From assembly GCF_033001325.1 (NCBI RefSeq), contig NZ_CP133111.1, forward strand, positions 2,790,001 to 2,854,000: a stretch of 64,000 nucleotides of DNA, in the 5' to 3' direction. Position numbers and translations under genes: made by a program. Origin of the DNA: Rhodopseudomonas sp. BAL398. Its GTDB lineage: Bacteria > Pseudomonadota > Alphaproteobacteria > Rhizobiales > Xanthobacteraceae. The notes under the pieces are model-generated. The model saw only the letters and a list, made by a program, of their open reading frames with translations. It was not told the DNA's origin and did not search any database. Shown one piece after another: positions 1-64,000 of the stretch; position 1 is the stretch's first letter, and each line of letters begins with the position of its first letter.

Positions 1-828
<828 letters not shown>

Positions 829-885
829 CAACTACCCCTTTGCACCGGAACCCGGCGGCATGTCATGAAAATTGTCCCTGAGAAG

Positions 886-2238
886 TCAGTCGCGGCGACG
901 CGAGATGACGTAGGATTCGTCGTAAAACCAAAGACCGCTGTGCTTGCGCAAAACCTCTCTGGTAGCATCGAGATAGGTGCCGCTCCGAGTCATTTCCGTT
1001 AAACGGTCATCCTCGATTTGAGCGACATATACCGCTGCATTCCAAGCCGCAAACGCCGTCGAACTGCCGATCGATCCGGTGACCTCATTGGGCAGCGCCT
1101 CCATATCATAACGGAAGATCGAACGGCTATCCGCATAAGCATTAAAATTGAGATCTCGGCCGGCCGCGCCGAGTTCGTATTTGACCGCGCGTAGCAGCTC
1201 GTGGCGGCTGACCGCGAAAGGATTTTCCTCCGGCCAGACCGCCTGCACGATCTCGAGCCCAGGATCCTGGCCGTGGGAGTGAATTCCGATCAAGCGGCCG
1301 CCGGCGCGTAGTGCCCGCGCCAATGGTGCGATGATCCGCTTGGCGCGGAAATTCACCGAGGATTTCGCGCGGTACGGCTGCGAGGCGATGATCAGGTCGA
1401 AATTGGCCTCGCTGCGCCCGGCCCGCGGAATGATCGAATCCAGCAGGAAGCGGTGATCTTCGCGATACAGCACGATCGCCACCGGACGTTCATAGGTCGG
1501 CATGCCGGAGCTGGTGCTGACATTGGCCCGCCAGTTCTCCTCGAGAAACGGCGCCAGTTCGGAGATCTGGGTCTCGAAATCGCCCGTCGAATTGCCGCGC
1601 AGCGCCACCTCGTGCCAGATCATCCCGGCGGCGGCCGCGGGCGACGCCGGGGTCAGCCATGGCGCCTCGGCGTAATGCATATTGGTGAGAACGAACACGG
1701 TGGCGGGATGCTCGAACAGCCGGTCCGGCACCTTGTCGAGAGTGAGCCGGACATCCTCGACGCTGAGCTCCTTGCCGGCGATGTAGAACGGCATATGCGG
1801 AAACCGGCCATGCATCGAGCGCAGCACTCGCGCCAGCACGGTGCCGTCGCCGCAGCCGGCGTCGAAGACCCGCAGCGCCGGCGGGCGCGGATGGATCGAG
1901 CCCAATTCCAGCACCACGCGGTCGGCGATCACCCGCTTTTCGCTGCAGGTATGCACGAACAGCAGATATTTCTGCCGATTTTCGAAAAACCGGAAATTGC
2001 TCTGCGGATCGCGCCGCTCCGGCGGCACCACCAAGCCGCGCGGCGGCGGCGCCAGGCCGGAACCGGCGGCGACGAATTCCTGAATCCGCTCCAGCGTGTC
2101 GATGGTGATCTTCTTGCCCTCGCGCAGCCGGTGCACCAGCTTGCCGTCATTGACTGCGCGGCGACCAAAGGTGGACTCCGCCATCGCGGTCTGGCGGCAA
2201 TAATCCGAAATTTGGCTGAGCAGCTGGTCGTTCTTCAT
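886..2238 (-). CDS. Class I SAM-dependent methyltransferase with an N-terminal helical domain
   Basis: A 450-residue protein. Residues about 124-140 contain the SAM-binding motif I (VFDAGCGDGTVLARVL), so the core is a class I methyltransferase fold. The substrate cannot be read from the sequence. The first 60 residues (SDYCRQTAMAESTFGRRAVN, then LREGKKITIDTLERIQEFV) resemble a small helix-turn-helix-like module, which suggests nucleic-acid binding or a link to regulation. It sits directly upstream of metK on the same strand, which fits a SAM-consuming enzyme made together with the SAM-producing one. Start ATG is at 2238. Family assignment is firm; function is unknown. Confidence 0.8.
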   Translation of the reverse strand: MKNDQLLSQISDYCRQTAMAESTFGRRAVNDGKLVHRLREGKKITIDTLERIQEFVAAGSGLAPPPRGLVVPPERRDPQSNFRFFENRQKYLLFVHTCSEKRVIADRVVLELGSIHPRPPALRVFDAGCGDGTVLARVLRSMHGRFPHMPFYIAGKELSVEDVRLTLDKVPDRLFEHPATVFVLTNMHYAEAPWLTPASPAAAAGMIWHEVALRGNSTGDFETQISELAPFLEENWRANVSTSSGMPTYERPVAIVLYREDHRFLLDSIIPRAGRSEANFDLIIASQPYRAKSSVNFRAKRIIAPLARALRAGGRLIGIHSHGQDPGLEIVQAVWPEENPFAVSRHELLRAVKYELGAAGRDLNFNAYADSRSIFRYDMEALPNEVTGSIGSSTAFAAWNAAVYVAQIEDDRLTEMTRSGTYLDATREVLRKHSGLWFYDESYVISRRRD

Positions 2239-2449
2239 ACAGGCCTGGATTGGTGGGCAATTCGAGATTGCCGCCAGTCTCTAACATCGCCTGCCCACCA
2301 AGTAAACGGCAATATTGGGCAGCAGCCCAGCGCACAGAACGGCGCAAAACCCCCCGCTTGCGCGGCCGAAGTCATTGGGAGATCACATCCGATCTGCTAA
2401 GAGGCCGCGCAATGACGCTCTCCGTGCTCCAGCCAAAACCAGGTATGCC

Positions 2450-3757
2450 ATGCGAATTGCCATGATCGGAACCGGCTATGTTGGGCTGGTATCAGGGGCC
2501 TGTTTTGCCGATTTCGGCCATCGCGTCACCTGCGTCGACCTCGCCGCCGACAAGATCGCGGCATTGCAGCGCGGCGAGATCCCGATCTTCGAGCCGGGGC
2601 TCGACGAGCTCGTCGCGTCCAATGTGAAGGCCGGGCGGCTGGATTTCACCACGGAGATCGGCCCCGCGGTCGGCCAGGCCGATGCGGTGTTCATCGCGGT
2701 GGGCACGCCGTCGCGGCGCGGCGACGGCCATGCCGATCTGAGCTATGTCTATACCGCCGCGCGCGACATCGCCGCCGCCCTGCAAGGCTTTACCGTGGTG
2801 GTGACCAAATCGACCGTGCCGGTCGGCACCGGCGACGAGGTCGAGCGGCTGATCCGCGAGACCAATCCGGGCGCCGACGTCGCGGTGGCGTCCAATCCGG
2901 AATTCTTGCGCGAGGGCGCGGCGATCCGCGACTTCAAATTCCCCGACCGCATCGTGGTCGGCACCTCGGACGAACGCGCCCGCAAGGTGCTGGGCGAGAT
3001 CTATCGGCCGCTATCGCTGAATCAGGCGCCGCTGATGTTCACCGCGCGCCGCACCGCCGAATTGATCAAATACGCCGCCAACGCCTTCCTCGCCACCAAG
3101 ATCACCTTCATCAACGAGATCGCGGATCTCGCCGAGAAGGTCGGCGCCGACGTCCAGGAAGTGGCGCGCGGCATCGGCATGGACAACCGCATCGGCTCGA
3201 AATTCCTGCATGCCGGCCCGGGCTTCGGCGGCTCGTGCTTTCCCAAGGACACCCGCGCGCTGGTCAAGATCGCGCTCGACCACGAGGTGCCGCTGCGCAT
3301 CGTCGAGGCGGTGCTGGCGGTCAATGACAACCGCAAGCGGGCGATGGCCCGCAAGGTCTATCACGCGCTCGGCGATCAGCTGCGCGGCAAGACCGTCGCC
3401 GTGCTCGGCCTCACCTTCAAGCCCGACACCGACGACATGCGCGAGGCGCCGTCGATTCCGCTGGTCACCGGCCTCTTGGACATGGGCGCCAAGGTCCGCG
3501 CCTTCGATCCGGTCGGCATGGAGCAGGCCAGGCAGGAATTGCCAGACATCACCTATTGCGAGGACGCCTATGCCTGCGCCAAGGACGCCGACGCGCTGGT
3601 GATCGTCACCGAATGGGTCCAGTTCCGCGCGCTCGATCTGGCCCGGCTGAAGCGCGAGATGAGGCAGGCGATCGTGGTCGATCTGCGCAACGTCTATCGG
3701 CCGGAAGAAATGGCCGAGCACGGCTTCGCGTATCATAGCGTGGGGCGGCCGGGATAG
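2450..3757 (+). CDS. ugd: UDP-glucose 6-dehydrogenase
   Basis: Oxidises UDP-glucose to UDP-glucuronate with two NAD+, in the cytoplasm. The 435-residue protein begins MRIAMIGTGYVGLVSGACFA, the NAD-binding Rossmann glycine motif. It contains the catalytic cysteine in GFGGSCFPKDTRAL at about residue 263, and the C-terminal domain motif TFKPDTDDMREAPS. The open frame extends upstream to 2315, but family alignment places the start at the ATG at 2450. UDP-glucuronate is the substrate of the UDP-glucuronate decarboxylase encoded at 23007-23972, so the two genes together give UDP-xylose. The neighbours are not in the same operon: both flanking genes are on the opposite strand. Confidence 0.96.
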   Translation: MRIAMIGTGYVGLVSGACFADFGHRVTCVDLAADKIAALQRGEIPIFEPGLDELVASNVKAGRLDFTTEIGPAVGQADAVFIAVGTPSRRGDGHADLSYVYTAARDIAAALQGFTVVVTKSTVPVGTGDEVERLIRETNPGADVAVASNPEFLREGAAIRDFKFPDRIVVGTSDERARKVLGEIYRPLSLNQAPLMFTARRTAELIKYAANAFLATKITFINEIADLAEKVGADVQEVARGIGMDNRIGSKFLHAGPGFGGSCFPKDTRALVKIALDHEVPLRIVEAVLAVNDNRKRAMARKVYHALGDQLRGKTVAVLGLTFKPDTDDMREAPSIPLVTGLLDMGAKVRAFDPVGMEQARQELPDITYCEDAYACAKDADALVIVTEWVQFRALDLARLKREMRQAIVVDLRNVYRPEEMAEHGFAYHSVGRPG

Positions 3758-3875
3758 CGCGAAGGCCGCTGGCGTTGCACCGGATCGGGCATCGCCGCGA
3801 CGACGACGCCGGTATCGGGCGCGACCCGCTGCGCCGCCGATCCAGCTTCCGGCGGAGGCATTCGGCCTGCGCCGA

Positions 3876-5042
3876 TCAGGCTGCGGCGGGAAGCGGCGAC
3901 CGACGCGCGGCGCGGCCCGCTTCCAAAGCGGTGGCGCGGTGCGTGTACAGATAGCCAGACAACAGCGTCCACAATGACAACATCGCGGCCGGTACGGCGT
4001 AGTACGGCGTATAGATCGTGTGACTGAGGTAAAATAGAAGGTTGATCAACAGATTGCAGCCCACAAGGACTCCAATCGCCCGCATTGGCGGCCGAGCAAA
4101 GCCGGCCGCCGCCAGGACTCCGACGATCGCTGTCGTCAACAGCACGCCCTGCGTTCCATGCAGGTATTGCACCAATTGACCCGTCAACTGCGCGATCGAA
4201 AAATTCGGCGGTGACGCATCCCTGGCGGGATAGGTCGTGGTGAAAGGACTGCCGGCATTGACGGCATTCGCAATCAGCGTCGGAATCAGCCCGATGACGA
4301 ACGAGACGGCAAATATGGCTCCTTCGGCGAATTCCCGCCATTTGCGCTGGGCGAGGAACTGGATCGCGAAGAACCCACAATAGCCGGCTGCCAAAAGCGC
4401 ATTGGCCAGCCTCACATCGACGCTCAATCCGAACAACAGGCCGAGGCTGGCCACCGAGGCAAGCCGCAGCTTCGGCGATATCACGACAAACAGCACCACA
4501 GTCAGAAATCCGGCCAACGCACAAATCACCATGGTCGGCGGCAGCGAATAGCTGGATTTGACGGGATTATTCATCAGATACATGCTGACCCCGCCAGCCA
4601 CCGTTGCCACCGCAAGGCTCATCGGCGTCGCCGCATAGGCGATGCTCGCCAGCACCATCAGAAACAGCAAGCCGGTGGCGACCGCGTAAAGCGGGGCGAC
4701 CTGAAATCCGGCCGGGAAGATCGCCAGGGCAAATCCGGTACCGGGCGGATATTGCATCACGATGCGGCCGGTGCCGGGCATCAGATTGTGGCACGGCGCC
4801 AGCGGGTCGTCCGGATTGGGATAGCCGATCTCTCTGAGCTTGGTTGCGAGATAGCCATCCGTTTCCAACGCGATGTCGGTATTGATGCCACTCAGACCGA
4901 ATTTCTGGAACAGATGAGCCTGCCTCAAATAGCAGATATCGTCATGAACCCCGCGGCTCTCGTTCCAGCCCAAGAACGTTCGTGTCATGCTGGCAAATAC
5001 GATTGCCACCACCAGAACGCAAAGGATCTTGGCAATCTTCAT
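3876..5042 (-). CDS. Polytopic inner-membrane protein, possible GT-C-type glycosyltransferase
   Basis: A 388-residue protein with an N-terminal hydrophobic segment (KILCVLVVAIVFASM), followed by a roughly 80-residue polar loop and then about eight to nine hydrophobic stretches. This topology, with a large first periplasmic loop starting with acidic residues (HDDICYLRQ), resembles GT-C (ArnT/PMT-like) enzymes that use polyprenyl-linked sugars. No diagnostic family motif is certain. It lies convergent to ugd with a 118-nt gap. The C-terminus is a basic tail. I am confident it is an integral membrane protein; the glycosyltransferase role is a guess from topology and the nearby sugar gene. Confidence 0.65.
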   Translation of the reverse strand: MKIAKILCVLVVAIVFASMTRTFLGWNESRGVHDDICYLRQAHLFQKFGLSGINTDIALETDGYLATKLREIGYPNPDDPLAPCHNLMPGTGRIVMQYPPGTGFALAIFPAGFQVAPLYAVATGLLFLMVLASIAYAATPMSLAVATVAGGVSMYLMNNPVKSSYSLPPTMVICALAGFLTVVLFVVISPKLRLASVASLGLLFGLSVDVRLANALLAAGYCGFFAIQFLAQRKWREFAEGAIFAVSFVIGLIPTLIANAVNAGSPFTTTYPARDASPPNFSIAQLTGQLVQYLHGTQGVLLTTAIVGVLAAAGFARPPMRAIGVLVGCNLLINLLFYLSHTIYTPYYAVPAAMLSLWTLLSGYLYTHRATALEAGRAARRSPLPAAA

Positions 5043-5166
5043 CGGGACTCAAATCAGTGGGAGGATGGGAAATCCAGGCTATGATTTTCCCATCGCGCCC
5101 ATCGAGGTGTCAAGCGCCAGACCCGCGGCCATGCGCGCCGTCGAGACGCGCATGGCCGCGGCTGCG

Positions 5167-6285
5167 TTACTTGCCCCAGACCTCGCGCGCCACTTCGACC
5201 GCGAGCTGCAGCTTGTCCCATTGCTCCTGCTCGGACAGGATGTTGCCCTCCTCGGTCGAGGCGAAGCCGCATTGCGGCGACACCGCGAGCTGCTCGAGCG
5301 GCACGAATTTCGCCGCTTCCATCAGCCGGGCCTTGATGTGATCTTTCTTTTCGAGCTCGCCGACCTTCGAGGTGATGACCCCGACCACCACGATCTTGTT
5401 GCCCTTGGGCAGGAAGCGCAGCGGCTCGAAGCCGCCGGCGCGGTCGGAATCATATTCCAGGAAGTAGCCGTCGTAATTGGTGCCGGCCAGCAGCGTCTGC
5501 GCCACCGGCTCGTAGCCGCCGGACGAGATCCAGGTCGAGCGGAAATTGCCGCGGCAGACATGGGTGGTGATCACCATGTCGTCGGGTCGCTCGGCGATCG
5601 CGTAATTGATCATCCGGGCATAGATCTGCTGCAGATTGTCGGCATCCTCGCCGCGGTCGCGCACCTTCTGCAACTCGACTTCCGAACACAGATAGGCCCA
5701 CACGGTGTCGTCGAACTGCAGATAGCGGCAGCCGGCGTCGTAGAACGCCTTGACGGCCTTGCGGTAAGTCTTGGCGAGGTCCTCGTAGAAGCTCTCGATG
5801 TCCGGATAGACCTCCTTGGAGATCGCCTTGCGGCCGCCGCGGAAATGCAGCACCGAGGGCGACGGGATCGTCATCTTCGCCGTGACATGGGCGACATCGG
5901 CGTGCTTCTTCAAAAATCTGAAGTGGTCGAGCATCGGATGATCGTCGGGGAAATCCAGCTTGCCGATGACACGAATCGAATCATTGCGGGTCTGCACGCC
6001 GGCGAACTGGATGCCGTGGTCGGGATGATAGAGTTCGCAGCCGGTGAGATGGCTGAGGAAATCGAAATGCCACCAGGAGCGACGGAATTCGCCGTCGGTG
6101 GCGAGCTTGAGCCCGAGCGCCGACTGTTTGTGGACGATCTTTTCGATCTCGATGTCCTCGATCTTGCGCAGATCGTCGGCGCTGATCTCGCCCTTTTCGA
6201 GCTTGGCGCGGGCGTCCTTGATCTTCTGCGGCCGCAGCAGGCTGCCGACTTCGTCGGCGCGGAACGGGGCTCTGGTTCGCTGCAT
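5167..6285 (-). CDS. MetE C-terminal-like cobalamin-independent methyltransferase (YxjG/YxjH type)
   Basis: A 372-residue single-domain relative of the catalytic half of cobalamin-independent methionine synthase. Candidate zinc ligands are visible: THVCRGN (His and Cys), an acidic residue in YFLEYDSD, and the final Cys in SPQCGF. FRADEVGSLLRP and LQFDDTVWAYLC are family signatures. Such short MetE-like proteins transfer a methyl group to homocysteine or a related thiol; the methyl donor is often unknown. The ATG at 6285 is chosen because GGGAG lies 7 nt upstream; a GTG one codon earlier is possible. It is upstream of no other gene in its operon, since the next minus-strand gene lies 125 nt downstream. 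Confidence 0.88.
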   Translation of the reverse strand: MQRTRAPFRADEVGSLLRPQKIKDARAKLEKGEISADDLRKIEDIEIEKIVHKQSALGLKLATDGEFRRSWWHFDFLSHLTGCELYHPDHGIQFAGVQTRNDSIRVIGKLDFPDDHPMLDHFRFLKKHADVAHVTAKMTIPSPSVLHFRGGRKAISKEVYPDIESFYEDLAKTYRKAVKAFYDAGCRYLQFDDTVWAYLCSEVELQKVRDRGEDADNLQQIYARMINYAIAERPDDMVITTHVCRGNFRSTWISSGGYEPVAQTLLAGTNYDGYFLEYDSDRAGGFEPLRFLPKGNKIVVVGVITSKVGELEKKDHIKARLMEAAKFVPLEQLAVSPQCGFASTEEGNILSEQEQWDKLQLAVEVAREVWGK

Positions 6286-6353
6286 CACTTCACTCCCTGG
6301 GACGGCATTTGATCCGATAAAACAACTTCATTAATCCAACGCAAATCGATCGA

Positions 6354-7073
6354 TTACACTTTGGCGGCGACGCCGAGAAAACGCTCCAGCGTCGCCGGAT
6401 CAGACTTGAGCGCAGCACTTGCGGCGTCGTGAACGATCGCGCCGCGCTCCAATATCACGGCGCGATCGGCCAGCCCGAGGATTTTCTGCGCGTTCTGCTC
6501 GACGATGATCGCGCAGATCCCGCCGGCGCGGGTGATGGCGCCGAGCGCCGCCAGCAATTCCTCGACGATGATCGGCGCCAGCCCCTCGGTCGGCTCGTCG
6601 AGCAGCAGCACTTTGGGGTTGAGCGTCAGCGCCCGGCCGATCGCCAGCATCTGCTGCTCGCCGCCGGACAGCTGATTGCCGAAATTGCCGCGGCGCTCCT
6701 TCAGCCGTGGAAACATCTGGTAGATCTTCTCGACGCTCCAGGGGCCGGGCTGCGCCACCGCGGTCATGTTCTCCTCGACGGTGAGCGAGCGGAAGATGTT
6801 GCGCTCCTGCGGCACCCAGCCGATCCCGGCCCGCGCCCGCTGGTCCGGCCGCAGCGACGTGATGTCGTCGCCGCCGAGCCGGATGCGGCCGCCGAACCGC
6901 CGGGTGACGCCGACGATCGAATTGATCAGCGTGGTCTTGCCGGTGCCGTTGCGGCCGAGCAGCGCCAGCACTTCGCCATCCTTCAGGCCGAGCGAAAGAT
7001 CCGGCAGCACCACCGCCTCGCCATAGCCGGCGCGCAGATTGTCGATCGCCAGAAAATCAGCCATCGACGCCAT
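6354..7073 (-). CDS. livF: HAAT-family ABC transporter ATP-binding protein LivF-like (cluster 1)
   Basis: Cytoplasmic ATPase of a branched-chain amino acid/amide-type importer. The 239-residue protein shows Walker A GRNGTGKTT, signature LSGGEQQM, Walker B LLLDEP followed by TEGLAP, and an EQN H-loop-region sequence typical of LivF. It is the last gene of the minus-strand livK-H-M-G-F set. It overlaps livG by 17 nt if the ATG at 7073 is used, or by 8 nt from the ATG at 7064. Substrate specificity cannot be deduced; relatives carry branched-chain amino acids, urea, short amides or aromatic acids. Confidence 0.93.
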   Translation of the reverse strand: MASMADFLAIDNLRAGYGEAVVLPDLSLGLKDGEVLALLGRNGTGKTTLINSIVGVTRRFGGRIRLGGDDITSLRPDQRARAGIGWVPQERNIFRSLTVEENMTAVAQPGPWSVEKIYQMFPRLKERRGNFGNQLSGGEQQMLAIGRALTLNPKVLLLDEPTEGLAPIIVEELLAALGAITRAGGICAIIVEQNAQKILGLADRAVILERGAIVHDAASAALKSDPATLERFLGVAAKV

Positions 7074-7809
7074 CGCCGAGATAGACCGCCTTGACCCGGG
7101 GATCGCGCGCCACCGCGTCGGGGGCGCCCTCGACCAGCAGCGCGCCGGCCACCAGCACCGAGATCCGGTCGGCGAAGGCGAACACCAGATCCATGTCGTG
7201 CTCGATCAGCAGCACGGTGACGTCGCGCGGCAGATTGGCCACCGCCGACAGGATGTCGTGGCGCTCGCTTTCCGGCACGCCGGCGGCGGGCTCGTCGAGC
7301 AGCAGCATGCGCGGCTTCGTCGCGATCGCGACCGCGATTTCCAGCAGCCGCTGCTTGCCGTAAGCCAGCGTCCCGGTCGGCTCGTTCATGACGTCGAGCA
7401 GATGGAAGCGCGCCAGATTGTCGGCGATCTCGGCATTGACGTCGGCGCGGGTGCCCATCCGCCGCCACCAGTCGCCGCCATGGCCGAGCCGTTCGGACAC
7501 AGCCAGGCCAATGGTCTCCAGCGGCGTCAGATCGGCATAGAGCTGGTTGATCTGGAAGGTGCGCGACAGCCCGCGCAGCACCCGCTGATGCACCGGCATG
7601 TCGGTGATGTCGTGGCCCTGCAGCAGGATGCGGCCGGCATCGGGGCTCAGCACGCCGGTCAACAGATTGATCACCGTGGTCTTGCCGGCGCCGTTGGGGC
7701 CGATCAGCGCGTGGCGGGCGCCTTCGGCGATCTGCAGCGACAGCTCGCTGGTGACCTTGAGGCCGCCGAAATGCTTTTCCAGCCCGATGGTCTGCAGCGC
7801 CAGCGTCAT
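7057..7809 (-). CDS. livG: HAAT-family ABC transporter ATP-binding protein LivG-like (cluster 1)
   Basis: Second ATPase subunit of the cluster 1 importer, 250 residues. It has Walker A GPNGAGKTT and the LivG-type degenerate signature TLAYGKQRLLEIA, with Walker B LLLDEPAAG. The start is the ATG at 7809, which overlaps the livM stop as ATGA and aligns with MTLALQTIGLEKHFGG; the longer open frame upstream lies inside livM. Translational coupling with livM and livF is likely from the overlaps. As in other HAAT systems it should pair with LivF beneath the two permeases. Confidence 0.93.
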   Translation of the reverse strand: MTLALQTIGLEKHFGGLKVTSELSLQIAEGARHALIGPNGAGKTTVINLLTGVLSPDAGRILLQGHDITDMPVHQRVLRGLSRTFQINQLYADLTPLETIGLAVSERLGHGGDWWRRMGTRADVNAEIADNLARFHLLDVMNEPTGTLAYGKQRLLEIAVAIATKPRMLLLDEPAAGVPESERHDILSAVANLPRDVTVLLIEHDMDLVFAFADRISVLVAGALLVEGAPDAVARDPRVKAVYLGDGVDG

Positions 7810-8819
7810 GACGCGCCTCCGGGCCTGTGCCGCGCGAGCTGAAGGGCGATCCACCGCGGCGCCCACAGCGCGGCATTGTGCATCCGCTCGCGGCCGATCA
7901 GCACGATCACCACCAGCACCAGCCCGATCCAGAACTGCCAATATTGCGGCGTCAGCAGCGCGAACCAGTCCTGCAGCAGCTTGAACGCCAGCGCGCCGAT
8001 CAGCCCGCCATAGAGATAGCCGGTGCCGCCCAGCACCAGTACCAGCATCAGATCGGCCGAGCGTTCGAAGGAGAAGGCGTCGAGCGAGGCCAGCTGCGTG
8101 GTCTGGGTGAACAGCGCGCCGGCGATCCCGGCATACAGCGCCGACAGCGTGTAGACCGCGATCAATCGGCTATTCACCGGAATGCCGATCGCCGAGGCCC
8201 GCAGCGGATTGTTGCGGATCGCCCGCAGGCTGAGCCCGAACGGCGAATGCACGATGCGCCGCGCCAGCAGGAACAGCACCGCCAGCACGGCGAGGCAGTA
8301 CCAGAAGCCGACCTGGCCGAACATGTCGAATTCGAACAGGCCGAGCACCGGCTGCATCACGATGCCCTGCAAGCCGTCGGTGCCGCCGGTGATGTTGGAG
8401 AAGCGTTCCGCCAGCGCCTCGAGCAGCAGCGCGATGCCGAGCGTCACCATCAGCCGGGTGAGGTCGACGCCGCGGATCACCAGAAAGCTGGTGGCAAAGC
8501 CGAGGATGGCGGCGGCCGTGCCCGCGACCAGCAGCGCCAGCACCGGCTCGCCGACGATGCCGTGCAGCGCCAAGAGGCCGGCGCTGTAGGCGCCGACGCC
8601 GAAGAACGCCGCATGGCCGAGCGAGACGATGCCCGCATAGCCCAGGATCAGGTCCAGCGACAGCGCGAACAGGCCGAGCCGGACGATCTCGGTCATGATC
8701 AGATAGCGCGACGGAAACAGCAGGCCGCAGCCGACCAGCACGATCCAGAACGCGAATTCGACCGGGTGCCAGCGCGCCCGGCGCTGCACATGCATGCCGA
8801 TGTCGGGGGGCGTCGCCAT
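7806..8819 (-). CDS. livM: HAAT-family ABC transporter permease LivM-like (cluster 1)
   Basis: Inner-membrane permease of about 337 residues with eight to ten hydrophobic segments. It carries the family hallmarks LDLILGYAGIVSLGHAAFFG near the N-terminus and the LGGTGYLYGGLIGA cytoplasmic coupling region. I prefer the ATG at 8819; a TTG at 8828 would overlap the livH stop as TTGA and cannot be excluded. The stop overlaps the livG start by 4 nt. It forms the heterodimeric channel with LivH. Confidence 0.92.
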   Translation of the reverse strand: MATPPDIGMHVQRRARWHPVEFAFWIVLVGCGLLFPSRYLIMTEIVRLGLFALSLDLILGYAGIVSLGHAAFFGVGAYSAGLLALHGIVGEPVLALLVAGTAAAILGFATSFLVIRGVDLTRLMVTLGIALLLEALAERFSNITGGTDGLQGIVMQPVLGLFEFDMFGQVGFWYCLAVLAVLFLLARRIVHSPFGLSLRAIRNNPLRASAIGIPVNSRLIAVYTLSALYAGIAGALFTQTTQLASLDAFSFERSADLMLVLVLGGTGYLYGGLIGALAFKLLQDWFALLTPQYWQFWIGLVLVVIVLIGRERMHNAALWAPRWIALQLARHRPGGAS

Positions 8820-8824
8820 GGCGG

Positions 8825-9691
8825 TCAACGCGCCGCGGCGCGGCCGAACAGGCCGTTCGGGCGCCAGATCAGGATCACGATCATCAAAGTGTAGATCACG
8901 AAGGGGCCGAGCTTGGGCAGATAATATTTGCCGGCGACGTCGCCGATGCCGAGCAGCAGCGAGGCCAGGAACGGCCCGGTGATGCTGGAGGAGCCGCCGA
9001 CCGTCACCACGATCAGAAAGTAGATCATGAATTTCAGCGGGAAATACGGATCGAGCCCGAGGATCTCGGCGCTCAGCGCGCCGCCGAGCCCGGCAAGGCC
9101 ACAGCCGAACGCGAAGGTCAGCGCGAACACCTGCGGCACATTGATGCCGAGGCCGGATGCGGCGCGCGGATCGTCGACCGCGGCGCGCAAGCGGCTGCCG
9201 AAGCGGGTTTTGGCCAGCACCAATTGCAGCGCCAGCGTCAGCAACCCGCAGATCACGATGATCATCAGCCGGTAGCGGCCGATGCCGACGCCGTAGAAAT
9301 CGAACTGGCCGCGCAGCGCGTCAGGCAGCGTGATGAACACCCGCGACGAGCCCATGATGTAGTCGACCGCCGCCACCGCCATGAACACCAGCCCGATGCT
9401 GAACAGCACCTGGTCGAGATGCGGCCGCGCATAAAGATGGCGGTACAGCGCGCGCTCCAGCACCGCGCCGATCAGCGCCGAGGCGACGAAGGCCATCGGC
9501 AATGCGGCGAAGAACGGCCAGCCGCTCTGGTTGACCAGCACGGCGCAGACATAGCCGCCGGCCATCGCGAAGGCGCCATGGGCGAGATTGACGAAATTCA
9601 TCAGCCCCAGCGTCACCGCCAGCCCGCATGCCAGCACGAACAGCAACATGCCGTAAGCGACGCCGTCGAACAGGATGGTGAGCAGGGTCAT
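8825..9691 (-). CDS. livH: HAAT-family ABC transporter permease LivH-like (cluster 1)
   Basis: A 288-residue inner-membrane permease. The N-terminal ILFDGVAYGMLLFVLACGLA and the GLMNFVNLAHGAFAM motif are typical of LivH, as is the VVTVGGSSSITGPFLASLL coupling segment. It is separated from livK by 243 nt that contain a long palindromic element (9716-9853), so binding-protein and permease expression may be set differently. Downstream livM, livG and livF follow with overlaps or a few nucleotides. Confidence 0.93.
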   Translation of the reverse strand: MTLLTILFDGVAYGMLLFVLACGLAVTLGLMNFVNLAHGAFAMAGGYVCAVLVNQSGWPFFAALPMAFVASALIGAVLERALYRHLYARPHLDQVLFSIGLVFMAVAAVDYIMGSSRVFITLPDALRGQFDFYGVGIGRYRLMIIVICGLLTLALQLVLAKTRFGSRLRAAVDDPRAASGLGINVPQVFALTFAFGCGLAGLGGALSAEILGLDPYFPLKFMIYFLIVVTVGGSSSITGPFLASLLLGIGDVAGKYYLPKLGPFVIYTLMIVILIWRPNGLFGRAAAR

Positions 9692-9715
9692 CTCAGGAAA
9701 CGCACTTTCTGACTT

Positions 9716-9853
9716 ATCCCTCCCCCTTGTGGGGAGGGTGGATCGCCGAAGGCGAGCCGGGTGGGGGCCGCGAGCACGGCGGTTGTGGCCTCCCCCACCC
9801 GACCCGGCTTCGCTGCGCTCCGCCGGGCCACCCTCCCCACAAGGGGGAGGGAT
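9716..9853. repeat. Long palindromic intergenic element inside the livK-livH operon
   Basis: The outer arms are a perfect 26-bp inverted repeat: 9716-9741 reads ATCCCTCCCCCTTGTGGGGA and on, and 9828-9853 is its exact reverse complement. Each arm is itself partly self-complementary (CCCTCCCC/GGGGAGGG). A second, imperfect inner palindrome pairs GCCGGGTGGGGGCC (about 9756-9769) with GGCCTCCCCCACCCG (9787-9801). A half-copy (AGGGGGAGGGAGG) recurs at about 9902-9914. It resembles REP/BIME-like intergenic palindromes of Bradyrhizobiaceae. Likely effects are mRNA stabilisation or attenuation downstream of livK. Confidence 0.8.
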
Positions 9854-9934
9854 CAGGAGCCGGAGCGACCGCGTGTTTCAGATACGAATGCCTTCCCTGC
9901 TAGGGGGAGGGAGGCCCTCGGCGATATCGCTAAC

Positions 9935-11125
9935 TCACTTCTTGGTCTTGCCGGGGTCCTTGACGGCTTCGACGGTGGCGAATTCGATGTTGTAGAGTTG
10001 GCCGTCCTTCTTCTCGACCTTGCGGATGTAGATGTTCTGCACGATGTCGCGGGTGTCGGGATCGATCGAGATCGGGCCGCGCGGGCTTTCCCATTCCATG
10101 CCCTTCATCGCGGCGATGAGCGAATCGCCGTCGGCCTTGCCGCCGGTCTTGTTCAGCGCCTCGTAGATCAGATGGATGCCGTCATAGCCGCCCACCGCCA
10201 TGAAGCCGGGGCGCGATCCATAGGCCTTCTCATAGGCGGCGACGAACTCCTTGTTCTTCTCCGAAGGATGCGCGGCGGAATACATATGCGCGGTGACGGC
10301 GCCGATCGCGGCGTCGCCCATGCCGTCGAGCAGATCGTCGTCCATCACGTCGCCGGGGCCGATCACCTTGATGCCGCTCTTGTCGAGGCCGCGCTCGGCA
10401 TATTGCTTCATGAAGCTGCCGCCCTGCCCGGCCGGCACGAATACGAACACCGCGTCCGGCTTGGAATCCTTCATCCGCTGCAGGAACGGCGCGAAGTCGG
10501 GATTGGCCAGCGGCGTCTTGACCTCCTCGACGATCTCGCCGCCGCCGGCGATGAAGTGCTCCTTGAAATATTTCAGCGCGTCATTGCCGGGCGCATAATC
10601 GGTGGTCAGCGTCGCCACCTTCTTGATGCCGTTCTTGGCGGCCCAGTCGCCGATCACCGTGGAGGATTGCGCCAGCGTGAAGCTGGTGCGCACGATATAG
10701 GGCGAGCGTTCGGTGATGCTCGAGGTGCCGGCGGCCATCACCACCTCAGGCACCTTGGCCTGGGTCGCCAAAGGCGCCGCGGCGAAGGCCGCCGGCGTGA
10801 TGCCGAAGCCGGCGATGATCTTGACCTTGTCGTTGACGATCAACTCCTGCGCCATCCGCTTGGTGTGATCCGGCATGGTGGAATCATCGCGCAGCAGGAT
10901 CTCGATTTTCTTGCCGGCGACCTCGTCACCATGCTGCTGCATGTAGAGCTTGATGGCATTGTCGATCTGCTTGCCGGTCGAGGCCTGGCCGCCGGTCATC
11001 GGCAGGATCAGGCCGATCTTGACGGTGTCTTCGGCCTGCGCCGAAGCCATCAGGGCCACGCTCGCCAGTGCGATGCAGGCGGCTTGCCAAAGCGGTCTTG
11101 TCCCAGTCAACATGAGTGCCCCCAT
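9935..11125 (-). CDS. livK: HAAT-family periplasmic substrate-binding protein LivK-like (cluster 1)
   Basis: Periplasmic receptor of the cluster 1 importer, 396 residues from the ATG at 11125. A signal peptide is clear: hydrophobic IALASVALMASAQA followed by a signal peptidase I site before EDTVKIGLILPMTGG, the usual LivJ/LivK mature N-terminus. The Peripla_BP_6 fold continues to the C-terminus (YNIEFATVEAVKDPGKTKK). An in-frame ATG at 11113 is also preceded by GGGGG, so either start is possible. It is the first gene of its operon, and a G/C-rich hairpin (11133-11161) sits just upstream. Confidence 0.93.
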   Translation of the reverse strand: MGALMLTGTRPLWQAACIALASVALMASAQAEDTVKIGLILPMTGGQASTGKQIDNAIKLYMQQHGDEVAGKKIEILLRDDSTMPDHTKRMAQELIVNDKVKIIAGFGITPAAFAAAPLATQAKVPEVVMAAGTSSITERSPYIVRTSFTLAQSSTVIGDWAAKNGIKKVATLTTDYAPGNDALKYFKEHFIAGGGEIVEEVKTPLANPDFAPFLQRMKDSKPDAVFVFVPAGQGGSFMKQYAERGLDKSGIKVIGPGDVMDDDLLDGMGDAAIGAVTAHMYSAAHPSEKNKEFVAAYEKAYGSRPGFMAVGGYDGIHLIYEALNKTGGKADGDSLIAAMKGMEWESPRGPISIDPDTRDIVQNIYIRKVEKKDGQLYNIEFATVEAVKDPGKTKK

Positions 11126-11525
11126 CCCTATTCCCCAAACCGAGTGCCCGGTTTTTTGGGGTGATCAACGTCGTTTCAGCGTCGCAGTGCCGTGACAGGC
11201 CACCCCAGCCACGGCGAATTGTCAATCGCAACTAACGATCTTCGCCCGCGGCAACGAATTGCCAAGCTTCGGGCGTTACTCTAAACGGCGAGGCAATCGC
11301 TTGCCCATCGCCGGCTCGATCGCGGCCGACCGGAACCCGGCCATATGGTTGCCATGGAAACCCGGAAGATGGGTGCGATATCAGGTATAAAAATATCAGA
11401 TATCCGGACCAGGACACCGCAAAGCTGGGCACCGCAAGAGCTGGACACGGCAAGCGATGCCCGGGTCAATCACGGCCGGCAGCCGCCATCTGGGTGCCGG
11501 GCCGCAATCAAGGCATGTTGTAGGT
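11126..11525. other. Divergent intergenic region between livK and a small lipoprotein gene
   Basis: This 400-nt gap contains no convincing gene. It must hold the livK promoter (minus) and the lipoprotein promoter (plus). An A/T-rich patch with the repeated hexamer ATATCAG lies at about 11375-11406, and an imperfect tandem duplication of about 16 bp (ACCGCAAAGCTGG, ACCGCAAGAGCTGG) at about 11415-11444. Open frames across it show no family signature. Confidence 0.5.
11133..11161 (-). promoter_or_regulatory. Hairpin in the livK leader
   Basis: CCCCAAACCG (11133-11142) faces CGGTTTTTTGGGG (11149-11161). On the minus strand this gives a stem with a 3-nt A bulge and a 6-nt loop, ending only 7 nt before the ATG at 11125. 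It could mask the ribosome-binding region or be the remains of a terminator/attenuator. No matching regulatory RNA family is recognised. Confidence 0.4.
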
Positions 11526-11792
11526 ATGCAAATTCGTCCGCTCCGCGTCCTGTCCGTCCTGAGTGCCGCGCTATTGGCCGCGAGCCTGGCCGGCTGCGGC
11601 ACCATCAATGAGAAGCTGACCATCGGCATGGCCGATTATGTGCCGCAATGGGCCGGCGGCCTGCCCGCCGATGCGCCGCCGCGCCCCGGCACCGCGCGCT
11701 ACGACGCCTATATGAAGGAACAAGCGCGGCTGCGCGCGATGCCCGCGGCCGAACGGCCGAAGCCGGCCACCGCCGCCGCCCCGGCGCGATAA
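11526..11792 (+). CDS. Small predicted lipoprotein
   Basis: An 88-residue protein. MQIRPLRVLSVLSAALLAAS is a signal peptide and LAGC (ending about residue 24) a lipobox, so the mature protein should start at the lipidated cysteine. The rest is short and proline/alanine-rich with a basic, low-complexity tail (AAERPKPATAAAPAR). The ATG at 11526 is chosen over an upstream in-frame start at 11457 because it begins the signal peptide and has GTAGGT just before it. I do not recognise the family; the gene stands alone, convergent to purU with a 33-nt gap. Confidence 0.65.
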   Translation: MQIRPLRVLSVLSAALLAASLAGCGTINEKLTIGMADYVPQWAGGLPADAPPRPGTARYDAYMKEQARLRAMPAAERPKPATAAAPAR

Positions 11793-11825
11793 CCCCGTCG
11801 CGCGCGGCGCAACGCCGCCCGCCGC

Positions 11826-12689
11826 TCAATCCATGAACACCACGGTCTTGCGACCGTTCAGGATCACCCGGTCCTCGAGGTGATAGCGCATCGCGCGGCT
11901 CAGCACCCGGCGCTCGATGTCGCGGCCCTTGCGCACCAAGTCCTCGGGCGCATCGCGATGGCTGATGCGTTCGACGTCCTGATCGATGATCGGGCCTTCG
12001 TCGAGCGCGCTGGTGACGTAATGCGCGGTGGCGCCGATCAGCTTGACGCCGCGATCGAAGGCCTGGTGGTAGGGCTTGGCGCCCTTGAAGCCCGGCAGGA
12101 ACGAGTGATGAATATTGATGCAGTGTCCCGATAGCCGTCCCGCCATCTCGTCGGACAGGATCTGCATGTAGCGCGCCAGCACCACCAGATCGGTCTTGGT
12201 CTTGGCGATCAAAGCGGTGATCGCGGCTTCCTGCGCCCGCTTGGTCTCCTTGGTGACCGGCAGGTGGTAGAACGGGATCTCGCCGAAATCGAAGCCGCTG
12301 AAGGTCTCGCGCGGATGGTTGGAGACGATCGCGGTGGGGATCATCTGCAATTCGTCGGTGCGCCAGCGATACAGGATGTCGGCGAGGCAATGGTCGGATT
12401 GCGACACCAGCAGCATCACCCGGCGCCGCGTGGCGCGGTCGCGCAGATGCCAGCCCATGTTGAATTTGGCCGCGACTTGGCCGAATCCGGCGCGCAGCAC
12501 CTCCAGCGGCACCGCGGCCTGACTGCGGTTGAACACCACCCGCATGAAGAAATTGTCGCTCTCGACATCGTTGAATTGCTGGGCGTCGAGGATGTTCTGG
12601 CCGCTGTCGAACAGAAAGGTGGTGACCGCGGCGACAATGCCCGCGCGATCCGGACAGGACAAGGTCAGCACGAATTGATGATGGGGCAT
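11826..12689 (-). CDS. purU: Formyltetrahydrofolate deformylase
   Basis: Hydrolyses 10-formyl-THF to formate and THF, feeding formate to PurT or balancing one-carbon pools. The 287-residue length is typical. An N-terminal ACT domain ([20 protein letters not shown]) precedes a formyltransferase-like catalytic domain with the signatures [20 protein letters not shown] (Asn and His of the formyltransferase active site) and [17 protein letters not shown]. The gene is a single unit on the minus strand, divergent from the CoA transferase at 12896. Confidence 0.96.
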
Positions 12690-12895
12690 GGGCCGGCTTG
12701 GTTGCAGCGGGAAATGCGATTGCGCGGCCCTGCTCTAGCATCCGCGACGGCGCTGCGCCAATCCCCGATCGGACCGTCAGATGGCTGATCAGCGCACCGT
12801 GATCGCGGCCATCGGCGAGGCCCGCGCGACGCAACACGCTTGACGACCGCGCCGGCGTCGCCAAGATGCAGGCAACAAGAACAAGGCGGGTGGAA

Positions 12896-15334
12896 ATGCC
12901 GGGGATGCCGCTATCGGAATTACGCGTCGTGGAAATCGGATCCGGCGACGCGCTGGGCTACTGCGGCAAATTATTCGCCGATTTCGGCGCCGAGGTGATC
13001 AAGATCGAGCCGCCTGGCGGCGATCCGGTGCGGCAGATCGGACCATTGGTCGATACGGGCGATGGCCGGCACGAAAGCGGCACCTTCGCCTGGCTCAACA
13101 CCAACAAGCGTAGCGTCACCGCCGACCTCGACCAGCCCGCCGATGTCGCAAGGGTCCGCGCCCTGCTGAGCAGCGCCGACCTGTTGCTCGACGCCCGTCA
13201 CCCGACGACGATCGCCGCGTCAGCGCTGTCGCATGACGAGCTGCGCCGCGCCGAGCCCGGCCTCGCCATCACGGCGATCTCCTGGTTCGGCGAGCACGGG
13301 CCATATCGCGACCATCTCACCACCGAATCGGTGTGCCGCAGCCTGGCCGGGCTGGTGAAACTGGTCGGCCCGGTCGCCGGCCCGCCGGTGCTGTCGCCCG
13401 ACGGCCAGCTCGGTGTCGTCACCGGACTGACCGCCTTCATCCCGACGCTGGCCGGGCTGTTTGCCGGTGCCGATCAGGGCGCGCGCCGCTTCGCCGTCAA
13501 TGGCTTCGAGTCGCTGCTGCAGGTCACCGAATTCGACATCGCGCTGGCGCTGGAGGCCGGCTTCACCCGGCCGCGGATCGGGCTGAACCGGTTCGGCCGC
13601 GGCTTTCCGGTCGGCAATTACGCCACCAAGGACGGCTGGCTCGGCGTCACCGTGGTCACGCCGGCGCAATGGCTGGGGTTCTGCGAGATGCTGGGGCTGC
13701 CCGAGCTTGGCCCACGCTATTCGGTCACCGCCGACCGCTTCGTGCATGCGCAGCAATTGATCGAGATCATCCAGCCGGCGCTGCTGCGCAAGACCACCAG
13801 CGAATGGTTCGAACGCGGCATCGCGTTGCGCCTGCCGCTGGCCGTGGTGCCCGACATGGCGCAATTGCTGACCCAGCAGGTGTTTCGCGATCGCGGCAGC
13901 TTCGCCAAAGTGGCGATCGGCTCAGCCACATTCGAGGCCCCGGTGCTGCCGCAGCATCTGACCGGCTCGCCGCCGAAGCCGAATGGACGAGCGCCACTCG
14001 CCGGCGCCGACACCGCCGACACCCTGCCTACCCATCGGCGTCGCGCCCAACGCGCCGCGACCGCGGGCGACACATTGCCGCTGCAGGGCTTGCGGATCAT
14101 CGACCTGACGATGGGCTGGGCCGGCCCTTCCGCCGTCCGCCAGCTTGGCGATCTCGGCGCCGACGCCATCAAGGTGGAATCCTGCCAATATCCGGACTGG
14201 TTCCGCGGCACCGATACGCGCGGGCCGTATTTCCCCGAGCGCACCTATGAGAAGACCTATTGGTTCCAGACCATGAACCGCAACAAGCGCGGCATCACGC
14301 TGGATCTGACCACCGACGCCGGACTGACGCTGCTCAAGCGCCTGCTCGCCGAGGCCGACGCGGTGATCGACAATTACGCCGCCGACGTGCTGCCGCGGCT
14401 CGGCCTCGACGTCGCGGCGATGCGGGCGATCAATCCGCGGCTGGTGGTGGTGACGATGCCGGCCTTCGGCGTCAGCGGGCCATGGCGCAACGTTCGCGCC
14501 TATGGCTCGACGCTGGAACAGGCCTCCGGCCTGCCCTCGATCACCGGCCGCGACGGCGATCCGCCGACCATGGTACATGCCGCGCTCGGCGATCCGATCG
14601 GCGGCATCAATGCGGCGGCCGCGCTGATGCTCGGGCTGATGCACCAGAAGACCACCGGCGAGGGTCAGCACATCGATCTGGCGCAGGTCGAATGCATGCT
14701 GCCGCTGCTGGCGCCCGCGCTCATCGAACAGGCCACGACCGGCGCGACCGCGCCGCGGATCGGCAACCGCCATCCGCGCTTCGTGCCGCATGGCTGTTTC
14801 CCCTGCCTCGGCGAAGATCAATGGGTGACGCTGGCGGTGCAGAGCGACGCGCAATGGCAGGCTCTGTGCGACGTGATGCACCGGCCCGACTTCGCCGCTG
14901 ATCCGGCGCTCGCCAGCGCCGAGGGCCGTCGCGCCGATGAAGACCGCGTCGAGGGCGCGGTGCGACAATGGACCGCGACGGTGCGGCCCGACCTCGCAAT
15001 GGTGACGCTGCAGCAGGCCGGCATCGCCGCGGGCGTGGCGCGGCTGCCGACCGATCTGCCGGGCGATCCGCATCTGATGGCGATCGGTCACTGGCAGCCG
15101 GTGGTGCGGCCTTTCATGGGGCCCCATCTGCTGCCGTCGGTGTCCTATCGGGAGGGCGACGCCACGACGCCTTACGCGATCGAACGGCTGGCGCCGACGC
15201 TGGGCCAGCACAATGCCGAGATTCTGGGCGGCCTGCTCGGCCTCGACGATCACTCGATCGCAAAGTTGCGCGAGGACAACGTGATCGGCGACACCGCGCT
15301 TTCCAAGACCGGAAAGCCGGCCCGCGCCGGCTAG
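12896..15334 (+). CDS. Tandem-fused CaiB/BaiF family (class III) CoA transferase
   Basis: An 812-residue protein made of two family III CoA-transferase units. Unit 1 (about 5-380) begins LSELRVVEIGSGDALGYCGK; unit 2 (about 390-790) begins LQGLRIIDLTMGWAGPSAVR. Both have the KIE/KVE and LNTNKRS/MNRNKRG motifs. In unit 2 the catalytic aspartate is present in ALGDPIGG (about residue 566). In unit 1 the matching stretch is QLGVVTGLTA (171-180) with no aspartate, so that half is probably non-catalytic. The start at 12896 has GGTGGAA upstream; 12866 is also possible. It is followed after 278 nt by a second HAAT importer, so a shared substrate is plausible but unproven. Confidence 0.88.
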   Translation: MPGMPLSELRVVEIGSGDALGYCGKLFADFGAEVIKIEPPGGDPVRQIGPLVDTGDGRHESGTFAWLNTNKRSVTADLDQPADVARVRALLSSADLLLDARHPTTIAASALSHDELRRAEPGLAITAISWFGEHGPYRDHLTTESVCRSLAGLVKLVGPVAGPPVLSPDGQLGVVTGLTAFIPTLAGLFAGADQGARRFAVNGFESLLQVTEFDIALALEAGFTRPRIGLNRFGRGFPVGNYATKDGWLGVTVVTPAQWLGFCEMLGLPELGPRYSVTADRFVHAQQLIEIIQPALLRKTTSEWFERGIALRLPLAVVPDMAQLLTQQVFRDRGSFAKVAIGSATFEAPVLPQHLTGSPPKPNGRAPLAGADTADTLPTHRRRAQRAATAGDTLPLQGLRIIDLTMGWAGPSAVRQLGDLGADAIKVESCQYPDWFRGTDTRGPYFPERTYEKTYWFQTMNRNKRGITLDLTTDAGLTLLKRLLAEADAVIDNYAADVLPRLGLDVAAMRAINPRLVVVTMPAFGVSGPWRNVRAYGSTLEQASGLPSITGRDGDPPTMVHAALGDPIGGINAAAALMLGLMHQKTTGEGQHIDLAQVECMLPLLAPALIEQATTGATAPRIGNRHPRFVPHGCFPCLGEDQWVTLAVQSDAQWQALCDVMHRPDFAADPALASAEGRRADEDRVEGAVRQWTATVRPDLAMVTLQQAGIAAGVARLPTDLPGDPHLMAIGHWQPVVRPFMGPHLLPSVSYREGDATTPYAIERLAPTLGQHNAEILGGLLGLDDHSIAKLREDNVIGDTALSKTGKPARAG

Positions 15335-15612
15335 GTTCTCGTCCCGTCGTCGCAGCGATGATCCGCAGCCCCGACTTACGAAATACTTTCGGAACTCCGT
15401 TTCGCCAGGCGGAATTCGTCATGGCGTGGCGTCGGTCGGCCGGCGACGTTTACCATGGCGCGATCGAACGCGACTCGACCTTGCTGATCGCGCTTCATTA
15501 AATCACTATGATAATCGAGCGTCTGCACGGTTGGTGGGTTGAACAGACCTACCGATCTGGTCTAACAACGCCGCCAACGATAAAACTTTCTAAAAAACAG
15601 AGGGAGAACGAC

Positions 15613-16845
15613 ATGAGAAGACTTCTTATCGCGACCGCACTGGCATTGCCGCTGCTCGGCACCGCTGCGATGGCGGAAGACACCGTCAAGATCGGCTATA
15701 TCGATCCGTTGTCCGGCGGCGGCGCCAGCGTCGGCGAGGGCGGCCTCAAGACCTTCCAGTATCTGGCCGATGAACTCAACGCCAAGGGCGGCATTCTCGG
15801 CAAGAAGGTCGAGATCGTTCCGCTCGACAACAAGACCAATCCGCAGGAAAGCCTGATCCAGGCCCAGAAGGCGATCGACTCCGGGGTCCATTACATCACC
15901 CAGGGCAACGGTTCCTCGGTCGCCGGCGCGCTGTCGGACTTCATCACCAAGTTCAACGACCGCAACCCCGGCAAGGAAGTGCTGTACTACAACTACGCGG
16001 CGGTCGACCCGGTGCTGACCAACGACAAGTGCAGCTTCTGGCACTTCCGCTGGGACGCCAATTCCGACATCAAGATGGAAGCGCTGACCAACTACATCAA
16101 GGATCAGCCCTCCATCAAGAAGGTCTATCTGATCAACCAGGACTATTCGTTCGGCCAGTCGGTGCGTTCCACCGCCAAGGCGATGCTGGCAAAGAAGCGT
16201 CCCGACATCCAGATCGTCGGCGACGAGCTGCATCCGCTGCTGAAGATCACCGACTTCGCGCCCTACATCGCCAAGATCCAGGCGTCGGGCGCCGACACCG
16301 TCATCACCGGCAATTGGGGCCAGGACATCGCGCTGCTGCTGAAGGCCGCCGCCGACGCCGGGCTGCAGGCCAACTGGTACACCTATTACGCCGGCGGCAG
16401 CGGCGGCCCGACTGCGATCAAGCAGACCGGCCTCGACCACAAGGTGTTCCAGATCACCGAAGGCTTCGCCAACGTCGAGCACAAGACCTCGCAGGACTAC
16501 GAAAAGGCGTTCCGCGCCAAGGTCGGCCTGAGCCTGTGGTATCCGCGCGCCGTCAACGAAATGCGGATGTTCAAGGCCGCCGCCGAGAAGGCCAAGTCGC
16601 TCGATCCGGTCAAGGTCGCAAAGGCCCTGGAAGGCATGAAGTTCGAAGTGTTCGACGGCGGCGAAGGCTTCATGCGCGCCGAGGATCACCAGTTCTTCCA
16701 GCCGATCTACATCTCCTCGTTCGGCACCATCCCGCAGGGCCAGTTCGACGAAGAGAACACCGGTTGGGGCTGGAAGCTGGCCGCCAGGATCGACACCGAC
16801 AAGACCATCGTTCCGACCACCTGCAAGATGGAACGGCCGAACTAG
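15613..16845 (+). CDS. HAAT-family periplasmic substrate-binding protein (cluster 2)
   Basis: A 410-residue LivK-like receptor. MRRLLIATALALPLLGTAAM is a signal peptide and cleavage is expected before AEDTVKIGYIDPLSGGGASV. AGGAGAAC (GGGAGAAC) gives a good ribosome-binding site before the ATG at 15613; the open frame extends upstream to 15508 but without a signal peptide start. The length and the C-terminal KLAARIDTDKTIVPTTCKME are typical of a second group of HAAT receptors from alphaproteobacteria. It heads the plus-strand operon K-H-M-G-F. Confidence 0.93.
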   Translation: MRRLLIATALALPLLGTAAMAEDTVKIGYIDPLSGGGASVGEGGLKTFQYLADELNAKGGILGKKVEIVPLDNKTNPQESLIQAQKAIDSGVHYITQGNGSSVAGALSDFITKFNDRNPGKEVLYYNYAAVDPVLTNDKCSFWHFRWDANSDIKMEALTNYIKDQPSIKKVYLINQDYSFGQSVRSTAKAMLAKKRPDIQIVGDELHPLLKITDFAPYIAKIQASGADTVITGNWGQDIALLLKAAADAGLQANWYTYYAGGSGGPTAIKQTGLDHKVFQITEGFANVEHKTSQDYEKAFRAKVGLSLWYPRAVNEMRMFKAAAEKAKSLDPVKVAKALEGMKFEVFDGGEGFMRAEDHQFFQPIYISSFGTIPQGQFDEENTGWGWKLAARIDTDKTIVPTTCKMERPN

Positions 16846-16862
16846 GCCGCCCATAAAACACT

Positions 16863-16923
16863 GCAAGAAAAGCTGCAAGAAAAGCTGAAAGCGATCCGCC
16901 TCTCCCCGCCCGGGGGGAGGCGG
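16863..16923 (+). promoter_or_regulatory. Tandem 12-mer plus strong hairpin between livK2 and livH2
   Basis: GCAAGAAAAGCT is repeated in tandem at 16863-16874 and 16875-16886. Directly after it is a 12-bp stem, CCGCCTCTCCCC (16896-16907) with GGGGGGAGGCGG (16912-16923), one G-U pair and a 4-nt loop. There is no U tract, so this looks like an mRNA-stabilising or attenuating hairpin that lets the receptor be made in excess over the permeases, as is common between binding-protein and permease genes. Confidence 0.6.
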
Positions 16924-16955
16924 CATCAGCCTCCCCTCACCTTCGCAGGCAAATC

Positions 16956-17903
16956 GTGCTCGAACTGATCGTCATCTCCACGCTGAACGGCGTCCTCTAC
17001 GGCATGCTGCTGTTTTTGATGGCGAGCGGCCTCACCGTGATTTTCAGCATGCTCGGCGTGCTGAACTTCGCCCATGCCAGCTTCTACATGCTGGGCGCAT
17101 TTTTCGGTTTCCAGATCAGCCACTGGTTCGGGTTCTGGCCGGCGCTGCTGATCGCTCCGTTGCTGGTCGGCGCAATCGGCGCCGCGGTCGAACGCTATGG
17201 CCTGCGCCAGGTGCACAAGAACGGCCACGTCGCCGAATTGCTGTTCACCTTCGGCCTCGCCTTTGCGATCGAGGAAGTCGTGCAGATCATCTGGGGCAAG
17301 AGCCCGGTCGATTTCCGCGTCCCCGAGGCGCTGGACTTTCCCGCCTTCACGATTTTCTCCACCAATTATCCCGCCTTCAAGATGTTCATGCTGGCGGTGT
17401 CGATCTTGATCTTCATCGCCCTGTTGGTGGTGCTGAAGAAGACCCGCTACGGGCTGATCGTGCAGGCCGCGCTGACCCATCCCAACATGGTCGGCCATCT
17501 CGGCCACAATGTCGGACGCATCTTCATGCTGGTGTTCGGCGTCGGCACTGCATTGGCCGCCGTCGCCGGCGTGATCGCCGGACCGGCGCTGGTGACGCAA
17601 TCGAACATGGCCGGGCTGCTCGGCCCGATCCTGTTCGTGGTGGTGGTGGTCGGCGGGCTCGGCTCGCTGCCGGGCGCGTTCCTGGCCTCGCTGCTGATCG
17701 GTCTGGTGCAGACCTTTGCGGTGTCGATGAACGGCTCGCTGGCCGAACTGTTCGGCCCGCTCAGTCCCGATCTGGCGGCGAGCTGGCTCAGCGACATCTG
17801 GAACGTCACCATCGCGCAGATCGCGCCGATCATGCCCTATCTGCTGCTGGTGCTGATCCTGATCTTCCGTCCGATGGGTCTGTTGGGGACCCGTGAATCA
17901 TGA
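16956..17903 (+). CDS. HAAT-family ABC transporter permease LivH-like (cluster 2)
   Basis: A 315-residue inner-membrane permease starting with GTG at 16956 (MLELIVISTLNGVLYGMLLF). The family motif SMLGVLNFAHASFYMLGAFF and the coupling segment VVVGGLGSLPGAFLASLL are clear. The stop TGA overlaps the livM start (ATGA at 17900), implying translational coupling. It works with the next gene as the transmembrane heterodimer. Confidence 0.93.
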   Translation: MLELIVISTLNGVLYGMLLFLMASGLTVIFSMLGVLNFAHASFYMLGAFFGFQISHWFGFWPALLIAPLLVGAIGAAVERYGLRQVHKNGHVAELLFTFGLAFAIEEVVQIIWGKSPVDFRVPEALDFPAFTIFSTNYPAFKMFMLAVSILIFIALLVVLKKTRYGLIVQAALTHPNMVGHLGHNVGRIFMLVFGVGTALAAVAGVIAGPALVTQSNMAGLLGPILFVVVVVGGLGSLPGAFLASLLIGLVQTFAVSMNGSLAELFGPLSPDLAASWLSDIWNVTIAQIAPIMPYLLLVLILIFRPMGLLGTRES

Positions 17904-19210
17904 GAGACGCAACCGTCATGACCTCCAGCGTCGCCCCCCCGCACCCGACGCTGACCGACCGGCTGAAATTCTACGCCATGTGGCTCGCCGCGATCGTGGC
18001 GCTGCTGCTGCTGCCGCGGATCTTCCCGTCGGGCAGCTCGCTGACGACCTTCAGCCTGATCGGCATCTCGATCATCTTCGCACTGTCGTACAACATCCTG
18101 CTCGGCCAGACCGGCATGCTGTCGTTCGGCCATGCGGTGTATTACGGCCTCGGCGGCTTTCTGGCGATCCACACCATCAACGCCATCGGCGCCCACAAAT
18201 GGCCGATCCCGCTGCCGGCGGTGCCGCTGGTCGGCGGATTGACCGGGCTGGTGTCGGCGGCGCTGATCGGCTGGGTCTCGACGCGGCGCTCCGGCACCGC
18301 CTTCGCGATGATCTCGCTCGGGCTCGCCGAATTGATCGCCTCCTCGGCGCTGATCCTGCGCAGCTTCTTCGGCGGCGAGGCCGGGGTCTCGGCCAACCGC
18401 ACCAAGGTGCTGCGCCTGTTCGACTGGAGCTTCGGCCCGCAGATCCAGATCTATTATCTGGTCGCGGCCTGGACCCTACTCGCCGTGATCGCGATGTATG
18501 CGCTGACCCGGACTCCGCTGGGCCGGATGTCCAATGCGGTGCGCGACAATCCCGAGCGGGTGCAGTTCGTCGGCTACGATCCGCATATGGTCCGCTATCT
18601 GGCGTTCTGCTTTTCCGGGCTGTTCGCCGGAATCGCCGGCGCGCTGGCGGCGATCAATTTCGAGATCGCCAATTCGGCCTATCTCGGCGCGGTGCAGTCC
18701 GGAACCGTGCTGTTCTCGACCTATATCGGCGGCATCGGCTTCTTCATCGGCCCGATCGTCGGGGCGATCTTCGTCACCTTCATCTCGCTCGGCCTCAGCG
18801 ATCTGACGCCGGTGTGGCAGCTGTATTTCGGTCTGTTCTTCATCGCGGTGGTGATGTACGCCCCCGGCGGCCTCACCGGCCTGGCGATGATGCATCGCCC
18901 GCTGATCAAGGCCGGAACGCTGGGCAAGGTGCTGCCGAGCTACGCGATCGCGGTGCTGCCGACCCTGGCGCTACTGGTCGGGCTGATCATCGGGATCGAG
19001 ACCATCGTCCACTACACCGTCAACCCGAACCAGGATCCCCATATCGAGCCGTTCGGCATCCCGTTCAATGCCGCGAGCCCGATCAGCTGGGTCGTGTCGG
19101 TGGTGCTGATCATCGTCGGCTTCGTGCTGGCGCGGATGAGCTGGGCCCGGGTGGCGCACGCCTGGGACGACGCGCTGACCGCGGCGCGCCAGAAAGGCAT
19201 CCTCGCATGA
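17900..19210 (+). CDS. HAAT-family ABC transporter permease LivM-like (cluster 2)
   Basis: A 436-residue permease, longer than cluster 1 LivM because of a C-terminal extension. The motif ILLGQTGMLSFGHAVYYGLG and the coupling region TYIGGIGFFIGPIVGAIF are present. The extension (about residues 320-436) adds two hydrophobic segments (VLPTLALLVGLIIGIET and WVVSVVLIIVGFVLARM) separated by a polar loop. The start is the ATG overlapping livH; MTSSVAPP at 17918 is an alternative. The stop overlaps the livG ATG by 4 nt. Confidence 0.92.
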   Translation: MRDATVMTSSVAPPHPTLTDRLKFYAMWLAAIVALLLLPRIFPSGSSLTTFSLIGISIIFALSYNILLGQTGMLSFGHAVYYGLGGFLAIHTINAIGAHKWPIPLPAVPLVGGLTGLVSAALIGWVSTRRSGTAFAMISLGLAELIASSALILRSFFGGEAGVSANRTKVLRLFDWSFGPQIQIYYLVAAWTLLAVIAMYALTRTPLGRMSNAVRDNPERVQFVGYDPHMVRYLAFCFSGLFAGIAGALAAINFEIANSAYLGAVQSGTVLFSTYIGGIGFFIGPIVGAIFVTFISLGLSDLTPVWQLYFGLFFIAVVMYAPGGLTGLAMMHRPLIKAGTLGKVLPSYAIAVLPTLALLVGLIIGIETIVHYTVNPNQDPHIEPFGIPFNAASPISWVVSVVLIIVGFVLARMSWARVAHAWDDALTAARQKGILA

Positions 19211-19956
19211 GCACGGCCATTGAATTGCGCGGCGTCGAGAAGAGTTTCGGCGTCACCAAAGTGATCCAGAACGTCGACCTCAAGATCGCGCAGGGCGAGC
19301 GCCATGCCTTGATCGGGCCGAACGGCGCCGGCAAGTCGACGCTGTTCAACCTGATCTCGGGCTATATGTCGCCGACCCGGGGTAGCATCCTGCTGCGCGA
19401 CCAGGTGATCTCGGGGCTGCCGCCCTATCAGATCAACCGCCGCGGGCTGTCGCGCAGCTTCCAGGTCACCAATGTGTTCGCTAACATGACGGTGTGGGAG
19501 AACCTGCGCTGCGCCGTGCTGTGGGCCACCGGCCATCGCTATGCGTTCTGGAAGAATGTCGACCAGTTGCCCGAGGTGCGCGAGCGCACCGCCCGGGTCC
19601 TGGAAGACATCCATCTCACCGAGCGGCGCGACGTTCCGGCGGGGCTTTTGACCTATGCGGAGCAGCGCGCGCTGGAGATCGGCATCACCATCGCGGGCGG
19701 CGCCGACGTGATCCTGCTCGACGAGCCGACCGCCGGCATGAGCAATGCCGAGACCGAACGCGCGGTGGAATTGATCCGCCGCCTCACCGAGGGCCGCACC
19801 CTGCTGATCGTCGAGCATGACATGAGCGTGGTATTCGGCCTCGCCGACCGGATCTCGGTGCTGGTCTATGGCCAGATCATCGCCACCGGCACGCCGGAGG
19901 AGATCCGCGGCAGCGCCAAGGTCAAGGAAGCCTATCTGGGCGAGGAGGCGGCGTGA
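19207..19956 (+). CDS. HAAT-family ABC transporter ATP-binding protein LivG-like (cluster 2)
   Basis: A 249-residue ATPase. Walker A is GPNGAGKST, Walker B is ILLDEPTAGMS, and the signature is the LivG-type LTYAEQRALEIG. The ATG at 19207 overlaps the livM stop. The same frame happens to stay open through the whole of livM, which is a high-G+C artefact, not a longer gene. It should pair with the LivF homologue that follows with a one-base overlap. Confidence 0.93.
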   Translation: MSTAIELRGVEKSFGVTKVIQNVDLKIAQGERHALIGPNGAGKSTLFNLISGYMSPTRGSILLRDQVISGLPPYQINRRGLSRSFQVTNVFANMTVWENLRCAVLWATGHRYAFWKNVDQLPEVRERTARVLEDIHLTERRDVPAGLLTYAEQRALEIGITIAGGADVILLDEPTAGMSNAETERAVELIRRLTEGRTLLIVEHDMSVVFGLADRISVLVYGQIIATGTPEEIRGSAKVKEAYLGEEAA

Positions 19957-20651
19957 TGCTCGAGGTCAAGGATCTGCACGCCTATTACGGCAAGAGCCAC
20001 ATTCTGCAGGGCGTCGATATGCGGATCGCCGCCGGCGAAGTGGTCAGCCTGCTCGGCCGCAACGGCGTCGGCCGCTCCACCACCGTCAAGGCGATCATGG
20101 GCGAGGTGCCGCCGGTGGGCAGCATCAGCTTCAAGGGCCAGAACATCGCCGGCCTGCCGAGCTACAAGATCGCCCATCTGGGACTCGGCTATGTGCCGGA
20201 ACATCGCGACATCTTCCCCAGCCTGACGGTGCGGCAGAATCTGATGCTCGGGGTCAAGGATCCCAAGAATCCGGGCAAGTGGAAGCTCGACGACATGCTG
20301 GACATGTTCAGCAACCTCAAGCAGCGCGCCGACACCGCCGCGGGCGTGCTGTCCGGCGGCGAAAAGCAGATGCTGACGATCTGCCGCACGCTGATGGGCG
20401 ACCCCGATCTGGTGATGATCGACGAGCCGACCGAGGGGCTGGCTCCGATCATCGTCCAGCAGGTCGGTGACCTGATCGCCGAGATCGCGCGGCGCGGCGT
20501 CGCCATCCTGCTGGTCGAGCAGAAGCTGTCGATCGCGCTGCGGATCTCGCACCGGGTCTATGTGATGGGCCACGGCCGCATCGTGTTCGAAGGCACCCCG
20601 GACGAATTGAAGGCCAACGACGCCGTGCGCAAGGAATGGCTCGAGGTCTGA
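19956..20651 (+). CDS. HAAT-family ABC transporter ATP-binding protein LivF-like with Walker A Arg (cluster 2)
   Basis: A 231-residue ATPase. The ATG at 19956 shares its A with the livG TGA and has AGGAGG 7 nt upstream, so it is preferred over the GTG at 19953. The signature VLSGGEKQM, Walker B LVMIDEPTEGLAP and LVEQKLS are normal. Walker A reads GRNGVGRST: the invariant lysine is replaced by arginine (codon CGC). In most ABC ATPases this change lowers ATP hydrolysis, so catalysis may rest on the LivG site, or the subgroup tolerates Arg. Last gene of the operon. Confidence 0.92.
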   Translation: MLEVKDLHAYYGKSHILQGVDMRIAAGEVVSLLGRNGVGRSTTVKAIMGEVPPVGSISFKGQNIAGLPSYKIAHLGLGYVPEHRDIFPSLTVRQNLMLGVKDPKNPGKWKLDDMLDMFSNLKQRADTAAGVLSGGEKQMLTICRTLMGDPDLVMIDEPTEGLAPIIVQQVGDLIAEIARRGVAILLVEQKLSIALRISHRVYVMGHGRIVFEGTPDELKANDAVRKEWLEV

Positions 20652-20938
20652 GCCGCGAGCCGGCGGGTTCTCACGCCGATGCCGCAGCCGACCTGCTCGA
20701 CCGCCCGGGGCCTTGCCGCAGGCGTCGATCGCCATTGCGATTCGATAGCTGAGGCATGCTGTCGGCGCGCCGCGTCGACCGCACCGGCGAGTTCCGGCAT
20801 CGCCAGAAATATCATCGTTAACGCCGGATGAACCGCGTAGCGCCATGCTGGCACGCTGGTTTATCGAGCGTTTATCATTCTTTTCGATGGAATACGCCGA
20901 CGGGAACGCTGCAACCTATTGGTACGTAATCCCGCACC

Positions 20939-22255
20939 ATGATGGGTCGCGTAGATATTCAGCCACAGCAGCGAACGATGAGCATCAATCCCGATACCGA
21001 TCAGCCTGACGGGGCGTTAGGCCGCCTGTTCGCCCCCGACGCCCAGGCGCGCGAGGAGGCCAGCGACCGGATCAAACGGGCGCTGCAGGCGGTGCGATCG
21101 CATCTCGGGCTGCAGGTGGCCTATGTGTCGCGGTTCGACGGCAACCTCTCGGTGTATCGCGAGGTCGACGCGCCGGGCCTGGAGCATATGATCAAGCCGG
21201 GCGACCGGTATTCGCTCGACGACGTCTATTGCCGCCACATCCTGGAGGGGCGATTGCCGGAGCTGATGCCTGACACCGCCGACGAGCCGCTGGCGGCGGC
21301 GATGCCGATCACCAAGACCGCGTCGATCGGATCGCATCTCAGCGTGCCGATCCGGCTGCCGGACGGGCGACCCTACGGCATGTTCTGCTGTCTCGGCTTC
21401 GCGCCGGACAAGTCGCTCAATGAGCGGGATCTGCAGATGATGAAGGCGTTCGCCGACATCGCCGCGTTCGAGATCAATCGCGAGATGGAAACCGAGCAGG
21501 CGATCGCCTCGGCCCGCGCCCGGATCGAAGGCGCGATCGCGCGCGACGAATTGTCGATCGTTTTTCAGCCGATCTGGAATATCGCGAACATGGTTCCGGT
21601 GGGGTTCGAATGCCTGTCGCGGTTCTCGGCCGCGCCCTATCGCTCGCCGGACCAGTGGTTCGCCGAGGCGGCCGAGGTCGATCTGGGCGTGGCGCTCGAA
21701 CTCGAAGCGATCCGCCGGGCGCTGTCCGGCGTGAGGCATTTCCCCGCCCCGACCTATCTCACCTTCAACGCATCGCCGGCCGCGATCCTGGACCCGGATT
21801 TCGCCGCGGTGTGTCACGACGCGCCGCTGGACAAGTTGGTCGTCGAAATCACCGAGCATTCGACCGTCGGCAATTACGAGGATTTGCTCGCGGTGCTGGA
21901 CCCGCTGCGGCGGCGCGGGCTGCGGCTGGCAGTCGACGACGCCGGCGCCGGCTACAGCAGCCTGCGCCATATCCTCAACATGCGGCCGGACTTCATCAAG
22001 CTCGACATCGGGCTGACCCAGAACATCGACCTCGATCCGGCCCGCAAGGCGCTGGCGCGGGCGCTGGTCGGGTTCGCGGCCGATACCGGCAGCCGAATCG
22101 TCGCCGAGGGCGTGGAGCGCCGCTCCGAACTCGAGGCGTTGCGATCGATCGGGGTGCGCAAGGTGCAAGGCTATTTGCTGGGCCGGCCGATGCCGCTGGA
22201 GCAGGCGCTGCGCCTGACCAGGGCCAAACCGGCCGACAAGGTCAACGTCGCCTAG
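20939..22255 (+). CDS. GAF-EAL domain cyclic-di-GMP phosphodiesterase
   Basis: A 438-residue cytoplasmic signalling protein. An N-terminal GAF domain (about 30-180; YVSRFDGNLSVYREV, then SHLSVPIRLPDGRPYGMFCC) precedes an EAL domain (about 185-430). EAL-domain catalytic positions appear retained: ECLSRF (EAL-motif Glu), TFNASP (Asn), VEITEHS (Glu), VDDAGAGYSS (Asp-Asp), IKLD (Lys) and VAEGVE (Glu). It is therefore probably an active c-di-GMP hydrolase controlled by a GAF ligand or redox state. No GGDEF domain is present. It sits alone between the liv cluster and the polysaccharide locus, and c-di-GMP often controls polysaccharide production. Confidence 0.93.
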   Translation: MMGRVDIQPQQRTMSINPDTDQPDGALGRLFAPDAQAREEASDRIKRALQAVRSHLGLQVAYVSRFDGNLSVYREVDAPGLEHMIKPGDRYSLDDVYCRHILEGRLPELMPDTADEPLAAAMPITKTASIGSHLSVPIRLPDGRPYGMFCCLGFAPDKSLNERDLQMMKAFADIAAFEINREMETEQAIASARARIEGAIARDELSIVFQPIWNIANMVPVGFECLSRFSAAPYRSPDQWFAEAAEVDLGVALELEAIRRALSGVRHFPAPTYLTFNASPAAILDPDFAAVCHDAPLDKLVVEITEHSTVGNYEDLLAVLDPLRRRGLRLAVDDAGAGYSSLRHILNMRPDFIKLDIGLTQNIDLDPARKALARALVGFAADTGSRIVAEGVERRSELEALRSIGVRKVQGYLLGRPMPLEQALRLTRAKPADKVNVA

Positions 22256-22290
22256 AGTCCCGGTTCTGCTAGATCAGAACCGGGACTTTA
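22256..22290 (+). terminator. Rho-independent-type hairpin after the GAF-EAL gene
   Basis: A perfect 13-bp stem, AGTCCCGGTTCTG (22256-22268) with CAGAACCGGGACT (22275-22287), 6-nt loop CTAGAT, followed by TTTAG. It begins directly after the TAG stop of the GAF-EAL gene. It forms the left part of the dispersed repeat described next, so it may have been supplied by that repeat. Confidence 0.75.
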
Positions 22291-22358
22291 GATTAGATTC
22301 ATGTTTTGACGCGTTTTCTTTACGCGAACCGGTGCTCACTTCGCTTGAAACCGCTCTA
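22256..22358. repeat. Dispersed intergenic repeat, copy 1
   Basis: About 103 bp with a 5' hairpin, a middle block (TTGACGCGTTTTCTTTACGC) and a 3' block (ACTTCGCTTGAAACCGCTCT). The same order of blocks recurs at 33414-33517 with scattered differences. I recognise this layout as a common intergenic repeat in Rhodopseudomonas/Bradyrhizobium genomes. It has no coding capacity. Confidence 0.75.
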
Positions 22359-22528
22359 ATGGCCGCCAGCGCCCTGCCCGGCCAATTGTGGAGGTGGCGC
22401 GGAGACACCAATCGGCCTCAATCCGCCCCCAGTCATCGGGGCAATTCTATTGCAGGCCACCGAAATCGACCGGACACGGTCCGCCGATCCTGCTATCAGG
22501 CGGGCAAATCGAGAACCAAGGCCGCCTC

Positions 22529-22969
22529 ATGACCCCGCTATTCCGCCGACTGCTCGACCTGTGGCACGCCAGGCCCTTGGCGTCGAAGATGGTCAGCTTT
22601 GCGGCGATCGGCGCCGGCAATACGGTGCTCGATTTCGGCATCTTCACCTTGGCCTTCAAGGTGCTGGAGCTGCCGCTGATCCCCTCCAATATCCTGGCCT
22701 GGCTGGTGGCGGTATCGCTGTCCTATGTGCTGAACACCATGATCACCTTCCGGGCCGAATCCGGGCGCGTGCTCAAGCGCAGGGATTATTTCAGCTTCGT
22801 GGCGTCCGGATCGGTCGGCGTGGTGGCCAACACCGCGACGCTGGTGGTGCTGTCGAACTTCATGCCGGTGCTGGGCGCCAAGCTGATCGCCATCCTGGTG
22901 TCATTCGCGATCAACTTCGCGATGTCGCATTTCGTGGTGTTTCGGCGCAAGCTGCCGTCCAACCCGTAG
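22529..22969 (+). CDS. GtrA family membrane protein
   Basis: A 146-residue protein with four hydrophobic segments and the family signature FAAIGAGNTVLDFGIF near the N-terminus, then SYVLNTMITFR and FAMSHFVVFRRK. GtrA-like proteins are thought to help flip or present polyprenyl-phosphate-linked sugars for polysaccharide modification. The start is the ATG at 22529; the upstream open frame lacks any motif. It is convergent with the UDP-glucuronate decarboxylase gene and marks the left end of the polysaccharide locus. Confidence 0.9.
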   Translation: MTPLFRRLLDLWHARPLASKMVSFAAIGAGNTVLDFGIFTLAFKVLELPLIPSNILAWLVAVSLSYVLNTMITFRAESGRVLKRRDYFSFVASGSVGVVANTATLVVLSNFMPVLGAKLIAILVSFAINFAMSHFVVFRRKLPSNP

Positions 22970-23006
22970 GCGCCGGTTCCATGCGGATCGGGGACGGCCG
23001 ACCGTC

Positions 23007-23972
23007 TCAGGCTTGTTGCAGCCCGAGCTGGCGATCGAAATAAGCGATCGTTCTGCCCAGGCCTTCCTCCAGCGAGATCGTCGGCTCCCAGCCCAGCGTG
23101 TTACGCGCCAGCGTGATGTCGGGCCGGCGCTGCTGGGGATCGTCCTGCGGCAATGGCAGGTGCTCGATCGTCGAGGACGAATTCGTCAACCTGACGATGG
23201 TCTCGGCGAGCTCGAGCATGGTGAATTCGCCCGGATTGCCGATGTTGATGGGACCCGTCACATCGACGTCGGTCTTCATCAGGCCGAGCGCGCCGCCGAT
23301 CAGATCGTCGACGTAGCAGAACGACCTGGTCTGGTTACCGCTGCCATAGATCGTGATCGGCCGGCCCTGCAGCGCCTGAACGATGAAGTTCGAGACCACC
23401 CGGCCGTCATTCTCGTGCATCCGCGGACCATAGGTATTGAAGATCCGCATCACCTTGATCGGAAGATTGTGCTGGCGGCGGTAGTCGAAGAACAGGGTCT
23501 CGGCGCAGCGCTTGCCTTCGTCGTAGCAGGCGCGCGGACCGATCGGGTTGACGTGGCCCCAATAGGTTTCCGGCTGCGGATGAATCTCGGGGTCGCCATA
23601 GACCTCGCTGGTCGAGGCCTGCAGGATCCGGCACTTCAGCCGCTTGGCGAGGCCCAGCATGTTGATCGAGCCGTGCACGATCGCCTTGGTGGTGGCGACC
23701 GGGTCGAGCTGGTAGTGGATCGGCGACGCCGGGCAAGCCAGGTTGAAGATCGCATCGACCTCGACGAACAGCGGCACCGTGATGTCGTGGCGCATCGCCT
23801 CGAACAGCGGATTGCCGAGAAGATGCGCGATGTTGCCGCGGCGGCCGGTGAAATAATTGTCGACGCACAGCACCTCGGCGCCGACATCGAGCAGCCGCTC
23901 GCACAGATGCGACCCGAGAAAGCCGGCGCCCCCGGTCACGAGGATGCGCTTGCCCCTGTATTGAAAAGTCAT
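23007..23972 (-). CDS. uxs: UDP-glucuronate decarboxylase (UDP-xylose synthase)
   Basis: Converts UDP-glucuronate to UDP-xylose with NAD+. The 321-residue extended SDR has [12 protein letters not shown] (NAD binding), [15 protein letters not shown], and the catalytic YDEGKRCAE (YxxxK) followed by [20 protein letters not shown], the UXS signature. Its substrate is supplied by Ugd encoded at 2450-3757. It lies alone on the minus strand, and the product suggests xylose in the surface glycan. A non-xylose fate such as 4-keto-arabinose is unlikely given the motif set. Confidence 0.93.
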
Positions 23973-24176
23973 CGGCCCAACTCTTTCGGATTCCCGGCTC
24001 GGATCAACAATAGGCGCTGTCTATACACCCAACGGGTCTGCCGGCGCCATGGCGCAAAGCGTCGGCAACGCCGGGGCTGCGCCGACGACGGTCGCCTCGA
24101 CCCCTGGATTGCAACCATACATCACGGAATTTCTGCATCGAGCCGATCGCCTCCGCATGGCCGCGCGAGAGCCGCT

Positions 24177-25262
24177 TTACTTGAGTCGTTTGCAGGCGGG
24201 CAGTTTCGAAAACGGCTTCGTCGACAAAGCAGCGGTTGTGCCACCATGCCGAATATACGATCGAAGCTGACGCAAGACGCGCAACTCGAGGTGGTCAAAG
24301 CTCAGCAATCCAACCGCGTTCGCAATGGCCACGCATAGGATGACAAAGACCAGCTCCGCGAAAGCGTTGTGGATGGGCTGACTGACGAAGATTCGTCCGA
24401 GCAACGACAACGTCAGAACGTGACTGAGATAGGTCGAATAGGACGCGTCGCCCAGTCGGGTCGCCCAGCGCTGGACTGGCAGCTTTCTGTTGAGCTCGAG
24501 CGCCACGACACCATAGACGATCGGAACGAAAGCAATGCCGAGATAGACCACGCGCGCCCAGCGATCATCCGAGATTTGCGGGCCGCGCCCATACAGCCAC
24601 CATCCCCCGGCCAGCAACGCGACCCCGGCGCAAAGCGAGGTTGCGCCGAACCTCGCCGCTCCAGCGGTGACGACCAGTCCGACCGCCCCGCCCAGGATGA
24701 ATTCCAGCGTCATCGGATGGAATATCACGGCGAACAGCGGTGATGATACATCGATCAGAAACGGCGCCGCCAAGACCATCACCAACCATGCCGGCAGCCC
24801 ATAGCGGAGCGGTATCGCAAGCCCGACGAACACGGCTATCACGACGTAGAAATACATCTCGTGGATCAGCGTCCAGCCCACCGCCAGCAGCGGATCCACA
24901 TCCTGCGGCCACAATAGATAGGATTGGAGTATTGACGGCGGATGCGCAAAGGATTGGTTGACCAAATCGGGCCTGATCACGAACACCACGAGAACCAACG
25001 AGGTGTAGAACCAATAGATCGGATAGATTCGGATCACGCGGGCACCGATGAAATCCCGCCAATTGGCATTTCGAGCCACCAGCGCCATCACAAATCCAGA
25101 GATGACGAAGAACAGGTTGACGCCGGCCGCCCCGCCATGCCCGACCCAGCCTGGCAGGATCGCGTGGCCGTGGGAATATTTCAGCTCGACCACCGTCAGG
25201 TGCGCGATCAGCACGGCGTTCGCCGCGATCGCGCGCAGCATCTGGATGCCTTTGAACGTCAA
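24177..25262 (-). CDS. Acyltransferase-3 (OafA/NolL/ExoZ type) membrane protein
   Basis: A 361-residue protein with about ten hydrophobic segments. The start contains the family signature LRAIAANAVLIAHLTVV, with the conserved Arg and His, followed by GVNLFFVISGFVM. Such enzymes O-acetylate or O-succinylate sugars of polysaccharides or lipids in the inner membrane. It is followed by a 39-nt gap from the AGE-family gene upstream on the same strand, so the two are probably one operon. The acyl group and acceptor cannot be read from the sequence. Confidence 0.9.
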   Translation of the reverse strand: MTFKGIQMLRAIAANAVLIAHLTVVELKYSHGHAILPGWVGHGGAAGVNLFFVISGFVMALVARNANWRDFIGARVIRIYPIYWFYTSLVLVVFVIRPDLVNQSFAHPPSILQSYLLWPQDVDPLLAVGWTLIHEMYFYVVIAVFVGLAIPLRYGLPAWLVMVLAAPFLIDVSSPLFAVIFHPMTLEFILGGAVGLVVTAGAARFGATSLCAGVALLAGGWWLYGRGPQISDDRWARVVYLGIAFVPIVYGVVALELNRKLPVQRWATRLGDASYSTYLSHVLTLSLLGRIFVSQPIHNAFAELVFVILCVAIANAVGLLSFDHLELRVLRQLRSYIRHGGTTAALSTKPFSKLPACKRLK

Positions 25263-25301
25263 TGCGATCTGGCCGAACGACCGGCGGAAACACCCGTCAG
25301 A

Positions 25302-26474
25302 TTAAGCATCGGCGCGACTCAAACATTGGTCGGCTTCGGAGACAGCGCAGAGCACGTGATAAAATGTCGAGGCGGGAATGAAATCGACAAGGGATCGGCC
25401 GTCGCCATCGAACTGGTCGTGCCAACCGCCGGCCACCGGGTGCAGCAAGTAATGCCGATGCAGGCGAGCCAGCGCGTCAATCGCCTGCTGATGCGCGCCC
25501 TGTTCGCCGGCCGCGGCCTGCGCCAGCCAGGCCTTGGCGATTTCAGTCTGCGGCCAGCAGCGCCGGGTGAAATTCGTGATCCGTCCCTCGGCGTCGCCGG
25601 CGTCGACCAGGCAACCGGTCCCGTCGCGATAGCGCAGCGCCGATTGCAGCAATGCGGAGCGGAAGCGACCTGTCGGGCAGCCGGAGATGCGCTCAAATCC
25701 CTGCAGCAGCCAGACCCATTCGGCCTGGTGCCCGGGCTCGACGCATACCGGACGTATCATCGACCAGTCGTCCTCGAAATACTCGCCGAGAACTTGCTGG
25801 CGCTGATCATAAAGATTGGCGACGAACAACCCAAACAGCTCGCCGGCGCGCTCTTGAAATGTTGAATCCTTGGTCGCGTCGAACGCGGCGATCATCGCTT
25901 CGAACAGATGCATTTGCGGATTTTGCCGCCGTGGCATCGACGCCGGGACCCCTTCGACAAACCCACCATGCGGAGAGCGCAAATCCCGGTCGAGGAAGTC
26001 GAGCAACGCGTCCATCTCGGCGCGGACCTGGGCATCCTGGTCGAGTGCGTAAACGCTCGACAGCGCGAGCAGTACGAAGGCATGATCGTAACAGTCGCGC
26101 AGCGGGTCGAGCACCGCGCCGTCGGGCGCAAGCAGATGCACGAAGGCCGGACGGCCATCCGGACTCTTGGCCTTCGCCAGCAGATAATCCAGTCCCTTCA
26201 GCGCGATCGTGCGTCCTTCCGGGTACCAGCCCAGCCGCGCCGCCTTGGCAAAGCAATAGATCTGCCGGGCCTGGACCCGAACACGGCGCGGCGAATCGCG
26301 GTCCGCCTTGCCGTCCTTGTCGAGGCGTTCAACGAACCCGCCGCGTACCGCGTCCCACCCTTCGCCTGCCCAAAGCGGCAAAGAATGGTCGATCACCAAG
26401 GTCTTGAGGGTTCCGACGATCTCACGATCATCAAAACTGGGGAAGGACTGCAGCATCCGGATCCAAGGTGACAT
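25302..26474 (-). CDS. AGE family sugar epimerase/isomerase
   Basis: A 390-residue (alpha/alpha)6-barrel protein of the N-acylglucosamine 2-epimerase/mannose isomerase superfamily. Visible signatures are LWAGEGWDAVRGGFVERLD, RVQARQIYCFA, YDHAFVLLAL and EPGHQAEWVWLL, which hold the active-site His and Arg residues of the family. The likely reaction is mannose to fructose or a related 2-epimerisation. It is divergent from manC with a 204-nt promoter region, which fits a role in feeding mannose metabolism. Confidence 0.88.
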   Translation of the reverse strand: MSPWIRMLQSFPSFDDREIVGTLKTLVIDHSLPLWAGEGWDAVRGGFVERLDKDGKADRDSPRRVRVQARQIYCFAKAARLGWYPEGRTIALKGLDYLLAKAKSPDGRPAFVHLLAPDGAVLDPLRDCYDHAFVLLALSSVYALDQDAQVRAEMDALLDFLDRDLRSPHGGFVEGVPASMPRRQNPQMHLFEAMIAAFDATKDSTFQERAGELFGLFVANLYDQRQQVLGEYFEDDWSMIRPVCVEPGHQAEWVWLLQGFERISGCPTGRFRSALLQSALRYRDGTGCLVDAGDAEGRITNFTRRCWPQTEIAKAWLAQAAAGEQGAHQQAIDALARLHRHYLLHPVAGGWHDQFDGDGRSLVDFIPASTFYHVLCAVSEADQCLSRADA

Positions 26475-26678
26475 CTAGCGGAAAGGCATATTCGGCGACC
26501 TTGCGATCTTATCATGGCGCCGACGGACAGGGAAAGATGGCGTTTCAGCCCTTAACCGTACGCTTAATGTGGCTAATTTAACCCCTTTTTCCCAAAACGC
26601 GATGTGTTAACAAGGCGCAGCATATCAACCGAATATCCGCTCTTCCTGCCAATTCCGAGGAGCATGTCGGAGACTTCC

Positions 26679-28100
26679 ATGGCGTCGCGAATCATTCCGG
26701 TTATCATGTGCGGCGGCGCCGGAACCCGGCTCTGGCCTGCTTCGCGTGAAAGCATGCCGAAACAATTCATCGCCATGTTTGCGGAGCGCTCGACGTTCCA
26801 AGATACCATGCTCCGCGTCGCCAACAACGACCTGTTCGACAAGCCGATCGTCGTCACCAGCGCGGAATTCCGCTTCGTTGTAGCCGACCAGCTCCAGCAA
26901 GTCGGCGTTTGCGCCGACATCGTGCTCGAGCCGTTCCGAAGGGATTCGGCGCTCGCGGTCGCGGTCGCCACCGTGCTCGGGTTCAGACGTTCGCCGGACG
27001 CGGTGCTGCTGGTGCTCGCGTCCGACCACGCCATCAAGAACGTCTCCGCTTTCCATGACGCCTGCTCCGACGCACTGCCAGCCGCCACCGAGGGATACAT
27101 TGTTACGTTCGGCGTCATTCCTACCGAACCTGCCACGGGGTACGGCTATCTGAAGCCCGGCCTCGCCTTGAACAATGGCCCGGTGCGCAAGCTTGCCATG
27201 TTTGCCGAAAAGCCCACACGCGACATGGCCGAAACCTATATCGCCGACGGCTATCTCTGGAATAGTGGCAACTTCCTGTTCCAGGCCGACGTCATGATGA
27301 GGGAGATTACACGCTTTCAGCCAGAGATTGGGGCTGCCGCCGAAGCTGCTGTCGACGGCGCCGTGCAGGATCTCGATTTCACGCGGCTGGCGAAAGCGCC
27401 CTTCGAAGCCGCGCCGAAGATTTCGATCGACTACGCGGTGATGGAAAAGACTGAGCACAGCGCCGTTCTGCCGGTCGATTTCGGCTGGTCCGATCTTGGC
27501 AGCTGGGACGCGATCTGGGCGCATGCTGATCAGGACGCAGCCGGCAATGCCCTGTCCGGCCGATGCGAAGTCGTCGACGTCAACAACGCGATAATCCATA
27601 GCGACGATTCGATCCTGACGACCGTGATCGGCCTCAACGACATCGTGGTAATCGCCTCCGCCGACGCCGTCATGGTTGCGCCGCGCGGAATCACCGGCGA
27701 GATCAAGGTGCTGGTCGAGAAGCTGAAGGCGGCCGGCCGATCGGAGGCGACGCAGCACCGCCGCATCTACAGGCCGTGGGGCTACTACGAGACGCTGAAC
27801 CTCGGCGGCCGGCATCAGGTCAAGCGCATCCTCGTCAAGCCGGGACAGCAATTATCACTGCAGAAGCACTTCCACCGTTCCGAACACTGGGTGGTGGTCC
27901 ATGGAACCGGCGAGATCACCGTCGGCGACGAAGTGCGCATGCTCCACGAGAACGAATCAACCTATATCCCGATCGGCGCGATCCATCGCCTGGCCAACCC
28001 CGGACGGATTCCATTGGAACTGATCGAGGTCCAGGTCGGCTCCTATCTGGGCGAAAACGATATCGTCCGGTTGGAAGACGCCTACAATCGCGTCGAATAG
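26679..28100 (+). CDS. manC: Mannose-1-phosphate guanylyltransferase/mannose-6-phosphate isomerase
   Basis: Bifunctional enzyme of about 473 residues that makes GDP-mannose. The N-terminal nucleotidyltransferase has VIMCGGAGTRLWPASRES then MPKQF. The C-terminal type II isomerase cupin has RPWGYYETLNLGG and SLQKHFHRSEHWVVVHGTG. The ATG at 26679 has GGAG 6 nt upstream; the ATG at 26664 and a GTG at 26604 are alternatives. GDP-mannose is used by Gmd (41585-42565) and then Rmd. It heads a plus-strand operon with a glycosyltransferase and the wzm/wzt exporter. Confidence 0.95.
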   Translation: MASRIIPVIMCGGAGTRLWPASRESMPKQFIAMFAERSTFQDTMLRVANNDLFDKPIVVTSAEFRFVVADQLQQVGVCADIVLEPFRRDSALAVAVATVLGFRRSPDAVLLVLASDHAIKNVSAFHDACSDALPAATEGYIVTFGVIPTEPATGYGYLKPGLALNNGPVRKLAMFAEKPTRDMAETYIADGYLWNSGNFLFQADVMMREITRFQPEIGAAAEAAVDGAVQDLDFTRLAKAPFEAAPKISIDYAVMEKTEHSAVLPVDFGWSDLGSWDAIWAHADQDAAGNALSGRCEVVDVNNAIIHSDDSILTTVIGLNDIVVIASADAVMVAPRGITGEIKVLVEKLKAAGRSEATQHRRIYRPWGYYETLNLGGRHQVKRILVKPGQQLSLQKHFHRSEHWVVVHGTGEITVGDEVRMLHENESTYIPIGAIHRLANPGRIPLELIEVQVGSYLGENDIVRLEDAYNRVE

Positions 28101-28118
28101 CGGCTTCGATCAATCGAA

Positions 28119-29291
28119 ATGTCTGAACTGATGCGCGTGCTTCACGCCTACAAAGTATATCGCCCGGACGCTGAGGGCGGTATTCCAGAAGTTATTTCGC
28201 AGCTCGCGGAATTGCGTAGCCTCGGCGACCATTGCGCGGTCCTGACGGCTCGTAGCCGCGGCTTTGGCCGCGAATTCGAACTCGCTGGCGTCGAGGTGCA
28301 CGCGGTCGGCTCATTCGGGCAGCTGCTGTCGATGCCCATCGCGCCGCAGTTCCCGTTCAGGCTTCGACGCCGCGCGCGACGGGTCGACGTCTTGGCGCTG
28401 CACGCGCCGTTTCCTCTCAACGATCTCGGTGTCGCCCTCGGGATTCCCGAGGACGCCGCGCTGGTGGTGCATTGGCATGCCGAGATCCTCGGCCGCAAAA
28501 CCGTGATGAAATTCCTGGCTCCGGTGATCCGCCATACGCTGGCCCGCGCAGACCGGATCATCGTTTCCGATCAGAGCATCATCGACGGCTCGACCTTCCT
28601 CGCTCCGCATGCAGCGAAGTGTCTTGTCGTCCCCTATGGCATCGAGCCCGACGAATGGTCGAGCCTCGACCAAGCGGAGCAGCAGCGCGCCGAGGTTCTG
28701 CGCGGCCAATATCCCCGTCTGGTCGTCTCGATGGGACGGCTGGTGCCCTATAAGGGATATCCGCAACTGCTGCATGCGCTGCAACGCACCGACGCGCATC
28801 TCGTCATCATCGGCGAAGGCAGCGAGAAAGCGGCGTTGTTGCAGCTCGCCGACGAACTCGGCGTGGCCGACCGCCTGACGCTGACCGGCTTCCTGCCACG
28901 GCCGGACATGAAAGTGTATCTGCACGCGGCGAACGCCTTCGTGCTGCCTTCGGTGACGGCGGCCGAGGCCTTTGGATTGGTCCAAATCGAAGCCATGGCG
29001 GCGGGGCTTCCGGTCGTTAATACTTGGCTTCCGACCGCGGTTCCGAAAATTGCGCGCGACGGCGTCGAGGGTTTGACCGTCGAACCGAACGACCCGGCGG
29101 CGCTGGCCAAGGCCATCAACCGGCTGCTCGACGACCGGCCCTTCGCTGCCCGGCTCGCCGCCGCTGGACGGCAGCGTGTCGCCGCAGAATATTCCAAATC
29201 GCTATTTCTGCGCCGAATCCGTTCGATCTACGCCGACGCGGTTGCGGATCGCCGCACCCCGGCGGCACCGAAACATCAAACTAAATCTTGA
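28119..29291 (+). CDS. GT4 family glycosyltransferase
   Basis: A 390-residue retaining glycosyltransferase of GT-B fold. N-terminal MRVLHAYKVYRPDAEGGIPE is a typical GT4 acceptor-side start. The C-terminal nucleotide-sugar site has VVSMGRLVPYKGYPQLLHAL and EAFGLVQIEAMAAGLPVV (the EX7E motif). It begins 18 nt after manC, so it is probably co-transcribed. With GDP-mannose and GDP-rhamnose made in the locus, a mannosyl- or rhamnosyltransferase is likely, but donor choice is not provable from sequence. Confidence 0.92.
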   Translation: MSELMRVLHAYKVYRPDAEGGIPEVISQLAELRSLGDHCAVLTARSRGFGREFELAGVEVHAVGSFGQLLSMPIAPQFPFRLRRRARRVDVLALHAPFPLNDLGVALGIPEDAALVVHWHAEILGRKTVMKFLAPVIRHTLARADRIIVSDQSIIDGSTFLAPHAAKCLVVPYGIEPDEWSSLDQAEQQRAEVLRGQYPRLVVSMGRLVPYKGYPQLLHALQRTDAHLVIIGEGSEKAALLQLADELGVADRLTLTGFLPRPDMKVYLHAANAFVLPSVTAAEAFGLVQIEAMAAGLPVVNTWLPTAVPKIARDGVEGLTVEPNDPAALAKAINRLLDDRPFAARLAAAGRQRVAAEYSKSLFLRRIRSIYADAVADRRTPAAPKHQTKS

Positions 29292-29415
29292 CTTGAGCTG
29301 GGCGAACCGGCATTTGCCAAGCTTGGGCTAGTTCAGCCTCCCAGTATTTTGCAGGGTTCCTGCCTTCCGGATTTGCTCCCGGCGAGCACCACGTGATCGA
29401 TCGGACCGACCTTTG

Positions 29416-30231
29416 ATGACAGGCGAAACTTCGACCACGACGTTGAAGAGATCGCGCGCCCATCGTGGCTTCACGATGCGGCAATACGCCGATCTGATCA
29501 TGACCTTGACTCAGAAAGAGGTGAAGGTTCGCTACAAGAACAACGTGCTTGGCTATCTTTGGTCGATCGCCAACCCGCTCGCGTCGGCAATGGTGTTCTA
29601 TTTCGCGCTCCAGGTCATTATGGCCTCGAACGTCAAGAACTATGTCGTGTTCCTGATTATCGGCCTGTTCTCCTGGCAGTGGTTCAGCAACTACCTGATC
29701 GGCGCCTGCGGCGTCTTCCTCGCGAATGGCAGCCTGATCAAGAAGTCGGTATTCCCGCGGTTCGTGCTCCCGATTGCGCTCGATCTGCAGGACACATTCC
29801 ACTACATCATGTCGATCCCGGTGACGCTGGTGTTTCTCTACTCCTACGGAATTCCGATGGGATGGAGCATTCCGGTCGGCATGCTGGTCATTCTGCCGGC
29901 GCAATTTCTGCTGCTGCTGGGACTCGGCATGGCGATTTCCGCGAGCAACCTGTTCTTTCGCGACATGGAGCGGATTCTTGCCATCGCGCTGAACATGATG
30001 TTCTATCTGTCGCCGGTGATCTATCCGATCGAACGCGTTCCCGCCGAATATGCCAAGCTGATCTACCTCAATCCGATGACGCCGTTGATCGAGGCGTGGC
30101 GCGGCATCTTCCTGAAGGGAACGGTGCAATGGGGCGATGTCGGGCTGGCCTATCTTTACGCGGCGATCGCGATGGCCTTCGGGATCTGGATCTACCGCGC
30201 CCTCGTCGATCGCTTCGCTGAAGTCATCTAG
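29416..30231 (+). CDS. wzm: Polysaccharide ABC transporter permease (Wzm-type)
   Basis: A 271-residue ABC-2 permease with six hydrophobic segments. The N-terminal LTQKEVKVRYKNNVLGYLWS is the hallmark of Wzm/TagG/RfbA permeases, as is the C-terminal SPVIYPIERVPAEYAKLIYL then NPMTPLIEAWR. ATG at 29416, just after a TTG. It exports undecaprenyl-linked O antigen or capsule together with the ATPase encoded 18 nt downstream. Confidence 0.95.
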   Translation: MTGETSTTTLKRSRAHRGFTMRQYADLIMTLTQKEVKVRYKNNVLGYLWSIANPLASAMVFYFALQVIMASNVKNYVVFLIIGLFSWQWFSNYLIGACGVFLANGSLIKKSVFPRFVLPIALDLQDTFHYIMSIPVTLVFLYSYGIPMGWSIPVGMLVILPAQFLLLLGLGMAISASNLFFRDMERILAIALNMMFYLSPVIYPIERVPAEYAKLIYLNPMTPLIEAWRGIFLKGTVQWGDVGLAYLYAAIAMAFGIWIYRALVDRFAEVI

Positions 30232-30249
30232 TCCAGGAGCGGCTTCGCC

Positions 30250-30984
30250 ATGGGTTTAGCAATCAAGTTCGAGCATGTCCGCAAGACTTTTGCGGACCAC
30301 ACCTTTCTGACCGGCGGACTGAAAAATTTCGTCCTGAACGGGTTTCAGCTCTCGAAATACAGCGGCAGCCATCTGGTGCTCGACGACATTTCCTTCGAGG
30401 TCGCCCACGGATCGACCGTAGGCTTCGTCGGCCGCAACGGCGCCGGCAAGAGCACCTTGCTCGGACTGATCGCCGGGGTGATGAAGCCCGATAGCGGAAG
30501 CATTCAGGTCGACGGCCGTGTCTCGTCACTGCTCGAACTCGGTGCTGGGTTCCATCCCGACCTGTCCGGGCGCGAGAACATCGAACTGTACGGCGTGGTG
30601 CTGGGGTTCTCCCGCTCCGAAATCCGCCGCAGGCTCGACAGCATTGTCGACTTTGCGGAATTGGCCGAACACATCGATACGCCGATCCGCTTCTATTCCA
30701 GCGGCATGCTGGCGCGGCTCGGCTTCGCGGTGGTATCCCAGCTCGATCCCGAGATCCTGCTGGTTGACGAGGTTCTGGCGGTCGGCGACTATAAATTCCA
30801 GGCCAAGTGCAGCGAGGTGATCAAGCGCTTTCGGGCGGATGGCGGTACCATCGTGCTCGTGTCGCACGCCGCCTCTGACATCATCAACCTGTGCGATCAC
30901 GCCTTCTTCATCAACGACCACCGCATTGCCGCCTCCGGTGATCCGACCGAGGTGATGGCGAAGTATCAGCCGCCGGCCGACTGA
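30250..30984 (+). CDS. wzt: Polysaccharide ABC transporter ATP-binding protein (short Wzt)
   Basis: A 244-residue ATPase partner of Wzm. Walker A GRNGAGKST, the Q-loop region ELGAGFHPDLSGREN, signature YSSGMLARLGFAVV and Walker B ILLVDEVLAVGD are all intact. It lacks the C-terminal carbohydrate-binding domain of about 170 residues found in Wzt proteins that recognise a capped O antigen, so it resembles the short KpsT/TagH type and chain-end recognition is not needed. CAGGAG gives the ribosome-binding site. Its 3' end overlaps the convergent glycosyltransferase gene by 19 nt. Confidence 0.95.
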   Translation: MGLAIKFEHVRKTFADHTFLTGGLKNFVLNGFQLSKYSGSHLVLDDISFEVAHGSTVGFVGRNGAGKSTLLGLIAGVMKPDSGSIQVDGRVSSLLELGAGFHPDLSGRENIELYGVVLGFSRSEIRRRLDSIVDFAELAEHIDTPIRFYSSGMLARLGFAVVSQLDPEILLVDEVLAVGDYKFQAKCSEVIKRFRADGGTIVLVSHAASDIINLCDHAFFINDHRIAASGDPTEVMAKYQPPAD

Positions 30985-32153
30985 GGCCCGATGATCGCCA
31001 GCATCGCGTCCAGCCGCGCGTCGTAGGAATTAGCCCGCAGGATCGGATGGTCCAACGGCAACAGGTTCGCGGACGGCGATTGCAGCGCCTGCTCGATCGC
31101 AGCGATGAATTCCTCGGTACTCCGGGCGACCCGGTGCAGGGCGGCATATTCCGCCAACGCCGGCAGAGCCGTCGAGACCACCGGCAGGCCGGCGGCGAGA
31201 TATTCGAAGAACTTCATCGGAAACATCGAGCGCGTGTAGTCGTTGATCAGCTGCGGCAACAGCGCCACGTCGGCGCCGCGCAGATAGACCGGCAATTCGG
31301 AGTAAGCGCGCCAGCCGAGGAAATGCGCGTTGGGGCGCCGCGCCAGTGGCTCGAGGTCCGGACTGTGCTGGCCTTCCCGCTCCGCCCCGATGAAGACGAA
31401 ATGCCAGTCCGGCCGGCACTCGGCGATCGCCGCGATCATCTTGAAATCGAGCTTGAAATCGGACAATGCACCGACATAAATCAGACGTGGCCGGGAAATA
31501 GCGTCCAATTCCGCAGGAATCGGACCGGCCTCGCGTGCGGTGCCGAAGTGATCGATATCGGCCACGTTGTTGAAATAGTGGGTCCGGGGGCCAGCGATCG
31601 TCACGCAATGCTCGAACAGCGCGCGACTGGTCACGAAAACATGGCTGGCACCGGCCAGCAAGCGCGCCTCCGCCGCGTAATATGCCGCGTGGTCGACGCC
31701 CGGCACCGAGCCGAGGTCATCCACCGAATGATAGACCAGCGTGCTCGGATCGATATCCGCCGCCGCATCGAGCATATAAGGATGGTACGTCCAGATTATC
31801 GGTCGCAACGCGCTGCGGCCGCGTAGCCAGCGCTTGATCCGGGAGCGCAATTGCCAGCGATTGAACCAGCCGACCACGCCGAAACGATGTCCGAACGGGA
31901 TCGTGAGCGGCGACAGGACCCAGATATTCTCGCTCACTTCCCGCACCGGTCGCAAGCCGTCCTGCAGCCGGGTTGCGATCCTGCGAAGATCCAGCGCATT
32001 AATGCCGGGCCGACGAATACCGACGCTCTCGACATAGAGCACGCGATAGCCGCGCGCCGCGAGCCCGGCGGCGGTATGCTGCTTGTTGGTCCAGTACCGA
32101 TCTTTCCAGTCCGCCGTTGAAAACATCACAACGGTTTGGCGCGAATTGTCCAT
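30966..32153 (-). CDS. Glycosyltransferase (GT-B, TuaH-like)
   Basis: A 395-residue protein with VVMFSTADWKDRYWTNKQH at the start and a C-terminal donor site that includes LIYVGALSDFKLDFK and FPMKFFEYLAAGLPVVST. It is in the TuaH-like group of GT4-superfamily enzymes often found in exopolysaccharide loci. The start is the ATG at 32153 (MDNSRQTV); the longer frame upstream lacks homology. Convergent with wzt and divergent from the next glycosyltransferase. Confidence 0.88.
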   Translation of the reverse strand: MDNSRQTVVMFSTADWKDRYWTNKQHTAAGLAARGYRVLYVESVGIRRPGINALDLRRIATRLQDGLRPVREVSENIWVLSPLTIPFGHRFGVVGWFNRWQLRSRIKRWLRGRSALRPIIWTYHPYMLDAAADIDPSTLVYHSVDDLGSVPGVDHAAYYAAEARLLAGASHVFVTSRALFEHCVTIAGPRTHYFNNVADIDHFGTAREAGPIPAELDAISRPRLIYVGALSDFKLDFKMIAAIAECRPDWHFVFIGAEREGQHSPDLEPLARRPNAHFLGWRAYSELPVYLRGADVALLPQLINDYTRSMFPMKFFEYLAAGLPVVSTALPALAEYAALHRVARSTEEFIAAIEQALQSPSANLLPLDHPILRANSYDARLDAMLAIIGPQSAGG

Positions 32154-32392
32154 GAAAGTCCCAACACGGTGCTGGCACCGAACCACGCTCGGCCAATTTC
32201 AACACCTGCCCCATTTGCGGCATCGGTTCAACTTGCGTCAATCGCATGCGCAGGACTGGCGCAACTCCTTGCCCGCCAGCACCGTCGCATCGAACGCGCG
32301 GCAACAATTGCGCCCCGGTCTGACCCGATTCTCCCCTTTTATCCATGCGGCAAAAGATGCTAAATTTGGAAGGCCAGCGAACTGAGAGTTTC

Positions 32393-33373
32393 ATGATCAA
32401 AACCATCTTCAATGTTCATCCCTACGCCATGGAATTGCCTGGTGGGGGTGAAATGCAAATCATGAAATACGTCCAGTATATGCCCGGCGAGTGCGAGGTT
32501 ATTCTTCACGACATCTGGCGTCCCCGATTGCGCGAAGCCCGGATTTTTCACCATTTTCACATGGTCTCGGGCGCCGAGGGGTTTCTGGCTTACGTCAAGT
32601 CACTGCATTCCAAAGTCGTGCTCAGCCCCAATCTCTGGATCAACGCGACCAACAGCGAAAATTTGGACTTGGCCCAAATTCGCCAATACTACGAGATTGC
32701 GGACATGATCGTCTGCAATTCGAGGGTCGAAATCGACAACCTCAGCGAGTTTACCGATATTCCGCGAGAGAAGGCCCGCGTGGTGCCCAACGGCGTCGAT
32801 CTGTCGTTTGTGACGCCCGTTTCCGATTCCGACTTCCGGAGCTGGGCCGACATCCGTGGTCCCTATCTTCTCTCGGTCGGCAATATCGAGCGGCGCAAGA
32901 ACCAGCTGGCTTCAATCCGCGCCGCTCGGTCGTTGGGTCTGCCGCTGATCTGCATCGGACGAATCCGGGAAAAGGAGTATTTCGACGCCTGCGTTCGCGA
33001 TGGCCCCGGTGACACGTTCCGCTTCGTCGGCCATCTCGACCAGGACGACCCGCGGCTGGCAGCGGCCTATCAGAACTGCGAGGCCTTCTTGTTTCCCGGC
33101 CAGCTCGAAACCCCTGGCATCGCGGCGCTCGAAGCGGCTGCGGCCGGCGCGCCGGTGATCATCACCAAGGAGGGCAGCGCCAGGGAATATTTTTCGGATC
33201 TGGTCGAATACGTCGATCCCAACGATCAGGACGCGATCAACGCCGCGTTGGCGCGCACCCTATCGCGCCCCCGGACCAATGATTTGCGGCACCATATCGT
33301 GAGCAATTACTCATGGCCGCATGTGGTTATGCATTTGCTCGGGCATTATCTCGAGCTGGGCTTCAACAAGTAA
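32393..33373 (+). CDS. GT4-superfamily glycosyltransferase
   Basis: A 326-residue protein starting MIKTIFNVHPYAMELPGGGE. The donor half includes YLLSVGNIERRKNQLASIRA, FLFPGQLETPGIAALEAAAA and GAPVIITKEGSAREYF, typical GT4. The N-terminal half is short relative to other GT4 enzymes. The ATG at 32393 is chosen because homologous residues start there; the Shine-Dalgarno (GAGAG) is weak. A dispersed repeat follows at 33414, then the convergent ABC-like gene. Confidence 0.88.
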   Translation: MIKTIFNVHPYAMELPGGGEMQIMKYVQYMPGECEVILHDIWRPRLREARIFHHFHMVSGAEGFLAYVKSLHSKVVLSPNLWINATNSENLDLAQIRQYYEIADMIVCNSRVEIDNLSEFTDIPREKARVVPNGVDLSFVTPVSDSDFRSWADIRGPYLLSVGNIERRKNQLASIRAARSLGLPLICIGRIREKEYFDACVRDGPGDTFRFVGHLDQDDPRLAAAYQNCEAFLFPGQLETPGIAALEAAAAGAPVIITKEGSAREYFSDLVEYVDPNDQDAINAALARTLSRPRTNDLRHHIVSNYSWPHVVMHLLGHYLELGFNK

Positions 33374-33413
33374 GCGATCGCGACGACGGACGAGTAACCC
33401 GCGCCACCTGACC

Positions 33414-33517
33414 AGAGCAATTCCGGTTCTGATAGTTCAGTACCGGAGCTCTGGATTCTCGTTTTCACGCGTCTTCTTCACACGAACCAGTACCCACTTC
33501 GCCGGAAAACACTCTAG
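33414..33517. repeat. Dispersed intergenic repeat, copy 2
   Basis: Same block order as copy 1 at 22256-22358: an imperfect 5' hairpin (CCGGTTCTGATAGTTCAGTA then CCGG), then TCACGCGTCTTCTTCACACG, then ACTTCGCCGGAAAACACTCT. The hairpin is less perfect than in copy 1. It lies between two convergent genes and may help end transcription from both sides. Confidence 0.75.
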
Positions 33518-33549
33518 ATCTGCAGCAGCGTCAGATCTGCAGCAGCGTC
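33516..33549. repeat. 17-bp perfect tandem duplication at the 3' end of the ABC-like gene
   Basis: AGATCTGCAGCAGCGTC occurs twice back to back (33516-33532 and 33533-33549). The stop codon of the minus-strand ABC-like gene (complement of 33531-33533) straddles the junction, so the duplication re-used the same end. Confidence 0.85.
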
Positions 33550-34247
33550 GACTTTTTGGTTTTGTAAAGATTGCCGAGATTTGCAACCTGGCCGCAACTC
33601 CCCTTCAGCCAATCGTCGTTCGATGAAGCCAGGATGACCGTCTTGCCCTCGGCCGCGAGCAGCGCCGCGCGGCCGCAGATCTTCTCGAGCATCTCGCGAT
33701 TGAACAACAGCGACATCTCATCGAGCAGGAAGATGTCCGCCTCACCAAACAGGCATGCGGCAACCGCCAGCTTGGCGCGGTCCACTTCGGAGATATCACC
33801 GATGCTCACATAGGCCAGATCGAGCAACCCGGCGAACAGAAATGCGGCCTCCAGGCGCCGCTTCGCAGCGTCCGCGCCGCCGGCGCCGATCAGCAGCGCT
33901 GCCATCAATGCATTTGACACCGAAAGCGCCGGCGCCAGCTCGGTCCGAATTTGGGATGCCGACGACACTTTGCCGCTGACTTCGACCGTGCCCGTGGCGG
34001 GCGTTTCGCGACCCTCGATGCTGGCGAAAAGCTTGCTTCGCAAAAGCGCGTGCGACACCGCCAGGCCGAACACGACGCCCGGGAGAATCTGCAGATTGAC
34101 CGGTCCGATCCGCAGCCGCGCCGGCCGCTTCGGTTGTTCGCGCCGGCCAAACCTCAGCCTATCAACGAAACCATCGATCACCGACGGTCGATGCATCTTG
34201 ATGTCGTAATGAACATCGACAATTCGAACTGCGACAGTTTCCGTCAT
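33531..34247 (-). CDS. Degenerate polysaccharide-exporter-type ABC ATPase homologue (no Walker A)
   Basis: A 238-residue protein with the size and pattern of a Wzt/KpsT ATPase but without its catalytic motifs. Where Walker A should be (about 58-68) it reads GLAVSHALLRS, with no GxxGxGK(S/T). The signature region (about 149-157) reads IGDISEVDRAK. The Walker B segment is kept (ADIFLLDEMS, 170-179). The switch histidine region reads ASSNDD. The reading frame is fully open, so it is not a simple pseudogene. Its ATG overlaps the stop of the beta-helix gene (4 nt), so the two are coupled. It might modulate or dock to Wzm/Wzt. Confidence 0.7.
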   Translation of the reverse strand: MTETVAVRIVDVHYDIKMHRPSVIDGFVDRLRFGRREQPKRPARLRIGPVNLQILPGVVFGLAVSHALLRSKLFASIEGRETPATGTVEVSGKVSSASQIRTELAPALSVSNALMAALLIGAGGADAAKRRLEAAFLFAGLLDLAYVSIGDISEVDRAKLAVAACLFGEADIFLLDEMSLLFNREMLEKICGRAALLAAEGKTVILASSNDDWLKGSCGQVANLGNLYKTKKSTLLQI

Positions 34248-35431
34248 TGACTAACTTGCAGATCCAGATTCCCGTGCATCATCACCTTGTCATTCAATGA
34301 ATGAAAGGTGCTGACCCGGCTCGTTTCAAAAACATTACCAGAAACCAAGCCCTTGCCTACCCGATCGAGCCCGAAAACTCCATAGCTATGAGTTGGCCCA
34401 TATCCGGAATAGGCCCCTATTGTATTACTCCGGATCGCAACGACATCGCATTTCTCGATATAGATACCCGAGGCCTCAGGATTGAGACGGGCATTCCCGG
34501 CGATCGACGAGCCGTCGATCGAAATGTGGCTGCCGCCATTGATGATCATACCATGTTCGCCATTGTTGTAGATCCGCGCGCCGTGAAACGCGATGTCGTG
34601 GATCGACCGATCCGGATCGGTCACCAGGATGCCGGCCCCCCGATTCGAACTCGACCAATCGCCGGTCGACTGAACCCTGCGCACCATTCCGGAGGGCGCT
34701 GAGTCGATCTGGAATCCGCTGCCGGTGCAATTGTCGGCCGCGTTCTGCGCAAGAAAGACGTGCTCAAGCCAACGACCGGCGGTCGCGACCAGGTGGATGC
34801 CAATTCCGCAATGATAGGCGCCGCACGAATTGATCCAGATGCCCTGGGAATTTGCAATTCGGAAGCCGGCATCGCATGGCATCGACGCGCCGGGGCACTG
34901 CACGAAGACCCGGGTCAGGTACTGATCGTTGTGGATCCGGTCACCATGTACCAGCACGCCGACGCCCTCCCCAGCCCGGGGATCAATGATTTCCAGATCG
35001 GTCAGGTAGACGAAACTCGAATCCAGCACCTCAACGCCGCAGTTCATGTTGGCGACCAGGCATCGCCACATCTGCACGTCATAGGCGCCGTTGAACTGCA
35101 CACCCGCGCCCGACACCGGCCCCTGCCGGGTATTGACCGTCAAGTCGGAGATTGAAATCCGGGAGACCCGCGCTTGAGAATTGCCCACCACCATTGCGCA
35201 ACCCATGTCGTTGTCGACCATCAGACACGTCACCTCGCGGCCGGCACCGACGATTGAGACATTGTTGCGCTGGATCTGCAGCGGCTCTTCGAGCCGATAG
35301 TGACCACGATCGAGGAAAATGGTGCCGCCCTCGGCCGGCATTTCGCGAATCGCGCGATTCAACAAGGCACCGCATTCGGTGTAACCATCTGCAATTATAT
35401 TGTATTTTCCGATATCGAATTGGCCGGCCAT
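34244..35431 (-). CDS. Right-handed parallel beta-helix protein (pectate-lyase-like fold)
   Basis: A 395-residue protein with repeated short turns (VSRISISDLTVN, VEVLDSSFVYLTDLEI, ISIDGSSIAGNARL, VVAIRSNTIG) typical of a single-stranded beta helix. The N-terminus has GGTIFLDRGHYRL, seen in pectate lyase-3/tailspike-like proteins. There is no signal peptide, so it may stay in the cytoplasm or leave by another route. A role as a glycan lyase, epimerase or scaffold is possible; no catalytic site can be assigned. It lies in an operon with the CapK-like gene upstream and the ATPase-dead ABC gene downstream. Confidence 0.75.
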   Translation of the reverse strand: MAGQFDIGKYNIIADGYTECGALLNRAIREMPAEGGTIFLDRGHYRLEEPLQIQRNNVSIVGAGREVTCLMVDNDMGCAMVVGNSQARVSRISISDLTVNTRQGPVSGAGVQFNGAYDVQMWRCLVANMNCGVEVLDSSFVYLTDLEIIDPRAGEGVGVLVHGDRIHNDQYLTRVFVQCPGASMPCDAGFRIANSQGIWINSCGAYHCGIGIHLVATAGRWLEHVFLAQNAADNCTGSGFQIDSAPSGMVRRVQSTGDWSSSNRGAGILVTDPDRSIHDIAFHGARIYNNGEHGMIINGGSHISIDGSSIAGNARLNPEASGIYIEKCDVVAIRSNTIGAYSGYGPTHSYGVFGLDRVGKGLVSGNVFETSRVSTFHSLNDKVMMHGNLDLQVSQ

Positions 35432-35473
35432 TATCAGTACCTTTGGAGATCCACTACCCAGCGCGACGTGTCG

Positions 35474-36850
35474 CTAGACATCCACCACATATCGGAACTT
35501 CTGTTGGCGGCCGACCCGAATGAATTGAGAGCGCGAACCGAACACAAGCTTGACGGCACCCTCGCCCAACACCTGTGCGACCTGGGAACGAACGGCTGCT
35601 TCATCACGCGGATTGTGAAGTGCGACGCGTAACTCGAGCGCTTCGCCCGGACCGCGCACAAACTGAAAATCTGTCACCAGCGTACCGCGAGATAGCACAT
35701 CCTGCACAAAGCTCGTCGAATAACGAATGCTTCTGATCACGACGACGTCGTGCACGCGGCCCTCGATGCCTTCGAGATAGACGCCGGCACGTCCCTTGAT
35801 CACGCGGCTTTCATCGCCCGTCGCATAACGAATGAGCGGGGCGGCATAGTTGACCAGCGACGTCACCACCAGCGGCCCGCTGACGCCAGGGCTCGCCGGC
35901 AAGGTCTCAACCCAGACGCACGGATCGAATATCTGAAGGTAGTGCCTCGCCGTCGCCTCGGCCGGCGTGATGTCACTCTCGGTGCCGGTTTCATCCGGCG
36001 GCGGCAGGAATCGTTCATGCGCGACGATGCCGAATTCGGCATTGCCATAACGATTGGCGACACGGCAGCCGAACACCTCCTCAATCATCTCGCGCTGGGT
36101 GTCGCCGAGCCGTTCACCGGTCGAGACAAACACTTTGAACTTGCCGCGACTCGATGGGTATCGCTCCTTGACGAATCCGGCGAGGTGAAACAGCGTCGAT
36201 GGATGGCCCTGCACCAGGAACGGAGCGTGACGCTGGATCGCCTGCCACACCGCATCCAGATTTTCGTCCGACCACGACGCGCATTCAACGCTTATTCTGT
36301 TTGTTGCTGCCCGGCGCCACCATTCCTCGCGCAGCGCTTCGCGCGGCACCTCACCCGGCAATTCCGAGGAAATATGCAGTTGCAGATCGTCGTCGCCGAA
36401 TCCCAACCATTGCTGGCTGATCCGGGTGACTGCCGCGGATTCGTCCTTCGCGGCGGGGCTGAAATACACCGGCAGCGACGCCCCGGTCGAACCGTTGGTC
36501 CGGCTGGTCTGCATCGACAGATAAGCCAACGCATCGGGGTGGACCACGCGGTCGCCAGCCTCGAGCAGGTCGGCCTTGGTCAGCACGGGAATATTGTTAA
36601 GGTACCTGATGTCGTCGACTAATTTCGGCGGATCGAACTTCAGTTGCGCGAACAAGTCGCGATAGAACGGAATTTCGTGTTTCGCCCACTGGATCACCTC
36701 GGCCAGGCGCATCCGGTTGCGGCGCTGCCGCTCGACCCACGGCATTGCAAGTTCGCCATTGATCGCGCGGACACGGCTTCTCACGTCACGCGCGGACAGC
36801 TTTTCGGCGATCGGAAATACAACGCGGGACCTGATTTGGGGCAGCAGCAT
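35474..36850 (-). CDS. CapK/PaaK-like AMP-forming ligase
   Basis: A 458-residue adenylate-forming enzyme of the phenylacetate-CoA ligase/CapK group found in capsule loci. The phosphate loop is SRTNGSTGASLPVYF. Other signs are VQGHPSTLF, FVSTGERLGDTQREMIEEVF, NRYGNAEFG and the hinge region LIRYATGDES. It may activate an acyl group for polysaccharide decoration, but the substrate is unknown. It is 46 nt downstream of the large glycosyltransferase gene on the same strand and 42 nt upstream of the beta-helix gene. Confidence 0.88.
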   Translation of the reverse strand: MLLPQIRSRVVFPIAEKLSARDVRSRVRAINGELAMPWVERQRRNRMRLAEVIQWAKHEIPFYRDLFAQLKFDPPKLVDDIRYLNNIPVLTKADLLEAGDRVVHPDALAYLSMQTSRTNGSTGASLPVYFSPAAKDESAAVTRISQQWLGFGDDDLQLHISSELPGEVPREALREEWWRRAATNRISVECASWSDENLDAVWQAIQRHAPFLVQGHPSTLFHLAGFVKERYPSSRGKFKVFVSTGERLGDTQREMIEEVFGCRVANRYGNAEFGIVAHERFLPPPDETGTESDITPAEATARHYLQIFDPCVWVETLPASPGVSGPLVVTSLVNYAAPLIRYATGDESRVIKGRAGVYLEGIEGRVHDVVVIRSIRYSTSFVQDVLSRGTLVTDFQFVRGPGEALELRVALHNPRDEAAVRSQVAQVLGEGAVKLVFGSRSQFIRVGRQQKFRYVVDV

Positions 36851-36896
36851 GGCTTTCGCCTATCGCTTCTCGTTACGGCAACACGCCTGGGTCCGG

Positions 36897-39800
36897 CTAT
36901 CGGACGATTTTGTCAATGAGCCCGAACTTCTCGAACATCTGCCGCGGCGACAGTTCGTCGACCACCACCCGATCGTTCAAGTAGGCCCGCGAATAGACGT
37001 CGAACAGGTCCGGAAGCTGCTCTTGGAACCTCGGGATATGCTTGCAACGCTCTAACAGCCTTGCCATCGAAAACATAGGAGCGAGGTCGGCGTCGGCCCC
37101 GAAATAGACGTGTCGTGCCCAAGTCGGGGTGTCGGCGCTGTGGCTGTTGCGGTACGGCGCGACCCGCTCCGCCGAAACGCCTTGGCTTTCGGCAAGGTCG
37201 AACAGGTCCGGCATGCGTTCCAGATGCCAGATCAATGCCCAGCGCAACCAGGACACGTTCATATTGACGATCACATATGGATCGCCAATCCAATAGCCCG
37301 GCCGGTTGATCATGTGCCTGAGCACGTAATCGGAGGTCGGGATGCACGACAGCAAGCTGGAGAACGGCGGAGCGGAGGTGTCCTGGGTATAGGCCGCGAC
37401 CGCGTGGTCTTTGCGGAATACGCAGGCATAGATCGCGGTGAACAGGTTCTCGTTCAAGCCCGCAAACGAACGGATCTCGTTGGAAAAATGGCTTGGCGTC
37501 GACGGCGAAATCGGGATGGATTTCACCACGATCTCGTCGATGTTCGACAGCTGCTCCGGCTTGTCGAAATGCGTGTAGGAATAGTTCAGATAGATCAGTT
37601 CGGAGCCCGGGTGCGAATTGATCACATCCATGATCCGCGACACCACGCCGGACCGGACCAAATCGTCGTCGCCGAGAATCCAGACATAGTCGCCACGCGC
37701 GAGCTTCGCCGTCACCGCAAGATTACCGAGCATGCCGACATTCTCGGCGTTGCGGTGAAATCTGAAGTTCGGATTTTCCAGATATGGCTCGACGATCTGC
37801 GGGGTGTGGTCAGCCGAGGTATTGTCGACGACGAGGATCTCGACGCTGTCCGGAAACGGGCTGGCGCTGGCCAACAGCAGCGGCAGGCTGTGCCGCAGCC
37901 ATTCGGCGCGATTGTAAGTCGATATGCAGACCGACAACCTGATCGGGTTGGTCGAAAGCGCGACCGCTTGGGGGCGTAGCGCCGGTAGATGGCGCTCGAA
38001 GGCATTCGGAAATGTCGGCGTGCGATCGTGCAGAATCCACGTCATCTGACGCGCGTAGTCTTCCCATGTCGGCAGAACGCGCTCGACCGCCTTCTTCGCA
38101 AGCAGCCAACGAGCCTCATTGTCTTCCGCAAGCCAGGCGATTTTCTCGCCGAGCAGATCGCCGTCGTGCGGGTCGATCAGCACACAACCTCCGCCGTCGG
38201 CGATTTCGGCCACGGCACCGTTGTTGCTGCAAATACAAGGTCTGCCATGCCACAGGCTTTCGACGACCGGCAATCCGAACCCTTCCAGCTGCGAGGGAAA
38301 GACGGTGAAATCGCAGGCCATATAGTGTTCGGACAATTCAAGATCGCCGGGAAGGTCAACGATGGTGATGTTCTTCTCCGCGGCGACTTCCTTGACCAGA
38401 TCGCGGGAGTAATCCTGGTAATCCTTCATCGAACCGACCAGCTTCAGCTGAAGGTCGATCGGCGAGTTTTTCGCCGCGAGAATCTTTTGCGCGCGACGAA
38501 AGCCATGAATGGCGGGAAGGTGGTTCTTGCGCGGCTCGAAGGTGCCGACCATCAAGACAACGATCCGGGGGCCGGCATTGCGGTTGATCGTTGTGTTGCG
38601 CTGAAGTGGCCTCATCTCCGCGGCCAGCGGCAGTGGAACGATGCGTGACTTAATCGTCGTCAGCCGCGGCAGCCGCGAGCAATAATAGGCCCACAGGTCC
38701 TCGCCCATCGTCCGGGAAATCGGCAGGATGAGGTCGGCTTCCTTCATCACCTCGAAGTAGTAATGGTATCCCTGCTGCGCGGGGAGCGGATACAAATCGG
38801 TTAGGGTGACGGGGATCAGGTCATAGAAGATGACCGCGATCTTCATCTTGAGCGCTCGGGCGGCGAGGATGACCTGCATCAGGTTGGGATCGGGAAGCAC
38901 CAACTCGGGAATGATCAGCCATGAATCCTCGAGATCCCTGGGGAGCGGGTCGCCGTAGCGCGGGACCGGCGGGCCGTGCCATCGGCTGAAATGCTCGGCC
39001 TCGGCGGGTTCGATGCCAACGAAGCCCTGCCGGGTCCGATCCCATTTGACGAAATCGAGATCGACCCGCAAACGTTCCAGCGCAGCGGCAAGCTGGCGCG
39101 CCACCCGTTGAACGCCGGAATTGCCGTGATAGCTGACGGTGGAATTGACCCAATAGTAAGCGTGGGAGATGCCGGGCGACGTGGACAACATTCCAAGAAA
39201 GTCCCGCGCATAGTCGGCCCAGCCCGGAAGGCTCCGCGCGCGCGCATCGCGGCGTAAGCCGTCGCGCAGGTCGGAATCCGCCGCCAGCTGTTCCAGCGTT
39301 GCGGACAGAACCGCTTCGTCGGTGGTATCGATCACGACCGCGCCGCCACCCTCGGCGACCTCGTTCATCGAGCCGAAATTTGCGCAGAGACACGGCACGC
39401 CGAGCCAAAGGCTTTCGGCGATTGGCAGACCATACCCCTCCTCGACCGAGGGAAACACCGTGAACAGGGCCTCCTCATAGAGGGCATGGAGATCCGACTC
39501 CGGAACGAAGTTGGCAATTTCCACACCGGCGATTTCGCCGCAGAGCGCATCGACCTCGGCGCGCACCAGCGGATGTACATTGCCGACGATCTTTAACCGC
39601 AACGGCAGTTCCGGCCGACGTTCCCTGACTTTGCCGAATGCCCTGATCAGGGCGGACTGGTTCTTGCGTGGTTCGACAGTCCCGACCGAAAGAATTAGGT
39701 CAGCGCCCTGTTTCTCGGGAAAGGCGGAACGCCCGATGCTCGAAAGTTCATAGGGCAGCTTCAGAGCACCAATTAAAGGCGCGCGACCGGACAATTCGGG

Positions 39801-40394
39801 CGCGGAATTCCTGTAGAAATGATCAAGGTCCTTGGCGACGCTCGTGCTGATGGGGATCAGCAAATCGGCAAAGAACAAATGCTGAAGATATGCGGAGTGA
39901 GTTTCCTTGATATCGGCAAATTCCGGCCGCTTGATCGGTATCAGGTCATAGATCACTGCGGCGGTGCGCAGCCCAAATCGTCGCGCATACATTAGGACCG
40001 GCAGCGTCGGCGGCTTGTCCTGAAAAGTCAGGTGGGTGACTTCCGGAATGATCAACCAGTTGCCGGCGAGATCGGCGGCATGGGGCGACAGCTGCAGCGG
40101 CACATTCGGTGCAGTCGGCTCTCGCAATTCCGGGCCGTGATACTTGGCAAGATGAGCTTGACGCTCCACATCCAGTTCGATCAGGGCCCCGTCTTCGCCC
40201 GACCAGCCGACCAGAACGACCTCGACCGGAAGCTTGCGCAGAGCGCTAGCCAGCCCTCGCACGACCCGCTGCACTCCCGAGTTTGCCTCACTGAGTGACG
40301 TGTGATCGGCAAAAACAAAGATTTTCTGAGGCATAGTGTGAACACGATTCGCTAACGAGGGAGATGAGGATCGAACTGAAGCCGACAGGGTCAT
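36897..40394 (-). CDS. Three-domain glycosyltransferase (GT4-GT4-GT2)
   Basis: An 1165-residue protein. Domain 1 (about 22-405) and domain 2 (about 410-790) are both GT4-type and related to each other: each has NSGVQRV near its start, then SVGTVEPRKN or MVGTFEPRKN, and EGYGLPIAESLWLG or EGFGLPVVESLWHG. Domain 3 (about 817-1165) is GT2-type, with SVCISTYNRAEWLRHSL and the metal-binding region GDYVWILGDDDLVRSG. Such multidomain enzymes can build repeat units or polymerise O antigens alone. The ATG at 40394 is used; MPQKIFVF at 40334 is an alternative. No membrane segment is seen. Confidence 0.9.
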   Translation of the reverse strand: MTLSASVRSSSPSLANRVHTMPQKIFVFADHTSLSEANSGVQRVVRGLASALRKLPVEVVLVGWSGEDGALIELDVERQAHLAKYHGPELREPTAPNVPLQLSPHAADLAGNWLIIPEVTHLTFQDKPPTLPVLMYARRFGLRTAAVIYDLIPIKRPEFADIKETHSAYLQHLFFADLLIPISTSVAKDLDHFYRNSAPELSGRAPLIGALKLPYELSSIGRSAFPEKQGADLILSVGTVEPRKNQSALIRAFGKVRERRPELPLRLKIVGNVHPLVRAEVDALCGEIAGVEIANFVPESDLHALYEEALFTVFPSVEEGYGLPIAESLWLGVPCLCANFGSMNEVAEGGGAVVIDTTDEAVLSATLEQLAADSDLRDGLRRDARARSLPGWADYARDFLGMLSTSPGISHAYYWVNSTVSYHGNSGVQRVARQLAAALERLRVDLDFVKWDRTRQGFVGIEPAEAEHFSRWHGPPVPRYGDPLPRDLEDSWLIIPELVLPDPNLMQVILAARALKMKIAVIFYDLIPVTLTDLYPLPAQQGYHYYFEVMKEADLILPISRTMGEDLWAYYCSRLPRLTTIKSRIVPLPLAAEMRPLQRNTTINRNAGPRIVVLMVGTFEPRKNHLPAIHGFRRAQKILAAKNSPIDLQLKLVGSMKDYQDYSRDLVKEVAAEKNITIVDLPGDLELSEHYMACDFTVFPSQLEGFGLPVVESLWHGRPCICSNNGAVAEIADGGGCVLIDPHDGDLLGEKIAWLAEDNEARWLLAKKAVERVLPTWEDYARQMTWILHDRTPTFPNAFERHLPALRPQAVALSTNPIRLSVCISTYNRAEWLRHSLPLLLASASPFPDSVEILVVDNTSADHTPQIVEPYLENPNFRFHRNAENVGMLGNLAVTAKLARGDYVWILGDDDLVRSGVVSRIMDVINSHPGSELIYLNYSYTHFDKPEQLSNIDEIVVKSIPISPSTPSHFSNEIRSFAGLNENLFTAIYACVFRKDHAVAAYTQDTSAPPFSSLLSCIPTSDYVLRHMINRPGYWIGDPYVIVNMNVSWLRWALIWHLERMPDLFDLAESQGVSAERVAPYRNSHSADTPTWARHVYFGADADLAPMFSMARLLERCKHIPRFQEQLPDLFDVYSRAYLNDRVVVDELSPRQMFEKFGLIDKIVR

Positions 40395-40594
40395 GCAGGT
40401 CCCGATTTAGCTGAAATCCAGGGACCGGAGAGACGATCCGACCCCGTGTCCGGAAAGCTCCTGGGAGCTCCTATTTCCAGTGAGGCCAAAGGGTGGTTCC
40501 TTATTCAGCCGCAACCTGCCCGATTCATCTCTGTGCCAAAGTCGACTGGCTCTACACCGCCCTAGTGGAACTCAATCCGCCGGGACGGCTGTTT

Positions 40595-41572
40595 CTAACT
40601 TGGTTTGGCGGTCTCACGCCAGTAATTAAGCACATTCGACAGCGTCTCTTCCCAGGCCCAACGCGGCTCCCAATCCAGCAACCGCTTCGCAAGATCAGCA
40701 TTGCCGACGATCAGGGGCGTATCGTTCAGCCTGACCCTGGCGGGATCGGAGCGCACCTCGATCCGAACCGAGGATTGCGCCAGCATGAGATCGAGCACGC
40801 TACGAATCGATCGCGCCGTTCCGGACGCAATATTGATCGCGCAGCCCTGCGGCAGCCGGTCGAAGTTCAGCAGCGCCTTGACGTAGGCATCCACGACATC
40901 CCGGACGTCCAGAAAGTCCCGCTTATTCTCGGTATCGCCGACATAAATGATCGGCTCCTGTTCGCCCCGCTCGATCCGCGCGATCTGCGCCGCGAACGCC
41001 GGAACGACGAATTTCTCGCTTTGCCGCGGTCCGGTATGGTTGAAGGGACGCAGCCGGATCGCCCGCAATCGCAGCCGCGCCATCTGACCCAGCATGATAT
41101 CGGCCGCCGCTTTCGCCGCACCGTAGGCATTGGTCGGGTCGAGCATCGCCGCTTCATCTACCGGCAGCCCCTTGTTGAAGGTGGCGCCGTAAACCTCTGC
41201 GCTGCTGCAATGGACGATTCGGCAGTCCTTGCAAAACTCGCTGATCGCGAAGGCGATATTGAACGTTCCGCCGAAATTGACCGCCCAGGCAGCCTTCATA
41301 TCGCGCGAGGCGTCTGTCACCGCAGAAATCGCAGCAAGGTGCAGGACGTGGGTCGGACGCTCGCGCCGGAACAGATCGTTGACGGCCTCGACATCGGTGA
41401 CGTCGAGTGCGATCGATCGCGCGCCGTCGATTTCGACGGCCGACCGTTCCCGATCCGCGACCACAATCTCACCGTTGGACGGCAGCGCCTGCTTCAGCGC
41501 ATCAACAACGTAGTGACCAACGAATCCGCTTCCGCCGGTGATCAGAACTCGGATTCCATCGACTTGTGACAA
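40595..41572 (-). CDS. rmd: GDP-4-keto-6-deoxy-D-mannose reductase
   Basis: Reduces GDP-4-keto-6-deoxy-mannose to GDP-D-rhamnose. The 325-residue SDR has TGGSGFVGHYVVDAL, CSSAEVYGATFNKGLPVDE, YGAAKAAAD (YxxxK) and RPFNHTGPRQSEKFVVPAFA, which is the Rmd signature. It follows gmd by 12 nt on the minus strand. Alternative GDP-fucose or talose synthases are less likely because of the HTGPRQ/FVVPAFA motif. The product donor could be used by the GT4 enzymes of the locus. Confidence 0.93.
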   Translation of the reverse strand: MSQVDGIRVLITGGSGFVGHYVVDALKQALPSNGEIVVADRERSAVEIDGARSIALDVTDVEAVNDLFRRERPTHVLHLAAISAVTDASRDMKAAWAVNFGGTFNIAFAISEFCKDCRIVHCSSAEVYGATFNKGLPVDEAAMLDPTNAYGAAKAAADIMLGQMARLRLRAIRLRPFNHTGPRQSEKFVVPAFAAQIARIERGEQEPIIYVGDTENKRDFLDVRDVVDAYVKALLNFDRLPQGCAINIASGTARSIRSVLDLMLAQSSVRIEVRSDPARVRLNDTPLIVGNADLAKRLLDWEPRWAWEETLSNVLNYWRETAKPS

Positions 41573-41584
41573 CGGCTTCTTCCG

Positions 41585-43836
<2,252 letters not shown>

Positions 43837-44165
43837 GTCAAACGCCTCCTGCAAAAGCAGATCTTCAAATCGAAGAACTAATCGATTGTGCCGCCGGGAT
43901 CGGATGGGGGGGATTGATATAGCTTCTCTGCGCGCGTTACAAGCCTCTCGGCCAGCCATAAATCTATCTGTTTTTCAAATACTTATGTGGAAAGTCGGGG
44001 CGCCCGAGCCGGCCCATGACACCAAGAACCGATTGTTCCACAAGTCGTACACAGAATGCCAAGCCGGCGCCGAGGACGATGTTGCCAACGCGACCGAAAT
44101 AGAATTCACTGCCAGCGCCAGATTTCCAAAACATCGAACAACGGCAAAGATCCAGTAAGCTGATC
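43837..44165. other. Divergent promoter region of the gmd and deacetylase operons
   Basis: About 329 nt between two divergent genes with no convincing coding frame. The right half (43960-44165) is relatively A/T-rich and should contain promoters for both directions. No clear terminator, repeat or RNA is visible. Confidence 0.4.
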
Positions 44166-45731
44166 ATGATCCATTGCCTGTTTAGCCCCACGACGGCGTT
44201 CGAGGGGGAAATCATTTCAAGGGCCATGGGCCGCAGCTTCACCCGCGGCCAGGTTCAGGCCTGGTTTCGCGATTGGCCGGACCTCGCTCCCCGCAGCATC
44301 GTTGTGGCGGTCTCGCCGAGCGACGACAAGGCCGACTACTTTGGCGCCCTGCTGGATCGCGGAGCCAAGCTGATCTTGCTTGGTTCGCTCGGTCCGGAGC
44401 TTGCGAAACTGGCGGGGATTTCTCTCTCTGCGGCCGATGCCGAGATGATCGCCGCCGCGGCCTGTGCCCCTGCCCTTCCCAACGCCGGCAGCGAGAGCCT
44501 TGGTGCGATCCGATACATGGACAAAGGTCTTGGCGCAGCCTCGCCGCTGCGGCAGCGTCGGCTGTGCCGGTTCGATTTCGCCGAGGAGTGGAATAATCTC
44601 GGTTATGGTCGAATTGGGGTCGGGGTCGACCCTTGGTCGATCGCAATGACGGCGCAACCGCTGTCGGCGATCACCGTTGCCGAACTCGACTGCGGCAAAC
44701 CGCTTGCAACTGGCGCGGTTGCAACGCTGCGCGATCTACCGTCCTCGGCGATCCTTTGGCATGCTCGCCCGGTCGGGCCGGTTGATGGCGCGGACTGGCA
44801 GATCATCGAAGCGTTCGTCTCGCATTATCGTCATGCCGATCTGCCGTGCCGTCCCCATCTGCGCGACGTGCCGCATGGCGTCGGTGCCGCCGTCACCATG
44901 CGGCTCGATTGCGACGAGGATATTGCTTCGGCGCGTCCGCTGTTCGACCTGTACCGACAGCAAGGGCTGCCGCTTTCGCTGGCGATCAAGACCGACCAGC
45001 CGGAGCGCCCCGAACACCTCGCTCTGCTGGAGGATCTGCGCCGGGCCGGCGGCTCGATTCTGTCGCATTCGGTCAGCCACGCGCCGCGCTGGGGCGGCAC
45101 GCCCGAAGCCGCGGAAGCCGAGGCCACAGGCTCGAAAGACTGGCTGGAATCCCAGCTCCCCGGTCTTACGGTACGCTACGCAGTATCGCCGTTTCACCAG
45201 AATCCGAGCTATGTGCCCGATGCGCTGGCGCGGGCCGGCTATGACGGCTTCATCGGCGGCATTATTGCCAATGATCCCGAATACCTGATGGCGCGCGGCG
45301 GCGAGGTTCCGCACGGCCCCGTCGGTTTCATCTCGCACAGCCAGGCCTGCATGCTGCACGGCGACTGCATGCTCGATGGCGGCGATCGGCTGCGGATCTA
45401 CAAAGAGGCGTTTCGCATCGCCAAGGCCGGATCGCAGTTCTTCGGGTTTCTCGACCATCCGTTCTCCGAGCGTTACGCCTATGGCTGGCGCAGCGAAGCC
45501 GATCGCCTGGCCGCCCACGCCGAATTCCTCTCCAGCATCGCCGACGAATGCGCCCGGAGCGGCGAGACGTTGCTGTTTGTGAACGAAGAGACCTGTCTCG
45601 ACTTCATGCGCGACAAAGCCGATGCGCAGATCACATTCGACGAAACATCGCGGACTTTCGCCGTCTCCCGACGCCAGGCGGCGAACCTGCCGCTGTCGCT
45701 CGGCTATCGCGGCAGCAATCAGGCGGCATAA
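44166..45731 (+). CDS. Polysaccharide deacetylase-like protein
   Basis: A 521-residue protein. The C-terminal part (about 240-460) is a NodB/polysaccharide deacetylase fold. TMRLDCDED (about 245-252) matches motif 1 (catalytic Asp and metal-binding Asp), and ILSHSVSH (about 298-305) matches the HxxxH metal-binding motif. The first 230 residues have no family I recognise and lack a signal peptide. Its stop directly abuts the wecB start, so the two are coupled. Deacetylation of a HexNAc residue is plausible given WecB, but the pathway is inferred. Confidence 0.82.
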   Translation: MIHCLFSPTTAFEGEIISRAMGRSFTRGQVQAWFRDWPDLAPRSIVVAVSPSDDKADYFGALLDRGAKLILLGSLGPELAKLAGISLSAADAEMIAAAACAPALPNAGSESLGAIRYMDKGLGAASPLRQRRLCRFDFAEEWNNLGYGRIGVGVDPWSIAMTAQPLSAITVAELDCGKPLATGAVATLRDLPSSAILWHARPVGPVDGADWQIIEAFVSHYRHADLPCRPHLRDVPHGVGAAVTMRLDCDEDIASARPLFDLYRQQGLPLSLAIKTDQPERPEHLALLEDLRRAGGSILSHSVSHAPRWGGTPEAAEAEATGSKDWLESQLPGLTVRYAVSPFHQNPSYVPDALARAGYDGFIGGIIANDPEYLMARGGEVPHGPVGFISHSQACMLHGDCMLDGGDRLRIYKEAFRIAKAGSQFFGFLDHPFSERYAYGWRSEADRLAAHAEFLSSIADECARSGETLLFVNEETCLDFMRDKADAQITFDETSRTFAVSRRQAANLPLSLGYRGSNQAA

Positions 45732-46850
45732 ATGTCCAAGAAGATTCTGGTGCTGTTCGGAACGCGTCCGGAATGCATCAAGCTTGCGCCGATCGTCGCC
45801 GAGTTGCGCCGCCGCCCCGAGCAGTTCAGCACCTTCGTCTGCGCATCGGGACAGCACCGTGAAATGCTGGCGCAGACGCTCGCCGCGTTCGATCTCGTGC
45901 CCGACGAGGATCTGGCGGTGATGCGCCACGACCAGGGCCTGGCGGAATTGACGGCGCAGCTGATCACCAAACTGACCCAGACGATCCGCGCGGTGCAGCC
46001 CGACCTGGTTCTCGTGCAGGGAGATACCGCCACGGCCTTCGCCGGCGCGCTGGCGGCGTTCTATCAGCGTATCGCCGTCGGCCACGTCGAGGCCGGGCTG
46101 CGCTCCTATCAGCGTTACAATCCGTTTCCGGAAGAAGGCAATCGCAAGCTGATCGGCGCGCTGGCGGATCTGCACTTCGCGCCGACGCAACGCGCGGTCG
46201 ATGCGTTGCGTCGCGAGGCCATCGATCCGGCAGCAATCCATCTAACCGGTAATACCGTGGTGGATGCCTTGCTGGCGCTCAGGGCACGGCTCGATACCCC
46301 GGCCGGGGCCGGGCTGGTGTCGGCGACGATCCGCAACATTGCTGCCGACGCCGGCAGGATCGTGCTGATCACCTGCCATCGCCGCGAAAGCTTCGGCGAC
46401 GACCTCGCCGCGATCTGCCGCGCCATCCGCCGGATCGCGCTGGCGCATCCGCAGCTGCAATTCGTATTCCCGGTGCATCTCAATCCGAATGTGCGCGCTC
46501 AGGTGATGCCGCTGCTCGGCGATATCGGCAACGTTTCGCTGCTCGACCCGCTCGGTTATGTCGACTTCATCTATCTGTTGTCGCGATCGGTGCTGGCGTT
46601 GTCGGATTCGGGCGGCATCCAGGAAGAAGCGCCGAGTTTCGGCGTGCCGGTTCTGGTGCTGCGCTCGACCACCGAGCGGCAAGAAGGAATCGACGCCGGC
46701 TTCGCCGAACTGGTCGGCGCCGACGAAGAGCTGATCGTCGCCCGCGCCGCGCACCTGTTGCAGGGCGCGACCGCGGGTCTCTCCGGCAAGGCTAACCCCT
46801 ATGGCGACGGCACCGCGAGCCGCCGGATCGTGGATGTGATCGGGGGGTGA
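45732..46850 (+). CDS. wecB: UDP-N-acetylglucosamine 2-epimerase
   Basis: Converts UDP-GlcNAc to UDP-ManNAc. The 372-residue GT-B-like epimerase shows LFGTRPECIKLAPIVAEL, QGDTATAF, VGHVEAGLRSYQRYNPFPEE (UDP and active-site region) and SDSGGIQEEAPSFGVPVLVL. Its ATG follows immediately after the deacetylase TAA. No UDP-ManNAc dehydrogenase (WecC) is present in the window, so UDP-ManNAc may be used as such or oxidised by an enzyme elsewhere. Confidence 0.95.
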   Translation: MSKKILVLFGTRPECIKLAPIVAELRRRPEQFSTFVCASGQHREMLAQTLAAFDLVPDEDLAVMRHDQGLAELTAQLITKLTQTIRAVQPDLVLVQGDTATAFAGALAAFYQRIAVGHVEAGLRSYQRYNPFPEEGNRKLIGALADLHFAPTQRAVDALRREAIDPAAIHLTGNTVVDALLALRARLDTPAGAGLVSATIRNIAADAGRIVLITCHRRESFGDDLAAICRAIRRIALAHPQLQFVFPVHLNPNVRAQVMPLLGDIGNVSLLDPLGYVDFIYLLSRSVLALSDSGGIQEEAPSFGVPVLVLRSTTERQEGIDAGFAELVGADEELIVARAAHLLQGATAGLSGKANPYGDGTASRRIVDVIGG

Positions 46851-46932
46851 GTCGAAACGGACAAGTCCCCCGACAGGCAAGTGAAGCGCAAGATTCGTAA
46901 AAGCCCAAACTCAAGAGTAGTCTGGTCGATCA

Positions 46933-46988
46933 CAAGGCGATCGCCTTGCCTGCATTTGGCGGATATGTTAGTAATTTCAAATGAAATT
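46933..46988. promoter_or_regulatory. Two perfect inverted repeats upstream of the first radical SAM gene
   Basis: CAAGGCGATCGCCTTG (46933-46948) is a perfect 16-bp palindrome. At 46973-46988, AATTTCA and TGAAATT form a 7-bp inverted repeat with a 2-nt spacer. Both lie in the 225-nt gap between wecB and the radical SAM gene. They could be operator sites or a terminator for wecB; no regulator is assigned. Confidence 0.45.
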
Positions 46989-47075
46989 CGGCAACTATTT
47001 TTGCGTCACCCTCGCGAATTTCATTGACGCAGCGAACGTCTGGGCGATGGCATCAGACATTGGAACGAGCCCCCG

Positions 47076-48563
47076 ATGAAACCAGTCAGCATTTCGTCCA
47101 CCGAAATCTCCCTACGCTCAGGCTGGTTCCCTATGGAACATTCTGAGGGTGGCTCATTTTCATGGATGTCAACTGCGGCAACCGTGGAAATTTCCGGACT
47201 CGACGCCAGCGAAACCATCGTACTGGAATACTCTTATCCCGAAGAAGCGTTTCCGGTTCCGGATCTAGTAATCGGCACACGGCAGTTCCCGCTTTCAGGG
47301 GGGCACAACAGTCTTTTGATTTCTAGTTCCGATCTGATTAAGGAGGAACAGACCATCTCCCTTGAGCTGTCGATCGACCGACTACCGCTGTTTCACGAAG
47401 ATCACCGAGCGCTCGGTCTCAAAGTTCATAAGTTTTATGTGGAACGCGACCCGGTCATCGTTAATTTCAAAAGAACCCAGAACGCCATCAACACCCGTCC
47501 TGAGTTCTGCGATAATAACCCAATCGTCTATATGATCGGCGTCACAGACAGATGTAATCTGCGTTGTGTGATCTGCTTGAAACACCATGATCAGGATGGC
47601 GACAACAACAAGGACCTGATCGATCTCCCTGACGATTCGCTGATGAAGCTATTGCCACTTGCCTATACGGCACAGATGGTTCTGCTGCTCGGATACGGAG
47701 AACCATTGCTCAATAAACGCTTGCCCGAGATTATCGATGACATTTCGGCCAAAGCGTCAAACAGCATCGACCTGATAACGAATGGCTTGCTGCTCTCTCC
47801 CCAGTGGATCGACAAGATATTGAGTCGAAACGTCCGTGTGCTGAGCGTCTCAATGGACGCTGCGACGCCAGCTGGTTACGAGCGAATGCGCGGCGGGGCT
47901 TACGAAAAGGTCATCCGTAACGTTCAGGCTCTGGTCGCCGCTCGGGCAAAGTGCAAGAACGCCAGCCTCGAAATCCGCATGAACATGGCTGTGACGCGCG
48001 CCAACATTTCCGAAGTGCCGTTGCTGGTCGAACTGGCCGCAGACCTCGGCGTCGACACCGTCGAGTTCCGCCACCTCCACGAAAATCCCATCCACGCTTG
48101 GAAAGTCGAGAAGCCCGATTTCATTTTCGACTACAACGACGCCTTGATTGAAAACGACCCGGAAGAATGTCGATTGGCCCTTAACGACGCTATACGGCGC
48201 GCAAAGCGACGCAACATCCGTTATATTCTGGACGCTCCGTTCGTCGGGCTGGTAGATCCGGATTTCGTCATAGCTGAGGATGTGGATGTCGGTGAGTACA
48301 AAGATTGTCCTCACCCATGGCGATGGCTGATGGTGACGGCGGCTGGTGACGCCTACACCTGTTGTTGGGCGCCCCCGTTGGCGAAGCTGTCGGACTACGC
48401 ATCGGCGGGGGAGCTATGGAATGGCGAGGAGTATCAACGGCTCCGCAGAAACATCAAGGCTGGCGTGGTTGATCAGATCTGCGCCGGCGTGACATGCCCG
48501 TTCCAATCGGCCCTTCCCGAGAACACTGACCGCCGGGCAGAAAAACTTGCGCCGTCAATTTAG
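47076..48563 (+). CDS. Radical SAM/SPASM protein with an N-terminal beta-rich domain (paralogue 1)
   Basis: A 495-residue protein. The radical SAM cluster is C160-N-L-R-C164-V-I-C167 (CxxxCxxC), followed by KHHDQDGDNN. The GGEP-like SAM site reads LLGYGEPLL. A SPASM-type C-terminus has DCPHPWRWLMV, TCCWAP, LWNGEEYQRLR and ICAGVTCPF, which should bind a second Fe-S cluster. The first 120 residues are beta-rich and begin SGWFPMEHSEGGSFSW, related to the start of the protein encoded at 49901-51478. The base composition is lower in G+C than the neighbouring genes. It probably modifies a glycan or small peptide; the substrate is unknown. Confidence 0.85.
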   Translation: MKPVSISSTEISLRSGWFPMEHSEGGSFSWMSTAATVEISGLDASETIVLEYSYPEEAFPVPDLVIGTRQFPLSGGHNSLLISSSDLIKEEQTISLELSIDRLPLFHEDHRALGLKVHKFYVERDPVIVNFKRTQNAINTRPEFCDNNPIVYMIGVTDRCNLRCVICLKHHDQDGDNNKDLIDLPDDSLMKLLPLAYTAQMVLLLGYGEPLLNKRLPEIIDDISAKASNSIDLITNGLLLSPQWIDKILSRNVRVLSVSMDAATPAGYERMRGGAYEKVIRNVQALVAARAKCKNASLEIRMNMAVTRANISEVPLLVELAADLGVDTVEFRHLHENPIHAWKVEKPDFIFDYNDALIENDPEECRLALNDAIRRAKRRNIRYILDAPFVGLVDPDFVIAEDVDVGEYKDCPHPWRWLMVTAAGDAYTCCWAPPLAKLSDYASAGELWNGEEYQRLRRNIKAGVVDQICAGVTCPFQSALPENTDRRAEKLAPSI

Positions 48564-48699
48564 GTTATCCCCAGCGGTTATCTAAAAGTTGTTGCTAAAG
48601 TCGAAACCTGATCCGCAATGCCCAACGTCCACAGCATGGCGACTACTGACCAATACCGAAGATGAATGGGTTTGTTAGGTGGGCGGTAGCGGAATCCGA

Positions 48700-49154
48700 T
48701 TAAACGTGCCGCTTTCTGGCCGCTGTCGGATGCTGCTCCTCAGTTGCGTCAACGTGCTCGGACTTTGAGTTCATCGGAGCGTTATTTTGAGAGTCTGACG
48801 GCGACCGTTTACCCGCGGCCGCGGTATCGCGTTTGTTGCGATCGGCGAATTCCTGCTGCGCCATCGTCTCCTTCATCACATATCTGCAGCTGGCGCCAAC
48901 GCAAATCGGATCGATCCGGTTGTCCTTGATGTTCTGCCTCAGGCGTTGCATCGCCCGGCCATTCCAGATCTCAAGCGCGCTCGACGCCTTCAAATTGGCG
49001 ATCGGTTTGGAGGCCATACAGCATGGCTTGACGTCGGCGTTCGCCTCAAACGCCAGCCGATGCCACGGTGCGCGACACGGAGTATTCTGGCAACTTCTCC
49101 GTGAGTTCACCTGAAATCGCGGATCGACGAACAGGTAAAGTCCGAGCCCCGCGG
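48700..49154 (-). pseudogene. Truncated third copy of the radical SAM/SPASM gene (C-terminal fragment)
   Basis: Nearly identical, by eye, to the 3' part of the gene at 49901-51478 from about the SPASM region to the end. It keeps KPCCMASKPIANLKASSALE and ICVGASCRY but has no radical SAM core. A 22-bp deletion at about 49108 (after GTGAGTTC) shifts the frame relative to the intact copy. Homology stops abruptly at about 49154 where IS5-like transposase sequence begins. The short open frame 48700-49110 (136 residues) uses a GTG created by the deletion and is unlikely to be functional. Confidence 0.8.
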
Positions 49155-49739
49155 CCGGCGCGCTTGAATTGATGCGCGTGAGTGTAGCGCCCGACCGTGA
49201 TGGCGGCGCGCTTGGCCAGATCGACCAGCTCTTCGATCACCCGGTGGGTGAGCCGGGCCCCGGTCGGATGAACGATCGCCTTCTCCTGCAGGTGGTGTCG
49301 ACCACCACCCATTCCAGGCCCTTGGTCTGCGGTGCGCCGGTTCGATGTGCCACCGCCAGACTCTCCCGCAGCAGCGCTGTCAATTCCTCCTCGCCCAATC
49401 GTTTGCGCCAGCGGCTCAGCAAGGAGCGGTCGAACGGCAGATCGTGGCGGAACACCACCTCGCCGCAGAAGAACTGGCAATGTCGGTTCTCCACCCAGCG
49501 CGCGCACAAACCTCGTCGGACAGATTGGGCATGTGCTTGAGCATCAACAGCCCGGCGATCAGTCAGGTTCGGCAATGGCGGCTGCCCCGGCCCGGGCCGA
49601 CAGACGGCGCCGAACCGCGTCGCCAAAAACCCCGATCGAGCTCGGCGGTCAGCCGCCCCAGCGCATGCCCCGGATCGATGACCTGCTTCAGCGCCGGCCC
49701 AAACAACTCATCCTGACGATCGTCGCGTGGCTTGCTCAT
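49155..49739 (-). mobile_element. IS5-like transposase remnant, frameshifted and truncated
   Basis: Reverse-strand frames together spell an IS5-family transposase. It starts MSKPRDDRQDELFGPALKQV (from 49739), then CARWVENRH, FCGEVVFRHDLPFDRSLLSR and RWRKRLGEEELTALLRESL, VVDTT (catalytic Asp), and finally KRAAITVGRYTHAHQFKRA in a third frame. At least two frameshifts and an internal deletion are needed to join them, and the C-terminal part with the last DDE residues is missing. The 3' end fuses to the truncated radical SAM copy. Terminal inverted repeats cannot be identified, so the left boundary is uncertain. Confidence 0.8.
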
Positions 49740-49900
49740 CGTCTCCCTCCCGCCAGCAAAACGCCGGCCCGAAGGAATCCCGAAACGCCCAAATGAGAAT
49801 CCCAAAACGCAGGAAAACCGCGCTCAGGACGCCGCTTGCCTGTAGAATTGAATATTTCTCGAATAGAATCTAACTCGGAAAACAGCAACTTCCGAATTGT

Positions 49901-51478
49901 TCACGGACGGCTCTGATACCGCTCCTCGGTTGCGCCAGCGTGCTCGGATTTTGAGTTCATCGGAGCGTTATTTTTAGATTCTGACAGCGCCCGCTTACCC
50001 GCGACCGCGGTATCGCGTTTGTTGCGATCGGCGAGTTCCTGCCGCGCCATCGCCTCCTTCATCACATATCTGCAGCTGGCGCCAACGCAAATCGGATCGA
50101 TCCGGTTGTCCTTGATGTTCTGCCTCAGGCGTTGCATCGCCCGGCCATTCCAGATCTCGAGCGCGCTCGACGCCTTCAAATTGGCGATCGGTTTGGCGGC
50201 CATACAGCATGGCTTGACGTCGGCGTTCGCCTCAAACGCCATCCAATGCCACGGCGCGCGGCACTCGGAATATTCTGGCAACTTCTCCGTGAGTTCGTTT
50301 GCCCTGCCGTACAAGGTCACCTGAAATCGCGGATCGACGAACAGGTAAAGCCCGAGCCCCGCGGCGATCGCGATCGCCTCTTCGATGAAGGGCCGGATCA
50401 GTTCCGGATTGTTCTCGGGAAGGTTGTCGCGATAATCGAATACCTTGCCATTCTTCGCGACACTCCAGTCGAACGCCTCTCCGGAATTGAGATGATACAG
50501 CTCGACGCCATCGACGCCGATCTCGTGCGCGAGGCGCACCAGCTTGGGAGCGTCTGCGACGTTGGCTTTGGTCACCGTCATGTTGAACAGGATGCGAATC
50601 GGATTGGCCGACGTCGCGCGCTGCCGCACCAATTCCTTCATGTTCGCAAGCAGCCTTGCAAAATCACCCCCGCGGATATCCGCGTAGGTCTCGGGGGTGG
50701 CGGCGTCGAATGAAACGCTGATGTGATCGACGTTATGCTTCAGCAGCCGCTCGATGTTCTTCGAACTGAAGGTCAGGCCGTTGGTGTTGAATTCGATCTT
50801 CGCGCCCGGATTTCCTTCCAGCAGCGTGAACCAATCCCAGAATTTTCGAGCCATCAGCGGCTCGCCGGCGCCGCCGTGAATTTGAATCCGCGCCGCCCCC
50901 ATGGCGGCGTCTCTGATTTTCGGGATCAGCTCCGGCGGGAAATCCTCAAGGCCCGCATTGTTGTCGCCCTCCTGACCATGGTGAGCGTAGCAGGTGACGC
51001 AGCGCAGATTGCACTTGTCAGTCACTGCGATGGTCATCTCGCTTGGCGTGTAGTCGGCGACAAGCGGCAATTCGCGCAATCCAACTTCCCGCTTGTGATA
51101 ATTCATCGCATGGTCGGACGGTGCTTCGACACCGAAGACCATCAGCCCGAGGTCGCGCGGGCCGCCCTCCGGCCGGAACGGCCGTGATAGATCGAGGCTG
51201 ATCAGATCCCCCGATCGGGCACCCAATCCAGCAAGATCAATCGTCACCTTCCCGCGACCCAGAACAATGGGAACCGACGAATATCCGGCATCGCTTACCA
51301 CCCGGCAATCGGTCTCACCGAACTGCTCAGGCCTGGCATAGTCAATCAACAAATACCGTCCCGCACCTGGCGGAACTACCAGGCGAGATACCTTTCCCGA
51401 CCACCTCCAAGACAAATCCGAAAGCTTCTCAATGGGATGCCATCCGTCGAGAAAGATATTATCATTCAGGATGTTCAT
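49901..51478 (-). CDS. Radical SAM/SPASM protein with an N-terminal beta-rich domain (paralogue 2)
   Basis: A 525-residue paralogue of the protein encoded at 47076-48563. The cluster cysteines are C156, C160 and C163 (CNLRCVTC) followed by YAHHGQEGDNN. The SAM-binding site reads IHGGAGEPLM. SPASM-type motifs are ECRAPWHWM, KPCCMA, IWNGRAMQRLR and ICVGASCRY. The N-terminal domain (1-115) has DGWHPIEKLSDLSWRW and DYARPEQF, parallel to paralogue 1. The last 50 residues are a charged, repeat-free tail. ATG at 51478 (a TTG at 51490 is less likely). A glycan or sugar-nucleotide substrate is suggested only by position. Confidence 0.87.
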   Translation of the reverse strand: MNILNDNIFLDGWHPIEKLSDLSWRWSGKVSRLVVPPGAGRYLLIDYARPEQFGETDCRVVSDAGYSSVPIVLGRGKVTIDLAGLGARSGDLISLDLSRPFRPEGGPRDLGLMVFGVEAPSDHAMNYHKREVGLRELPLVADYTPSEMTIAVTDKCNLRCVTCYAHHGQEGDNNAGLEDFPPELIPKIRDAAMGAARIQIHGGAGEPLMARKFWDWFTLLEGNPGAKIEFNTNGLTFSSKNIERLLKHNVDHISVSFDAATPETYADIRGGDFARLLANMKELVRQRATSANPIRILFNMTVTKANVADAPKLVRLAHEIGVDGVELYHLNSGEAFDWSVAKNGKVFDYRDNLPENNPELIRPFIEEAIAIAAGLGLYLFVDPRFQVTLYGRANELTEKLPEYSECRAPWHWMAFEANADVKPCCMAAKPIANLKASSALEIWNGRAMQRLRQNIKDNRIDPICVGASCRYVMKEAMARQELADRNKRDTAVAGKRALSESKNNAPMNSKSEHAGATEERYQSRP

Positions 51479-51909
51479 GTCTGCTCGCAATCTTCGCTCG
51501 GGGACTCTTGGTCCTTGCAGCTACTCTCGAAGACCAAAGCCGCGGAGCACGATAGATCAATATGATCATTTATCGCAGAGCGGGATAAATATGCAAGGGT
51601 GTAGCTGACGAACTACGCACCACCGGCTGTGAGTTCCACCGGCTCCAAGGCCTGTTGGCGCCGCCGGCTGGTGGATACCGTGCTACCATCGAGCTCTCAA
51701 CACCGAAGGAACCATCGACCGCCCCGGGGGCACCGTTTTCGGCAGCGAATCGGCGCTCTACGGGAGCCACTGTTGAGAAAAGAGCGGTTCCCTGTTCCCT
51801 CCGTCCGAGGATAATCTTCCCGACGGGAACACGAACAGTGAGTTCCCGGCACAAACTTCTACCCCCGCAGTTCCACGGCAAAGGCCAGCCGAGAAAAGAG
51901 CGTACCACG
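51479..51909. other. Divergent intergenic region between radical SAM and glycosyltransferase genes
   Basis: About 431 nt. It must hold promoters for both directions; an A/T-rich stretch at 51550-51600 is a likely place. Open frames on both strands (for example 51570-51908, minus) show no motif I recognise. Short repeats of CCACCGGCT occur at about 51620-51645. Confidence 0.4.
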
Positions 51910-52947
51910 ATGCGGATATTGTACTATTCAAGTCATGAAGTTCTGGAATATGACGAATTGCGAATGCTGATAGCGGAAGGTCACCGTGTCTTCAGCATCG
52001 GCCACCACTTCGATCCTTTCGCCTTGAGCGGCGACCTCAGGCCGTTGCTGCCGGGCGCTCTTGACCATCAACTATTCAATGAGTTTCACCTGACAGGGTG
52101 TGACTTAGCGCAAAAGAAGATCACCAAGGCTTTCATTCGTCATTTTGACATCGTGGTGATCATGCATGATCCAATCCTGCTGCTTCGAAACCTTGACGCA
52201 TTCGGCGACATTCCGATCGTCATCAGGACGATCGGTCAATCCGACCTCTCGCTTGAGGACACCTACAGGAGGCTTGGAAATCGCATCAAGATCGTACGCT
52301 ATTCCGATCGCGAGACAGCGCTCGCCGGATTCGCCAAGACCGATGCTGTGATCTATTTCGGGAAATATGGCACCGACTTCCTGCCGTGGAATGGCGGAAA
52401 TGCCGGGATCACGTTTCACAATTCCTATGATTTTCGGGATCACAGTACGGTTCCCGCTCTTGAGATGTGGAAGCAGTTCGGCGCCGCGACCGGTTCCGAA
52501 TTGTGGGGTGTCGGCAATGGCCGCGTCGCCGCGTCGCGGGGCAAGGCGGCGACGGACCAGATGCGGACGCTCTTGTCCAAGGCCTCCTGGTATTTCTACA
52601 TCTACACGTTTCCGCCGTCCTACACGCTGAGCCTGATAGAAGCGATGCTCGCCGGCGTGCCGGTAATCGCGCCTTCATTACCTTTGGTCGAGAGCATCTA
52701 TCCCGACACAATGTATGGGTCGCTACGGGCCTGGTCGTCACCCCGATATGAGGTGGAGGAGATCGTCGGCGACGGCGGCCTCTTCTACAATTCGATCGAA
52801 CAAGCCATCGAGATCGCGGGCCTTCTCAGATCCGATCCGGAGTATGGACGCTCACTATCGAATGCAGCCCGGGCCAATGCCCTCGCGCGCTTCGACGCGG
52901 AAACGATCGCGCCGCGTTGGAGCCGATTTCTCAATTCCATTCTTTAA
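51910..52947 (+). CDS. Glycosyltransferase-like protein (GT-B)
   Basis: A 345-residue protein starting MRILYYSSHEVLEYDELRML. The N-terminal half has FDIVVIMHDPILLL, and the C-terminal donor half has SYTLSLIEAMLAGVPVIAPS, typical of GT4 enzymes, followed by a glycine-rich YEVEEIVGDGGLFYN. An insertion with WGVGNGRVAASRGKAATDQM is unusual. The open frame continues upstream to 51655 with no homology, so the ATG at 51910 is used. It lies between the second radical SAM gene (divergent) and a methyltransferase. Confidence 0.78.
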   Translation: MRILYYSSHEVLEYDELRMLIAEGHRVFSIGHHFDPFALSGDLRPLLPGALDHQLFNEFHLTGCDLAQKKITKAFIRHFDIVVIMHDPILLLRNLDAFGDIPIVIRTIGQSDLSLEDTYRRLGNRIKIVRYSDRETALAGFAKTDAVIYFGKYGTDFLPWNGGNAGITFHNSYDFRDHSTVPALEMWKQFGAATGSELWGVGNGRVAASRGKAATDQMRTLLSKASWYFYIYTFPPSYTLSLIEAMLAGVPVIAPSLPLVESIYPDTMYGSLRAWSSPRYEVEEIVGDGGLFYNSIEQAIEIAGLLRSDPEYGRSLSNAARANALARFDAETIAPRWSRFLNSIL

Positions 52948-53284
52948 CTGGGAACGCCCGCAGCGGCGGCCTGACATCAAGGTTTCGGCGCGATGGGCCC
53001 GCTGTGCCTGACACGAGAGGTCGTGGCAGCGCCGACCGCAGCTGATCAGGCGGACCAACACGATCCGAGCGGAACCGCCCGACCGCCCGCCAACGGCGTT
53101 GGCTTCTCTATTCCTCATCGCTCGATGTCAACGCATCAATTGCCGACCGCCATCGCTATCCCCGTCACATCCATTCCCGAAGCTGAATGTGACCGCTGGG
53201 GCGAATAATTATGACGTGACGCTCGCGAACTATAGTATTGGACTGATTTCGGGCGAATGTTTTGAGATTATATTGGAGTGTTCA
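52948..53284. other. Gap between glycosyltransferase and methyltransferase genes
   Basis: About 337 nt. The left part is G+C-rich with no motif; the right part (53205-53284) is A/T-rich (TATAGTATTGGACTG, TTTTGAGATTATATTGGAG) and is the probable promoter region of the methyltransferase gene. No other gene is supported. Confidence 0.4.
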
Positions 53285-54391
53285 ATGCAGAATTTTTTAG
53301 GATTATCGGAATCTGTCGTCCGTTATACGATATGGCCGCTTGTCCCAGAGGCAGCCAAGCGTGCATTACGTCCATCGATTATGCGAATTCGGGGAGACGT
53401 CATCGCAGCGCCACCGCTTACCGATGATCAACTTCAGGATATTACGAATGTAGATCCTGAGGTGGCGCTGATCGCCCAACGCTATCATGATATCATTGGC
53501 GGGGCCGCCAATCGAATAGGAGACGGCGGAACCAATGCGGGCACCCCACTGACGTCTCCTGCAGCCATCGACGCTTTGGTTGGTTACGGCCACCACGCGG
53601 CTGTTCACTCCCATGACGCGATGTTGCGACTGATCCATAGCTTTCATTATCGTTTCCCGGAGACACCGAACGACCCGCATTCTGACGAATACAAGAAATT
53701 CTGGCTCGAACAGTACCGGCAGGTGGCCCAACGGGACTATGCTTTCAGTAATGAATCTCATGATTTCGACGTTCGCTTCGAGACCGACGTATATCCCTAT
53801 AATACGCGGAATCCTCAGGTGATTGCCGCACATATCATGGCCATCGGAGCGATCATTGAATCTATCCCGATGCCGCCGCCGTCGCGGGTTCTTGAAATGG
53901 GAGTTGGGTGGGGAAACGTTGCGTTACAGATCGGCTTGGCCGGCTATGACGTGACTGTGCTCGACATCGAACGCAAATATCTCGAAATCGTCGAGCGACG
54001 TTTCAAGAAAGACGGATTGAAAGTCAGCTGCGTCCTGGGCGAGTTTTTCGAAGCAGAGCGCATCGAAGGGACATTCGATGTTATTCTGTTTTATGAATGC
54101 TTCCACCATTGCCTGGAGCACGCCTCGCTGCTGAAGATGCTGAAGCGTAAGCTTTCGCAAAATGGCGTGATTATCTTCGCAGGAGAAACGATTGACGACA
54201 GTCTGCCGTTCGCATGGGGTCTGAATCCTTCGGGGCAGGGAGTGTGGTCAATCCGTCATCGCGGCTGGATGGAATTGTCATTCACTGAGCGGTATTTCCT
54301 CGATCTCCTCGACCACGCAGGATTTGTCGTGACCAAGAATCGAAATCCGCATAGCGCTCACAGTACGGTTTATACGGCGCGCGTTCGATAG
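53285..54391 (+). CDS. Class I SAM-dependent methyltransferase
   Basis: A 368-residue protein. The SAM-binding motif VLEMGVGWGNVALQIGLAGY is at about 202-221, followed by DVTVLDIE (motif II acidic residue) and LFYECFHHCLEHASLLKML. The N-terminal 195 residues are poorly conserved. The ATG at 53285 has GGAG 6 nt upstream, and the leader is A/T-rich, unlike neighbouring DNA. The substrate is unknown; a sugar or aglycone in the polysaccharide pathway is plausible from context. Confidence 0.82.
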   Translation: MQNFLGLSESVVRYTIWPLVPEAAKRALRPSIMRIRGDVIAAPPLTDDQLQDITNVDPEVALIAQRYHDIIGGAANRIGDGGTNAGTPLTSPAAIDALVGYGHHAAVHSHDAMLRLIHSFHYRFPETPNDPHSDEYKKFWLEQYRQVAQRDYAFSNESHDFDVRFETDVYPYNTRNPQVIAAHIMAIGAIIESIPMPPPSRVLEMGVGWGNVALQIGLAGYDVTVLDIERKYLEIVERRFKKDGLKVSCVLGEFFEAERIEGTFDVILFYECFHHCLEHASLLKMLKRKLSQNGVIIFAGETIDDSLPFAWGLNPSGQGVWSIRHRGWMELSFTERYFLDLLDHAGFVVTKNRNPHSAHSTVYTARVR

Positions 54392-54534
54392 CCACCGCTG
54401 GGGGGCCGCGACGATCAAGACATTACCAATTGTAGCGGTCGCCGTTCGTGCAAGTTCTTACATCGGGCCCAGGAATCAAAACCTCTTGGGCGCAAGGCAA
54501 TCCCGTCGGGGGGCATCCCACGCCCACGGCACGG

Positions 54535-55413
54535 TCAACTTGATTGCTGGCCGTGCCGGGCGGAGGCGGACCGATCGAAGCGCGGGCGGAACTCGCGCGG
54601 ATTCCAACCGAAATCCCGGATCGCCGGACTTGCATCAAAAACCATGTCTTTTGCCATCCGACTTCCCATCGCCACATTGGCGTCGCGAACGAAGGGTTGC
54701 GCCAGCGCCAGCGCCGCTTTCCAGACCGCCATGGGAATCGCGACGACCCGACGACGCCGGTTGAGGCCGTCGAAGATCCGCCCCACCATTTCACGATAGC
54801 TGATGGTGTCGGTGCCGGGCACTGCATAGATCTTGTTGGCTGCAACCGCACTTGCGGCGGCGGCGACCGCGCCGGCCGCTAGGTCGCGCGCATGCACCGG
54901 CTGCCGCAAGCCGGCGCCGTTGCCGGCTAGCGGCATCACCCCGACCCGCTCGATCAAGCGCGACAACCGCGTGACATTGGCGTCACGGCCCTCATCATAG
55001 ATCATGGTCGGCCTTAGCACGGTCCAGCTGATCCCCAACCGTTGGCAGGCCTCGATCAGTTCGCTTTCGGCCCTCGCCCATTCGCGCATACTCTCGCGCT
55101 CGGCGGCAACCTCGGAATTGATCTTGGTCACCAAGCTGGTCGATGTCAGCGCGACGACGCGCTGCAGCGATGCGCAGGCCAGGTCCGGCAGTGCCTTGGC
55201 CAGAAGTCCGGCATAGGCGGTACAATATAGCGTGGTGAACGGCGGCAGCTTCAACGCCGTGGGCGCGGCAAGATCGCCCGCGAACCAAGCCACCTCGGCG
55301 GTGTCGGGACGCGCGGCCCGGGACAGCGCCATCGGCCGTTCGCCGGCGCGGACCAGTTCATCGACAATATGGCCGCCGACCATGCCGGTTGCTCCGATCA
55401 CCAGACTTGTCAT
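54535..55413 (-). CDS. NAD(P)-dependent epimerase/dehydratase (SDR-e)
   Basis: A 292-residue extended SDR. The N-terminal MTSLVIGATGMVGGHIVDEL holds the NAD(P)-binding glycine motif, and VVALTSTSLVTK and WTVLRPTMIYDEGRDANVTR follow. It lacks a clear YxxxK, so it belongs to the atypical group of NmrA/epimerase-like SDRs sometimes annotated as sugar reductases or quinone reductases. The last region (FVRDANVAMGSRMAKDMVFD) matches the C-terminal substrate domain. It is convergent with the methyltransferase gene. Confidence 0.78.
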   Translation of the reverse strand: MTSLVIGATGMVGGHIVDELVRAGERPMALSRAARPDTAEVAWFAGDLAAPTALKLPPFTTLYCTAYAGLLAKALPDLACASLQRVVALTSTSLVTKINSEVAAERESMREWARAESELIEACQRLGISWTVLRPTMIYDEGRDANVTRLSRLIERVGVMPLAGNGAGLRQPVHARDLAAGAVAAAASAVAANKIYAVPGTDTISYREMVGRIFDGLNRRRRVVAIPMAVWKAALALAQPFVRDANVAMGSRMAKDMVFDASPAIRDFGWNPREFRPRFDRSASARHGQQSS

Positions 55414-55903
55414 GGCCCGACTCCGTTCCGCTGCCCGATGCTCACACAGGTAGAGGGATCAATGCCCCCGGAACACTTCCCGATCGGCTGAGGATGGCGT
55501 TGTAACGCCTTGCGAAAATCCGCGCAAATTGCCCGGCCGGAACTGACGTGCGCCGCATTTTGCCCCGCTCCGGCACCATTAACACTGATTGATCAGCGGC
55601 TTGTCGGCGTGCTAAGCAGCCGCGGAGAACCGGCGGCATGACGTTGCGTATTGTGCCATTGACCATGTCGGTCAACCCGGAAGGCCTTTCGTCGATTTAA
55701 GCCGCGATCGACAATACGACCAAGGATCTCGATTCTGTGGTGCTCGATCCCGCCAATATCGATCGGCTACTCCGTGATGGAGACAACCTCGGCGACGACG
55801 ACAGCATCCGTCTTGACGACGACGATGGTCGCTCCTGCGCGAGCTCGTCTCAGCAATCCGACGCGCGAATCCAATTTTTTGCTTGATTGACAAGGCCATC
55901 CTC
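55414..55903. other. Non-coding gap upstream of the phosphomannomutase gene
   Basis: About 490 nt without a supported gene. A frame from the ATG at 55638 runs for 82 codons but is broken by an in-frame TAA at 55698; its distal part is aspartate-rich (SIRLDDDDGRS). No promoter, RNA or repeat is clearly recognised, but the promoters of both flanking, divergent genes must lie here. Confidence 0.45.
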
Positions 55904-57403
55904 ATGTTCCCCACGCCCAAGCCCGTGCTTTCCCCCAACACCTACGCTTACGAATCCGAGCCGATGGTGAAGCCGACCGGCTTTCGCGAATATGACGCGC
56001 GCTGGCTGTTCGGCCAGGAGATCAATCTGATGGGAGTGCAGGCGCTGGGCATGGGGCTTGGCGTGCTGATCGCCGAACTCGGCCAGAAGCAGGAGATCGT
56101 CACCGGGCATGATTTCCGCAGCTATTCGGCCTCGATCAAATACGCGCTGATCTCCGGGTTGATGGCGGCCGGCTGCAAGGTGCACGACATTGGCCTGTGC
56201 ATGACGCCGATGGCGTATTTCGCGCAGTTCGAGCTCGATGTCCCCTGCGTCGCGATGGTCACCGCCTCGCATAACGACAATGGCTGGACCGGGGTCAAGA
56301 TGGGCGCCAACCGGCCGCTGACCTTCGGGCCGGACGAGATGACGCGGCTGAAGGAGATCGTGCTCGGCGCGAAATTCGCCAACAAGGCCGGCGGCTCCTA
56401 TGTGTTTCATGAAAACTTTCCGGCGCGCTACATCGCCGACCTCACCAAGCATCCGAAGCTGAAGCGCAAGCTCAAAGTGGTGGTGGCCTGCGGCAACGGC
56501 ACCGCTGGCGCCTTTGCGCCACAGGTGATGGAGGCGATCGGCTGCGAGGTGGTGCGGCTCGATTGCGAGCTCGACCACTCCTTTCCGAAATACAATCCGA
56601 ACCCGGAAGACATGGAGATGCTGCACGCGATCCGCGACGCGGTGCTGGAGCACAAGGCCGATGTCGGGCTCGGCTTCGACGGCGATGGCGACCGCTGCGG
56701 CGTGGTCGACAACACCGGCGAGGAAATCTTCGCCGACAAGGTCGGCGTGATGCTGGCGCGGGACATGTCGGCGATCACCAAGGACGCAACCTTCGTGGTC
56801 GACGTCAAATCAACCGGGCTGTTCGTCACCGATCCGGTGCTGCAGGCCCAGGGCGCCAAGACCACCTATTGGAAGACCGGCCATTCCTACATGAAGCGCC
56901 GCACCCATGAGACGAAGGCGCTGGCCGGCTTCGAGAAATCCGGACACTTCTTCTTCAACGCCCCGGTCGGCCGCGGCTATGATGACGGCTTGGTCTCGGC
57001 GATCGCGGTCTGCGAGATGCTCGACCGCGCCACCGGCAAGACCATGTCGGATCTGAAAAACGCGCTGCCCAAGACCTGGTCGTCGCCGACAATGTCGCCG
57101 CATTGCGCCGACGAGACCAAATATGGCGTGGTCGACGCCGTGGTGAAGCATTTCGAGGCCGCTCACGCCAAGGGCGACAAGGTCGCGGGGCAAAGCATCC
57201 GCGATCTCGTCACCGTCAACGGCGTGCGCGTCACCTGCGAGGACGGCAGCTGGGGCCTGGTGCGGGCGTCGTCGAACAAGCCGGAGCTGGTGGTCGTGGT
57301 CGAGAGCCCGGTGTCGGAGGCGCGGATGCACGAAATGTTCGAGGCGGTCAATGTCGTGCTGCGCACCCATCCTGAGGTCGGCGCCTATAATCAGACGATC
57401 TGA
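55904..57403 (+). CDS. Phosphomannomutase/phosphoglucomutase
   Basis: A 499-residue alpha-D-phosphohexomutase that interconverts 6-phospho and 1-phospho sugars, supplying mannose-1-phosphate to ManC. Signatures are GFREYDARWLFG, the phosphoserine loop MVTASHNDNGWTGVKMG, the metal-binding loop GFDGDGDRCGVVD and the sugar-binding region GFEKSGHFFFN. The ATG at 55904 is used; the frame extends to a TTG at 55883. It closes the polysaccharide locus on the right, divergent from the SDR gene. Confidence 0.94.
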   Translation: MFPTPKPVLSPNTYAYESEPMVKPTGFREYDARWLFGQEINLMGVQALGMGLGVLIAELGQKQEIVTGHDFRSYSASIKYALISGLMAAGCKVHDIGLCMTPMAYFAQFELDVPCVAMVTASHNDNGWTGVKMGANRPLTFGPDEMTRLKEIVLGAKFANKAGGSYVFHENFPARYIADLTKHPKLKRKLKVVVACGNGTAGAFAPQVMEAIGCEVVRLDCELDHSFPKYNPNPEDMEMLHAIRDAVLEHKADVGLGFDGDGDRCGVVDNTGEEIFADKVGVMLARDMSAITKDATFVVDVKSTGLFVTDPVLQAQGAKTTYWKTGHSYMKRRTHETKALAGFEKSGHFFFNAPVGRGYDDGLVSAIAVCEMLDRATGKTMSDLKNALPKTWSSPTMSPHCADETKYGVVDAVVKHFEAAHAKGDKVAGQSIRDLVTVNGVRVTCEDGSWGLVRASSNKPELVVVVESPVSEARMHEMFEAVNVVLRTHPEVGAYNQTI

Positions 57404-57433
57404 CGGCCGCACTACACCGTTGATCGAACCGGC

Positions 57434-58153
57434 TCACGCCGGCGCCAAGTTGCCGAGCGGGATGCCGAGCCGGGCCGCCACGCGACGCGCGGTGGCTTCG
57501 CGCTGCGCGGTGATGTCGGCGACGGCTGCGCGGGCCTGCTGCAGGATCATCGGCGGCGCGGTCTCCGGCGTGCCGCTGTCGAACGGCGGCTCCGGCGCAT
57601 AGACCATGTAAAGCTGGATGCCTTTGGCGACGTCGTCGCCACGCAGTTCCGCGGCAAGCCGCAATGCGCCGTCGATGCCGGCGGTGACGCCGGCGGCGAA
57701 CACCCAGTCGCCGTCGACGACGACGCGCTCATTGACCGGGATAGCGCCGAAATACGGTAGCAGGTGAAACGAGGCCCAATGCGTGGTGGCGCGCCGCCCC
57801 ATCAGCAGCCCGGCGGCGCCGCAGATCAAAGCGCCGGTGCAGACCGAAAAGATCCGCGCATGCGCCGCCTGGCGGCGGATCCAGTCGAGCACATTGGCGT
57901 CTTCCATCAAGGCTTGCTGGCCAAAACCCCCGGGCACATGGAGCACGTCAAGCTGCGGCGCATCGGCAATCGGGGCATCCGGCGTCAGCCGAAGCCCCCT
58001 GAGGTCGCGGACCGGATCGGCGGTCACGCCATAGACCCGATAGGTGGCGTTGGGAATCCGCGACAGCACTTCGAACGGCCCGGTAAGATCAATCTGATCC
58101 AGGCCCTCGAATAGCAGCGAACCGATCTGCAGATGCTGGTCTGACGGAATCAT
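57434..58153 (-). CDS. DJ-1/PfpI family protein, isonitrile hydratase-like
   Basis: A 239-residue protein. DLTGPFEVLSR near the N-terminus and the nucleophile-elbow FSVCTGALICGAAGLL with Cys followed by Thr match the InhA isonitrile hydratase group, as does GRRATTHWASF. The activity could be hydration of an isonitrile or a glyoxalase-like function. ATG at 58153 has AAGGAG 6 nt upstream. It is divergent from a GlxA-type regulator that shares the DJ-1 fold, and an inverted repeat lies in the short spacer. Confidence 0.88.
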   Translation of the reverse strand: MIPSDQHLQIGSLLFEGLDQIDLTGPFEVLSRIPNATYRVYGVTADPVRDLRGLRLTPDAPIADAPQLDVLHVPGGFGQQALMEDANVLDWIRRQAAHARIFSVCTGALICGAAGLLMGRRATTHWASFHLLPYFGAIPVNERVVVDGDWVFAAGVTAGIDGALRLAAELRGDDVAKGIQLYMVYAPEPPFDSGTPETAPPMILQQARAAVADITAQREATARRVAARLGIPLGNLAPA

Positions 58154-58168
58154 GGTGGTCTCCTTTGT

Positions 58169-58212
58169 GCCAAAACGCTGGACAGGCCCATCCTAATCCG
58201 GCAGGTTTTGGC
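58169..58212. promoter_or_regulatory. Inverted repeat in the PfpI/GlxA divergent spacer
   Basis: GCCAAAAC (58169-58176) and GTTTTGGC (58205-58212) form a perfect 8-bp inverted repeat 28 nt apart, in the 63-nt gap between two divergent genes. A likely binding site for the AraC-type regulator encoded to the right, which would give shared control of both genes. Confidence 0.5.
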
Positions 58213-58216
58213 GGAA

Positions 58217-59221
58217 ATGCCAAAGAGCCCTCGGTTTCCGCCAAATTCCACGCCCGCGGCCTCGCGCTCGATCGAGCTGCTGGCGTTCGCCTCGGTGCAA
58301 TTGCTGGACGTGTCTGGGCCGCTGCAGGTGTTCGCGACCACGAATGAATTGGCGCTCAAGGCCGGCGGGGTTGCGCCCTACGCGCTGCGGGTGGTGACGC
58401 GCGACGGCCAGCCTGTGACGGCATCGGCCGGACTCGAGCTTGCAACCTCGCCGCTGCCGTCGCTCAAAGCGCCTGTGGATACGCTGCTGATCGCCGGCGG
58501 GCCGGGCGTGCACGCCGCGGCGGCGGATGCCGTGGTCGTGGACTGGGTGCGCAACCGTGCCACCACGGCGCGCCGCACCGCGTCGGTGTGCAGCGGGGCC
58601 TTTGTGCTGGCCGCGGCCGGCGTGCTCGACGGCCGGCGCGCCACCAGTCACTGGGCGCATTGCGCCGAGCTCGCCCGGCGTTTCCCCAACATCCGGGTCG
58701 AGGCCGATCCGATTTTCATCAATGACGGTGCGGTGTGGACCTCCGCCGGGGTCACCGCCGGGATCGACCTTGCGCTGGCGCTGGTCGAGCAGGATCTCGG
58801 CCGTGCTGCCGCCTTGGCGGTGGCGCGCCAGCTCGTGGTGTTTCTCAAGCGGCCGGGCGGCCAATCGCAATTCAGCGCGGCATTGTCGCTGCAGACCGCG
58901 GACGACCGCTTCGGTGCCCTGCACGACTGGATCGCCAAGCACCTTGTCGACGACATCTCGCTGGCGGTGCTGGCCGAGCGCGCCGGCATGAGCGAACGCA
59001 GCTTCAGCCGCCATTATGCCGAATCGACCGGGCTCACGCCCGCGCGCGCCGTCGAGCAATTGCGTGTCGAGGCGGCGCGGCGGCTGTTGTCGGAAACCAA
59101 TCTGCCGATCAAGCGCATCTCGCAGCGTTGCGGCTTCGGCTCCGAGGAGACCATGCGCCGCAGCTTCGTCCGGCTATTGGCAGCGTCGCCGCAAGATTAT
59201 CGCGCGCGGTTCAGCTCCTGA
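58217..59221 (+). CDS. GlxA family AraC-type transcriptional regulator
   Basis: A 334-residue regulator with an N-terminal DJ-1/PfpI-like domain (LLAFASVQLLDVSGPLQVF, then TASVCSGAFVLAAAGVLDG) and a C-terminal AraC DNA-binding domain (LAVLAERAGMSERSFSRHY and ISQRCGFGSEETMRRSFVR, two helix-turn-helix motifs). The ATG at 58217 is used; the frame begins at a TTG at 58208. It is divergent from an isonitrile-hydratase-like gene, its probable target. Confidence 0.92.
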   Translation: MPKSPRFPPNSTPAASRSIELLAFASVQLLDVSGPLQVFATTNELALKAGGVAPYALRVVTRDGQPVTASAGLELATSPLPSLKAPVDTLLIAGGPGVHAAAADAVVVDWVRNRATTARRTASVCSGAFVLAAAGVLDGRRATSHWAHCAELARRFPNIRVEADPIFINDGAVWTSAGVTAGIDLALALVEQDLGRAAALAVARQLVVFLKRPGGQSQFSAALSLQTADDRFGALHDWIAKHLVDDISLAVLAERAGMSERSFSRHYAESTGLTPARAVEQLRVEAARRLLSETNLPIKRISQRCGFGSEETMRRSFVRLLAASPQDYRARFSS

Positions 59222-59334
59222 CGCTGTCGACCGAGCTGGTGCAAGCCGGCCCCGGCTACCACCGGCATTGAATTCTCCCGCAAGGCCTCGGAAGATGCCG
59301 GGCGATCCAACCCGGATCGAATCTGGAGCCCCTC

Positions 59335-60528
59335 ATGACCTTCCCGCGTGCCTCCGCGGCGCTTGCCCGCTTCACCGTGCTTGATCTGACCCGGGTGCGG
59401 TCGGGGCCGACCGCGGTCCGGCAATTCGCCGATTGGGGCGCCAATGTCATCAAGATCGACGCGCTGACCGAGGATGCCGGCGGCGAGCAGCCCGGCGGCC
59501 CGCGTCATGGCGCCGATTTCCAGAACCTGCATCGCAACAAGCGCGCGATCACGCTGAATCTGAAAGACCCGCAGGGCCTCGCGGTGTTTCGCCGCCTCGT
59601 CGCCAAGGCCGACGTCGTGGTCGAGAATTTCCGGCCCGACGTCAAGGCGCGGCTCGGCTTCGATTACGACAGCCTGCGCGCGATCAATCCGGCCATCGTG
59701 CTCGGCAGCATCTCCGGCTTCGGCCAGGATGGCCCCTATGCGGGGCGGCCCGGCTTCGACCAGATCGCGCAGGGCATGGGCGGGCTGATGTCGATCACCG
59801 GCGCGCCCGGCGAAGGCCCGATGCGGGCCGGCATTCCGGTCGCCGACCTCACCGCCGGGCTGTTCTGTGCGCTGGGCGTGATGACCGCGCTGCTGGAGCG
59901 CGAGGTCTCCGGCCAGGGCCAATGGGTGCAGACCTCGCTATTGCAGGCGCAGATCTTCATGCTGGATTTCCAGGCCGCGCGCTGGCTGATGGACCACGAT
60001 GTGGCGCAGCAGGCCGGCAACAATCACCCGACCAGCATCCCGACCGGCGTATTCAAGACCGCCGACGGCTATCTCAACATCGCCACCACCGGCGGCAAGA
60101 TCTGGCAGCGCTGCGCCGAGGCGATCGGCGCGCCGGAATTATACGACCATCCCGACTACGCCACCGCGCCGGCACGCTCGAAAAACCGCGACGCGCTGAA
60201 CGCGGCGATCAGCGCCCGCCTTGCGACCAAACCGACCGAGATTTGGGTGCGCGAATTCAACGCCGCCGGCGTGCCGTGCGGACCGATCTATACGATCGAC
60301 CAGATGTTCGACGACGAGCAGGTCCGGCATCTCGGCATCGCCCAGGAGGTGCCAAACGATGAGAACCGGCCGATCACTTTGGTGGCGCAGCCGGTGAGCC
60401 TGTCGCGGACGCCGAGCACGCTGGCGGCGCGGCCGCCGGAATTCGGCGAACAGACCGACGAGGTGCTGGCCGAATTCGGTTTCGGCGCCGAGGAGATCGC
60501 GGCGTTGCGGCGGGACAAGATCGTCTGA
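59335..60528 (+). CDS. CaiB/BaiF family (class III) CoA transferase
   Basis: A 397-residue single-unit enzyme of the formyl-CoA transferase family. It shows FTVLDLTRVRSGPTAVRQFA, VIKIDA, LHRNKRAITLNL and the catalytic aspartate in AGIPVADLTAG (about residue 171). FGQDGPYAGRPGFDQIAQGM is the acyl-CoA binding region. The acyl substrate is unknown. It is downstream of the GlxA-type gene with a 113-nt gap, so co-regulation is possible. Confidence 0.93.
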   Translation: MTFPRASAALARFTVLDLTRVRSGPTAVRQFADWGANVIKIDALTEDAGGEQPGGPRHGADFQNLHRNKRAITLNLKDPQGLAVFRRLVAKADVVVENFRPDVKARLGFDYDSLRAINPAIVLGSISGFGQDGPYAGRPGFDQIAQGMGGLMSITGAPGEGPMRAGIPVADLTAGLFCALGVMTALLEREVSGQGQWVQTSLLQAQIFMLDFQAARWLMDHDVAQQAGNNHPTSIPTGVFKTADGYLNIATTGGKIWQRCAEAIGAPELYDHPDYATAPARSKNRDALNAAISARLATKPTEIWVREFNAAGVPCGPIYTIDQMFDDEQVRHLGIAQEVPNDENRPITLVAQPVSLSRTPSTLAARPPEFGEQTDEVLAEFGFGAEEIAALRRDKIV

Positions 60529-60554
60529 TCAGACGAAGATCGTCTGAACCGGCG

Positions 60555-60953
60555 TCACAGCGCCTGATAGGTCTCGCTTGCGCACCAATGATCGTCGCCG
60601 ACCCGTTCGCGCCGTCCGACCTTGCCGCGATAGATGTTGATCAGATAGGTCTGGTTTCCGATCCGCAACCCGGTCACGCCTTTCACATCGCCCCGAATGC
60701 AGCTGTCCCAGCCGCCATATTGCCCGGGGATCGGAAACGAGAACCGGACATTGCTGGGCAAGGACGTCTCGGTGAACACCGCGCTCATATTGCCGCGAAG
60801 GAAGGCGGCCACATCGGGCGGCTGTTCGATCTCGGGTTGCGCTTCGGTTTGTTTGAGAAAGCCAGGCACGTAGCTGATATGGCTGTCGACCGCGCATCCG
60901 CCCAGCGGGCCGAGCGTCAGGACAAGCGCGATCAGATGCGGGCGCAGCTTCAT
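60555..60953 (-). CDS. Predicted lipoprotein of unknown function
   Basis: A 132-residue protein. LIALVLTLGPLGG is a hydrophobic signal and GGC (about residue 20) a lipobox-like site (PLGGC). The mature part is conserved-looking, with PPDVAAFLRGNMSAVF and GGWDSCIRGDVKGVTGLRIG, but I recognise no family. The start is the ATG at 60953; a longer frame begins at 61007. Convergent with the CoA transferase gene. Confidence 0.7.
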   Translation of the reverse strand: MKLRPHLIALVLTLGPLGGCAVDSHISYVPGFLKQTEAQPEIEQPPDVAAFLRGNMSAVFTETSLPSNVRFSFPIPGQYGGWDSCIRGDVKGVTGLRIGNQTYLINIYRGKVGRRERVGDDHWCASETYQAL

Positions 60954-61108
60954 GGGCGGATATCTAGCTTGGACCGGGCGCGATGAGAACAGCAAAGGCC
61001 GCAGCAACCTCGGAACGATCGCTCATCAATCCTGTTTGCATTGCGCGGCAACGGCGCGGCCCGATGACGCAACTTGCGGGTGCAGCCAGGGATTCCTATC
61101 TGAACGAC

Positions 61109-61627
61109 ATGACCAGCGAACAGACTTTCCCCCGCAATGCGACGCGCCGCGCCAGCCGGCCGGCTTCGCGCGGCCCGATCATCGATCAGGACGGCCGGGA
61201 AATCCCGCCGGAATCACTGGGCCGCAAGCCGTTCGAGAGTGGGACATTTGATTTTCAGAGCTGGAGCGCCAGCTCCTTCGCGCCATTGTCACGCGAGCAG
61301 CGGCTGGCAAGGCTTGAGGCGATCGCCAAACTGCTCGACGTCGCCTTCATCCTGCCGGGCACCAATATCCGCTACGGCATCGACGGGCTGATCGGCCTGA
61401 TCCCGGTGGTCGGCGACCTCATCACCACGGCGATCTCGCTTTGGCTGGTGCGTGAAGCGCGCAAGCTTGGCGCGCCGTGGCACGTGACCATGCGGATGCT
61501 GGGCAATGTCGCGCTCGATGGCGCGATCGGCATCGTGCCGCTGGCCGGCGACGCGTTCGACGTCATGTTCCGCGCCAATGTCCGCAATGTGCGGCTGTTG
61601 CGACGCTGGATCGACAAGCAGGGCTGA
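61109..61627 (+). CDS. DUF4112 family membrane protein
   Basis: A 172-residue protein. LLDVAFILPGTNIRYGIDGL and IGLIPVVGDLITTAISLWLV are the DUF4112 signature, with GIVPLAGDAFDVMFRANVRN at the C-terminus. Two hydrophobic segments suggest membrane association. The start is uncertain: 60983, 61064 and 61109 are in frame and none has a strong ribosome-binding site. Confidence 0.8.
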   Translation: MTSEQTFPRNATRRASRPASRGPIIDQDGREIPPESLGRKPFESGTFDFQSWSASSFAPLSREQRLARLEAIAKLLDVAFILPGTNIRYGIDGLIGLIPVVGDLITTAISLWLVREARKLGAPWHVTMRMLGNVALDGAIGIVPLAGDAFDVMFRANVRNVRLLRRWIDKQG

Positions 61628-61646
61628 GCGCGCGAGGAATGGCGGC

Positions 61647-61940
61647 TTACGCCGCGTCCTGGTCGGCGTCGGCTTCTTCGCTGACGACGGGTTCTGGCAC
61701 CGCGCGGCGCTCCAGCGGGAAAGCTTCGCTTTCATAAAGCGTGCGGATGCCGCTCTGGTCGAAGCGGGCCTCATCGACCTGCAGATAGGCGCCGTTCAGC
61801 GAATCCGCCGGCAGCTCCTCGATCGCAAACTGAACCGCGGCAGCGGCTGTGTTGAACCGCCGATAGGCGAAGCCAGCGCGCTTTTTCTTGCGGATCGCGG
61901 CGGGAAACAATTCGGCAGCGGTGTTGTAGCTGAATGCCAT
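61647..61940 (-). CDS. Small conserved-looking protein of unknown function
   Basis: A 97-residue soluble protein with no signal peptide or membrane segment. The middle (RFNTAAAAVQFAIEELPADS) looks helical and the C-terminus is acidic. I recognise no family by name. Good codon use and AAGGTC upstream of the ATG at 61940 support that it is real. Confidence 0.65.
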   Translation of the reverse strand: MAFSYNTAAELFPAAIRKKKRAGFAYRRFNTAAAAVQFAIEELPADSLNGAYLQVDEARFDQSGIRTLYESEAFPLERRAVPEPVVSEEADADQDAA

Positions 61941-62159
61941 CGTCAGTGACCTTCTATGAATGCGCGATGGAAATGAGGAGCGGAAGACACGCGGTCAACC
62001 GTTCGGCGGCCGCCCGGGGCCATCATTTCAGGACAGACCTAGATATAAGCACGTTTTGGAGAAATGCGACACTCTCACTGCGTGCAGGCCGCCAGATTCC
62101 CGCTCCGCGGGACGCGCCTATGGCAATAAGCCATGCGATTTCAGCGCTGTGCCGGCTTT

Positions 62160-62324
62160 TCACATCTTGCCGAACAGCATCAGCACCAGCACCACAACCA
62201 GAATGACGCCGATCAGACCGGTCAGACCATGGCCCTGTCCGTAACCATAGCCACCGAAGCGCGGGCTGAGACCACCCAGCAGCAGGATGATCAACACAAT
62301 GATGATAATCGTTCCGATCGTCAT
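62160..62324 (-). CDS. DUF3309-like small membrane protein
   Basis: A 54-residue protein: MTIGTIIIIVLIILLLGGL is one transmembrane segment, a glycine-rich linker follows, and LIGVILVVVLVLMLFGKM is a second. This layout fits the DUF3309 family of tiny membrane proteins. The ATG at 62324 has GGAGG 5 nt upstream, so the longer frame from 62369 is not used. Confidence 0.8.
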   Translation of the reverse strand: MTIGTIIIIVLIILLLGGLSPRFGGYGYGQGHGLTGLIGVILVVVLVLMLFGKM

Positions 62325-62473
62325 CCCAACCTCCCGGCTGGCCGCCGCACGGCCGAGCCTGAGCCACAAGCCTGAGTTGTCGGGAGTAAATCACGATCCG
62401 GGCTTCGGTTCCACGAGCCGGAACCAAAACGGCGCGGCGAGCTGCTGCCGCCGCGCCCGGCCCTCCTCGGGGA

Positions 62474-62899
62474 TTATTTCGGCTGCAGCTTCAGCGCCGC
62501 CGAATTGATGCAATAGCGCAACCCGGTCGGTCCCGGACCGTCTTCGAACACATGGCCGAGATGGCCGCTGCACTTCGAACACAGCACTTCGGTGCGGATC
62601 ATGCCGTGGCTGACGTCGCGCTCCTCGTCGACATGATCGGCGCTGGCCGGCGCGGTGAAGCTGGGCCAGCCGCAGCCGGATTCGAATTTGGCATCGGACT
62701 CGAACAGGGTCTGGCCGCAACCGGCGCAGACATAGGTGCCCTTGGTTTGCTCATGCTCATATTCGCCGGAGAACGGCCGCTCGGTCGCCTTCTCGCGCAG
62801 CACGGCATATTGCATCGGCGTCAATTCGCGGCGCCATTCGCTGTCGCTCTTCTGAATCTTGCCGCGATCCGTCTGTTGCATGGCCTTGGTGTCGGACAT
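62474..62899 (-). CDS. msrB: Peptide-methionine (R)-S-oxide reductase
   Basis: Reduces methionine-R-sulfoxide in proteins. The 141-residue protein has four zinc-binding cysteines in two CxxC pairs (CAGC and CSKC), and the catalytic cysteine in [21 protein letters not shown] is also typical. There is no signal peptide, so it should be cytoplasmic. AGGAGG lies 4 nt before the ATG at 62899. The msrA gene lies just upstream on the same strand with a 68-nt gap. Confidence 0.95.
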
Positions 62900-62967
62900 T
62901 CAGCCTCCTCATCAGTGTTTCGGGCCAACAGGCTGCCGCGCCAGACATCGACTTGCTCGGAGCCGCC

Positions 62968-63681
62968 TCAATTGGTGACCTTGGCATCGCTCACCAGCGT
63001 CGGCTTCTCGAGATAGTCCTGCGCGAACAGCTTCTTCAGGTTCTCGACCTTCGGCAGGTCGTTATACGCTATATAGGGCTGGTACGGGTGCAGCGTCAGG
63101 TAGTCCTGATGATAGGCTTCGGCGGCATAGAAGCCGTCCAGCGGACCGACCTTGGTGACGATCGGCTTGGGGAACACCTTGGCGGCATCGAGCTGGGCGA
63201 TATAGGCCTCCGCCACCTTCTTCTGTTCGGCGCTGGTGGTGAAGATCGCCGAGCGATATTGCGTGCCGTGGTCCGGACCTTGCCGGTTGAGCTGGGTGGG
63301 ATCATGCGCCACCGAGAAGAAGATCTGCAGGATCTTGCCATAGCTGATCCGCTTTGGATCATATTTGATTTCGACCGCCTCGGCATGACCGGTGGTGCCG
63401 GTCGAGACCACCGGATAGCTCGCGGTGATCTTGCTGCCGCCGGCATAGCCGGACACCGCGTTGAGCACGCCCGCGGTATGTTGGAACACGCCCTGCACGC
63501 CCCAGAAACAGCCGCCGGCGATCACCGCGGTCTGCATGCCATCGGCCGACTTGGCATCAACCGCTGGCGGCGGAATCACTACGGCGTCTTCGGCCGCCCG
63601 CAGCGGCGCAAACAGCGACGACAAAGCCAGCGCGCCCAGGGCGGCGGCACAGAGCGAAACAGTGTGGAGGCTACGGCGCAT
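62968..63681 (-). CDS. msrA: Peptide-methionine (S)-S-oxide reductase, probably exported
   Basis: Reduces methionine-S-sulfoxide. The 237-residue protein starts MRRSLHTVSLCAAALGALAL and has a signal-peptide-like region before AEDAVVI, so it is likely periplasmic. The catalytic region is AVIAGGCFWGVQGVFQ (GCFWG motif), with YAGGSKITASYP and DHGTQYRSAIF as further signatures. Most bacterial MsrA proteins are cytoplasmic; the exported form here is paired with a signal-less MsrB. Start at 63681. Confidence 0.93.
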   Translation of the reverse strand: MRRSLHTVSLCAAALGALALSSLFAPLRAAEDAVVIPPPAVDAKSADGMQTAVIAGGCFWGVQGVFQHTAGVLNAVSGYAGGSKITASYPVVSTGTTGHAEAVEIKYDPKRISYGKILQIFFSVAHDPTQLNRQGPDHGTQYRSAIFTTSAEQKKVAEAYIAQLDAAKVFPKPIVTKVGPLDGFYAAEAYHQDYLTLHPYQPYIAYNDLPKVENLKKLFAQDYLEKPTLVSDAKVTN

Positions 63682-63815
63682 GGGTTCCTCGCATTGGTGA
63701 GAACGGCTGGCAGCGCAATGATCGGCAGACTGGCACAGCCATCCGACGCTGCCTCCCAAAGATACGGGACTGCGCCCAGCTTGTTACCGTCCGTCTCACA
63801 CGTGTTCGTGAGCAG

Positions 63816-63835
63816 CCGGCGCCCCTGAGCGCCGG
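63816..63835. terminator. G/C hairpin between msrA and the tRNA gene
   Basis: CCGGCGC (63816-63822) pairs with GCGCCGG (63829-63835), loop CCCTGA. There is no U tract on either strand, so it is a possible terminator or leader structure only. A second 7-bp inverted repeat, GGATCAC/GTGATCC, lies at 63882-63901 just before the tRNA. Confidence 0.4.
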
Positions 63836-63915
63836 ACGGGCGGAACGGGTCGCGCAATTAGGGTTACCCGAATTCATCTATGGATCACCGCCTCGTGATC
63901 CGTCAGGATGGCGAT

Positions 63916-63990
63916 GGCCCGGTGGCGGAATGTCTACGCGGGGGCAGTGCATCGCTCCTTATCCTGGTTCAAATCCAGGCCGGGCCTCCA
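63916..63990 (+). tRNA. tRNA-Cys-like gene with atypical anticodon arm (possible pseudo-tRNA)
   Basis: Acceptor GGCCCGG (63916-63922) pairs fully with CCGGGCC (63980-63986), followed by T and an encoded CCA (63988-63990). The T arm is CCTGG-TTCAAAT-CCAGG. Overall sequence resembles alphaproteobacterial tRNA-Cys. The D-loop has GT where the GG pair is expected. The anticodon stem GGGGC (63941-63945) pairs with GCTCC (63954-63958), leaving an 8-nt loop AGTGCATC that contains the GCA triplet, instead of the normal 7-nt loop. Confidence 0.65.
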
Positions 63991-64000
63991 AATCGGCGGC

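Follow-up and report, generated by a model that had tools for sequence, protein, structure and literature searches.

Two genes in the window, the 64,000 nt stretch of the Rhodopseudomonas sp. BAL398 genome that was analysed, encode radical SAM/SPASM proteins with an additional N-terminal domain, here named rSAM1 and rSAM2; the proteins have eight invariant cysteines, and the genes lie in a polysaccharide locus. We infer that they tailor an O-type polysaccharide that the cell exports, docking through a β-sandwich-like domain and with epimerisation or dehydrogenation as the likeliest reaction, a reading to which we give a probability of about 0.55. The findings thereby suggest that radical chemistry may act on the surface polysaccharide of the cell.

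Two paralogous radical SAM/SPASM genes

rSAM1 (47,076-48,563, forward strand; 495 aa) and rSAM2 (49,901-51,478, reverse strand; 525 aa from the ATG) are convergent, have intact open frames and share the order sandwich-like domain, radical SAM, SPASM. They are 35% identical across 469 aa (E 2e-78), and both pass the Pfam cut-offs for radical SAM (PF04055; 58.0 and 59.7 bits against 29.5) and SPASM (PF13186; 24.6 and 35.3 bits against 21.5), bearing out their preliminary description as a paralogous pair. The radical SAM core occupies residues 156-291 of rSAM1 (47,541-47,948, forward strand), with the CxxxCxxC cysteines at 160, 164 and 167, and residues 152-286 of rSAM2 (50,621-51,025, reverse strand), with cysteines 156, 160 and 163. 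The SPASM domain spans residues 411-470 of rSAM1 (48,306-48,485, forward strand; Cys 411, 429, 430, 469 and 474) and 406-464 of rSAM2 (50,087-50,263, reverse strand; Cys 406, 424, 425, 464 and 469); the last cysteine of each series, Cys 474 and Cys 469 respectively, is just beyond the Pfam match.

The motifs quoted previously, namely CxxxCxxC with HHxQxGDNN, the SPASM-type C terminus and the start GW(F/H)P(M/I)E, can all be read directly in both proteins. In rSAM1 and rSAM2 respectively these include CNLRCVICLKHHDQDGDNN and CNLRCVTCYAHHGQEGDNN, WNGEEYQRLRRNIK and WNGRAMQRLRQNIK, CPHPWRW and CRAPWHW, ICAGVTC and ICVGASC, a CC pair in both, and GWFPMEH and GWHPIEK at the start of the N-terminal domain. 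Searching with the back-translated HHxQxGDNN signature gave two exact matches in the window, one in each gene (47,583-47,609, forward strand, and 50,957-50,983, reverse strand), and none in 100 dinucleotide shuffles.

The same eight cysteines occur in the window pair, in P0006 and in the distant relative P0003, and also across the split Azospirillum pair P0005 and P0004; rSAM2 has only one other cysteine. Five of the eight are C-terminal, sufficient for one auxiliary cluster plus one. If an auxiliary cluster has four ligands, two clusters need seven cysteines, leaving one spare, which sits in the CC pair; such a pair also occurs in other SPASM proteins without known function. The classical SPASM domain with two auxiliary clusters is defined by seven C-terminal cysteines, and the five invariant ones found here set these proteins apart from it.

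Between the two genes lie the remnant of a third copy (48,700-49,162, reverse strand), which retains the 3' end only and has internal deletions of 22 bases and 2 bases, and, between it and rSAM2, a transposase remnant (DUF772, PF05598; 49,237-49,626, reverse strand). Neither had been mentioned in the preliminary description. Positions 48,726-49,025 of the third copy are 94% identical to 49,912-50,211 in rSAM2.

The surrounding polysaccharide locus

The genes belong to a polysaccharide cluster of the ABC-transporter-dependent type. It encodes, on the forward strand, a Wzm-like ABC-2 membrane exporter protein (29,413-30,231) and a Wzt-like ABC ATPase (30,250-30,984), both named by context; on the reverse strand, a second NDP-sugar dehydratase/epimerase family protein (40,595-41,572), a GDP-mannose 4,6-dehydratase (41,585-42,580) and a sugar C-methyltransferase (PF08421/PF08484; 42,598-43,959), which has relatives in loci G1127 and G012; and several glycosyltransferases. 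On the same strand as rSAM1 are a polysaccharide-deacetylase-like protein (44,166-45,731; a weak match, below the Pfam cut-off) and a UDP-GlcNAc 2-epimerase family protein (45,732-46,850, forward strand), the next gene upstream of rSAM1 across a gap of 225 bases. The glycosyltransferase and methyltransferase previously said to accompany the pair do follow it on the forward strand: a glycosyltransferase-like protein, below the Pfam cut-off (51,655-52,947, the longest ORF, with the true start probably further in), and a SAM-dependent methyltransferase (53,099-54,391).

Possible relationship between the N-terminal domain and a glycan-enzyme module

The N-terminal β-sandwich-like domain, a remote profile match in each case, comprises residues 1-130 of rSAM1 (47,076-47,465, forward strand) and 1-128 of rSAM2 (51,095-51,478, reverse strand). 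An extra β-rich domain of about 115 residues had been proposed; a shared domain is indeed present, extending to about residue 125 in both proteins, while its β-rich character is a structure prediction of low to modest confidence (mostly β when modelled alone, pLDDT 63). Foldseek with this predicted fold gave no match at E 0.001, the best rows being insecticidal Cry11 chains. Carbohydrate-binding modules were among the matches of the model, the best with Z 7.3, rmsd 3.6 and 87 aligned residues, a Z inside the range stated for common arrangements. No Pfam family matched either domain, and PF22895 (DUF7024) was not listed for either at E 10, a setting at which the HMMER filters discard most matches above 0.1; nor did DUF7024 match anything in the same genome at E 0.01.

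However, the pattern GW..E...W...R.LG.x[VI] of the N-terminal domain recurs in a DUF7024-like β-sandwich carried by glycosyltransferases, sulfotransferases, one methyltransferase, one carbamoyltransferase and another SPASM protein, five of 12 carriers being without an assigned function. Across 1.8 Mb of loci that overlap in part, the strict pattern had no match outside the sandwich proteins and the window pair, against one in 29,410 shuffled ORFs. When aligned by hhalign to 14 DUF7024-like sandwiches, positions 10-123 of the domain matched 31-160 with E 0.0018, and the score of 24.3 was equalled by none of 300 column shuffles (best 19.7); with seven sandwiches, E was 0.0057 and no shuffle out of 300 reached 22.0. 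The query in these comparisons consisted of two sequences, and the hhalign probability was 6.5 to 15%. With a six-seed sandwich profile the window proteins scored no better than shuffles, and as single sequences against an HMM of the 14 domains rSAM1 obtained 5.0 bits and rSAM2 -0.7 bits. The profile comparison supports, if weakly, a remote relationship between the N-terminal domain and the DUF7024-like sandwich; the single-sequence HMM scores do not.

Relatives in other genomes

No full-length orthologue of rSAM1 or rSAM2 was found in the genomes sampled, and the same-genus genome G001 gave no match at E 1e-30. Clear full-length orthology to a characterised enzyme had been named beforehand as grounds for abandoning the original proposal, and the samples searched yielded none. 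The accompanying statement that no characterised enzyme is known with this layout needs qualifying: the layout is not wholly unparalleled, because the same kind of module sits at the C terminus of another SPASM protein. This is the Azospirillum radical SAM system, in which the sandwich is clearly C-terminal and the gene setting is an LPS locus.

A protein of the G1127 locus may also carry the sandwich module, an assignment that is tentative; its gene is in a sugar cluster, which shares with the window locus a GDP-mannose dehydratase, a C-methyltransferase and export genes. In P0006 the sandwich was assigned by eye and through a match of 18 columns (E 0.0028); its alignment to the window domains covered just 26 columns (E 0.039), the strict pattern did not fit, and the 14-domain HMM did not list the protein at E 1e-3. 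With that HMM, the N-terminal region of P0003, a distant relative from Methylobacterium oryzae, obtains 12.2 bits, outscoring both window proteins, yet its gene is not among glycan genes but beside one for a prolyl oligopeptidase, which weakens the link between the module and glycans. The expectation that neighbours elsewhere would be glycan genes holds in Azospirillum and, subject to the domain assignment, in G1127, but fails for P0003.

Proposed role and alternatives

In the proposed mechanism, the radical SAM core, with its three cluster cysteines, would cleave SAM to a 5'-deoxyadenosyl radical that abstracts hydrogen at a sugar carbon, the SPASM domain would house an auxiliary iron-sulfur cluster, and the sandwich, as a DUF7024-like relative, would dock the enzyme on the glycan or on its assembly machinery. 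The likeliest net reactions would be epimerisation and ring-alcohol dehydrogenation; in the former, hydrogen would be given back to the other face by one conserved cysteine, putatively the one left over once two four-iron clusters have taken seven. The two paralogues may target different residues or positions. The radical modification of sugars originally proposed finds support in the locus and in what the extra domain probably is, with the setting of P0003 counting against it; a carrier, the other target then named, may also be the substrate. A bolder version, which we regard as rather doubtful, is that the sandwich guides radical chemistry directly on the assembled surface polysaccharide, altering sugar configuration or oxidation state after assembly, and that the DUF7024-related module is a general docking tag of late decorating enzymes (sulfo-, carbamoyl-, methyl- and radical SAM).

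The enzymes could instead work ahead of polymerisation, with a nucleotide sugar or lipid-linked monosaccharide as substrate, as do DesII, BtrN and BlsE, with the sandwich serving only in complex formation. This seems unlikely, although genes of GDP-linked deoxysugar synthesis and for a C-methyltransferase are present in the locus, BlsE was the top Foldseek match of a poor full-length model, and a profile search of the PDB ranked BlsE (39 bits), BtrN (35) and DesII (21) among other radical SAM proteins; these matches are limited to the radical SAM core, and the peptide enzyme SkfB scored higher (49.5 bits). Furthermore, sandwich carriers elsewhere include sulfo-, methyl- and carbamoyltransferases, for which the assembled glycan is often the substrate. 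Many SPASM proteins act on peptides, and the high rank of SkfB and of 5wgg, which we take to be CteB, would also suit modification of a peptide or protein (as by RiPP-type enzymes or metalloenzyme or sulfatase maturases), the genes being in a glycan locus by chance or acting on a protein of the glycan pathway. The top NCBIfam scores likewise belong to metalloenzyme maturase models (97 bits, where the cut-offs are 380 and 400), and P0003, with its sandwich-like score, adjoins the prolyl oligopeptidase gene. However, among the best 25 of 62 and 64 NCBIfam matches per protein no model reached its cut-off (TIGR04317, the best listed, 97 and 96 bits against 380; NF033640, 88 against 170), no precursor peptide was recognisable by eye among the adjacent short ORFs, which were overlapping or unremarkable, and the 20 neighbouring proteins scanned had no peptidase or sulfatase domain at E 0.01 and no RiPP domain listed. 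We consider this reading improbable.

It is very improbable that the pair lies in a recently shuffled stretch of the locus that is in decay and retains hardly any function. The third copy has nearly equal dN and dS (0.063 and 0.065) across 99 codons, which with its truncation, the transposase remnant and the lack of a match in G001 would fit decay, as would the third-position GC of rSAM1 (0.64, lower than in all 17 of the locus genes beyond this stretch, which range from 0.69 to 0.86); that of rSAM2 (0.72) is within the range, and both full-length frames are open and retain the eight cysteines at only 35% identity.

Comparison with known systems

Sugar configurations of bacterial polysaccharides are usually credited to nucleotide-sugar enzymes, and change after assembly is known in a few systems. 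If rSAM1 and rSAM2 are radical SAM enzymes with a glycan-enzyme module, chemistry at unactivated C-H bonds would join the ways of altering a surface polysaccharide, the unnamed sandwich of several O-antigen enzymes would gain a testable role, and there would be a handle for finding further glycan-tailoring enzymes; if not, the record of a rare arrangement of domains, and of a gene set that was triplicated and has decayed in part, still stands.

DUF7024, which no paper found in our literature search names, has a pattern and a whole-domain profile alignment in common with the window domain, and its carriers are enzymes of glycan loci; the 14 DUF7024-like domains found are C-terminal or inside a giant glycosyltransferase, whereas that of the window proteins is N-terminal. 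The relatives recovered from the order are short radical SAM/SPASM proteins encoded beside TIGR04282-, GT87- and GT2-type genes; they have by motif the same layout of three plus five cysteines, but are mostly about 350 aa with no sandwich found, and differ in first-cluster context (CNLLCTTCPRTYEELEPP) and neighbours. The solved sugar enzymes BtrN and BlsE share the radical SAM core by profile, a likeness confined to that core and equalled by peptide enzymes.

Radical SAM inversion of a carbon in an assembled oligosaccharide is shown or proposed for NeoN, through which the four-ring neomycin C becomes neomycin B, Cys249 supplying the hydrogen (PMC10991966), and for AviX12 of the avilamycin pathway, where a radical SAM enzyme is proposed for C2 epimerisation (PMC8326336). 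Unlike the window locus, these are antibiotic pathways, and they are set beside rSAM1 and rSAM2 by description only. We know of no sandwich module in either enzyme. A glycan-cluster setting like that of the window is described for the plasmid rfb cluster of Brachyspira hyodysenteriae, in which radical SAM genes of presumed function have a glycosyltransferase, an NAD-dependent epimerase and rfbC as neighbours (PMC4267127), a likeness of gene context.

Two radical SAM genes and the remnant of a third

The window, part of a 6.2 Mb genome, contains two convergently oriented genes encoding radical SAM/SPASM proteins: rSAM1 (47076-48563, forward strand, 495 aa) and rSAM2 (49901-51478, reverse strand, 525 aa when counted from the ATG). 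In both products the Radical_SAM and SPASM domains exceed the Pfam cut-offs, and the proteins are 35% identical over 469 residues; the pair of paralogues noticed in the preliminary description is real and was well observed. All the motifs quoted there could be read directly in both proteins, and HHxQxGDNN, proposed as their signature, occurs in the window at exactly these two genes and not once in 100 shuffles. This motif is present in ten of the 153 loci examined, comprising seven copies of the window locus and three viral contigs; the three DNA matches from the search of the viral_contigs collection all lie outside any radical SAM frame. None of the listed NCBIfam models reached its cut-off with either protein, therefore no named family can be claimed for them.

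rSAM1 and rSAM2 are separated by what is left of a third radical SAM/SPASM copy, its 3' end, on the reverse strand (48700-49162). Positions 48726-49025 of this copy are 94% identical to positions 49912-50211 in rSAM2, and the whole stretch aligned by blastn (48726-49155) is 89% identical, with 24 gap positions resulting from two deletions, one of 22 bases and one of 2. At the 99 codons that could be compared, dN (0.063) and dS (0.065) reveal no constraint on this remnant. It adjoins the remains of a transposase with a DUF772 domain (49237-49626), and the simplest account would be a tandem duplication, after which sequence was lost around the insertion element.

The gene content from approximately 28 to 54 kb of the window points to an ABC-transporter-dependent polysaccharide cluster. 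This region encodes Wzm-like and Wzt-like proteins (29413-30984), a GDP-mannose 4,6-dehydratase (41585-42580), a second sugar dehydratase/epimerase (40595-41572), a sugar C-methyltransferase (42598-43959), several glycosyltransferases and, next upstream of rSAM1, a UDP-GlcNAc 2-epimerase family protein (45732-46850). The glycosyltransferase and methyltransferase said to accompany the pair were indeed found beyond rSAM2, the former as a weak match (51655-52947) and the latter following it (53099-54391). The third-position GC contents of rSAM1 (0.64), the glycosyltransferase-like gene (0.66) and this methyltransferase gene (0.56) fall below the range of 17 other measured genes (0.69-0.86), within which rSAM2 (0.72) lies. 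The same locus includes a 1165-residue protein (36897-40394) with two GT4-type domains and one GT2 domain in succession, and a second, weak ABC ATPase, below the Pfam cut-off, that overlaps a β-helix (NosD-like) protein (33531-35431).

The extra N-terminal domain

A Pfam search at E 10 found no family for residues 1-125 of the window proteins. The AlphaFold2 model of this domain, built from two sequences, is mostly β, in agreement with the β-rich extra domain originally described, although the confidence of the model is modest (pLDDT 63, pTM 0.59). A Foldseek search with it gave no matches at E 0.001, the top rows being insecticidal Cry11 chains (E 0.008) and then a Bacteroides glucan-binding protein. 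VIA-align returned β-sandwiches, no family being distinct from the others; among the high-ranking entries were carbohydrate-binding modules and BcsB, a subunit of cellulose synthase. The best Z, 7.3, is of a size that may reflect no more than a common arrangement, according to the tool's own note. The model of the full-length protein is poor (pLDDT 52.7), and its Foldseek ranking is a hint only. A profile of the domain detected rSAM1, rSAM2 and one hit at E 0.73 in their own genome, and tblastn of the two domains against plasmids found nothing below E 1.

Alignment and motif comparisons suggest that the domain is probably akin to a β-sandwich module resembling DUF7024 (PF22895). Across 1.8 Mb of partly overlapping loci, a strict pattern, GW..E...W...R.LG.x[VI], written after the window motif had been seen, finds sandwich proteins, rSAM1 and rSAM2 and nothing else; by chance it arose in one of 29,410 shuffled ORFs, and shuffling each N-terminal domain 200,000 times never produced it. 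A looser pattern additionally matches one unrelated-looking ORF (in locus L057). When the two window domains were aligned by hhalign with seven sandwiches, E was 0.0057 and none of 300 column shuffles reached the score (best 21.0); with 14 sandwiches, residues 10-123 aligned at E 0.0018, the score of 24.3 exceeding the best from 300 shuffles (19.7). Counting against the kinship, the hhalign probabilities are only 6.5 to 15%. The sandwich HMM scores 5.0 bits for rSAM1 and -0.7 bits for rSAM2; with an earlier HMM built from six seeds, neither rose above shuffles. The sandwich profile had no match among solved structures (single hit, E 0.92).

The same sandwich HMM gives 12.2 bits to residues 37-124 of the extra N-terminal region of P0003, a radical SAM/SPASM protein on a Methylobacterium oryzae plasmid (L094:9698-11200) with no glycan genes among its neighbours. 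This region may be a further sandwich that has diverged; otherwise, scores of about 12 bits from this HMM mean little. The C-terminal stretch GLHELE...RW...RRLGVAI of P0006, a 598-residue radical SAM/SPASM protein in the relative G1127, may tentatively be regarded as the same kind of sandwich. P0006 does not match the strict pattern, and the HMM gives it 5.0 bits and does not list it at E 1e-3; it aligned over 18 columns with the sandwiches (E 0.0028) and over 26 with the window domains (E 0.039).

Sandwich modules on other enzymes

Fourteen sandwich domains were collected from 12 proteins, five of which have no assigned function, three of these being membrane-protein-like by eye. The remainder include a sulfotransferase, a methyltransferase, a carbamoyltransferase and a glycosyltransferase, which are builders and decorators of glycans. 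A DUF7024 search of 61 genomes identified G012 and G808, the hit in the latter (E 4e-4) being below the cut-off. In G012 the sandwich forms the C-terminus of a sulfotransferase-like protein (L113:7072-8391; DUF7024 25.3 bits), a methyltransferase (L114:2586-3710; 39.4 bits) and a carbamoyltransferase (L114:3774-6263; 18.6 bits), against a cut-off of 24.4 bits; all three are encoded in one locus. Over 412 aa, the C-methyltransferase of this relative shares 70% identity with its counterpart in the window, but the profile of the two window proteins found no match in G012 at E 1e-30.

On plasmid p5 of Azospirillum brasilense, the SPASM half (P0004) of a split radical SAM system carries at its C-terminus a domain with the strict pattern and a weak Pfam DUF7024 match (E 0.18). 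The locus is of the LPS type (hldE, rfaD and glycosyltransferases), and adjoining the split system is a 1790-residue glycosyltransferase (L095:2742-8114, reverse strand) with three DUF7024-like sandwiches, two detected by the pattern and the third by the profile. The annotation gives the radical SAM and SPASM-sandwich halves separate ORFs in different frames (L095:9917-11438), representing either a frameshift or a split gene. In Azospirillum oryzae, the sandwich is found on a sulfotransferase adjoining two GDP-mannose dehydratases; in this species, carbamoyltransferase and GNAT genes also accompany three radical SAM genes (L121:5798-12633).

Distribution of relatives

Using a profile of the two proteins, the whole layout was not found beyond its own genome among 41 genomes of relatives (E 1e-30; own and two others matched), 248 of the family (E 1e-40; own and G1127), 397 of the order (E 1e-27; own and five others), 385 of the class (E 1e-40; own alone) or 398 of the phylum (E 1e-30; own and three others); these samples overlap and the large runs scored three to five candidates per genome, so that absence cannot be concluded from a miss. 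The closest match elsewhere was P0006 (E 8.5e-51, family genomes), and genes around it have counterparts in the window, at identities of 52% for the GDP-mannose dehydratase, 48% over 248 aa for the C-methyltransferase, 48.5% for Wzt and 28% for Wzm. Glycan genes thus surround P0006 and the Azospirillum system, but not P0003.

A five-row profile detected G1127 alone within its genus, four further genomes (G005, G020, G003 and G016) among 41 relatives of G1127, and seven further genomes in the class sample. The loci of the last seven all lack the motif pattern and the sandwich HMM lists none of them, a weak absence given that it misses P0006 too. By tblastn, rSAM2 matched eight records among 72,556 from plasmids, in each case over less than 80% of the query, and one among 50,697 from phages, with 34% coverage; against plasmids P0006 matched five records, P0005 (the other half of the Azospirillum system) four, and the P0004 sandwich itself alone. 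No relative of rSAM2 was found in the viral_contigs scan. A genome_contigs scan with a generic radical SAM pattern gave loci that, among the matches listed, are largely MoaA-like by the look of their alignment, which was left out of later analysis.

Other relatives detected in the order are without the extra domain and lie in a different, recurrent cassette. This combines a radical SAM/SPASM protein containing CNLLC[TE]TCPRT[YF]E.LEPP with a GT2-type gene, and usually a GT87-like membrane protein and a DUF2064/TIGR04282-type gene (L104, L105, L106, L107, L108, L010, L011 and L135; annotated in L097 and L098), names in unannotated genomes being assigned by eye; in Methylobacterium, molybdopterin oxidoreductase, cytochrome b and aminotransferase genes are additionally present. 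When 21 radical SAM cores were placed in a tree, leaving out the proteins of L136, L137, L138, L139, L141 and L145, the four proteins labelled sandwich-bearing fall near each other without firm support: two label changes are needed, as low as in five of 500 shuffles, 2% of bootstrap trees group them as one side of a branch, three of 18 branches are supported, and there is a long-branch warning.

Possible functions

The most economical reading is that rSAM1 and rSAM2 carry out a radical decoration of the polysaccharide made by the locus, to which the sandwich would dock them; we give this a probability of roughly 0.55, the P0003 score and the tentative nature of the P0006 assignment both weighing against it. 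That the chemistry takes place directly on the assembled surface polysaccharide, guided by the sandwich, is a more doubtful proposition. The same two considerations increase the weight of the view that the enzymes modify a peptide or protein, which nevertheless seems unlikely, as does action on nucleotide sugars. It is very improbable that the locus is simply decaying. Arsenosugar and sulfatase-maturing roles were rejected, as no such genes were present among the neighbours scanned and no listed NCBIfam cut-off was reached.

In the literature on radical SAM enzymes with glycans, and in that on DUF7024, the layout was not described in titles and abstract openings, most subscription journals being outside this scope. 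If polysaccharide decoration is correct, the best-fitting precedents would point to epimerisation or dehydrogenation. BtrN is the precedent for dehydrogenation. That for epimerisation is NeoN, which is reported to epimerise neomycin C (PMC10991966); a C2 epimerisation has also been proposed for avilamycin (PMC8326336).

The window proteins have eight cysteines in common, of which three belong to the radical SAM motif and the SPASM part supplies five (CxxPW, CC and CxxxxC), and rSAM2 has only one other. This layout recurs in P0006 and, spread over both proteins, in the split Azospirillum system; P0003 keeps it, but with CxxC as the final motif. With three and four acting as cluster ligands, one cysteine would be spare, and could serve an epimerase as hydrogen donor, the part reported for Cys249 of NeoN (PMC10991966) and proposed for Cys223 of EpeE (PMC8326336). 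As the CC pair is also seen in other SPASM proteins without known function, this is a prediction rather than evidence for epimerisation. Radical SAM genes have been noted in an rfb-type cluster of Brachyspira hyodysenteriae (PMC4267127); the interest of rSAM1 and rSAM2 lies in the sandwich module, which would link radical SAM chemistry with glycan enzymes.
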